In this document: in pieces, positions 1-33,279 of the stretch
How the letters are laid out: each line of letters begins with the position of its first letter
Position numbering within the stretch: the first letter of the stretch is position 1
From: a virus
Length of the DNA stretch: 33,279 bases
IMG/VR virus record: IMGVR_UViG_3300009449_000018
Location: 1-33,279 of that record
Direction: 5' to 3' (one strand)
Made by a program: the position numbers and the translations under genes
Notes under the pieces: generated by a model
Seen by the model: the letters and a program-made list of their open reading frames with translations, nothing else
Databases searched by the model: none
Told to the model about the DNA's origin: nothing

Positions 1-174
1 AAGGTATTAAATTATTTTTGGCACGAATCAGACGACTTCACATTAACTTCCAAAAACTTTATATGGACATATCCAGGGAAGAGGGTTAGCAATAAGAGCG
101 TTCTTGTTGTGGATGACGCAAGAAATTACGGAGGGCCGCCCTGCTTTGGGTTATGCTCTGATTATTTAAAATGA
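1..174 (+). CDS. 3' end of an unidentified protein (5' partial)
   Basis: An open frame enters from the window edge in frame 1 and gives 57 residues before a TGA at 172-174. The stop overlaps the next start as ATGA, so the two genes are probably translationally coupled. The visible tail contains FIWTYPGK, then SVLVVDDAR, and ends in a Cys-containing segment (FGLCSDYLK). I do not recognise the family. The position directly before a WavE-like gene suggests a polysaccharide or surface-modification gene, but this is inference from context only. Confidence 0.6.
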   Translation, partial: KVLNYFWHESDDFTLTSKNFIWTYPGKRVSNKSVLVVDDARNYGGPPCFGLCSDYLK

Positions 175-1055
175 ATCACTGGAACCCGCACAAATTAAAA
201 GACGAATCAGGTAAAGAGTTAAAGTATGTACCTAGCTTTACTAATTTTGCGTTGTACCTACAAAAAAAAATACTAAAAAGATTCGAAAAGTTAGAAAACT
301 CTGTATCAATAATAATACAAGGGCCGATAAACGATAGATCAATCAACACTATAGATAGTTATTTAAAATACGGAGAGGTTATAGTTAGCTGCTGGGATAA
401 AGACGAAGTAAATAAACTAGACAAATATAAAGATAAAATAAAAATAGTAATTAATAAATACTCAGACTTACCAAAATTTCAAAAAAAACCGGGCGCACAA
501 GCCCCATGGATATACCAGCACTTCACTGCATTAAATGGACTCAAAGCCGCAAAAGGTTTCTTTTGTATAAAGGTCAGGTCAGATGAGAGCTTCCCAAACC
601 TAGACCTTCTAGTTCATATGTTAAAATCCAATACTCACAACAATAAAAACGAAAAAACAAAAAATTATAATTGGTTTAAAATAATAACCTCTAACATTTA
701 TTTTAGATTCTCTAGGGAAAATAAATTTCACCCTTCAGATCATATTGTAGCTGGACAGAAAGATCGAATGATCTCGGTTTTCGCGAGGGCCGTATCTCTA
801 TGCTCGCTTAAAAATGTCTCTAGATTCCCAGAACAATTATTATGCAAAGCTATAATAGAAACCTACTGGGACCCTATTAACAAAAAGTATGACAAAATCA
901 AAGAGAGCAATTGCACAGAATTAATGAAAAAACATTTTGACATAATTAGAATAAAACATTTACCTAATCACATATGGACATCTAGTTACAGAAAATACAG
1001 CAACCTATACTCAGAAGAAGATTGGTGCCATCATATAGATAAAATTAATAGTTGA
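171..1055 (+). CDS. WavE-like polysaccharide biosynthesis / glycosyltransferase-like protein
   Basis: This 294-aa protein resembles the WavE family, first known from lipopolysaccharide core synthesis in Vibrio and related to nucleotide-diphospho-sugar transferases. The family-like features are VSIIIQGPI near residues 45-53, a following strand with a Cys/Trp segment (VIVSCWD, 70-76), the acidic IKVRSDESF motif near 133-141, and a FPEQLL segment in the C-terminal third. A Lys-rich N-terminus precedes the domain. The start overlaps the preceding stop. In a phage such a gene could modify host surface polysaccharide or glycosylate a virion or DNA component; the sequence does not decide which. The family call is moderately secure and the role is inferred. 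Confidence 0.55.
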   Translation: MNHWNPHKLKDESGKELKYVPSFTNFALYLQKKILKRFEKLENSVSIIIQGPINDRSINTIDSYLKYGEVIVSCWDKDEVNKLDKYKDKIKIVINKYSDLPKFQKKPGAQAPWIYQHFTALNGLKAAKGFFCIKVRSDESFPNLDLLVHMLKSNTHNNKNEKTKNYNWFKIITSNIYFRFSRENKFHPSDHIVAGQKDRMISVFARAVSLCSLKNVSRFPEQLLCKAIIETYWDPINKKYDKIKESNCTELMKKHFDIIRIKHLPNHIWTSSYRKYSNLYSEEDWCHHIDKINS

Positions 1056-1079
1056 GAAAAAAAGATTCTAGGATAGTAT
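1052..1079 (+). promoter_or_regulatory. Weak candidate sigma70-like promoter before the ssDNA-binding gene
   Basis: TTGAGA at 1052-1057 (five of six matches to TTGACA) is followed after 16 nt by TAGTAT at 1074-1079 (four of six to TATAAT). It lies in the 48-nt gap that separates the WavE-like gene from the Whirly-like gene, the only real gap in this otherwise packed arm. A second AT-rich box (TATAAA, 1084-1089) is too far from the -35-like element. Such matches occur by chance in AT-rich DNA. Confidence 0.22.
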
Positions 1080-1103
1080 CTCTTATAAAATCAATAATAT
1101 ATT

Positions 1104-1664
1104 ATGAGCATATCACTATACAAACCAAACAGTAAAAACGCAGGTTGCGCATTTAATTTTAAAATCGGAGTCAACAGAAACAAAGAACCTGTTGTTTATG
1201 TTAGTGCAATACAACAATACAGCTGGGACGACAAGAAAAGATCTGGAAACTTTTCTGGAAACAAAGACAATCCAGACAAAAACATAAACCTAAAGTTTAG
1301 TGAATTTGAGATTGGCGGAATTATCAGCTCATTAAACAAGCGTTACGAATATTCAGCGTTCCACAGCTACGAAGAAAACAAAACGTCCATTAAGTTTGTT
1401 CCGTGGGACAAGCAGCAAAAAACGCAGAACGGTTCTATTACCCTACCAGCCTTTGGCATAACTTTCACAAGAAACGGAAATCAGTCATTCAGAATACCTA
1501 TTGAGCCTGGAGAAGTGGAAAATCTTGATCAGTTTTTGAAATTCTACCTCAAAGAATTGTATTCCCATAGAAGAAGAGAAGAAATCAAAAACATACAAAA
1601 ATATAAAAAAGACCAACAAGAGGAAACTAAAAAGCCCACGGGCAATGACGAAGCTCCTTTTTAA
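1104..1664 (+). CDS. Whirly-like single-stranded DNA-binding protein with SSB-type C-terminal tail
   Basis: This 186-aa protein shows the order of elements typical of Whirly-fold proteins: a first beta sheet (about 15-34), a Y-S-W-D-D-K segment (39-44), the strand-helix block INLKFSEFEIGGIISSL (61-77), a second sheet (83-100 and 111-133) with the RIPI strand (130-133), and a helix with FYLKEL (147-152). A basic, Gln-rich linker (155-178) leads to the C-terminus NDEAPF. The end strongly resembles the acidic D-x-P-F tip by which bacterial SSB recruits replication partners. I infer an ssDNA-binding replication or recombination protein. Its neighbour at 4722-5525 may be an annealing protein. The next gene starts immediately after its stop (TAAATG). 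The tail is plain to see; the fold call rests on pattern matching by eye. Confidence 0.5.
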   Translation: MSISLYKPNSKNAGCAFNFKIGVNRNKEPVVYVSAIQQYSWDDKKRSGNFSGNKDNPDKNINLKFSEFEIGGIISSLNKRYEYSAFHSYEENKTSIKFVPWDKQQKTQNGSITLPAFGITFTRNGNQSFRIPIEPGEVENLDQFLKFYLKELYSHRRREEIKNIQKYKKDQQEETKKPTGNDEAPF

Positions 1665-3572
1665 ATGAAGAAGAAAAAGGTATTAATACACAGCAATCAC
1701 TGCAAGGCTTTTACTGGCTTCGGAAAGCATACTAAAAATATACTTCTCCACTTAGAGAAAACAGGAAAGTACGAACTGGTTGAATTCTCAAACGGAATCA
1801 AATGGGGAGACCCGATACTTTCAACCCTGCCATGGAAATGCCAAGGCTCACTGCCAAACAATCCAGCCCTGCTGCGCAAGCTAAATGAAGATCCCGGCTT
1901 AGCTAGAAGCGCTGGATACGGAGGGCAAACTATAGATAAATTTCTAGAAGAAGAGAAGCCTGATGTATATATAGGTATAGAAGATATTTGGGCTTTTTCT
2001 GGATATACAGAAAAGAAGTGGTGGAACAAAATTAACTGCATGATATGGACAACGCTAGACAGTTTACCCATTCTGCCGGAAGCTGTCAAGCTCGCCCCTA
2101 AAATAAAAAACTATTACTCCTGGGCGTCATTCGCATCTAAAGAACTAAACAGGCTTGGCCACGAACATGTCAAAACTTTACATGGCGCTCTGGATACATC
2201 TAAATTTTTCAAACTTAAAGATGAAGATAGATTAAAAATAAGAAAAGAACAAAACATAAAAGAAGATGACTTCTTAGTGGGGTTTGTTTTTAGAAACCAA
2301 TTAAGAAAAAGCGTTCCAAATTTAATTGAAGGGTTTAAAATATTCTGCAATCAGAACCCAGAATCTAAAACTAAACTATTATTACATACTCACTGGAAAG
2401 AGGGCTGGGACATTCCTAGATTAATTAAAGAAAAAGGCATTGACCCAGAAAAAGTAGTTACGACTTATTTTTGCAAGAACTGTAAAAAGTACGAAATAAA
2501 AGCTTATAAAGAAGAAGATCTGGATTGTAGATTTTGTGGCGCAGAGAAATCTCAAGTAACAACCAACACTAAAGCTGGGGTCTCCGAAGAGCAGTTAAAC
2601 GAGATATATAATTTAATGAATGTTTATTGCCACCCCTTTACTAGCGGCGGGCAAGAAATACCTATTCAGGAAGCTAAACTAGCAGAGCTTATAACCCTGG
2701 TTACGAATTACAGCTGTGGAGAAGATTGTTGTACCGATGAAAGCGGAAGCTTGCCTCTTAGCTGGACCGAATACAGAGAGCCTGGCACTCAATTTATAAA
2801 AGCAAGCACTAACCCCCAAAGCATAGCTAATCAACTCAAGAAGGTTCTCAAAATGAAGCCTAGCAAGGCGAAAGAAGTGGGCAAGAAATCGAGAGAATTT
2901 GTAATAAATAATTATAGCATAGAGGTCATCGGAAAGAAGCTGGAGTCTATCATAGATGAAATGCCCGATGTTGACTGGGATTTTAATTTTGAAGTAGAAG
3001 AAAAGAATGCAGGCTACACACCTCCACATATCGAAGATAACTCAGAATGGGTTATAGACTTATACAAAAATATACTAAAAATAGATCTAGACAGCACAGA
3101 CGACGGACACAAGCATTGGATGAAAAGACTATCTGAAAATATGCCAAGAGAGGATGTCTTAAAATACTTCAAACAGGTAGCGACTCAAGATAATCAAAAA
3201 AATCAAAAAATAGACTTTATAGAGCTTTTAGATAAAGACGACGAAGGAGGCAGGCTCTTGATATCTATGCCCCAAAGCATTGGAGATATCTACTTATGCA
3301 CATCGCTATTAAAAAACATCAAAGAAACTTACCCTAATTACAACATTTACTTCGCAACAAAACCAGAGTATTTCGACATACTAGACGGCAACCCATATAT
3401 ACATAAAGTGATACCATATAGCAAGGGACTGGACAGTTTGCCATCAATGGAGGGGCAAGGAAATCATAAAGGTTTTTTTGAAGTAGCGTTTCTTCCGTTT
3501 ATAGGGACGCAAAGAATGTTGAATTACATGCACAACGGTAAAGATAAAATACAATTTAATTTATGCACTTAA
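1665..3572 (+). CDS. GT-B glycosyltransferase (family 4-like) with zinc ribbon, plus N-terminal half of a GT9 domain
   Basis: This 635-aa protein begins with a Rossmann-type strand and a glycine-rich loop (VLIHSNHCKAFTGFGKHT, residues about 6-23), as in family 4 glycosyltransferases. The donor-binding region carries SGGQEIPIQEA near 326-337, the family's E-x7-E-like site. A CxxC...CxxC zinc ribbon (about 270-291) is inserted between the two lobes, which is unusual. A linker (430-525) leads to a second domain whose ISMPQSIGDIYLCTSLL (about 531-547) matches the N-terminal Rossmann lobe of family 9, the ADP-heptose transferase type. That domain is cut off by a stop and its second lobe is in the next gene in another frame. 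Probable role: sugar transfer to a surface glycan or phage component. The acceptor is unknown. Confidence 0.65.
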   Translation: MKKKKVLIHSNHCKAFTGFGKHTKNILLHLEKTGKYELVEFSNGIKWGDPILSTLPWKCQGSLPNNPALLRKLNEDPGLARSAGYGGQTIDKFLEEEKPDVYIGIEDIWAFSGYTEKKWWNKINCMIWTTLDSLPILPEAVKLAPKIKNYYSWASFASKELNRLGHEHVKTLHGALDTSKFFKLKDEDRLKIRKEQNIKEDDFLVGFVFRNQLRKSVPNLIEGFKIFCNQNPESKTKLLLHTHWKEGWDIPRLIKEKGIDPEKVVTTYFCKNCKKYEIKAYKEEDLDCRFCGAEKSQVTTNTKAGVSEEQLNEIYNLMNVYCHPFTSGGQEIPIQEAKLAELITLVTNYSCGEDCCTDESGSLPLSWTEYREPGTQFIKASTNPQSIANQLKKVLKMKPSKAKEVGKKSREFVINNYSIEVIGKKLESIIDEMPDVDWDFNFEVEEKNAGYTPPHIEDNSEWVIDLYKNILKIDLDSTDDGHKHWMKRLSENMPREDVLKYFKQVATQDNQKNQKIDFIELLDKDDEGGRLLISMPQSIGDIYLCTSLLKNIKETYPNYNIYFATKPEYFDILDGNPYIHKVIPYSKGLDSLPSMEGQGNHKGFFEVAFLPFIGTQRMLNYMHNGKDKIQFNLCT

Positions 3573-4750
3573 TCGAACAATACGCCTTATCGTGTGGAGT
3601 TAAAATAGATAAGCCCCACATAGAGACTTGCTTTTACCCCATAGCCGAAAACAAATACATAACCCTTCATGCGAGCAGTGGAATGCAAGCAAAGAATTAC
3701 GACTACTATAATGACGTAATGGAAATGATTCTGCCTCATTTAAATAGCGAAGGAATTAAGGTTATACAAATAGGTGGAAAAGAAGATAAATCAATCAGGG
3801 GTTGCGAGCATTTGCACGGAAGAACAAATATAAAACAATCCGCATATATCATACAGAATTCGCTTTTGCATTTTGGGAATGATTCATTTAGCACTCATGT
3901 AGCCTCTGGCTTTAATAAAAAAATAGTGTGCCTATATAGCGTACTATTTAAAGAGTGTTGTGGTCCATATTGGGGAGACAAAGAAAACCAGATACTTATC
4001 GAGTCCCACAGGAACGGGCTAAAGCCGTCGTTTTCTGACAGTGAAGCGCCGAAGATGGTGAATTTAATTAAACCTGAGGAAATAGCTTCGTCTATTTTAA
4101 AATTGTTAAAAATCAAAAATACCATTTCAGAAATAGAAACTCTACATTTAGGGCCTCAATACCACATCCCAGCTATTTCCGTAGTTCCCAACCATATAAT
4201 GCCCGCAAGCTTCGCAAAGGGTCAACCCGTCAACATATGGGGTCATGAATGTTTTGACGAGCAAAATATAGCAAAATGGGCATACGATAGAAAATGTAAT
4301 ATATTTCTCGACAAACCAATGAAAGTTAGATACTTAGATGTTATACGTAAAAATATAAACAGAATAAATTATTTCGTATCACACGACAGCAAAGAAAGTT
4401 ATTTTAAATCTCTAGAAAAAGGAGGCGTTAGATTCAATCTATTATGCAAAGATGAAAGTATAATAAATGAACTAAGATTAAAATTCTTCGACTGGCCGAT
4501 TACTTTATTAAAAGAAAAAACTAAAAAAGATCTTGACAATTCTGAAAAACTATGTAATAATAGTCGTTATAAAAATTCAATGAAAATCATATCAGGAGGA
4601 CAAATATACAGCAGTAAGGCTGCTTGGAAAAATGAGCTCGAAGGAGAACATGACCAAGTTATAGACTGCCCTGAATTCTGGGAAGAAATTGATACTCTAA
4701 AAATTTATAACGACAAAAATCATGGTAAAAACAAAGACATCAGAAAATAA
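3563..4750 (+). CDS. C-terminal half of the GT9 domain plus an unknown C-terminal region
   Basis: This 395-aa frame overlaps the preceding gene by 10 bp in the -1 frame. Residues about 31-130 look like the second lobe of a family 9 glycosyltransferase: YITLHASSGMQAK (31 onward), IQIGGKED, then HFGNDSFSTHVAS and KIVCLYS (103-126), the usual nucleotide-sugar binding lobe. It lacks a first lobe of its own, and the missing lobe is exactly what ends the upstream protein. Residues about 190-395 are a separate region, with NYFVSHDSK and a Lys/Glu-rich end, that I do not recognise. Either two polypeptides assemble one enzyme, or a frameshift (programmed, mutational or a sequence error) separates them. 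Confidence 0.6.
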   Translation: MHLIEQYALSCGVKIDKPHIETCFYPIAENKYITLHASSGMQAKNYDYYNDVMEMILPHLNSEGIKVIQIGGKEDKSIRGCEHLHGRTNIKQSAYIIQNSLLHFGNDSFSTHVASGFNKKIVCLYSVLFKECCGPYWGDKENQILIESHRNGLKPSFSDSEAPKMVNLIKPEEIASSILKLLKIKNTISEIETLHLGPQYHIPAISVVPNHIMPASFAKGQPVNIWGHECFDEQNIAKWAYDRKCNIFLDKPMKVRYLDVIRKNINRINYFVSHDSKESYFKSLEKGGVRFNLLCKDESIINELRLKFFDWPITLLKEKTKKDLDNSEKLCNNSRYKNSMKIISGGQIYSSKAAWKNELEGEHDQVIDCPEFWEEIDTLKIYNDKNHGKNKDIRK

Positions 4751-5525
4751 TTCAGAAAACGAAGAACAAAGTAATTTAGTTTATATCAAAAACTACAAAG
4801 ACGGTCCAGGCAAATTTCTTAGAAATGAATTTGGATTACTTGATAATGTAGATTACGAATTCTCGGAGGATGGCTCTGTGAATTGGAGAGCTATGATTAA
4901 AGACGAAAACCTCTTTCCAAATAAATCTTGGTTCAGTTTAAGAAAAAAAGATCTACCTAGATCTATAATAGGGCTGAAGGATTATCAATTATTAATAAAA
5001 CTTAGCGGGATTAAAGAGTTAGCTAAATTAAGAGGGTTTTCAGATGTAGCGTATGAAACAGTTAGGTGTGAGTTAAATCATGTTGCCGTGGTATGCAGAA
5101 TGAAATTCCTACCAAACTATGAAACTTTCGGGGAACCAGTGATCTTTCAGGATATGGCTAACGCCACTTTAGATAACACTAGTAGCTTTGCGACTAAGTT
5201 CTTAGAGACCATAGCCTGCAATAGAGCTTTCGTTAGGTGCGTAAGAAATTTCCTAAACGTTCATATTGTAGGGGACGACGAAATAGATAAATCCAGCCAA
5301 ACAGGATCAACTAATTCCTCGAGTGGGTCGCTAACTCCATCCTCCATGATAGAGTCTCTTGTGAGCGACAAATTAAACTGTTCTAAATTTGAAGAGTTTA
5401 AAGTGATACTTAGGGATTGGTGGAAGAGCGGAAAATATAAAAACGACTCAGTTAAAGAGTGGTTGAGTTACTCTGATATACCGCCATCAGAGTCAAGAGT
5501 GTTAATGAAAGTAATCAACTCATAG
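4722..5525 (+). CDS. Possible single-strand annealing / recombination protein (tentative)
   Basis: This 267-aa protein starts inside the last 29 bp of the preceding gene. I do not recognise it securely. Residues about 80-183 form a compact domain ending in ETIACNRAFVRCVRNFLNVHIVG (a helix rich in Arg and Ala, then a strand). This resembles the end of the core of phage annealing proteins of the ERF/Rad52-like type, where a related ETRAxARALR helix is common. A Ser/Thr/Gly-rich linker (190-207) then leads to a C-terminal helical region with RDWWKSGK (231-238). Such a linker plus C-terminal tail is common in annealing proteins that bind SSB. The nearby SSB-like gene supports the idea. A purely hypothetical protein is the alternative. 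Confidence 0.35.
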   Translation: MVKTKTSENNSENEEQSNLVYIKNYKDGPGKFLRNEFGLLDNVDYEFSEDGSVNWRAMIKDENLFPNKSWFSLRKKDLPRSIIGLKDYQLLIKLSGIKELAKLRGFSDVAYETVRCELNHVAVVCRMKFLPNYETFGEPVIFQDMANATLDNTSSFATKFLETIACNRAFVRCVRNFLNVHIVGDDEIDKSSQTGSTNSSSGSLTPSSMIESLVSDKLNCSKFEEFKVILRDWWKSGKYKNDSVKEWLSYSDIPPSESRVLMKVINS

Positions 5526-6147
5526 AGTCTAGCTTTTTTAGCAAGCTCTCAACCCTGTCGCTTAAAACATTAATCTGCTCTTGTTGTTCTTTTATTGCGC
5601 CAACAAGCAAAGAGGTTAATTTTTCATATTTAATAGCTTTATACCCGCTACTTCTTGTGGTGACGATCTCGGGAGCAATAAGCTCTACCTGTTGCGCGAT
5701 CAAGCCTATGTCGTGACCCTTATGGGTGGACTGTTTATTATTCCAGTCAAACTCTACAGCGTCAAGGGATAGTATTTTGGACAAAGGGTTTTTTATATTT
5801 TTTATATTATCCTTTAGATTTTCGTCTGATGAATGATAAGCCACTACATCACCAATAGAAAATAATCCATTTAGGCAGCCTATATAAAAAGCGCTATCGA
5901 CATCAGCTTCAATAAAATCCCCTATTATATGGGTGTTGTATTTTTCATCTATCGTGTTATTGGATCCTGCCAAGATCGAACATCTTCTTGAATTTATTAT
6001 CTCGTTGCTTTCTCCAGAAAATATAGCGCAAGCAGAATCAAATCCGCCACCAAACAAAGTAGTGTCTTGTGGGGAAGCTACATAATTAACGGAAGCGGAT
6101 GCACTTGATGAAGGAGCTGATGGAGGGGAAGAATTTGGAATTGGCAT
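5515..6147 (-). CDS. Small tail-tip protein with S74 intramolecular chaperone domain
   Basis: This 210-aa protein has a Pro/Ser/Ala-rich N-terminus (1-20) and two or three beta-roll repeats (about 40-80, with AIFSGESNEI and SILAGSNNTI). Its C-terminal peptidase S74 domain starts at SDENLK (107-112), continues with the family's AVEFDW and GLIAQQVELIAPEIV segments, and ends in a coiled coil (about 183-207). S74 domains trimerise phage fibres and then cleave themselves just before the Ser of the S-D-x-x-L-K motif, here Ser107. They normally end a long fibre protein; here the domain is a separate gene 4 nt after the stop of the 2249-aa tip protein. Its stop overlaps the opposing gene's stop. Confidence 0.8.
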   Translation of the reverse strand: MPIPNSSPPSAPSSSASASVNYVASPQDTTLFGGGFDSACAIFSGESNEIINSRRCSILAGSNNTIDEKYNTHIIGDFIEADVDSAFYIGCLNGLFSIGDVVAYHSSDENLKDNIKNIKNPLSKILSLDAVEFDWNNKQSTHKGHDIGLIAQQVELIAPEIVTTRSSGYKAIKYEKLTSLLVGAIKEQQEQINVLSDRVESLLKKLDSMS

Positions 6148-6151
6148 GATA

Positions 6152-9100
6152 TTAAGGGATATAACCTGTTGTTTGGGTGGTGCTTATGTAATAAAATCCA
6201 GCGTCTGCAGAGGTGTTGTATATAAAAACCCAGCTAGAAACGCCTGAAAACCAAAGCCAGAAACCTTCACTTGTCGGACTTCTTATGGGATCAAAATAAG
6301 CCCATCCGCCTAGAGCATGGGCGGCCAAGGGAGCTATAAAGCCCCAAAAGGTAACTGGTTTAGATCCAAAATCAGGAAAATAAAGTAACCAATAATCTTT
6401 CCCGCTGATATTTAAAAAATCTTCAGCATAAACCCAATGATTGCTATGAGCATTATTCCCCATAAACATTTGAGTAGGAGCTGCGAGTCTATCGCAAAAC
6501 CAAACATTATCCACATAATAACCTTCGCTCCAAGCGGTGGAAAGGCCCACGGGTGTACTGGCGGTAATTTCAGGATTTAAAGATCCTCCTCCGAGATGGT
6601 TTGTATTTAAAATATAAAAATCAGAACCAATAACAACCCTTCTTTGCTGACTCGACCAAACACTATTGATGTAAGTGCCGAAATCCCGTACAGGGGGATT
6701 ATAGATAATTTTATTATTCCTTCCGGCAAAGACCCCTTGCTGAGAGCCCCCGTCAATTTTGTTTTTAGATCCAGCCCCAATAATGTTCGCCCCGTTATTA
6801 TCTATATCTATATCAGGCATGGAATTATCGTAACCGGCTACTATTGCTGAAAAATTATCCCCAACGTTATTGTTGTAACCGTTGCCTACGAAAGAAAATC
6901 TTCCAGTGATATTATTAAGGCCTCCTCCAACTATTGATGAACCCAAACTATTTAGGTTTGAAGCTGTCTTGTGAATTTCGTTTTCGTAGCCCCCTCCTAT
7001 AAACGTTGCTTGAGAATCGGTGGAGGTAGTTGCGGCGAACGATACGCTTTCCCGACTAGAATTGTTAACGAAAGATCCCTGAATTTCTATTTTTTTAGAA
7101 GCGGACCCGTACCTTATATAACTATAATCATCTGGATTACTTGTTGAGTGGTAATTGACCCCTGGACCGCCCACATCAAAATATACATCATTAGGGGGGG
7201 TTGCTGATTTATGAAGTTTAAAACCTGCGATGGAATAATCTTCGCTTGCAGAGAGAGATCCATCTGCATCGAAACCTCCAACAAAATCTGAACTCTGAAT
7301 TAATCCTCCCGCTCCATTGGTTGCTGGATTATCATCGTCGCTACTTCCCATAGTCAAGCTATGAGTTATGACCGCATTGTCCGCAAGCAGTAAATTAGTT
7401 GCCACGCTTTGAAATTCGGCTCCGAATTTCTTCCAATAATCGTCTGTTTGAGCATGCGTTCCTGGAGCTACAACCAAGCTCGACGGACCGCTATTTTTCA
7501 TAGCTATATAATGATGCCCATTTCCTCCTGCTGGAGATGAGGGATTATCGTAATAGACTAGATCTCCTCTCAATTCCTCTGCCGTGTCGGACCCTTGAAT
7601 TCCATCCTCCATGCCGATGTAATTCTTTGTGGAATCCCACACGCCTCTATAAACAGGTGTTTTTCCTGTTGGTCCAGGAGCTCCATTGGCAAGCACACTT
7701 ACTGTTGTTGAATGTTCGGTGCTTGTGCCTATACCAGAAGCGTATATAATAACAGATTGAAAGTCAATAATATCATCATTTCCGTGAATGATTTTATCAA
7801 AACCTGCGGTGTTGGTTTCTTTATTTCCAACTTTAAACGTAGCAGTTGCAACTTGAGTGTCTGAATTAAAATAAGTATTGTTTGGCTGATACTCAAAGCC
7901 ATGAGTATTATAACCATTTGAATAGTCAGTATAATTAAAAACATTAGTTCCATCAGGAAGTTCCATTTTGAATCTAACATCGTTTTCGGTAATATCGCTA
8001 TTATTAAATCTTACAGTAATGTTTGAAGTTTGATTTAGCTCGGGTTTAAAAATGCCATCTGCAGTCTCTTCGTAATTAAAAACCGAGGGTTCTGCATTCA
8101 TTGACATTACGGTCAACTCGGAGCCGTCCTTTTGTCTTATATTTCCGTGAATAGTTAATTCGTCCTCTTCAAAAAACAACTTACCCCTTTCTGTTTTAAA
8201 AATAAAAGAACCGTTTCCACTGATCGCGAAACCCGCTCCAGGAGCGTCCACACAATCATACCCCCGAGTACCGGAATTATTTAACAATCCAAAACCAGCG
8301 CTTCTGATTTGTCCGCTGTTAGCGTCTCCACCCACCTGAATATCTTGAGATTGTATTACAGAAGATCTTATTTTATCAGCCGTTAAATTATGTATTTTTG
8401 CATTAGTTATTGCGGCTTCTTCTATATGAGCGGTACCTATTGTTGCGTTCGCAAAAGCGTGCCACATTGGGGTTGGTATGCCCCCCGCGTTTCTTGCAAT
8501 AATAAAATCATTATCATCAAGCAGGCTTGGTTTTTCCGAATCCATGTCTGGCCCTGCGTAAGCAGACGGGTCGCTTGTTTCTCCTTCTCCAGCTGGGTGG
8601 TAATCAGAAACCCTATACTGCCCAGAGAATTGAATACTGCGAAGAGGATTCGTGATGGCAGAACTTACTGCAACCTCTTCCAGAATTTCTATACCATCTC
8701 CATTTAAAGGGGGTTGAGAAAATGATCTGTCTAGGGTTATTGTTGCGTAATTAGAAAATCTTTGATAATTAGATATTTTTCTTTCTTGAGTGTCTAGCAG
8801 CCCATTCTTAAAGCGTATATAATGATTATTGTATTGGTTGTTTGTTCCTAAATCATAATCCGTTTCTTTGATAGAAAATTGATTACTGGTTATATTTTGT
8901 GCCCCATCTATCTCCGCATCAATCAATCGGACAACCTTATCTCCAGGAGCAGCAAGCCCCAACATCGAGTACTGTTCTGCCGTTAAGGCGGACATATCAC
9001 CGCTCTTCCAATAAATATATTTAGCTGTACTTAATCCCTGACTAGTTTTCAGATCGTGAGTGTCGCTACCCCCAATAACATAACCAACTCCGTCATTATA

Positions 9101-12100
9101 TACAAAATGTCGGTCCCACGAAACTTCCCCTCCGTATGGCTGATTAGCTGTAAAAGGGTTGTTTGGAACTAAAGCTAGAGTGTTTGGAAATGTTTGGGTT
9201 ATGTTTTGCTCAAAATCCGAAACATCTGTGGTTCTAGCCTGCCCCAAGGTCAAGTCCAAACCTATGATATCATTAGAGGATCCTAGGTTAGCGTCGCCAG
9301 TAAACGGACCTTTATTACCCGCGTGATCCACAGATCTAACCCAAAAATATCTTTTATCATTAGGCTCTCCTTGATGCGTTACTTGCACGCTTGGAGATAT
9401 TGCTGAAATATTTAAAACGTTTGTTGCGTTGGTTATTCCCGAAGCTGGGTCATTAATCTCTGAGGGTATTGGACCGATACTGGTTAGGTCTCCAGTTATT
9501 CTTCTGTATCCGGATAAATTTCTTGTTTCGTCGAGAGTCGTATCCTCAGTTCCGAAATAAAGGTAGTTATCTTCCGACTCCCAAACTTCGTAATGACTTA
9601 TATCGTTTGGAGAAGTGTTTATTATGTTATTTGCAGAATTAAATTCTGCATCAGGCATTTTCCAATTCAAGAAATAATTCCTAAAAGCCGTATCTCCCTT
9701 AAAATCTTTAACAGGGCCAGGGATCGCATCTTCTGTTGTTGAGAAAACTGGCCCCATGTATCCATTTTCGTTCTGGTTATTGTACCCATGAGGATAAACC
9801 AAAACCCGCTCAAGACTTCCTTGATTATCTGTTACGTTAAATAAGTCGCCACTACCAAAAGAGTCAAAAGGAAGAAGCTTGTAATAATAACCGGTTATTT
9901 GATGTCCCAAACCCGGAATATTTGGTATCGGAGGCGAATCTGTAATTGATGTTATATTTTCCCCAAAAGTGGAGTCCCCAGGCCCCAATATTTCTGAAAC
10001 AAAAGACCCTGCCCCAGAACCAGGAAAACCATTCGAATCTAGTATTGAAAAAACCGGATCACTAGATCTGTAGAGTTGAATCTTTGTTGTTTGTTCTCTT
10101 GAGCCATAAGCATAATTAAAATTAAAATGAACTTGGGTGACATTGCTCAAGGAGTCGACTTGAAAGCCTTGAGGTAATATACTAGGCTCTGGGTTATTAC
10201 CAACGATCTTTCTTGAATTTAAAATTTGACCCAAAGGGCTTAAAATCGCCAACTCAAGGCCGACGCTTCTTTTTCCGCTTTCTGGAATCCCTTCGTGTTT
10301 AAAAATTCTATCGTCAAAGCCCGTGTTTAACTCCCAATAAGGAATCCACTGAGAGGCTTGGTATGAAGAGTTTATTTGTGAAGCGCTGTCAACTACAGCT
10401 TCAAGAGGCGCTCCTGTCGGATTGTTAGCTAAACATTTATATATAGCTCCGTTAGAGAATACCTTATCTCCAACTTGGTGACTCGTAGAGAAGTCGCTCG
10501 ATTGGTTATCGGTATTAGCCCAATAACTATTATTACTTAAGTTTGGAACCCTTGATCCTGCAGGGGTGTTTGGGCCGCTCGAATCGACCCCGCTCCATAT
10601 ATCATTAGCATATACAACAAAATCTGCGCTAGAAAAATCATCAAGCTGAGACCAATTACGAATCGGAAAATCATAATTTTCAGCGAGTAAATAATATTTA
10701 TTAGATGTCTCTGGGTTTTGAACTTGCCAATGGGTATACCCTGTCGAGGGAAGTATCTCTGAAGATTGTGGTACTGCAGCTATAGCTTTATAAATGTCTG
10801 CAGAAACGTTTGAAAAAGCTGAAGCGGTTTTCCAATGATTTATTCCTGTGCCTGGAGATATGTAATCAGAGCTTTCCTGCTGAATAATACATGTGTATAA
10901 AGACCCCTCGTATAAAACGCTATCGCCAACATCGAAAAACTTTCCCCCCTTATAGATTTCCGTATTACCGTTTGGAGATATAATTAAATCGCCAATAGAA
11001 TAGCTTTCAAGCTCATTATATAGTCCGATAACATCGCTTGCATCAGGCCCAATAATTTCGTTATTAACTGTTCCAAACACAGAGTAAACTCCGCTAGCAT
11101 AAGAGAAACTATCAGAGTGATGAAGGCCGGTTCTGAATAAATAATTTATGCCAGGACTCCAAGGCGAGACAAGAGGGGTCATCAACTTATCGGAGCTTAA
11201 AGCCGTTTCGCTTGTAGCTCTGTATAATGAGTTTTCAAATATTACATGGTCACCATTATTATACTGACCAGAATAAGAAAAATCTTGATGCGCAGGAAAA
11301 CCTCCTACTTTATAAATTGAATTATTTATTTCTCTTGTATATTCATAAGTTTCAAAAACTTTTGTGCCAGGAAGATCTTCGGATATACTTTCAACTCCAT
11401 TTTCAGTAACAGAAGTTCTAGAATTTAAACCTTCAGTTATTCCAGTTAGAAATAAATTTGTATCACTATCATATAAAGATCCACTTATTCCAAGAATAGA
11501 AGGTTTATCAGTAGACCCAACTAAAAATTTATATTGATTTAAATCTACTAAATTATTATCCTGATCAGTTACATTCCAACGAAAAATTAAATCATCATCT
11601 CTTTCTATAAAATTTAAATTATCTATTTTTACATCAGACTTAAAAGGATTCAGCGCACCTCCTGGATGTAAACCTGTTTCAGTTAGATTGGTTCTTACTC
11701 CTGTACCATAACCATCAATAGGCACAAAAGAATAATAATAATTATACCCCCATGTTTGATTAAATTCTTTATTATTTTCTGTTATATTTTCTTGAGTAAA
11801 AGAATGATCTATTACTGGCCCTATATTTGTCCAGTAGCTAGTGTCGCTTGTATTTACATCTGGAAAGCTGGAATATATGTAATTTTGTATACATTCAAAT
11901 ACAATTGAATTGTGAACGACTTTATCTCCGACTCTATAATTATTGTGCTTTTCCCAAATAGGGGCCCTGCTCAGGCTTTCGTAATGATCTATGCTTTGTT
12001 GAAGGTTATAAGGATCGTATATTTCTTCGTCGCCAGGAATAGCGAGAGATGAGATTTGAGCTGCATAAAAATCGGTATCTTGAGAGGACCAACTAAAAGA

Positions 12101-12901
12101 CATTTTTGCCCCCCTTAAATTATAGCTTAATGAGTCAACTGTAGGTAAATAATTTATTCCAGTTAACACTCCAGTTGCTTGGCGACCAAACGCGTCGTTA
12201 GAGACAACCTCTAGCGCAAGAGTTCTGTCTAGATTTAATTCTGTTATTGTGTCATTTGACACTATAAAAGAAAAACCCGTATAAGCGTCCATCATATCAG
12301 ATACCGATGCGGTATTGAGAGTTGACTGAAGAGCTACCGAGCTATTCAATTGTGTATCAGAGATTACATCGCCATTTTCTGTGTTTCTTATTTGCAGAGA
12401 AAAGTCTCTTAAAAGCTTATCGCTGAGCAGTTCGTTGCCCAACGACCTTCCTTCCTTCGCGTGGCCTGGAGGGGGAGATAGTCTCCATTCTATTTCGACA
12501 TTTCTATTAATATACTCAGAATTAACTGCTAATAAATTACCGCTCTCAGAAGGTTCTATTTCGATAGTGCTTCCTATGTTTGAATCTTCTGGAAGATTTG
12601 AAACTTTGATTTCAGAAAAGGTAAAAGTATCATCAAATAACGGTGGGCTAATCGATATTTTTTCCTCAATAAATTCAGAACGAATGCCTACGTCGCTTAC
12701 TGCAAATATTCTGATTGAAAATGTACCGTAATTACCATTCAGCGATATGGTCTTCTGCGCGGTTTCTCCTTCAAAATCTACAAGCTTACTCCCTTTCCCT
12801 AGGTTGTATTGAAATGAGTAATTGTCGGACGAGCCAATGACCTCGTAATTAGCCTTGAGATCGTTTACATCAAACTGAATTCCTATTGCGGTAGATAGCA
12901 T
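6152..12901 (-). CDS. Giant tail-tip / receptor-binding protein with FnIII-like, carbohydrate-binding-like and beta-roll modules
   Basis: This 2249-aa protein starts 3 nt after the I-J fusion and probably holds what is the C-terminal part of gpJ in other phages. In order it has: FnIII-like beta domains at the N-terminus; modules resembling CBM5/12 (pattern W/Y-x-GD-x-V-x5-Y/F-x-C/A) near residues 312-362, 542-580, 649-692, 800-854 and 1749-1825; a clearer FnIII pair at about 1062-1203; the helical AAITNAKIHNLTADKI segment typical of central tip proteins (about 1500-1520); a short collagen-like GAPGPTGKTP; a beta-roll of IGGG-type repeats (about 1964-2067); and a Trp/Tyr-rich end (2141-2237). 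It most likely extends from the tip and contacts the host surface. The followed S74 protein may help it fold. Confidence 0.75.
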   Translation of the reverse strand: MLSTAIGIQFDVNDLKANYEVIGSSDNYSFQYNLGKGSKLVDFEGETAQKTISLNGNYGTFSIRIFAVSDVGIRSEFIEEKISISPPLFDDTFTFSEIKVSNLPEDSNIGSTIEIEPSESGNLLAVNSEYINRNVEIEWRLSPPPGHAKEGRSLGNELLSDKLLRDFSLQIRNTENGDVISDTQLNSSVALQSTLNTASVSDMMDAYTGFSFIVSNDTITELNLDRTLALEVVSNDAFGRQATGVLTGINYLPTVDSLSYNLRGAKMSFSWSSQDTDFYAAQISSLAIPGDEEIYDPYNLQQSIDHYESLSRAPIWEKHNNYRVGDKVVHNSIVFECIQNYIYSSFPDVNTSDTSYWTNIGPVIDHSFTQENITENNKEFNQTWGYNYYYSFVPIDGYGTGVRTNLTETGLHPGGALNPFKSDVKIDNLNFIERDDDLIFRWNVTDQDNNLVDLNQYKFLVGSTDKPSILGISGSLYDSDTNLFLTGITEGLNSRTSVTENGVESISEDLPGTKVFETYEYTREINNSIYKVGGFPAHQDFSYSGQYNNGDHVIFENSLYRATSETALSSDKLMTPLVSPWSPGINYLFRTGLHHSDSFSYASGVYSVFGTVNNEIIGPDASDVIGLYNELESYSIGDLIISPNGNTEIYKGGKFFDVGDSVLYEGSLYTCIIQQESSDYISPGTGINHWKTASAFSNVSADIYKAIAAVPQSSEILPSTGYTHWQVQNPETSNKYYLLAENYDFPIRNWSQLDDFSSADFVVYANDIWSGVDSSGPNTPAGSRVPNLSNNSYWANTDNQSSDFSTSHQVGDKVFSNGAIYKCLANNPTGAPLEAVVDSASQINSSYQASQWIPYWELNTGFDDRIFKHEGIPESGKRSVGLELAILSPLGQILNSRKIVGNNPEPSILPQGFQVDSLSNVTQVHFNFNYAYGSREQTTKIQLYRSSDPVFSILDSNGFPGSGAGSFVSEILGPGDSTFGENITSITDSPPIPNIPGLGHQITGYYYKLLPFDSFGSGDLFNVTDNQGSLERVLVYPHGYNNQNENGYMGPVFSTTEDAIPGPVKDFKGDTAFRNYFLNWKMPDAEFNSANNIINTSPNDISHYEVWESEDNYLYFGTEDTTLDETRNLSGYRRITGDLTSIGPIPSEINDPASGITNATNVLNISAISPSVQVTHQGEPNDKRYFWVRSVDHAGNKGPFTGDANLGSSNDIIGLDLTLGQARTTDVSDFEQNITQTFPNTLALVPNNPFTANQPYGGEVSWDRHFVYNDGVGYVIGGSDTHDLKTSQGLSTAKYIYWKSGDMSALTAEQYSMLGLAAPGDKVVRLIDAEIDGAQNITSNQFSIKETDYDLGTNNQYNNHYIRFKNGLLDTQERKISNYQRFSNYATITLDRSFSQPPLNGDGIEILEEVAVSSAITNPLRSIQFSGQYRVSDYHPAGEGETSDPSAYAGPDMDSEKPSLLDDNDFIIARNAGGIPTPMWHAFANATIGTAHIEEAAITNAKIHNLTADKIRSSVIQSQDIQVGGDANSGQIRSAGFGLLNNSGTRGYDCVDAPGAGFAISGNGSFIFKTERGKLFFEEDELTIHGNIRQKDGSELTVMSMNAEPSVFNYEETADGIFKPELNQTSNITVRFNNSDITENDVRFKMELPDGTNVFNYTDYSNGYNTHGFEYQPNNTYFNSDTQVATATFKVGNKETNTAGFDKIIHGNDDIIDFQSVIIYASGIGTSTEHSTTVSVLANGAPGPTGKTPVYRGVWDSTKNYIGMEDGIQGSDTAEELRGDLVYYDNPSSPAGGNGHHYIAMKNSGPSSLVVAPGTHAQTDDYWKKFGAEFQSVATNLLLADNAVITHSLTMGSSDDDNPATNGAGGLIQSSDFVGGFDADGSLSASEDYSIAGFKLHKSATPPNDVYFDVGGPGVNYHSTSNPDDYSYIRYGSASKKIEIQGSFVNNSSRESVSFAATTSTDSQATFIGGGYENEIHKTASNLNSLGSSIVGGGLNNITGRFSFVGNGYNNNVGDNFSAIVAGYDNSMPDIDIDNNGANIIGAGSKNKIDGGSQQGVFAGRNNKIIYNPPVRDFGTYINSVWSSQQRRVVIGSDFYILNTNHLGGGSLNPEITASTPVGLSTAWSEGYYVDNVWFCDRLAAPTQMFMGNNAHSNHWVYAEDFLNISGKDYWLLYFPDFGSKPVTFWGFIAPLAAHALGGWAYFDPIRSPTSEGFWLWFSGVSSWVFIYNTSADAGFYYISTTQTTGYIP
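6700..7012 (-). repeat. Beta-roll protein repeats (IGGGxxNxIxG type) in the giant tip protein
   Basis: About six imperfect repeats of the form hydrophobic-x-GGG-x-x-N-x-I follow one another: FIGGGYENEI, IVGGGLNNIT, FVGNGYNNNV, IVAGYDNSM, IIGAGSKNKI, VFAGRNNKI. They resemble the left-handed beta-roll repeats of YadA-like adhesin heads. Shorter copies recur in the next gene (about 5900-6040), just before its S74 domain, so both proteins may share one trimeric stalk design. Confidence 0.6.
10340..11970 (-). repeat. Tandem carbohydrate-binding-like (CBM5/12-type) modules
   Basis: Four modules within the giant tip protein share the pattern aromatic-x4-5-Y/F-x-x-GD-x-V-x4-6-Y/F-x-C/A-x-n-W. The segments are YRVGDKVVHNSIVFEC, YNNGDHVIFENSLYRA, FDVGDSVLYEGSLYTC and HQVGDKVFSNGAIYKC. 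Each is about 40-55 residues and ends in a Trp. A fifth lies near 7425-7655. This pattern is typical of the small three-stranded modules found in chitinases and in many phage adhesins. Sugar binding is expected but not shown. Confidence 0.6.
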
Positions 12902-12904
12902 TTC

Positions 12905-15900
12905 TTATATCGTTAAATCGGTTAATATCAAAGTGTCAGGAGCTTCTGGAATTCTCATGTCCGCTTGAGGGGGTATAGGCATAACTGGTTGCCTGACGAC
13001 AGTTTGCTTGTCGACTGCGTCAAATTTAGATTGATTATATTCAAGACCAACAACTTCATACTTGTTATGAGATTTTTCTTTTACACTCATTGTTCTAAAA
13101 AGTTGCCCCTGCAAGGATCTTTCAACCTCGGAAACAGGGGGAGGGATGAAATTGATTTTCCCAAAGGATGTTATGCTTGCAGAGCTCAGCCTAGAAACAA
13201 TAGCGGAAGAATTTTCTAATTCAAATTGATAATCATTTATTTTTATTAACCGCCAAGGATTAACGGACGTCGTCCACCTTTTATCTACATTATCGTACAC
13301 ATAAACAACATTTACATAATCATCAAAATCCCCAGAAGAATCTATTACATCTTCAACAAATACTTCTTGCCCATCCTGTATGACCTCTGTGTGAGTTTCG
13401 CTAAGGTTTATTCTTATGGATTCCTTTGCTTGCAGCGAAGAAGCTGCGCTTAAATAATCAAAAGAATTTATATCTACTTCCTTGTAATAGCCCGACCCGG
13501 TCAAAGTTTCTCTTCTTTGGTTAAGCGTTAAGCCCCCCAGATCCGAAGGAGAAGAATTTGTTAGGTTGGATCTTGGAGTGCCTACTATTTGATTTATAAT
13601 ATTCGGATGCCTAATAAAATAACCCGAGACTCCAAAAGACTTTTGAACAATAATGTATTCAACATTGTTTAAAGTATAGCTATCTCCCACCGACCTTGAA
13701 GCGTCAGAGTCGTAAACAAAAAACTCGCACACGCTATTTCTATCATCGTAATAAGGTATAACCCACCCACTTGCGGTACTGGATTCAGAATATAATGAAT
13801 AAAAAAACCAAAAGGTATCTTTAAGCGAATCGTTGGTCCATACCCAACCGTTAGAAGAGCTTCCCTTTGATGACGAGGTGTAAAACCAAAAACCATCGTT
13901 TCCTGAAGACTTTCTTAACTGTCCAAGATATATCCAACCGAACTGCGTGACATACGCCCAATCATTGCCAAAAACGCGAACCCAACCAAGCCAGTCTGAG
14001 ATCTTCCACCCTGGAAACTTCTTCGTGTCTTCGTTAGACTTTAACTCTAACTTATCTACGACCGCCTGTTCGAGCTCTTTGTCTGTTTTCGCAGCCATCA
14101 CGCCCTTTGCGCTCCAAGATGAGCCGATCATTATTTTAGTCAAAGCCTCTTTTGTTTTTTCTTGATCCTCCGGGCATATATAATGCAAGCCTCCATCGTT
14201 TCCAAGAGAATCTAAACCTTGGCTTGAAACATTTACCTCATCCCCTCCTGCAGAATAGCTTATTTTGAAAGTGTGTTTTGTTGAATCTTTTACATAATAA
14301 GCGGTGCTACCTCTTCTACTCATGCTAATCCCAGAAGGAAGAGATCCCTCTGTTGTAAATCTAACTCTATCTCCGTCGGCAAAGCCGTGATTAAATATTG
14401 AAAACGTATTGTCTGACAAAGACAGCTCAAAAGGAATTTTTAAAGAAAAGCCTCTCGCTATTACATTTTGTCCCTGGGGCCCTTTTTTTGTTACCTCCGA
14501 GTTGTAACCAATAGAGCATTCAAATTTAATTACCTGAGGAACTAAAACAGACTCTATTTCGGCATCCTGATCAAGAGAGGAGCGCTCAAAAGGAGCTCTT
14601 AAGTTTATTTTCTCTTCCGTAGAATTAGCTAGACCAGTACATACTGTCAATTCGACCATAGATACGAACGGCTCATCAACCATATGCTTATCTAACAAAA
14701 TATATGGGCTATATACATCAAAAGATTTTTTCAAAACTCTATCCTGACCAGACTGCTCAAATTCATATTGTTTTGTATAAAAATTTACATCCAAAACCCT
14801 TCCGCTCTTTGACTTACCCACCCTCATTTCATCAGAAACTTCGAAAATTGATCCGGGATATAAATATGAAGCCTCGACAGAAGTCTCAAAAGAAACAGTT
14901 TCTGTTTCTAGTTGGGTGGTAAACAGAACCCACTTGGCGAGTCTTCTTGCTTGACTGGAGGATGTTACCCCAAAACCAAGAGTCTCCTTTTCTTTGAACC
15001 CAAAAGTTCTAACTGCATTTTTATCTTCTTCTTGAGCGGTTGCAGGCTTAAAGCTATCATCTTTATTGTTATATCTAACGATAGAGCTTGTTATTTTTTG
15101 ATCCTTACTTACCCCAGAGTACGAAAAACCATCTTGACTTACGTTTGAATTATTAAATAATTGAATAGGATTCTTATATGAATCTTGAATCGCCATTATT
15201 TTTCCATTATAAAAAGTAATAATCCCCCTAAATACAGACGCCATATTGTTAATAAGCTGAAGAGCTTCCATTTCATCAGTTATATACAAGTTAGAAGTAA
15301 ATCTTGGCTCGACTATAGCATGATTGATTTGAACCGCGCAACCACCAATCGTCTTGATAGAAGCTCCCTCTTGAAACGATGCACTCAAACCGCTTAAATC
15401 TGGACCCGAGACAATGACAGTGCCTCCCCCACTTTTATTTGGATTGCTTGATATAATGTCTCTCTGTTCTATTTTGATTTCGCCAGATAACTGAGTAGCT
15501 CTTGATCGCAATTGCTGTATGGCTTCGCTTTTATTTGTTCCCGTCAAAGCCGAGATATCCTGGTTTCTTGATGGAATAAAAAAAGCTATCTTTTTCCCTT
15601 TGAATTGGTTTCCCGTTCCAAAATCTTTGATAAAATTATCGGAGCTATATGATGCTTGGTCTATAGTTATGCTAAAAGAGTCTAGTTTGCTATTCGGCTC
15701 AACCACCGAGTTAAAATTTATAGGAGAACCAGAAGAGGTTTCTATTTCGTAATCGGTTCTAACCAATTCGTCGCAGTATTTTGATATTCTATACAGCTGC
15801 CATCGATCGATATATTCTTCATATAGACCGTACTTCCCAACCCCATATCTAGCATTAGATAATAAATCATAAAAAACCCAAGCAGGATTATCCGTCCAAT

Positions 15901-17569
15901 ACTTGTCTTCATCGCTTACAGAATGTATGGACGAAAGAGAATCCGGCTGCCCCTTAAACAATCCATCCCAAGGCCCGTCATAATGCTTTGAGATTGGATC
16001 ATAATTCGAAGGAATTAAAACTTTCTTTAACCTCGCATGATAAGATCTATCGGGTAAATTTGAAAAATTCTTACTGTCGAATTTGAGTTTGACGATAGCG
16101 CTATAAGGATAAAGCAGAGGCTCTTCTACGTATTCAGCAACGGAAGATAACTTTAAACTTCTGTCTCTGCCTATTCCCCCTAACGCTCCTTTTACCGAGG
16201 GATCATATTCATTGCTTAACTTTATTAATTTAAAAGTTATACCTTTAGAGCTTATTTTTGGGCGATCAAATTCAATAATAACATCAAAAGCATACATCGA
16301 AGTGCAGAGGCCTGTAACAATAAACCTATTGCTTTCGTCGGTGGTTACGGCTCCGTTCAATGAATCATCAAACTTAACGATACAACCAGAACTTGGAGAT
16401 AAGACATTGTGTTCGACATAGTCCTTTTCCATTAATATTGCAAATTGAACATTGTTTTCCTGATTACTACCGTCATCGTTCTGTATCGACAAAGTTGTGT
16501 TCATTTCAATTCGAATTTTGTTAACGTTTTTGTTTGCCACAAAATGAGCTGCTATTTTGGCTCCGTTTTTCTTTGCGCTTTCTACATCAGGCCTATGCTC
16601 GGCTCCCCCCTCGTTTTTTGTGTAGGGTCCGGCTCCATATAACAACACGGAATGATCAACAACAAAACAATTAAAATCTGAAATAATCAAAGTGTCTTTT
16701 TCTTCTCCTGTTTTGATCACAGGAGCCTCGCCATTTTCATTGAGTATATAATTCGCAGTTCCAGTCTCGGCTTCGCTTATTGGGGTATTCACAACAGGCA
16801 CATTGTTTAAAAAAATACCCTCCCGAAGGTCGTAACCCAAGACCTTCTGCACTAGTCTCTCAATAATGCCAGAACGACTAAGGTTTATTAAGTTCCCATT
16901 TTGATCACAAAGTCCAGCTATCGGACCTTCACTCAATAAATCCAAAAACTCTATCTCGGTATAAGACTCTAAAACATGAGGCTTTCCTGGGACGTTTTTT
17001 CTTTTTGAGAGTTTGTGTTGAGATATATTTGTTGAACCTATTTTTAATCTTCCATAACCTAAAGGTACTGCAACGCCTTGACTTTGCCTATTAGCTATTC
17101 CCTTGAGCAAATAAGATTTTGTTGTTGTAGGGGTTTTTCTTTCGGGCGGCTTAAATAACGCTTTCATTATCGCCCCAACAACAAAAGACACAGCAACGGC
17201 TACAACTATTTTACCAACAAGAGTTAATCCGCCCGCAGTTGTTCCACCAACAAACATAATTGACATTATAACTGCCGCATTGCCTTGTGGCGCGGGAACA
17301 ATATGCATTTCTTGCTTCTTGTCCCTTATCTCAACCATAGACTCGGAGATCATATGCTTTTTTAATTCTTTTTTTGATGAAATATCGGTCGGAGATTTAT
17401 TTAAAACAGCATAATCAATACCGCCCGATTGACTTTTGGCAAGATACTCAAGAAACCCCTCCTTGTTAGCGTCTATAGCGGCAAAAACCTCCACAGCTGA
17501 GTCCGCGTTCAAGGTCCACTTTCTACCAAAGCGCTTTCCAAGCTTTCCATATAAATATACTGTTTTCAT
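12905..17569 (-). CDS. Tail tip attachment protein: gpI-like domain fused to gpJ (central tail fibre)
   Basis: This 1554-aa protein combines two lambda genes. Residues 1-145 match tail assembly protein gpI: a ubiquitin-like start (YLYGKLGKRFGR) and a long hydrophobic glycine-rich stretch (about 93-140). From about 148 it is gpJ: a conserved VPLGYGRLKIGS strand, IEFLDLLSEGPIAGL (about 203-217), and the hub domain with INNMASVFRG, FSYSG, SIVRYN, FGFKE and LYPGSIFEVSD (about 770-920). Added modules follow: a GDRVRF...LPSGIS...YYV beta module (about 1057-1127) and a Trp/Tyr-rich block (about 1190-1266). Lambda gpJ has about 1130 residues. Upstream, AAGGTT-TTAA lies just before the ATG, one of the few SD-like sites. 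It forms the tip hub and probably contributes to receptor contact. Confidence 0.85.
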   Translation of the reverse strand: MKTVYLYGKLGKRFGRKWTLNADSAVEVFAAIDANKEGFLEYLAKSQSGGIDYAVLNKSPTDISSKKELKKHMISESMVEIRDKKQEMHIVPAPQGNAAVIMSIMFVGGTTAGGLTLVGKIVVAVAVSFVVGAIMKALFKPPERKTPTTTKSYLLKGIANRQSQGVAVPLGYGRLKIGSTNISQHKLSKRKNVPGKPHVLESYTEIEFLDLLSEGPIAGLCDQNGNLINLSRSGIIERLVQKVLGYDLREGIFLNNVPVVNTPISEAETGTANYILNENGEAPVIKTGEEKDTLIISDFNCFVVDHSVLLYGAGPYTKNEGGAEHRPDVESAKKNGAKIAAHFVANKNVNKIRIEMNTTLSIQNDDGSNQENNVQFAILMEKDYVEHNVLSPSSGCIVKFDDSLNGAVTTDESNRFIVTGLCTSMYAFDVIIEFDRPKISSKGITFKLIKLSNEYDPSVKGALGGIGRDRSLKLSSVAEYVEEPLLYPYSAIVKLKFDSKNFSNLPDRSYHARLKKVLIPSNYDPISKHYDGPWDGLFKGQPDSLSSIHSVSDEDKYWTDNPAWVFYDLLSNARYGVGKYGLYEEYIDRWQLYRISKYCDELVRTDYEIETSSGSPINFNSVVEPNSKLDSFSITIDQASYSSDNFIKDFGTGNQFKGKKIAFFIPSRNQDISALTGTNKSEAIQQLRSRATQLSGEIKIEQRDIISSNPNKSGGGTVIVSGPDLSGLSASFQEGASIKTIGGCAVQINHAIVEPRFTSNLYITDEMEALQLINNMASVFRGIITFYNGKIMAIQDSYKNPIQLFNNSNVSQDGFSYSGVSKDQKITSSIVRYNNKDDSFKPATAQEEDKNAVRTFGFKEKETLGFGVTSSSQARRLAKWVLFTTQLETETVSFETSVEASYLYPGSIFEVSDEMRVGKSKSGRVLDVNFYTKQYEFEQSGQDRVLKKSFDVYSPYILLDKHMVDEPFVSMVELTVCTGLANSTEEKINLRAPFERSSLDQDAEIESVLVPQVIKFECSIGYNSEVTKKGPQGQNVIARGFSLKIPFELSLSDNTFSIFNHGFADGDRVRFTTEGSLPSGISMSRRGSTAYYVKDSTKHTFKISYSAGGDEVNVSSQGLDSLGNDGGLHYICPEDQEKTKEALTKIMIGSSWSAKGVMAAKTDKELEQAVVDKLELKSNEDTKKFPGWKISDWLGWVRVFGNDWAYVTQFGWIYLGQLRKSSGNDGFWFYTSSSKGSSSNGWVWTNDSLKDTFWFFYSLYSESSTASGWVIPYYDDRNSVCEFFVYDSDASRSVGDSYTLNNVEYIIVQKSFGVSGYFIRHPNIINQIVGTPRSNLTNSSPSDLGGLTLNQRRETLTGSGYYKEVDINSFDYLSAASSLQAKESIRINLSETHTEVIQDGQEVFVEDVIDSSGDFDDYVNVVYVYDNVDKRWTTSVNPWRLIKINDYQFELENSSAIVSRLSSASITSFGKINFIPPPVSEVERSLQGQLFRTMSVKEKSHNKYEVVGLEYNQSKFDAVDKQTVVRQPVMPIPPQADMRIPEAPDTLILTDLTI

Positions 17570-17590
17570 TTAACCTTAAACCTTAAATAA

Positions 17591-17947
17591 CTATACACTT
17601 ATATTGCCATATATACCAAATTCATCATCCCTAATGCTATAGATCAAAAATGGGATACATAATTCATCAGAATATAACTTATCTGTAATAGATGGATTTA
17701 CTGAGCAATTCACATGAGAATGATAAACATATAAAACTTTATTTTCTATAAAAATATTTAAATTAATCATAAAATGATGCTCAGGAAAAGGGCTTTCGTT
17801 TTTGCAAGGCAAAACCTTTAGGCCTGAAGTAGACTCAACGATCAATCCGCAACTCTCCTCAGTTAAAGACCGCAAGCAATAAGTCTTAACCTGTTCGAGT
17901 ATAGTTTTATGCAGCTGGATATCTTTCTGTGCCCGGGAAACCTCCAA
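17591..17947 (-). CDS. JAMM/MPN-domain metalloprotease (gpK-like, without NlpC/P60 domain)
   Basis: This 118-aa protein has a complete JAMM zinc motif: Glu in EESCGL (30-35), then H76-S-H78, a 7-residue spacer, S86 and D89, which fits E...HxHx7SxxD. Lambda gpK carries a JAMM domain followed by an NlpC/P60 peptidase domain. Here the protein stops where the second domain would begin and the next gene is the I-J fusion. All zinc ligands are present, so it may be active. The gene starts 41 nt before the end of the gpL-like gene, as L and K overlap in lambda. Likely role: tail-tip assembly, or cleavage of a tail component or host factor. Confidence 0.75.
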   Translation of the reverse strand: MEVSRAQKDIQLHKTILEQVKTYCLRSLTEESCGLIVESTSGLKVLPCKNESPFPEHHFMINLNIFIENKVLYVYHSHVNCSVNPSITDKLYSDELCIPFLIYSIRDDEFGIYGNISV

Positions 17948-18986
17948 ACCTTAATCCTTTATGAGTTATGTTTATTTTGTTATAATCGGTGATATTCCTA
18001 GACCCGCCCAAAGAATCCAAATGAGACTCAGAGAATCTTTTCTTGCAAGAGTCTATTGTTTTCTGACATTCGTCTTTTACCCAGTGATTATTGTCAAAAA
18101 ACGGTATATGATCGGATGCAATAGCGTGGGTTTTTATACATAAAAAAACAACGGGCGTAGATTTATAAGGGTCAGCCGAGCTTTGTGGAATTATTTTAAC
18201 CAATGAGCCAGAGTCGTATCCGCCAGGAACTAGCTCGTTATCCAAAAACCCATGCTTGCTCCACTTGGGAATATCGTCTAATCCATTGCCGTAATTGTTA
18301 TGGGCATATTTCTGAGTTAGATCTCTGCCTTCGCTATCTTCTATAGCTAGGCCTTTGTACCCACAACCAATAGAGCATCTATACATCCAAGAGCAGTGAG
18401 ACGGCATTACTATTCTTGCTGGAACACTTGATCCTTGAAGCTCTAATGAAGACACAAGTTCAAAAGTAATTACATTTTTGTTTTCTATTGTTTTCTTGTT
18501 TATAAAAAATATATCATCAGGAAAGTGTGAGTTCGGATCGGATTCGCCAAAAGGATTCTTTCCTGATTCGTTTAAATTCCTATTTTGAAAGTTTTCATCA
18601 TCAAGAAATTTAACAAAAGTTCTCTTCCTGGTAACCTTGCAATTGGCGAAATCTTTATTAGATCTAATAATTTTAGATAAAAGCCCCTCGGGGTTAGCTA
18701 TTGAAATTGTTGGCCTTGGAAGCCTTCCGTCTGACTGACTCTCAAAACCCTCCATTTTTACAGGTAAAGGTTGATAGGCATTCCCCTGCCAATAAACAGG
18801 GTTGCTTGAATTCTTCATGGGGCAAAACCTATATATAGCATCTGCGCCCAGATTAACTCCGTGTAAATCCTTAAGCATTTCAAAGTTTGACTGAAGATTG
18901 CTAAAATCGATTTCGTACATATCCACGACCGAATCGGGAGTGATTGAAATTAATTGCTTATTAAAATTTGATTCTGATTTTGCCAT
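17907..18986 (-). CDS. Minor tail protein gpL-like, Fe-S tip protein with inserted module
   Basis: This 359-aa protein matches lambda gpL. It has the HCSWMYRCSIGCGYKG segment (C198, C204, C208), DECQKTIDSCKKRF (C307, C314), and near its end the family's LRFGGFPGT. Lambda gpL uses four cysteines to hold a 4Fe-4S cluster; C198, C208, C307 and C314 are the likely equivalents, and the C307-C314 spacing equals the lambda one. Between the two pairs lie about 98 residues where lambda has about 22. The extra segment contains YDSGSLVKI, VVFLCIKTH and NNHWVKD, the pattern of a small carbohydrate-binding-like module. The protein should form the tail-tip cap next to gpJ. It overlaps the next gene by 41 nt. 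Confidence 0.85.
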   Translation of the reverse strand: MAKSESNFNKQLISITPDSVVDMYEIDFSNLQSNFEMLKDLHGVNLGADAIYRFCPMKNSSNPVYWQGNAYQPLPVKMEGFESQSDGRLPRPTISIANPEGLLSKIIRSNKDFANCKVTRKRTFVKFLDDENFQNRNLNESGKNPFGESDPNSHFPDDIFFINKKTIENKNVITFELVSSLELQGSSVPARIVMPSHCSWMYRCSIGCGYKGLAIEDSEGRDLTQKYAHNNYGNGLDDIPKWSKHGFLDNELVPGGYDSGSLVKIIPQSSADPYKSTPVVFLCIKTHAIASDHIPFFDNNHWVKDECQKTIDSCKKRFSESHLDSLGGSRNITDYNKINITHKGLRFGGFPGTERYPAA

Positions 18987-18988
18987 AA

Positions 18989-21277
18989 TTATTTTTCTGC
19001 TGCGACGAATATTTTCAACTCACCTTGTTGAAGATCGCTTGAAGCAGAGCTTCTTATATATAAATCTCCAAAATAGTATTTATTTACAAGACCAACAAGA
19101 ATAACGTCTGAATTATTGTCTATTATCTCGTCTGTAAATCCATCGATCAACGAAACATTTACGTCCGAGTTATTTATTCCATAAAACTCAATATCAATAT
19201 AGCCTTCCTCTCCTGCCTCGATTGTGGTCTTTTGATTATTGATAAAGAAATTCTCAATCGCAAATTTACCGCACTCCCTGTATGCAGTATTAAACGGCTC
19301 ATTTACTCCGGATTTTATTTGTCCTCTGTTGTTTTGAAAAAAAGTGTTTGGAACTGAATTAACTATTTCGGATCTGTAGTTACCAGGGGAACCCGTGACC
19401 ACCGTAAACATCTGCCCGCCGTCACTAACGCCAGGTGTATAAGACTTGCTTAGTTTTATTGTTTTGCCGTTTAGACCAAAAGGAAAACCGGCAGACGGAA
19501 GGCTATATATGTAATCTTCTCTATCAAGGCCTTCGCCAACAAAAGGAACGTTTGCGCCTCCGCCCTGCCCTATAATAGAAAAAGTCCCAATGTCTCTCTC
19601 TATCGCTTCTGCACTAATTAACGTCAAGGGCTTATCTCCTATATTCATCAATTTAACCCTGCCCTTTCCTTTTTCTCCGGGAATTATTTGTTCTCCTTGG
19701 TCCTTGATCGAAAACGACAACGGAGAGGTGAATATCAATTCTCCCTCTGCCAATTCTGGAGGAGTGTCTAAATTGGTAAAATCCTGCTCATCTATATTAA
19801 ATGGAAACTGCTCGAATCGAGCAGATATGCTATGATTATTTTTGTAATTATAAGTGTGGCTCCACTCCTGACACACAAAGTTTTGCTTTCTATTGTATGG
19901 GGCGGGAGGCGTAAAATTAAAAGGTTTGTACCCTAGTCTTTGCTCAAGGAAATGAAGTATAGCGTAAGCTTCCTCATCATCTCTATTGTTGAACTGTAAG
20001 TCCAAATTTAAAAGGCTTTCATTTATGCCGTCGTTATAAATCTGAAGGTATCCTCCTAGTTCTATTTCGTTCATTCTTGGCTTTTGATCAACGCTTAGTC
20101 CTAAAGATGGCTTCCAAAAGAAATCGCGAGTCCAGTAACCTGTATGTAAATCTTTCTTGTAATCAAGCCTGCCATTAAAACCCGTAGTTATCTCAGAAGG
20201 AACTTTATTACTGGTACTTGAATCGCTGTGCCAATAATAGTATGAATGGTTTCCAGTATAAAAAGCTACATCATTTTTTTCGTAAACCATTGTCGGGTCA
20301 AACGTTTCTGCTTTCCTTATGAACAACTGCTCGGATTTCCTCAATGAAGAAGTATCCAAGTTTCTGAGCTTTAAACTTATATTATTGCTGTTCTCAAAAC
20401 TTAAAGCATGATTAAATTCTGAGCAATAAAAAGTCTTAGCTTCATTTTCTGTCGATCGATAAGGATTAAACATCGCGTTTCCGTCCCATCGAAACCCTGA
20501 TATTCCTTGTTTATATTTAAGATTAGGAGAGGAGGCGTCAACCTCTAATTGCCCCAAATGGTTTTCTACAAAATGTATTATAGAATTAGCTTCTTTATTT
20601 GTTCTGTTGTCGAATTTTAAATTAACCTCAAACGTTAATGCATTTATGCCTTTTGGCTGCAGAATATAATAACCATTACCATACTCATGCTTTATATTAT
20701 TTGCCTTAAAATTAACTGTTGATCCATAATCTGCGTCGTAAAAAAACTTATCGCTTGTCCACAAATCTGGATTAGATTCAGGATACGCATTGATTGTTGA
20801 GATTGTTAGAACATTAGCAGACGAAGGTTCGTAATTTTCTATAAAACTAGTCTCAGATGTCCCTTTTATTTTTATTGCTGCACCAGTTAAACCTTGAACG
20901 GTGGTACTTGTATAATTTTTTTCTATATTTAATATAGAATAAGTTCCATCGCTAGACCCAGTAGACCCAGCTATATTTATTATATTTCCAGGGCTAAATG
21001 TTGCGTTTAGATCGTCGGGCCTATTAAACTCATCAATAATATAATGAGAATTAGCTGCCACCTCGTGAGGAAGCAATGTAAATCTTTGATCGTCTGAGAC
21101 AGAGACTCCGCCGCCAAAAACCATATTTTGCTTTGCGTAATAATACAATCCATCACCCGTAGCATAAACAAAATCAAATTGTTCGTAATTTTGCCCTGTT
21201 TGAAAAACCCCGCTATAATTAACAAGGTTTCCCATTCTTCCTTCAGAAGCGTCCGAGGCTGGAGCGGAGATTGTCAT
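18989..21277 (-). CDS. Minor tail protein with two gpM-like domains and extra modules
   Basis: This 762-aa protein sits where lambda has gene M (109 aa). Residues about 415-495 match gpM well: ILHFLEQRLGYKPFNFTPP, then VCQEWSHTY and ARFEQFPF. Residues about 211-306 carry a second, diverged copy (NLKFDNRTNKEANSIIHFVE, YCSEFNHALSF, LKLRNLD). A carbohydrate-binding-like module starts the protein (about 19-55, YEQFDFVYATGDGLYYYAKQ), and a similar aromatic block precedes the second gpM copy. The C-terminal third includes an ASH-like beta domain (about 513-571) with GRVKLMNIGDKPLTL. The two gpM domains may occupy two ring positions of the distal tail, with the extra modules displayed outside. No SD is visible. 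Confidence 0.7.
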   Translation of the reverse strand: MTISAPASDASEGRMGNLVNYSGVFQTGQNYEQFDFVYATGDGLYYYAKQNMVFGGGVSVSDDQRFTLLPHEVAANSHYIIDEFNRPDDLNATFSPGNIINIAGSTGSSDGTYSILNIEKNYTSTTVQGLTGAAIKIKGTSETSFIENYEPSSANVLTISTINAYPESNPDLWTSDKFFYDADYGSTVNFKANNIKHEYGNGYYILQPKGINALTFEVNLKFDNRTNKEANSIIHFVENHLGQLEVDASSPNLKYKQGISGFRWDGNAMFNPYRSTENEAKTFYCSEFNHALSFENSNNISLKLRNLDTSSLRKSEQLFIRKAETFDPTMVYEKNDVAFYTGNHSYYYWHSDSSTSNKVPSEITTGFNGRLDYKKDLHTGYWTRDFFWKPSLGLSVDQKPRMNEIELGGYLQIYNDGINESLLNLDLQFNNRDDEEAYAILHFLEQRLGYKPFNFTPPAPYNRKQNFVCQEWSHTYNYKNNHSISARFEQFPFNIDEQDFTNLDTPPELAEGELIFTSPLSFSIKDQGEQIIPGEKGKGRVKLMNIGDKPLTLISAEAIERDIGTFSIIGQGGGANVPFVGEGLDREDYIYSLPSAGFPFGLNGKTIKLSKSYTPGVSDGGQMFTVVTGSPGNYRSEIVNSVPNTFFQNNRGQIKSGVNEPFNTAYRECGKFAIENFFINNQKTTIEAGEEGYIDIEFYGINNSDVNVSLIDGFTDEIIDNNSDVILVGLVNKYYFGDLYIRSSASSDLQQGELKIFVAAEK

Positions 21278-21279
21278 GA

Positions 21280-22197
21280 TTATTTAATTATCTGCTTTAC
21301 AGACACTGAGCCCATCGCATGCGAGCCCTCTGATATTGAAATTGACTGACTGTGTATCCTTCCAGAACAAGAGAAATTAGCGATCTTTTCTCCCTGCAAG
21401 CTGTACAAAAAAGCCTGTATAGTAGAGTCGCTTAAGCCTTCGGGAGTTGTTCCTGATTGATAATTTCCGTCTGGATTTAAATTTCTTATCATATCGTTTG
21501 ATTCTATATTCATCTCGGCTTCAATATTTTCAATTGATACGCGAGTAGGAACCACTCCATTCGCGGTTGTATTAATAGAGGTATGTTCGCCGTCTTTTAT
21601 ATGATTATGTACCTTCCTTCCCACTATTATATTATAATTTAATTTAGATACCTCAAATTGTTTTTTATTTGCGGTGTCCATATTTGTATTGCTTGCTTTT
21701 ATTTCTCCAAATGATTTAAGTCCGTGAGCAGGATCAATATTTAATTCTTGAAACCTTCTATCTACTGTTTTTAATATTGTACCATATATATCATAACTTG
21801 CATTAGCTTGTATAACTTGAAAAGGAGCTATACTAAAACTAAAATTAGTTAAATACATATTATCAAATAAATAACGACCAACTATATTTCCATCAATAGG
21901 ATTTTCACTCATACCATCTTTTATTTCAAACAATCTATCAATAGAATTAATAATATTATTTTGTTTAAAAAATTCAGCAGTAATTACAAAAGAAATATCA
22001 AGCTTGCCGCGAAGACCTGCGGTAGCTGCAAAATTAACAAACTCGGTTTTCGCTCCGACTATCGAGAGATCAAGGTCTCCGTATACTCTTTCTGGTTCTA
22101 GAGTTGGGGTTATTGATAAATTAGCAGACTGAACCATTAGGTCCTTGCCTCCCAAAGAAATCTTACCATCTTCAAATCTTAAAAAAGGCTTGCTCAT
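21280..22197 (-). CDS. Beta-rich tail protein B (tube-like, paralogue of its neighbour)
   Basis: This 305-aa protein is predicted to be almost all beta strands. It lies between the tape measure and gpM-like genes and shares its layout with the preceding 293-aa protein: an N-terminal strand pair, then FDNMYLTNFSFSI followed by ASYDIYG in the middle (about 110-138), and a C-terminal half ending in Ser-rich alternating strands (SQSISISEG, SVSVKQ). The hydrophobic/polar alternation and the YDIYG-type segment resemble tail tube or distal tail proteins. I do not recognise a named family. Its start overlaps the previous stop by a few bases, so the two are co-translated. The middle of the gene (about 21740-21980) is strikingly AT-rich. 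Confidence 0.5.
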   Translation of the reverse strand: MSKPFLRFEDGKISLGGKDLMVQSANLSITPTLEPERVYGDLDLSIVGAKTEFVNFAATAGLRGKLDISFVITAEFFKQNNIINSIDRLFEIKDGMSENPIDGNIVGRYLFDNMYLTNFSFSIAPFQVIQANASYDIYGTILKTVDRRFQELNIDPAHGLKSFGEIKASNTNMDTANKKQFEVSKLNYNIIVGRKVHNHIKDGEHTSINTTANGVVPTRVSIENIEAEMNIESNDMIRNLNPDGNYQSGTTPEGLSDSTIQAFLYSLQGEKIANFSCSGRIHSQSISISEGSHAMGSVSVKQIIK

Positions 22198-23075
22198 ATT
22201 ACTGGATTATGAAGGGTCTCATATGATTTATAAGTTAAAGATATACTCATTTCTCCTTCGACCGAGGATGTTATAGATTCGCTTATTAATCTAGCCTTAA
22301 CGCCAGTAAAAGCATTAATAACTTCTTTTGTTTTAGAATCTTTTATTTGAATAACGACATCGCTTTCTGGAGCCGCTCTGAGACGATCTTTGGTTTGTCT
22401 TACTTCGTATTCATTTACAATCATTGTAAAATTAATATCCGTTTCGATTGGATAAATTGTATCGATTTGTATTGGATCATGATTTTCGTAAGTGGTTTTG
22501 CTGTCGGCATACCATTCGGCTTCGGTGCCTTTTGGAATTGCATACATTGGTTGCAAATTTAAAGCTCGACTAAAGCTGAAATCTGTTACTGCGTCTGTTG
22601 AAAAATCGCTTACGTTTATTGAAATACTGGCCTGGTCAGTAAATTGTATAGGTGGATGAGGCTTGGTAGCTTCTTGAATTAATATTCCGCTTCCTAGATC
22701 CCCAAATACAGTGATATCAGTTTCAATATCAGGAAGATCGCCCACTGTACAGTTGACTGAATAACGAGTAATTCTTCCTTTTGTAAACCCAAAACCTTTC
22801 GTGTTATTGTCGTATAAGATTGATCCACTTATTTCATTTTCGTCGTAAGCGTACTGCCCGACTACATTCAGATCCAGTATAGGATCCCTGCTCACCATTT
22901 TTCTTGAAATCGAAAAATTACCTTCCAGCGGAGCGTTAACGAAAGCATCTATAAATCCTACACCAGCAACCTTGATTGGCTTTTCTGTTATTCCGTAACT
23001 TCCATTAACATTTACTACTCCAGAAAGAGCGGTATTGTTTACAACTATAGTTTGTTCATAATTTGAGAAAGTCAT
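22194..23075 (-). CDS. Beta-rich tail protein A (tube-like)
   Basis: This 293-aa protein follows the tape measure gene with a 2-nt gap and overlaps its paralogue. It starts with short strands, including NGSYGI (24-29) and GYSVN-type strands near RYSVNCTVGDLP and DITVFGDLGSG in the middle, and ends with SLTYKSYETL. There are no signal peptide, membrane segment or catalytic motif. The strand pattern is that of phage tail tube or distal tail proteins, and both copies lie where a distal tail protein would be expected. One could form the tube and the other the distal ring. That assignment is inference from order and strand pattern. Confidence 0.5.
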   Translation of the reverse strand: MTFSNYEQTIVVNNTALSGVVNVNGSYGITEKPIKVAGVGFIDAFVNAPLEGNFSISRKMVSRDPILDLNVVGQYAYDENEISGSILYDNNTKGFGFTKGRITRYSVNCTVGDLPDIETDITVFGDLGSGILIQEATKPHPPIQFTDQASISINVSDFSTDAVTDFSFSRALNLQPMYAIPKGTEAEWYADSKTTYENHDPIQIDTIYPIETDINFTMIVNEYEVRQTKDRLRAAPESDVVIQIKDSKTKEVINAFTGVKARLISESITSSVEGEMSISLTYKSYETLHNPVI

Positions 23076-23077
23076 GA

Positions 23078-26000
23078 TCAGTCACTCAACAAGCCTCCTG
23101 GTCGCTGCTCGTCCATTATCACAGAAATAACTTGTTGTTTTACTTTTTCCGCCAACTGCGTGCTTTTTTCTTGATCTTCTGACGAGTCTTTTGGATTGGC
23201 TCCTGCTTTATCATCCTTTTTCTCTGATTTCCCACTTCCCTTGTCCATATTAACCGTTATATTAATATTATTTGTATTTCCGCCAGAAGTTCCAGTTTCT
23301 GAGTTTTCTGTTAAGGGGGTCACTGCTCCACCATCATTAAATTTTCCTGCATTTATTCGGTCGAGCATTGGCTTGCCAAGTTGTCGAGCGCTACTTGCTC
23401 GAATTACATATTCTCCTTCGCTGAGCATTGCGGGAATTTGATCGATGCCAGACTTGCCAGCTATGTGGCCGCCGTTGGCATAACCATTTATTTTTCCTCC
23501 TCTATAAACAGCTCTTGACTCCTGGATAGACGTTGGGCTAAAAGGGCTGTAATTGTCTTTAACGATTGAGCCAAAATCAAAGTCGTTTTCAAAGGGTTGA
23601 TTTATGCTCATCGCCTCAGTTCTTGACATGCCGGTTTCTAGCATTGTTTGATTTACTGCGGCTGAGTCTATGCCAGAAGATTTGCCCCAAGAATCAAGCA
23701 TTGATTTTTCTCCTAGTGCTCCAGATTCAGCAAGGCCCTCAAGGCCAGAGGAAACCATACTTCCAATTCCAACACTCAGAGCGGTACCTACGAGCATTTG
23801 CATTAAAGCTCTTTTTTTGGCTTTTTTCTCAGCCTCTTTTCTCATTCTTTCTTGAATGATTCCTTTTGTATATTGAGTATCCTCTTGAAGTCCTAGGTTT
23901 CCAGATTGTCCGCTATAGAAAAACCCAGACATTGCTTGAGATTGATATCTTCTTCCTGTGTTGTAACCTTCTCCTCCTCCAAAGTTTGCAGCAAGAGCGG
24001 ATCCTGGCTGAGGCTCGTCTGGCTTACCTCCAGTTGAATAACCTGGAAGTTTTCCGCCTGCGTTTAATCTATGCATAAATCCGCCACCGTATTTCTTCAC
24101 AGCGTCGCCACCCATTACATATTCGCCATTAGTTACCATTGCAGGAACTCCGCCTCCTTTAGAATATTTTCTTACTCCTCCTCCGCTAGAAAACGGTAAA
24201 GCTCCAACGATTGCATCGGCGGCTTTGCCAAGGTATGCTTGTTGAATTGCTCCAAGAAAATTCATTGCAATATTATTCATAACATCGCTCAAGTCATCGG
24301 CTTTATTTATTGCTGCTTGCATACCGTCAACAAGGCCGTTTCTAAATTGATTTGTTAATTCACCACCAAGTCTAAACTCCATCGTTTCAGCTTGCTCGAC
24401 AATTCTTTTTTGAGCGTCCCTAGCTCCATTACGCATTGCGCCAGGTCCGGTTTCGTATTCCCTCTTAAGTTTTAATCTTTCCTTCTCTTTCTCTAAGAGT
24501 TCTTGGGCGCTTGATATTTCTGTTTTTGTCTCTGCGTTTATGTTTTTTATTTTTTGTTCGATTTCGTCTAGGTTCTTTTTTCTTTCTTCTTGCGAATTTA
24601 AAAGCGCATCATACTCTTCCCAATCAGCCTCGCTTTTTAGTGTTATTTGGCCAGTCACCATACCCTCAAGCCTTTTTTCCTTAAGTTCGTCCCGTTTCTT
24701 TTTTGTATCCAGTCCGGCGAGTTTGTCTTTTTGATTTTCTTCGAGGGTTGTGATTTTAGATTCTAATTTAAATCTTTTCTCGGACATTGCAAAACTTTCT
24801 CTTTCTCTACCGGTTTGATATCCTGGGCCTACAGCATTCAACCTTCTTGCTGCGGCAACTTGTTCGGTAAAACCTCGGATTTTCTGGGAAGACTGAAGGC
24901 CTTCTGAAGACATGCGGTTTTTTCTTTCTAAATCTTTTATAATTTTATTTTCTGTCGCAACATAAAGATCTTGGCCCAATACTCTCTTAGCCGAACCTGC
25001 TTGTGATATTTTACTTTGTCTTGCTAGAGTTTCGTCAGACCGCTTTTTGTACACAAGAGATTCTATAGCTGCGAGATCTTGAGGGGAAACTCCATCTATC
25101 TCTTTTAATTTACCCACAAGCTCTTGTCCGCTCATTTTAGAGTAAGGTTTTGTAACATCTATTCTTGATATTCTGTTTTTTTCGCTAGCCTTGATGCCCA
25201 TCTTCTTAGCTAAGTCACTCCTGACCGAGCTCTGCATACTAGGAGATCGTTTCACTAAAGTCATTAAGCCCTCCTTAAGACTAGAGTCTGCACCCCGAAG
25301 AGAAGAATCTAATTTTTCAGCGGCAGAATTCAGGGCTTTTTTGTATTTTATTTGCGCTTTCTGTTGTTCGGTTATCGCGCCACCCATCACTTTTTCTTGA
25401 AAATCTAAATTTTCAGAAATTTGCCGATACTTATCTTTTATTCTTAATTGAGCCAATGCGGATTCTTGCTGTGAAACTAACATCGCTTTCTGATGGTTTA
25501 ACTTAACAATCAAACCGCGAACTTCCTCTTTTCTTAAATCAGCAGATTCATTTTCAGCTTTTCTTTCCCCAGCCATAAAAGACTCAAACATGACTTTTTT
25601 TCTTGATACATCAGCTTTCTCTAATTCTTTGGCATACTCTTTTCCCGTCCCTTTAAATTCGCTGCCTGCCTCAGCTCCTTTTGCAGAAAAAGTATAATCG
25701 GAAGGTAATGCGCGCAAGGCGTCTGAGAGTTTAGAATCCAGATTAGTATTCATAATTTCATTCATGACTTTAACTTTTCCTTGAGCTTCGGGATCTTTTT
25801 CTTTTTTGTAAATCGTTGAACTTGTTAAAGGATCAAAGCCTTTTGCGACGTTTATGGTTTTTGAATTTTCTTTTTTTATTTCCTGATTAAGTCTATTGTA
25901 GCCCTCTCTAAAATCTTTTAAATGTTTCTTAGCTTCTGGGAAATCTGAGAAAAGAGAAACTAAAGAGGACCCCATGCTTTTTGAATAGTCTAAATCGTCT

Positions 26001-29000
26001 TTCGCTTTTTTAATTGCGGCCTCTTCAGCCTTGCCTAACCCATCAACTAATCCGTATAAACCTCCAACAGTAGCTCCTATAGCTGTGCCCAGCGGACCAA
26101 ACATCATTCCCATTGCTGCTCCGCTACCAGCCCCTTGTAGAAAACCTCCGGTGGCTGCGCCAGCCGTACCCCCAATTGCGTCTTGCGCAAAACCTGCAGC
26201 CATAGGCAAGCCCATCATCAAACCCATTTGCCCACCAGTGCTACCAATCATTCTTCCCGCCCTCGTTCCAGCAAACCTTGAGCTTGCGTTTTGTAGCCCA
26301 ACGCTTCTCGCGGCTCTTTGCGTAGCTGCTTTTAATTTTTCTGTGGTCCCAATTAATTGATTTGTTTTTTTGGCTACTCTGTCTTGAGCGCTAGAACTTA
26401 CGTTGTATTTGTTCCCAAGTTTTTGCATCATCTCTTGCATTTTCTTATGAGGAACCCTGCCCGTTTCAAATCTTTTTATAACACCGGCAATAGCTTTGTT
26501 ATACTTTTTAGCGTTGCTCTCCGTTTGGGATTGCGCACCACTACCTCTATAACCAACCACGTCAGAACTTGTAATTTCTGGTGCATAATTCGGCACGTAT
26601 CCATTTGCAGCGCCAAATACATCTTTCAATCCATTTGGTTCGTCGTCTGTATTGGTTACGCCCAGACCGATTGGATTACTTTTATTCATTAGTGCTGAAT
26701 GAGAGCCAATTCTTATTTTCGAAACAGGAACGCCAGCTTCTTTTTCTCTACCTATTGCATCAGATAATGGGTTGGCGAAGTTGGGGATGTATCCGTGAGA
26801 TTTTAATTGACTATTTAAACCTACCCTAGAAAATTTGCCGCTTTGTAAAGACTTAAACCCTGCCTTGCGAAGAAGAGTTGTTTGTTCTTCGTTGCTACTA
26901 CTCCATGGTTTGTCGCCAACAAAAAGGCGGCCATCTTTTCTAGACAATATACCTTTATTTAGATCAGATGTTTTGCTTAAGTTAGGAGCGCCAGCTTTAC
27001 CAAACCTAACATCATATATTTTTCTAGCGAATGATTTAGCATTTTTTATGTTTGTGTTTATTTTAGCTTCAGCACCTTTCCTACCTTTGCTACCAGGAAC
27101 CCCAAACAATTTATATAATTCTTTATTTCTTGGCAAATCAATTCTTGCACCTTGATCTTCTGTGATTTTATCGGTCTCTCCCACACCGCGTATAATGCTT
27201 TTTGCCACAGCCTCAAAGATATGGCCCGAAACAACAGCCATTTTACTTTTTGGTAAATCACTGTTCATATTTGATTTATCCATAGAAAAAGTATCACCTA
27301 GGGATAAACTATTTAAAATTTGATTAGTAACCTCAAATCCCTTATTTTGAAGTTTTTCATTTATTTGGTCTTCGAATCTTTTTGAGCCTCTTTTTTTATC
27401 TGATTCATCTAAGGTGTAAAAATCAAAAGCGACTTTAGCGCCCTTACCTTGATTGGGATTCGCGGTCTTTTTTCCTTTAGCGGGAGCATGAATATCTGTA
27501 AATCCTTTTGGTGGAGATCCGTCAGACCTAGCTTGGTAAACTCCACTATCTGCAACACCAGGAACAACATAATAATAGTTACCAATTTGATCTGAACCTC
27601 TAGATGCGGCGAGACCAACATAATTAGAAGAATTTTGATTAATACCATATTGAACTCTTCCCTGTTTAGCTGTAAACTTAGAAGTTCTCGGTTTAATTTT
27701 CTTAAAATTAGGTATATATCCTCCCGCAGCATATGGATCAAATCCATGTATACTACCAAATGCTTGTTGATAATTCTCTCCAGCCTTACTTGACTTTGGA
27801 GGCATGATCGCAGGTTGACTCATCCCCTTAAAATTCTTTACTTTTTCTGCGCTGTTATATATTACCGAGCCTTCGCCAGGCATATTCATACTTCGAATAC
27901 TTCCAGCAGCATATCCACCTCGCGCAGCTTGCTCGCGTTCTGGATCTGCAAAATTTGGAATGTGTCCGCCCGCTCTTCCCTTTCGAGGAGCAAGGCTTGC
28001 ATTGTACCCTTTCGTGTATAAACTAGCGGCAACACTTTTTGATACAGAGTTCAACATGTTAGCTTCAACAACTTGAGCCTTCAAGAGTCCAAGGATTATT
28101 TTTTCCTTTTCCGTTCTTGAAATATCGGTTCGCAACATTTCCTTGCTTATCGCTGCGTTTTGCCCAAATAAAGTAACAAGAGAAGTTTGTATTGCTTTTT
28201 GTTTATGAGCTTCGCTTGTTACCCCAATTAAAGATTGCAGACTTTGATTCGCATAAACCAAAGCTTTAGCAAATAACTTTATAAATACTGCGGAAATAAC
28301 GACCAACCCTGGACCAGTTATGATATTACCCAAGCCCTTTAAAAAACCTTGAGCGAAATCGCTACCAGTGGATTCTCCACCGCCAAGCATTTCATTTGCT
28401 CCTTCAGCCAGTCCCTTGAAAACATTCAAAACCTTTTCCATTCCTGGAGCAAGCATGATTTCTCCAATCTGTGCGCTTAATTCTTTTAAAGCTATTCCGG
28501 TTTCTGTGGCCATTGCAGACATGGTCTGCCTTAATTGATCGTTTTTGTCTATAGCTTCTGTGGTGGCCCCTGCAGAGATTTGAGTAGCGTTTGCAAGTAT
28601 ACCGTTTTGCTTTGCAGCGTCACTCAGTACAGCTTTTAATATATTGATTTGAAAAACTCCACCAACCGTCTGAGCTATTTGTGCTTTTTGGGATTCCGTA
28701 AGATGATCAAAAGTGTTAGCGAGATCGGTTAAAATTCTTCTTGCGCCAATCGTATTGCCTTCCAAATCTCTTACAGCGATACCCAGATTTTCCAATTGAT
28801 TTAAAGTGTCTGTTCTTCCTATTCTTGTGAAAATTGTTTTAAATGAGTTTCCGATTACTTTACCACCTCGAGCAGTTTTTTGTTGTGCTGCAGTAACCAG
28901 ACCTACCAACTCATCAATATCCACTCCAGCACTTTTCGCAGCCTGACCCGTTCGAGATATCGCATCAGCAAAATCTTCTGCACTAACAGCAAATTTTACA

Positions 29001-29590
29001 TCAACCGCAGCGAATTTACTTACAAGTTGAGTAGTGTCTTTTATTTGATCTCCATAAGTATTCATGGCCGCAGTCAAAGCTTTTACTGCGTTTGCAGAAT
29101 CCATTCCAGTTAATCGAGTCAAAATAAGAGCGTCTCGAGTTCTTTTTAAAGACTCCTCCATCGTCAAGCCTTGACGAGCATACTCGGTAGCCGCTTCAGC
29201 GGCAACGTTAAAAGCTGCTCCGGTTTCCTTGGCGGTTTTAAATAAGCCGTTTGAGAATTTTTCTAAATTCGCTGTAGATAAATTCATAACTACATTGATA
29301 TCAGCAAGAGCTTTTTCGACTTCAACAACATTTTTAACTAAAGCTTTAAAGCCGTCAGCTACTCCATTGATTATCGCCATACTCGCGCCAAACGCAATGA
29401 TACGAGCGTTAGCAGCTTCCATAGATTTGCTAAACTCGTCAGCTCCACGCTTCATATTCCCAAGCGGCTGGGTAGCTCCCTTGTCATCCACCGTTATTTT
29501 GATCGGTGTTTTGCGAATACGGTTTACAGCCGCTTGAACAGCCGCTTCAAGCGGCTGTGTATTACCTTGTACGTTGAGATTTATAGACAT
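23078..29590 (-). CDS. Tape measure protein with GYIPNFA motifs and an embedded nuclease-like domain
   Basis: This 2170-aa protein sets tail length and is injected ahead of DNA. Residues about 55-410 match the TP901-type core (GKVIGNSFKTIFTRIGR, ENLGIAVRD, QTVGGVFQ). Hydrophobic segments occur at about 415-445, and a glycine-zipper stretch at about 1103-1187 (GAATGGFLQGAGSGAAMGMMFGPLG...) could insert in a membrane. Four related motifs stand at 541-548 (GGHIPNFA), 623-629 (GGYIPNF), 933-939 (GYIPNFA) and 997-1003 (GYVPNYA). Between the second and third lies a segment with E793, D818 and E841-A-K843, a PD-(D/E)XK-like signature. Coiled-coil helices fill 1190-1780. Two repeats with IPAM/VPAM and NGEYVM or SEGEYVI occur near 1813-1840 and 2046-2080. 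A hairpin precedes its start. Confidence 0.85.
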   Translation of the reverse strand: MSINLNVQGNTQPLEAAVQAAVNRIRKTPIKITVDDKGATQPLGNMKRGADEFSKSMEAANARIIAFGASMAIINGVADGFKALVKNVVEVEKALADINVVMNLSTANLEKFSNGLFKTAKETGAAFNVAAEAATEYARQGLTMEESLKRTRDALILTRLTGMDSANAVKALTAAMNTYGDQIKDTTQLVSKFAAVDVKFAVSAEDFADAISRTGQAAKSAGVDIDELVGLVTAAQQKTARGGKVIGNSFKTIFTRIGRTDTLNQLENLGIAVRDLEGNTIGARRILTDLANTFDHLTESQKAQIAQTVGGVFQINILKAVLSDAAKQNGILANATQISAGATTEAIDKNDQLRQTMSAMATETGIALKELSAQIGEIMLAPGMEKVLNVFKGLAEGANEMLGGGESTGSDFAQGFLKGLGNIITGPGLVVISAVFIKLFAKALVYANQSLQSLIGVTSEAHKQKAIQTSLVTLFGQNAAISKEMLRTDISRTEKEKIILGLLKAQVVEANMLNSVSKSVAASLYTKGYNASLAPRKGRAGGHIPNFADPEREQAARGGYAAGSIRSMNMPGEGSVIYNSAEKVKNFKGMSQPAIMPPKSSKAGENYQQAFGSIHGFDPYAAGGYIPNFKKIKPRTSKFTAKQGRVQYGINQNSSNYVGLAASRGSDQIGNYYYVVPGVADSGVYQARSDGSPPKGFTDIHAPAKGKKTANPNQGKGAKVAFDFYTLDESDKKRGSKRFEDQINEKLQNKGFEVTNQILNSLSLGDTFSMDKSNMNSDLPKSKMAVVSGHIFEAVAKSIIRGVGETDKITEDQGARIDLPRNKELYKLFGVPGSKGRKGAEAKINTNIKNAKSFARKIYDVRFGKAGAPNLSKTSDLNKGILSRKDGRLFVGDKPWSSSNEEQTTLLRKAGFKSLQSGKFSRVGLNSQLKSHGYIPNFANPLSDAIGREKEAGVPVSKIRIGSHSALMNKSNPIGLGVTNTDDEPNGLKDVFGAANGYVPNYAPEITSSDVVGYRGSGAQSQTESNAKKYNKAIAGVIKRFETGRVPHKKMQEMMQKLGNKYNVSSSAQDRVAKKTNQLIGTTEKLKAATQRAARSVGLQNASSRFAGTRAGRMIGSTGGQMGLMMGLPMAAGFAQDAIGGTAGAATGGFLQGAGSGAAMGMMFGPLGTAIGATVGGLYGLVDGLGKAEEAAIKKAKDDLDYSKSMGSSLVSLFSDFPEAKKHLKDFREGYNRLNQEIKKENSKTINVAKGFDPLTSSTIYKKEKDPEAQGKVKVMNEIMNTNLDSKLSDALRALPSDYTFSAKGAEAGSEFKGTGKEYAKELEKADVSRKKVMFESFMAGERKAENESADLRKEEVRGLIVKLNHQKAMLVSQQESALAQLRIKDKYRQISENLDFQEKVMGGAITEQQKAQIKYKKALNSAAEKLDSSLRGADSSLKEGLMTLVKRSPSMQSSVRSDLAKKMGIKASEKNRISRIDVTKPYSKMSGQELVGKLKEIDGVSPQDLAAIESLVYKKRSDETLARQSKISQAGSAKRVLGQDLYVATENKIIKDLERKNRMSSEGLQSSQKIRGFTEQVAAARRLNAVGPGYQTGRERESFAMSEKRFKLESKITTLEENQKDKLAGLDTKKKRDELKEKRLEGMVTGQITLKSEADWEEYDALLNSQEERKKNLDEIEQKIKNINAETKTEISSAQELLEKEKERLKLKREYETGPGAMRNGARDAQKRIVEQAETMEFRLGGELTNQFRNGLVDGMQAAINKADDLSDVMNNIAMNFLGAIQQAYLGKAADAIVGALPFSSGGGVRKYSKGGGVPAMVTNGEYVMGGDAVKKYGGGFMHRLNAGGKLPGYSTGGKPDEPQPGSALAANFGGGEGYNTGRRYQSQAMSGFFYSGQSGNLGLQEDTQYTKGIIQERMRKEAEKKAKKRALMQMLVGTALSVGIGSMVSSGLEGLAESGALGEKSMLDSWGKSSGIDSAAVNQTMLETGMSRTEAMSINQPFENDFDFGSIVKDNYSPFSPTSIQESRAVYRGGKINGYANGGHIAGKSGIDQIPAMLSEGEYVIRASSARQLGKPMLDRINAGKFNDGGAVTPLTENSETGTSGGNTNNINITVNMDKGSGKSEKKDDKAGANPKDSSEDQEKSTQLAEKVKQQVISVIMDEQRPGGLLSD
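26583..27970 (-). other. Candidate cargo region of the tape measure, bounded by GYIPNFA-type motifs
   Basis: The four motif copies divide residues 541-1003 into segments of about 75, 300 and 57 residues. The longest holds GHIFEAVAKSI (789 onward), ARIDLP (815-820) and GAEAKIN (839-845). An early helix Glu, an Asp at a strand end and an E-x-K on the next strand, about 23 residues on, are the order of a PD-(D/E)XK nuclease core. The first segment contains a beta-rich YVGLAASRG and YYYVVPG. Nuclease activity is inferred from this pattern only; a structural role is possible. Confidence 0.4.
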
Positions 29591-29592
29591 AT

Positions 29593-29614
29593 TACCTTAT
29601 TCCGTTATAAGGTA
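29593..29614 (-). promoter_or_regulatory. Perfect 8-bp hairpin just before the tape measure start codon
   Basis: TACCTTAT and ATAAGGTA are perfect inverted repeats around a 6-nt loop (TCCGTT on the plus strand). The stem ends 3 nt from the ATG of the tape measure gene, and its start-side arm contains AAGG, the only SD-like bases for that gene. It fills most of the 38-nt gap after the upstream chaperone gene. Possible roles are control of tape measure translation or an operator. It has no U-tract, so an intrinsic terminator is unlikely. Confidence 0.45.
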
Positions 29615-29628
29615 TTAATACACCAAAA

Positions 29629-30615
29629 CTATCCTACTCCATGCAATTTCATTAAATCTTCCATATTTAAAGTTCCGCCCTTCTTTTTGGCTTCTTCGTG
29701 AAGACTTACCCCTCCCTTAGGCTTGTCCACCCCAAGATACTCATAATCCTCATCCTTAGCTCCAACTAGAGTTCCAGCGCTACCTTGATTTAGTTTGTCT
29801 TTGGCTTTGTCTCGCTCTTCTTTTGAGGAGCCTCCAAAGTCTAACAGTTTCGCGGGATCTTTCCTTATATTATCTGGTATATTTTCATTATTATCAAATA
29901 TATTTTTAAATACTCTAGTATAAACTATTAATCTTATTTGATTGTATGTTAAATTACAAAACGGTTTTCCATAAAATTGCATACTGTCTTCAGCAAAACT
30001 TAAATATGGATTATAAAAATCTTCTAATATAGTATATTGTATATTTTCTTCATTAAAGCTCTTAAAGACATCGTTATAACGAGAAACTATTTTCTTTAAA
30101 TCTTGATTCTCTAATTGATCAAATTCATCTTCACCAAATAAAGGAATCAATAAATCTTTATCTTTATAAAAACTTTTAATCATATAAAAATCATTTAATC
30201 TATCTTTTGCATATTTCTCGCAAGTGTTTCCAACAAGAGACATCCTCTGAGCGAGTTTTTGATTCAGTGCGAGGGTTTCTTCTTCTATTGTTTTTTCTTG
30301 CTTGTCAATCTGGTTCTTGATCACCATTTTTGTTTTGGCGGTCTTTAAAGTTTCAAGAAAATACTCCTTATCCTCTATGAATTTTTCGTCCTTGTCTCCC
30401 CAGTCTCCCTCTTCTTTTAAAAAAGCAAGCATCTCTTCTTCTGTGGGCACGCCCCGACGAAGGGCTGCGTTAAAATATTTTTCCTCTATCTCTTCAAGCT
30501 CTACTTGGTCGTGCGGAGTCAAGTGCTTGATGTAAACAAAGTCCTCGTCAAGAATTGTGGAAGAGTAACCTCTAACTACATCCCTAAATATCTTTCTGCG
30601 CTTGACCGCTTCCAC
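29629..30615 (-). CDS. Probable second tail assembly chaperone
   Basis: This 328-aa protein lies directly upstream of the tape measure gene, where tail assembly chaperones are encoded. It is rich in Glu, Lys and Asp and predicted mainly helical. It has a long helical stretch at about 75-130 and a hydrophobic NLTYNQIRLIVYTRVFKNIF block near 220-240. The last 80 residues are Gly/Lys-rich and end in MEDLMKLHGVG. It begins with GTG at 30615-30613, 5 nt after the upstream stop. No domain is recognised, so the call rests on position and on the helical, acidic character. The lambda G-GT frameshift is not visible here: the two genes are separated, not overlapping. Confidence 0.4.
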   Translation of the reverse strand: MEAVKRRKIFRDVVRGYSSTILDEDFVYIKHLTPHDQVELEEIEEKYFNAALRRGVPTEEEMLAFLKEEGDWGDKDEKFIEDKEYFLETLKTAKTKMVIKNQIDKQEKTIEEETLALNQKLAQRMSLVGNTCEKYAKDRLNDFYMIKSFYKDKDLLIPLFGEDEFDQLENQDLKKIVSRYNDVFKSFNEENIQYTILEDFYNPYLSFAEDSMQFYGKPFCNLTYNQIRLIVYTRVFKNIFDNNENIPDNIRKDPAKLLDFGGSSKEERDKAKDKLNQGSAGTLVGAKDEDYEYLGVDKPKGGVSLHEEAKKKGGTLNMEDLMKLHGVG

Positions 30616-30620
30616 ATATA

Positions 30621-31430
30621 TTAAATACTACCGTCCTCGATATCTTTGTCTAGCTTTTCGAAATCTAGTTTCGAAACTGCGCCAGAACTGTAATACCAAA
30701 AGCTAAAAAATGCGGCAACCTTTCCTCCGACTATATCATAAAGATCGTTCCCCTCCTCCTCAAGCTCGTAATAAGTTTGAAGCTTTTGCTCAAAATCGCG
30801 ACCCTCAAATAAAGGAGATATTTCCTCTTCGTCAGACTTCTGAACAAAAGTGAGATTTAAAATATACCATTGAATAACTTTATTCTCGGCTCTTACGTCA
30901 GCGGTGTGGTTGAAAAGGTTAGAATATGAAGTCTCGACATTAATAATATCTTTCCTTAAAAGAGCTATCTCTCCAGCGATTTCCTTTAATCGCGCTGTAT
31001 CCTTTTCTGTTTTAACATTTTTTATCTGAATCTTTTCGCTTTCCTGGGAGAATTCTCCATACCTTACGTACATTTTTGTCAGAGCTTTTGCGTCCTCTTC
31101 CGCAAGCAGTCCACCTGTATCGCTGTATTTTTTTGCGAGCATGGCTTTTGTTAAAATCCCTCGCTTTATACAATTACTCATTTCGACACTAAATTCCAAT
31201 TCGGCATCTTCTATTTGCCTGCGAGTTGGCTGCTTCATTATGAGTCGATAAGGAGTTGGCTCAACCACTTCCTTGGTTACAGAAACTTCTTCCTCTTCGC
31301 CGGTTTCTTCGTTCTTGACTTTGCTCGTCTCTGTTTTCTTGACCTTCTCTTCTTTTTCAAAAGTGAAGCTGTAAATTTCACGCAGTTTTTTGCGGGTATC
31401 GTTTATTGTTGGGGTTGCTGTGTCTGACAT
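30621..31430 (-). CDS. Probable first tail assembly chaperone
   Basis: This 269-aa, Glu/Lys-rich protein has a charged N-terminal region (20-55, with ETGEEEE), a helix-rich body beginning PTRRQIEDAELEFS (about 68-81), and a possible coiled coil at about 135-175. The end has a FFSFWYYSSG aromatic segment (about 240-250) before an acidic tail. It precedes the 328-aa gene by 5 nt and should be co-transcribed with the tail genes. No family is identified with certainty. Position upstream of the tape measure and the acidic helical makeup favour a chaperone that holds the tape measure before tube assembly. Confidence 0.4.
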   Translation of the reverse strand: MSDTATPTINDTRKKLREIYSFTFEKEEKVKKTETSKVKNEETGEEEEVSVTKEVVEPTPYRLIMKQPTRRQIEDAELEFSVEMSNCIKRGILTKAMLAKKYSDTGGLLAEEDAKALTKMYVRYGEFSQESEKIQIKNVKTEKDTARLKEIAGEIALLRKDIINVETSYSNLFNHTADVRAENKVIQWYILNLTFVQKSDEEEISPLFEGRDFEQKLQTYYELEEEGNDLYDIVGGKVAAFFSFWYYSSGAVSKLDFEKLDKDIEDGSI

Positions 31431-31439
31431 AATTTTATT

Positions 31440-31727
31440 TTATTTAAATGTAAAGCCTATGGTATAATTATCTAAATCCATTTCGATATTTCTAATAGTT
31501 TCATTGCCAATATCTAAAGTTCTTTTTCTTAGGTGCTGCAACTTATCTAAACTGAAGTAGTCAGCTTGATCCACAACTGGCACGCAACCCTCTGGCAAAT
31601 TATTTCTTAATTTATTAAAATTAATTTGATGCTCCTTATGTAAATCCTCAAGCATAACGAGGAAACCCTTAAAAAGGGAAACCGTATTCCTGTGGCAACA
31701 TTTTTTAAAAATGTCTTCTGCTTCCAT
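31440..31727 (-). CDS. Small unrecognised protein, first gene of the tail operon
   Basis: The frame is open from an ATG at 31772, but I place the start at the internal ATG at 31727 (95 aa), because the first 15 residues of the longer form look non-native and would cover the divergent control region. The start choice is uncertain and no good SD precedes either. The protein begins MEAEDIFKKCCHRNT, continues with a helical FLVMLEDLHKEH segment and has a central QADYFSLDKLQHLRKR. I see no family. Its place, first in the minus-strand operon, suggests a small tail or assembly factor. Confidence 0.5.
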   Translation of the reverse strand: MEAEDIFKKCCHRNTVSLFKGFLVMLEDLHKEHQINFNKLRNNLPEGCVPVVDQADYFSLDKLQHLRKRTLDIGNETIRNIEMDLDNYTIGFTFK

Positions 31728-31799
31728 ATGTATTATTGTTGTAGATCCTTGTACCTGTATCGATATACACAAAAAAAAATCTTTAGTGTAAAAGTATTC
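31728..31799. promoter_or_regulatory. Divergent intergenic control region
   Basis: This 72-bp gap lies between the minus-strand tail operon and the rightward neck genes and is the only place from which both could be started. It holds a TATCGATA palindrome (31758-31765) and a run of nine A. On the minus strand a TTTACA is followed 17-19 nt later by TGTATATC, which is a weak promoter-like pair. No boxes are clear enough to name a promoter. If the longer start at 31772 is real, the gap shrinks to 27 bp. Confidence 0.35.
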
Positions 31800-32258
31800 A
31801 TGGCAGAATTATTGACAGCGGCAGAAAGAGCAAGCGTGGCAGCGAACTTGTTAGATCTTCATGATACATTCGGAAGAGACATTGTTGTATATAAAGAAGC
31901 TCAAAAAGTTATAGTTAGCACAGACCCTAATTTTAATTATCTTTACGGAACAGGCGGGGCCTCCACCACAAGCGTGGAGAATATTCCTGTAAAGAAAATA
32001 TTTAAAGCTAGAATCAGGTACGACTCGGATAGAAGTTTGGAAAATTTCGGAGAGGCTGGAGCCCAAATAAAAGTAAGCCGACCAGACGGAGGTAGCTTAG
32101 TAAGGATTAAATTAAAAGCTGAAGACTATGCCTATATTAAAGAGGCAAAAAGAATCGAGCTTGACGGAAGAATGTTTCACGTAGATTCTGACCCAAGAGC
32201 TCACGGACTTTTTGATGTTATACAATTTTATTCACTGCTATTAAGACCCATAGAGTAA
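31800..32258 (+). CDS. Probable head-tail connector / neck protein
   Basis: I choose the ATG at 31800 (152 aa). A longer open frame from 31692 adds 36 residues of unlikely, aromatic-rich sequence across the divergent promoter region. The protein starts with a short helix (LLTAAERASVAANLLDLHDTF) and continues as a mostly beta protein with GRDIVVYKEAQKVIVS, a Gly/Thr-rich loop, and a C-terminal FDVIQFYSLLLRP. This size and strand-rich build suit a stopper or head-tail joining protein. The gene overlaps the next as TAATG. The family is inferred, not recognised. Confidence 0.4.
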   Translation: MAELLTAAERASVAANLLDLHDTFGRDIVVYKEAQKVIVSTDPNFNYLYGTGGASTTSVENIPVKKIFKARIRYDSDRSLENFGEAGAQIKVSRPDGGSLVRIKLKAEDYAYIKEAKRIELDGRMFHVDSDPRAHGLFDVIQFYSLLLRPIE

Positions 32259-32881
32259 TGGCCAAGATGATAGACAAAGGAGTCAAGAGGGCATTAGATC
32301 TTGAAATTCGAAAAAACAAACAATTGATAAATGAAGGAAGATTAATAATTGAATCTCAATTCAAAGTGGCTCATGGAAAATTAATGCAAGATTTTGAATC
32401 CCACGCAATAACAAGAGAGCTAAAAAGAGGCCCCGCTTCTAAAAATTTAAGCGGAACTTTACCAGAAGGAAACTTATTTGGATTTATAGGTTTTGAAATT
32501 GGAGATGATCCAGTATATGAATTACAAAATCTTTTACAGCGCACAAATATATTAATAAAAAGAAGAAAGTTTGGATCTTTTGGTTTTGTTTGGAGTTTTG
32601 CGGTAAATATACCAACATTAAAAGATCTTTATGCAGCCACCCCATTGCCTTGGGCAAAAGGAGCAAGCTGGCTACAACAGCTAGAAGGTCAAGGCATAGC
32701 TAATTTAGGTCAATACATGCACGCAAAAAGCCCTCCAGCAGGACGATCAGGAGCGGGAATCCAATCCGGCAGGGAGTCGGGAGGCAGATTAAAAAAACAA
32801 TATATAAAACCTTTATTGAAAGATTTTGAAACCAACTTAAACACCCTATCTGCAACAAGATTATCTAAATCTTATTTTTAA
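32258..32881 (+). CDS. Probable tail-completion / neck protein (HK97 gp10-like)
   Basis: This 207-aa protein has a helical, Lys-rich N-terminus (1-40), a central GNLFGFIGFEIGDDPV (about 71-86) followed by a helix, LPWAKGASWLQQLEGQG (about 129-145), and a GRSGAGIQSGRESGG loop. It ends in a Lys/Asn-rich helix. These features remind me of marine phage tail-completion proteins, which sit at the top of the tail tube. It overlaps its neighbour by the TAATG junction and is followed within one base by the next gene. The call is by size, order and resemblance. Confidence 0.4.
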   Translation: MAKMIDKGVKRALDLEIRKNKQLINEGRLIIESQFKVAHGKLMQDFESHAITRELKRGPASKNLSGTLPEGNLFGFIGFEIGDDPVYELQNLLQRTNILIKRRKFGSFGFVWSFAVNIPTLKDLYAATPLPWAKGASWLQQLEGQGIANLGQYMHAKSPPAGRSGAGIQSGRESGGRLKKQYIKPLLKDFETNLNTLSATRLSKSYF

Positions 32882-33279
32882 ATGAAGCCACAATTCCAAC
32901 ATCAAGTTACTACAAGTTTTGTCTTATGGGCTGACAATTTTATAACTAAAAAAGCGGACGCATTCTCAAGCAAGTCGTCTGATTTTTATGCAGACACCGG
33001 AGACGCGAGGCTTGGCCCCGGGTTGGTGTCTTACAATAGCCCCTACAAGCAATGGGTTAGCGACGAAAGCATAGAGGGGGCGAACATACCTAGCGGCGTT
33101 TACGACAATGGAACATTCGTTCCAAGAGGGCAAGACGGATTAAAAATTGATTTTGACAATGGGCGAGTGATATTCGATTCAAGTTTTGGAGCAAATAAAA
33201 CTACATTAAGTGGAGATTATACAGTAAAAGATTTTAACTTTTATATAACAAATCAAACAGAAGAGCAATTGATAGTTGA
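32882..33279 (+). CDS. Probable virion structural protein (3' partial)
   Basis: An open frame begins with ATG at 32882-32884, immediately after the preceding stop, and runs past the window end for at least 132 codons. It opens MKPQFQHQVTTSFVLWADNF and continues with a Gly/Asn/Asp-rich stretch, including SGVYDNGTFVPRGQDGLKIDFDNGRVIF (broken here for length; key residues G, F, D, V), which looks like short beta strands joined by turns. I suspect a neck or tail structural protein. The end of the gene is outside the window. Confidence 0.5.
   Translation, partial: MKPQFQHQVTTSFVLWADNFITKKADAFSSKSSDFYADTGDARLGPGLVSYNSPYKQWVSDESIEGANIPSGVYDNGTFVPRGQDGLKIDFDNGRVIFDSSFGANKTTLSGDYTVKDFNFYITNQTEEQLIV

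What the first reader, a model, noticed from the sequence alone, without database searches (positions are those of the whole stretch)
26583..27970. Nuclease-like segment set between GYIPNFA motifs inside the tape measure protein
Four copies of a short motif (GGHIPNFA, GGYIPNF, GYIPNFA, GYVPNYA) sit at residues 541, 623, 933 and 997. The 300-residue interval between copies two and three holds E793, D818 and E841-x-K843 in the order expected for a PD-(D/E)XK fold. Tape measure proteins are injected into the host and can carry enzymes, mostly peptidoglycan hydrolases. A nuclease-like cargo bounded by repeated motifs would be a distinct design: the motifs could be module borders or cleavage sites, and the cargo could attack host or rival DNA on entry. 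The motif positions and residues are seen; the function is inferred.
Basis: partly seen in the sequence, partly recalled or inferred. Interest (0 to 1): 0.72.

Follow-up and report, generated by a model that had tools for sequence, protein, structure and literature searches.

The report
Swappable enzyme cargo in phage ruler
A family of mostly uncultured phages builds exchangeable enzyme-like domains, most often a nuclease-like one, into the protein that measures the tail, with a short conserved peptide marking where modules begin and end, so the phage may carry enzymes into the cell together with its DNA.

Summary
Observation confirmed: four [HY][IV]PN[FY] motifs at residues 541, 623, 933 and 997 of a 2170-aa tape measure protein (TMP), with E793, D818, E841 and K843 between copies two and three. 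The motif marks a TMP family: 210 distinct ORFs with two or more copies were collected, and 98 of 103 sampled upstream regions match PhageMin_Tail. The motifs are module borders. Against a relative 97.7% identical in DNA up to that point, identity stops inside motif 2, resumes inside motif 3 and stops again at motif 4; over TMP pairs at 95% identity or more, 37 of 41 alignment ends lie within 12 nt of a motif (3.7 expected). The window's segment belongs to a hypervariable, purifying-selected domain family whose E-D-(D/E)xK signature is kept in 128 of 138 segments. Other TMPs of the family carry unrelated domains between motifs, including a clear staphylococcal-type nuclease, a P-loop domain and a cytidylyltransferase-like domain. 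The PD-(D/E)XK fold is not proven: two AlphaFold models found no significant structural match. Cleavage at the motif and delivery into the host are inferred. Best reading: a swappable effector magazine inside the TMP.

The parts
23078..29590 (-). Tape measure protein, 2170 aa, carrying the cargo array
28658..29236 (-). PhageMin_Tail domain, residues 119-311 (conserved N-terminal part of the family)
   Evidence: family-wide
28247..28342 (-). Hydrophobic, membrane-like segment, residues 417-448, upstream of the motif region
27947..27970 (-). Motif 1 GGHIPNFA, residues 541-548
27725..27946 (-). Conserved linker element between motifs 1 and 2, residues 549-622 (region 541-629 is 77-95% identical in the compared relatives that are not identical copies)
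27704..27724 (-). Motif 2 GGYIPNF, residues 623-629; left border of the cargo
26795..27703 (-). Swappable cargo domain, residues 630-932; nuclease-like, net charge +25, GC 0.359 (26795-27706) against 0.414 for residues 1-540
27020..27226 (-). Core with the E-D-(D/E)xK signature, residues 789-857 (G789, E793, D818, E841, K843, K857)
26774..26794 (-). Motif 3 GYIPNFA, residues 933-939; right border of the cargo
26603..26773 (-). Conserved linker element between motifs 3 and 4, residues 940-996
26582..26602 (-). Motif 4 GYVPNYA, residues 997-1003
24554..26581 (-). Second variable block, residues 1004-1679, also without DNA alignment to L008

Best explanation
The TMP of this phage family carries a magazine of exchangeable cargo domains in its middle third. 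Cargoes lie between copies of a conserved peptide, G-[FY]-[IV]-P-N-[FY]-A. In the window the cargo (residues 630-932) is a member of a hypervariable, basic, metal-dependent-nuclease-like family with an E-D-(D/E)xK active-site signature of PD-(D/E)XK type. Phages exchange cargoes by recombination whose joints fall in or beside the motif codons, leaving the conserved TMP frame intact. Proposed action, inferred: the cargo travels with the TMP in the tail, enters the cell envelope or cytoplasm when the TMP leaves the tube, and acts on nucleic acid of the host, its defences or rival elements. The motif acts at protein level, as a processing site or as a linker that keeps each cargo independent of the rest. 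Shown here: the motif, the module borders, the exchange, the conserved signature, purifying selection, and unrelated enzyme-like domains between motifs of sister TMPs. Inferred: nuclease activity of the window's own domain, delivery, target, and the motif's biochemical role.
For: Motif multiplicity marks the TMP: in the 29 loci fetched by relationship and not by motif, 25 of 260 ORFs of 200 aa or more carry two or more copies, and all 25 are the matched TMP. 98 of 103 sampled stretches upstream of the first motif match PhageMin_Tail; 97 of the 102 others are 37-66% identical to the first row, five 14-17%. First motif at residue 532-654 in 116 of 119 ORFs that do not begin at a contig edge. Window against L008: DNA 97.7% over 5572 nt ends at codon 628, resumes at 935, ends at 1003. 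All pairs: 2867 of 3652 ends within 12 nt of a motif against 428 at random; at 95% identity or more, 37 of 41 against 3.7. Cargo identity 14-36% in partners with 95-99% identity over residues 1-540 (L006, L008, L021). In L202 the cargo is 82-85% identical over residues 630-870 (48% over 871-932), while residues beyond 1003 are 25-64%: cargo and frame have different histories. Signature D..[ED]xK in 128 of 138 segments; in 117 rows chosen without the ten misfits, G789, D818 and K843 are invariant, E793 is E in 113 and D in 4, 841 is D in 65 and E in 52. dN/dS 0.17 for residues 630-870 and 0.10 for the core against L202; median 0.24 over 19 pairs. Other cargoes: SNase E 1.9e-9, above the Pfam cut-off, aligned over most of the domain with solved nucleases, E 1.7e-4; HIGH_NTase1_ass E 6.2e-8; a P-loop family with [GA]P[AS]GxGK[ST] in 18 of 18 segments. 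Motif codons vary freely: 664 distinct 21-mers in 852 contexts.
Against: Neither AlphaFold model (pLDDT 79.5 and 86.8) had a Foldseek match with E of 0.001 or less, or a VIA Z above 3.8. No Pfam nuclease appears among the 25 of 39 families shown for the 117 members, and no solved nuclease among the 15 chains matched by their profile. Residues 1004-1679, a short stretch at codons 1961-2036 and the tail-fibre tip also differ between window and L008, so variability need not mean effector function; residues 1004-1680 are also basic, +29. Most segment clusters match nothing known: Pfam gave nine weak or firm families in 77 representatives. No virion proteomics or infection data exist here. A folded 30-kDa domain is hard to fit inside a tail tube, so it would have to travel unfolded or sit at the tip (general knowledge).
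Confidence: 0.62

Rival explanations
1. The segment is a structural or membrane-contact domain, not an enzyme. It varies because TMPs meet host inner-membrane factors and TMP-sensing defences, so the phage swaps the exposed part to escape or to fit a new host.
For: Residues 1004-1679 and the tail-fibre tip vary in the same comparison. A host defence nuclease, SNIPE, associates with TMPs, and escape mutations lie in the TMP (PMC13190303, passages read).
Against: A domain with 10-14% mean column identity keeps E, D, (D/E) and K almost without exception, which surface escape does not ask for. Sister TMPs hold a clear SNase and P-loop domains between motifs.
Confidence: 0.2
2. The nuclease is a selfish intragenic element: it cuts TMP alleles with another cargo and is copied in by gene conversion, like a homing endonuclease inside an essential gene. 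The motif codons are the shared flank for repair.
For: A nuclease-like domain with sharp borders and lower GC than the rest of its gene, and histories that differ from the frame.
Against: Motif codons are not conserved at DNA level. Some cargoes are not nucleases: P-loop, cytidylyltransferase-like and HATPase-like domains. The cargo keeps motifs on both sides, so insertion would not destroy a site placed there.
Confidence: 0.1
3. The cargo is a polymorphic toxin with a cognate immunity gene, used against rival phages or cells.
For: Hypervariable enzyme-like tips on a conserved carrier resemble polymorphic toxins (recalled). A TMP-related CIS effector of Micromonospora eburnea has an immunity partner (PMC13277306, section 10).
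Against: Window and L008 have unrelated cargo, yet DNA identity is 97.7% over the 3.7 kb upstream of the TMP gene and 97.3% over about 8 kb downstream, and 95% over window 1-5901 and 7163-14998. In the 33 kb no gene outside the TMP differs wholesale except at the fibre tip. The rest of the genomes was not compared.
Confidence: 0.08

Closest known systems
Sle1-type effectors of actinobacterial contractile injection systems (PMC13277306; abstract and section 10 read)
   Same: Tape-measure-related carrier with functionally diverse, exchangeable domains; one of them is toxic, presumably through activity on nucleic acids.
   Different: Sle1 types carry one variable C-terminal domain in a bacterial injection system. 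Here several cargoes lie in the middle of a phage TMP and are bordered by a conserved peptide. The motif 3-4 region and the window's cargo had no match in 50,697 named phage records; the distant N-terminal matches there were not checked for the motif.
Phage TMPs with built-in peptidoglycan hydrolases (recalled; SPbeta-type TMPs annotated as lytic transglycosylase appear)
   Same: Enzyme domain inside a tape measure protein with a homologous N-terminal region.
   Different: Those help wall entry (recalled). The cargoes identified here look like nucleases and other nucleic-acid or nucleotide enzymes and are exchanged at a fixed motif.
PD-(D/E)XK nuclease superfamily
   Same: E in a helix, then D, then (D/E)xK at a strand, then a helix with K or Q; spacing comparable to compact members (recalled).
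   Different: No detectable sequence or structural match to a known member; strands are rudimentary in the models.
Staphylococcal-type nuclease (SNase, PF00565)
   Same: Cargo of sister TMP L124:8760-9344 is an SNase by Pfam and PDB sequence match.
   Different: It is a different cargo family from the window's.
Protein-fragment mosaicism of phage tail proteins (PMC10684548, passages read)
   Same: TMPs were reported as over-represented in sequence-based mosaicism.
   Different: Its authors say they could not confirm genuine recent cases in TMPs; here recent exchanges with defined borders are seen.

Membership tests
Tape measure protein (PhageMin_Tail, PF10145) | PhageMin_Tail domain and place among tail genes | tested here: met
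   E 7.6e-29; Phage_min_tail, Phage_tail_L and Phage-tail_3 genes downstream
PD-(D/E)XK nuclease superfamily | Conserved E, D, (D/E)xK in order in homologues | tested here: met
PD-(D/E)XK nuclease superfamily | alpha-beta-beta-beta-alpha-beta core matching known members | tested here: inconclusive
   Order of helices and short strands in model 2 fits, but no significant match in Foldseek or VIA
PD-(D/E)XK nuclease superfamily | Detectable profile similarity to a named nuclease family | tested here: inconclusive
   No Pfam nuclease among the 25 of 39 families shown for 117 members and no solved nuclease for the profile; searches of this kind miss many true members
PD-(D/E)XK nuclease superfamily | Metal-dependent cleavage of nucleic acid | not testable with these tools
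   needs a biochemical assay
Sle1-type CIS effector | Contractile injection system cluster with sheath and a Sle2-type partner | not tested
   The window's tail genes are lambda-like, but no sheath or Sle2 search was run
Polymorphic toxin with immunity gene | Adjacent cognate immunity gene that changes with the toxin | tested here: not met
   One comparison, window with L008: neighbours 95-98% identical although the cargoes are unrelated
Homing endonuclease or intein | Insertion disrupts a conserved DNA target, or splicing motifs | tested here: inconclusive
   Motif conserved in protein, not in codons; splicing motifs not searched

The most novel reading that the evidence does not exclude
Tape measure proteins of a widespread but largely uncultured phage group are effector polyproteins. 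Each GYIPNFA peptide is a processing or release signal that frees a separately folding enzyme in the host at the moment of DNA entry, and phages trade these enzymes through joints in the motif codons, giving a general injected-effector platform for takeover, counter-defence or rivalry.
Probability: 0.35. Interest if true: 0.92.

Novelty: new variant of a known kind. Interest (0 to 1): 0.77.

Why it matters
Siphophage TMPs are known as rulers and as part of the DNA-entry route, and enzyme domains in them are mostly thought to cut the cell wall (general knowledge). A TMP family with interchangeable, motif-bordered enzyme cargoes would mean that long-tailed phages can deliver varied effectors at the first moment of infection, before any phage gene is expressed. 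It gives a simple handle, the peptide, for finding such cargoes in metagenomes, and makes the question whether TMPs deliver enzymes into the cytoplasm directly testable. It also supplies clear recent mosaicism in TMPs, where an earlier survey could not confirm any (PMC10684548, passages read).

Tried and rejected
Fold search of the window's segment (residues 623-940, model pLDDT 79.5) in PDB and BFVD and by VIA: nothing significant. A compact family member, L041:9794-10414, was then modelled (pLDDT 86.8, pTM 0.82): again nothing (best Foldseek E 3.4; best VIA Z 3.8, RdgC, 54 residues). I recognised no PD-(D/E)XK enzyme among the rows shown (50 of 68, 15, all 30, 31), apart from influenza polymerase chains that align near chain residues 581-652, outside the N-terminal endonuclease as I recall it. 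That does not exclude the fold.

Pfam on all 117 segments of A2 gave scattered weak hits, 25 of 39 families shown, and the profile against PDB gave no nuclease. Ten further cargoes, chosen because they look PD-(D/E)XK-like by eye, had no Pfam nuclease hit, and the six of them given to PHROGs had none. A loose regular expression for the signature was found in 6 of 76 other clusters (first members) against 2.0 on shuffles, maximum 6, so I do not claim it for those clusters. Profile comparison of cluster 0 with clusters 1-28 joined it only with clusters 12 and 16 (hhalign probabilities 92.9 and 93.8); the other 26 scored below 32.

Immunity gene next to the TMP: considered and rejected for the neighbourhood. 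Chance motif: rejected. Motif as a conserved DNA site: rejected. Resemblance of other segments to HAD phosphatases, kinase folds, GNAT, ADP-ribosyltransferases and zinc peptidases was seen by eye from recalled motifs; the Pfam checks of five such representatives did not confirm it at a useful E-value, and L288's cargo had no PDB sequence match, so these names are leads only. Ten of the 138 segments in cluster 0 lack the signature; the three of them in the printed sample (L063, L299, L331) look like other domains, so single linkage pulled in unrelated ones. These ten were left out of A2, A3 and the hhalign profile, which helps the conservation seen in those; eleven further signature-bearing segments were not passed to A2 (116 of 138 passed, plus the window in place of the identical L001 segment).

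Bias in the breakpoint count: a conserved motif next to a conserved flank draws alignment ends to itself, which is why the near-identical subset is the stronger figure; pairs are not independent. The P-loop alignment A4 was made from the 14 of 18 segments that matched the strict Walker A pattern, so its invariance there is by choice; the other four have A for the first G.

Full report
What was checked. The ORF at 23078-29590 on the minus strand encodes 2170 aa and is a tape measure protein: PhageMin_Tail at residues 119-311 with E 7.6e-29 and tape-measure PHROGs, the best over residues 49-400. It lies in a lambda-like tail cluster: Phage_min_tail (18989-21277), Phage_tail_L (17907-18986) and Phage-tail_3 (12905-17569). 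In 20,000 shuffles of the protein none had more than two [IVL]PN[FY] copies; the protein has four.

The motif defines a TMP family. A search with the TMP brought 29 loci. In these, 25 of 260 ORFs of 200 aa or more carry two or more copies, and all 25 are the matched TMP. One scan of the genome collection gave 107 stretches, of which four carry ORFs with two or more copies: L190 (Verrucomicrobiales MAG), L202 and L239 (Flavobacteriaceae MAGs) and L256 (Woesebacteria MAG). In all, 219 ORFs (210 distinct sequences, some contigs fetched twice, some ORFs cut by contig ends) carry two or more copies; of 121 with the first copy near residues 520-660, 99 have four to six. The first copy is at residue 532-654 in 116 of 119 ORFs that do not begin at a contig edge. 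A 330-residue stretch upstream of the first motif was taken from 103 of 121 distinct ORFs, the 18 from L001-L029 being left out; it aligned at 33% mean column identity, and 98 of 103 match PhageMin_Tail. Over 822 distinct contexts the residues around the motif are A (40%), A or S (76%), any, G (82%), F or Y (70%), I or V, P, N, F or Y, A (73%); PN and the flanking residue classes are fixed by the search itself. Codons vary freely: 664 distinct 21-mers in 852 contexts, so selection is on the protein.

Motifs are module borders. Compared with L008, the window is 97.7% identical in DNA over 5572 nt up to codon 628, inside motif 2. Nothing aligns until codon 935, inside motif 3; 77% identity then runs to codon 1003, the end of motif 4; identity returns at codon 1680 and is 97.3% over 8.4 kb from codon 2037. 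L006, L021, L009 and L010 break at the same three places within six codons. In L006, L008 and L021 residues 1-540 are 95-99% identical, the cargo 14-36%. L202 shows the reverse: cargo 82-85% identical over residues 630-870 and 48% over 871-932, residues beyond 1003 25-64%; its DNA aligns with the window without a break from codon 600, near its contig end, to 1003. Across 175 TMP ORFs, 2867 of 3652 alignment ends in the motif region are within 12 nt of a motif, against 428 for random positions. With only hits of 95% identity or more it is 37 of 41 against 3.7, and with 90% or more 138 of 147 against 14.3. The pairs are not independent and a conserved motif attracts alignment ends, so the near-identical pairs carry the argument. 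The cargo has GC 0.359 against 0.414 for residues 1-540.

What the cargo is. The window's interval belongs to a cluster of 138 distinct inter-motif segments, present in 127 of 175 TMP ORFs with three or more motifs. In the alignment, the positions of E793, D818, E841 and K843 hold E/D in 130, D in 131, D/E in 131 and K in 132 of 138; the D and [DE]xK part is complete in 128. In 117 rows chosen without the ten misfits, G789, D818 and K843 are invariant and E793 is E in 113 and D in 4, at 10% mean column identity. dN/dS between window and L202 is 0.17 over residues 630-870 and 0.10 in the core (0.27 over the whole segment); the median of the 19 pairs at 70-93% identity is 0.24. Net charge is +25 over 303 residues, though residues 1004-1680 are basic too. 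This is what a metal-dependent nuclease would show. Two AlphaFold models were made: the window and a compact relative at pLDDT 86.8. In the second, E103 lies in helix 91-109, D124 just before a two-residue strand, the (D/E)xK at 149-151 at the end of strand 147-150, followed by helix 156-168, an order compatible with PD-(D/E)XK as I recall it. But no structural search gave a significant match. I therefore call it nuclease-like, PD-(D/E)XK probable, not proven.

Other cargoes. 297 distinct inter-motif segments of 90 aa or more fall into 77 clusters, 48 of them single. Pfam on one representative of each, 77 of 77, gave nine families at E 0.01 or better, each in one member. Three are firm or near firm: SNase in L124 (E 1.9e-9, above cut-off), a cytidylyltransferase-related region in L288 (E 6.2e-8, above cut-off) and HATPase_c_3 in L282 (E 3.8e-5, just below cut-off). 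The SNase segment aligns over its residues 10-124 with solved staphylococcal nucleases (E 1.7e-4). A P-loop family of 18 segments sits in visible slots 1, 3 or 4 of different TMPs, several of them cut by contig ends; all 18 carry [GA]P[AS]GxGK[ST], and profile hits to PDB ATPases centre on that loop. Most other clusters match nothing known.

How it may work. TMPs leave the tail and help form the DNA passage into the cell (established knowledge; a host nuclease, SNIPE, meets TMPs at that point: PMC13190303, passages). A cargo built into the TMP would be present at the first moment of infection. Between window and L008 no gene next to the TMP changes with the cargo, which argues against a neighbouring immunity gene; the only other large break seen in the window's first 15 kb is about 5901-7163, at the tail-fibre tip and its S74 chaperone. 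That pairing suggests host adaptation, and it also feeds the rival that the cargo is a host-contact domain. Delivery, processing at the motif and the target are inference.

Novelty. The closest published idea that I found is the Sle1-type CIS effector, TMP-related with a variable C-terminal domain (PMC13277306, abstract and section 10). A survey of phage protein mosaicism found sequence mosaic signal in TMPs but could not confirm recent cases (PMC10684548, passages). Six searches of the paper library, for tape measure with cargo, nuclease domain, polymorphic toxin, enzymatic domain, and effector with injected, and for the string IPNFA, showed no title or abstract start that describes this motif (20 of 31, 20 of 39, 15 of 15, 15 of 518, 9 of 9 and 9 of 9 papers listed). 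In 50,697 named phage records, the window's motif 3-4 region and its cargo had no match, and one P-loop and one kinase-like cargo none; the SNase cargo had two partial matches. The N-terminal matches there are all under 60% identity and were not checked for the motif.

Noticed in passing
window 5901-7163: Besides the TMP blocks, this is the one stretch of the window's first 15 kb without a long match in the L008 record (95% elsewhere; one 68% match of 128 nt inside it). It covers the S74-chaperone ORF and the C-terminal end of the 2249-aa ORF, probably the tail-fibre tip.
   Followed up: partly
window 171-4750: Plus-strand genes beside the tail operon match WavE, Glycos_transf_1 and Glyco_transf_9: perhaps a phage-borne glycan or lipopolysaccharide-modification island.
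   Followed up: no
window 24554-26581 (TMP residues 1004-1679): A second block of the TMP is also replaced in near-identical relatives; its left edge is motif 4, while identity is regained at codons 1680-1749 (L006, L008, L021) without a motif.
   Followed up: partly
contexts downstream of motifs in many loci: Linker words recur within 80 residues after the motif in different TMPs, such as GSAIFNQDM, LAVTNTRDEP and GTMVANTSE; they may be docking modules of their own.
   Followed up: no
L288:4163-6148 (-): One 662-residue inter-motif segment holds a Walker A sequence and a cytidylyltransferase-related region.
   Followed up: partly
L282:5327-7036 (+): A 570-residue cargo with an HATPase_c_3-like region and an HExxH sequence near its end.
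   Followed up: partly
L124:8760-9344 (-), PHROG 8809: The SNase cargo matches positions 1098-1272 of a 2317-position PHROG of unknown function, so some long proteins in the PHROG set may carry the same cargo.
   Followed up: no
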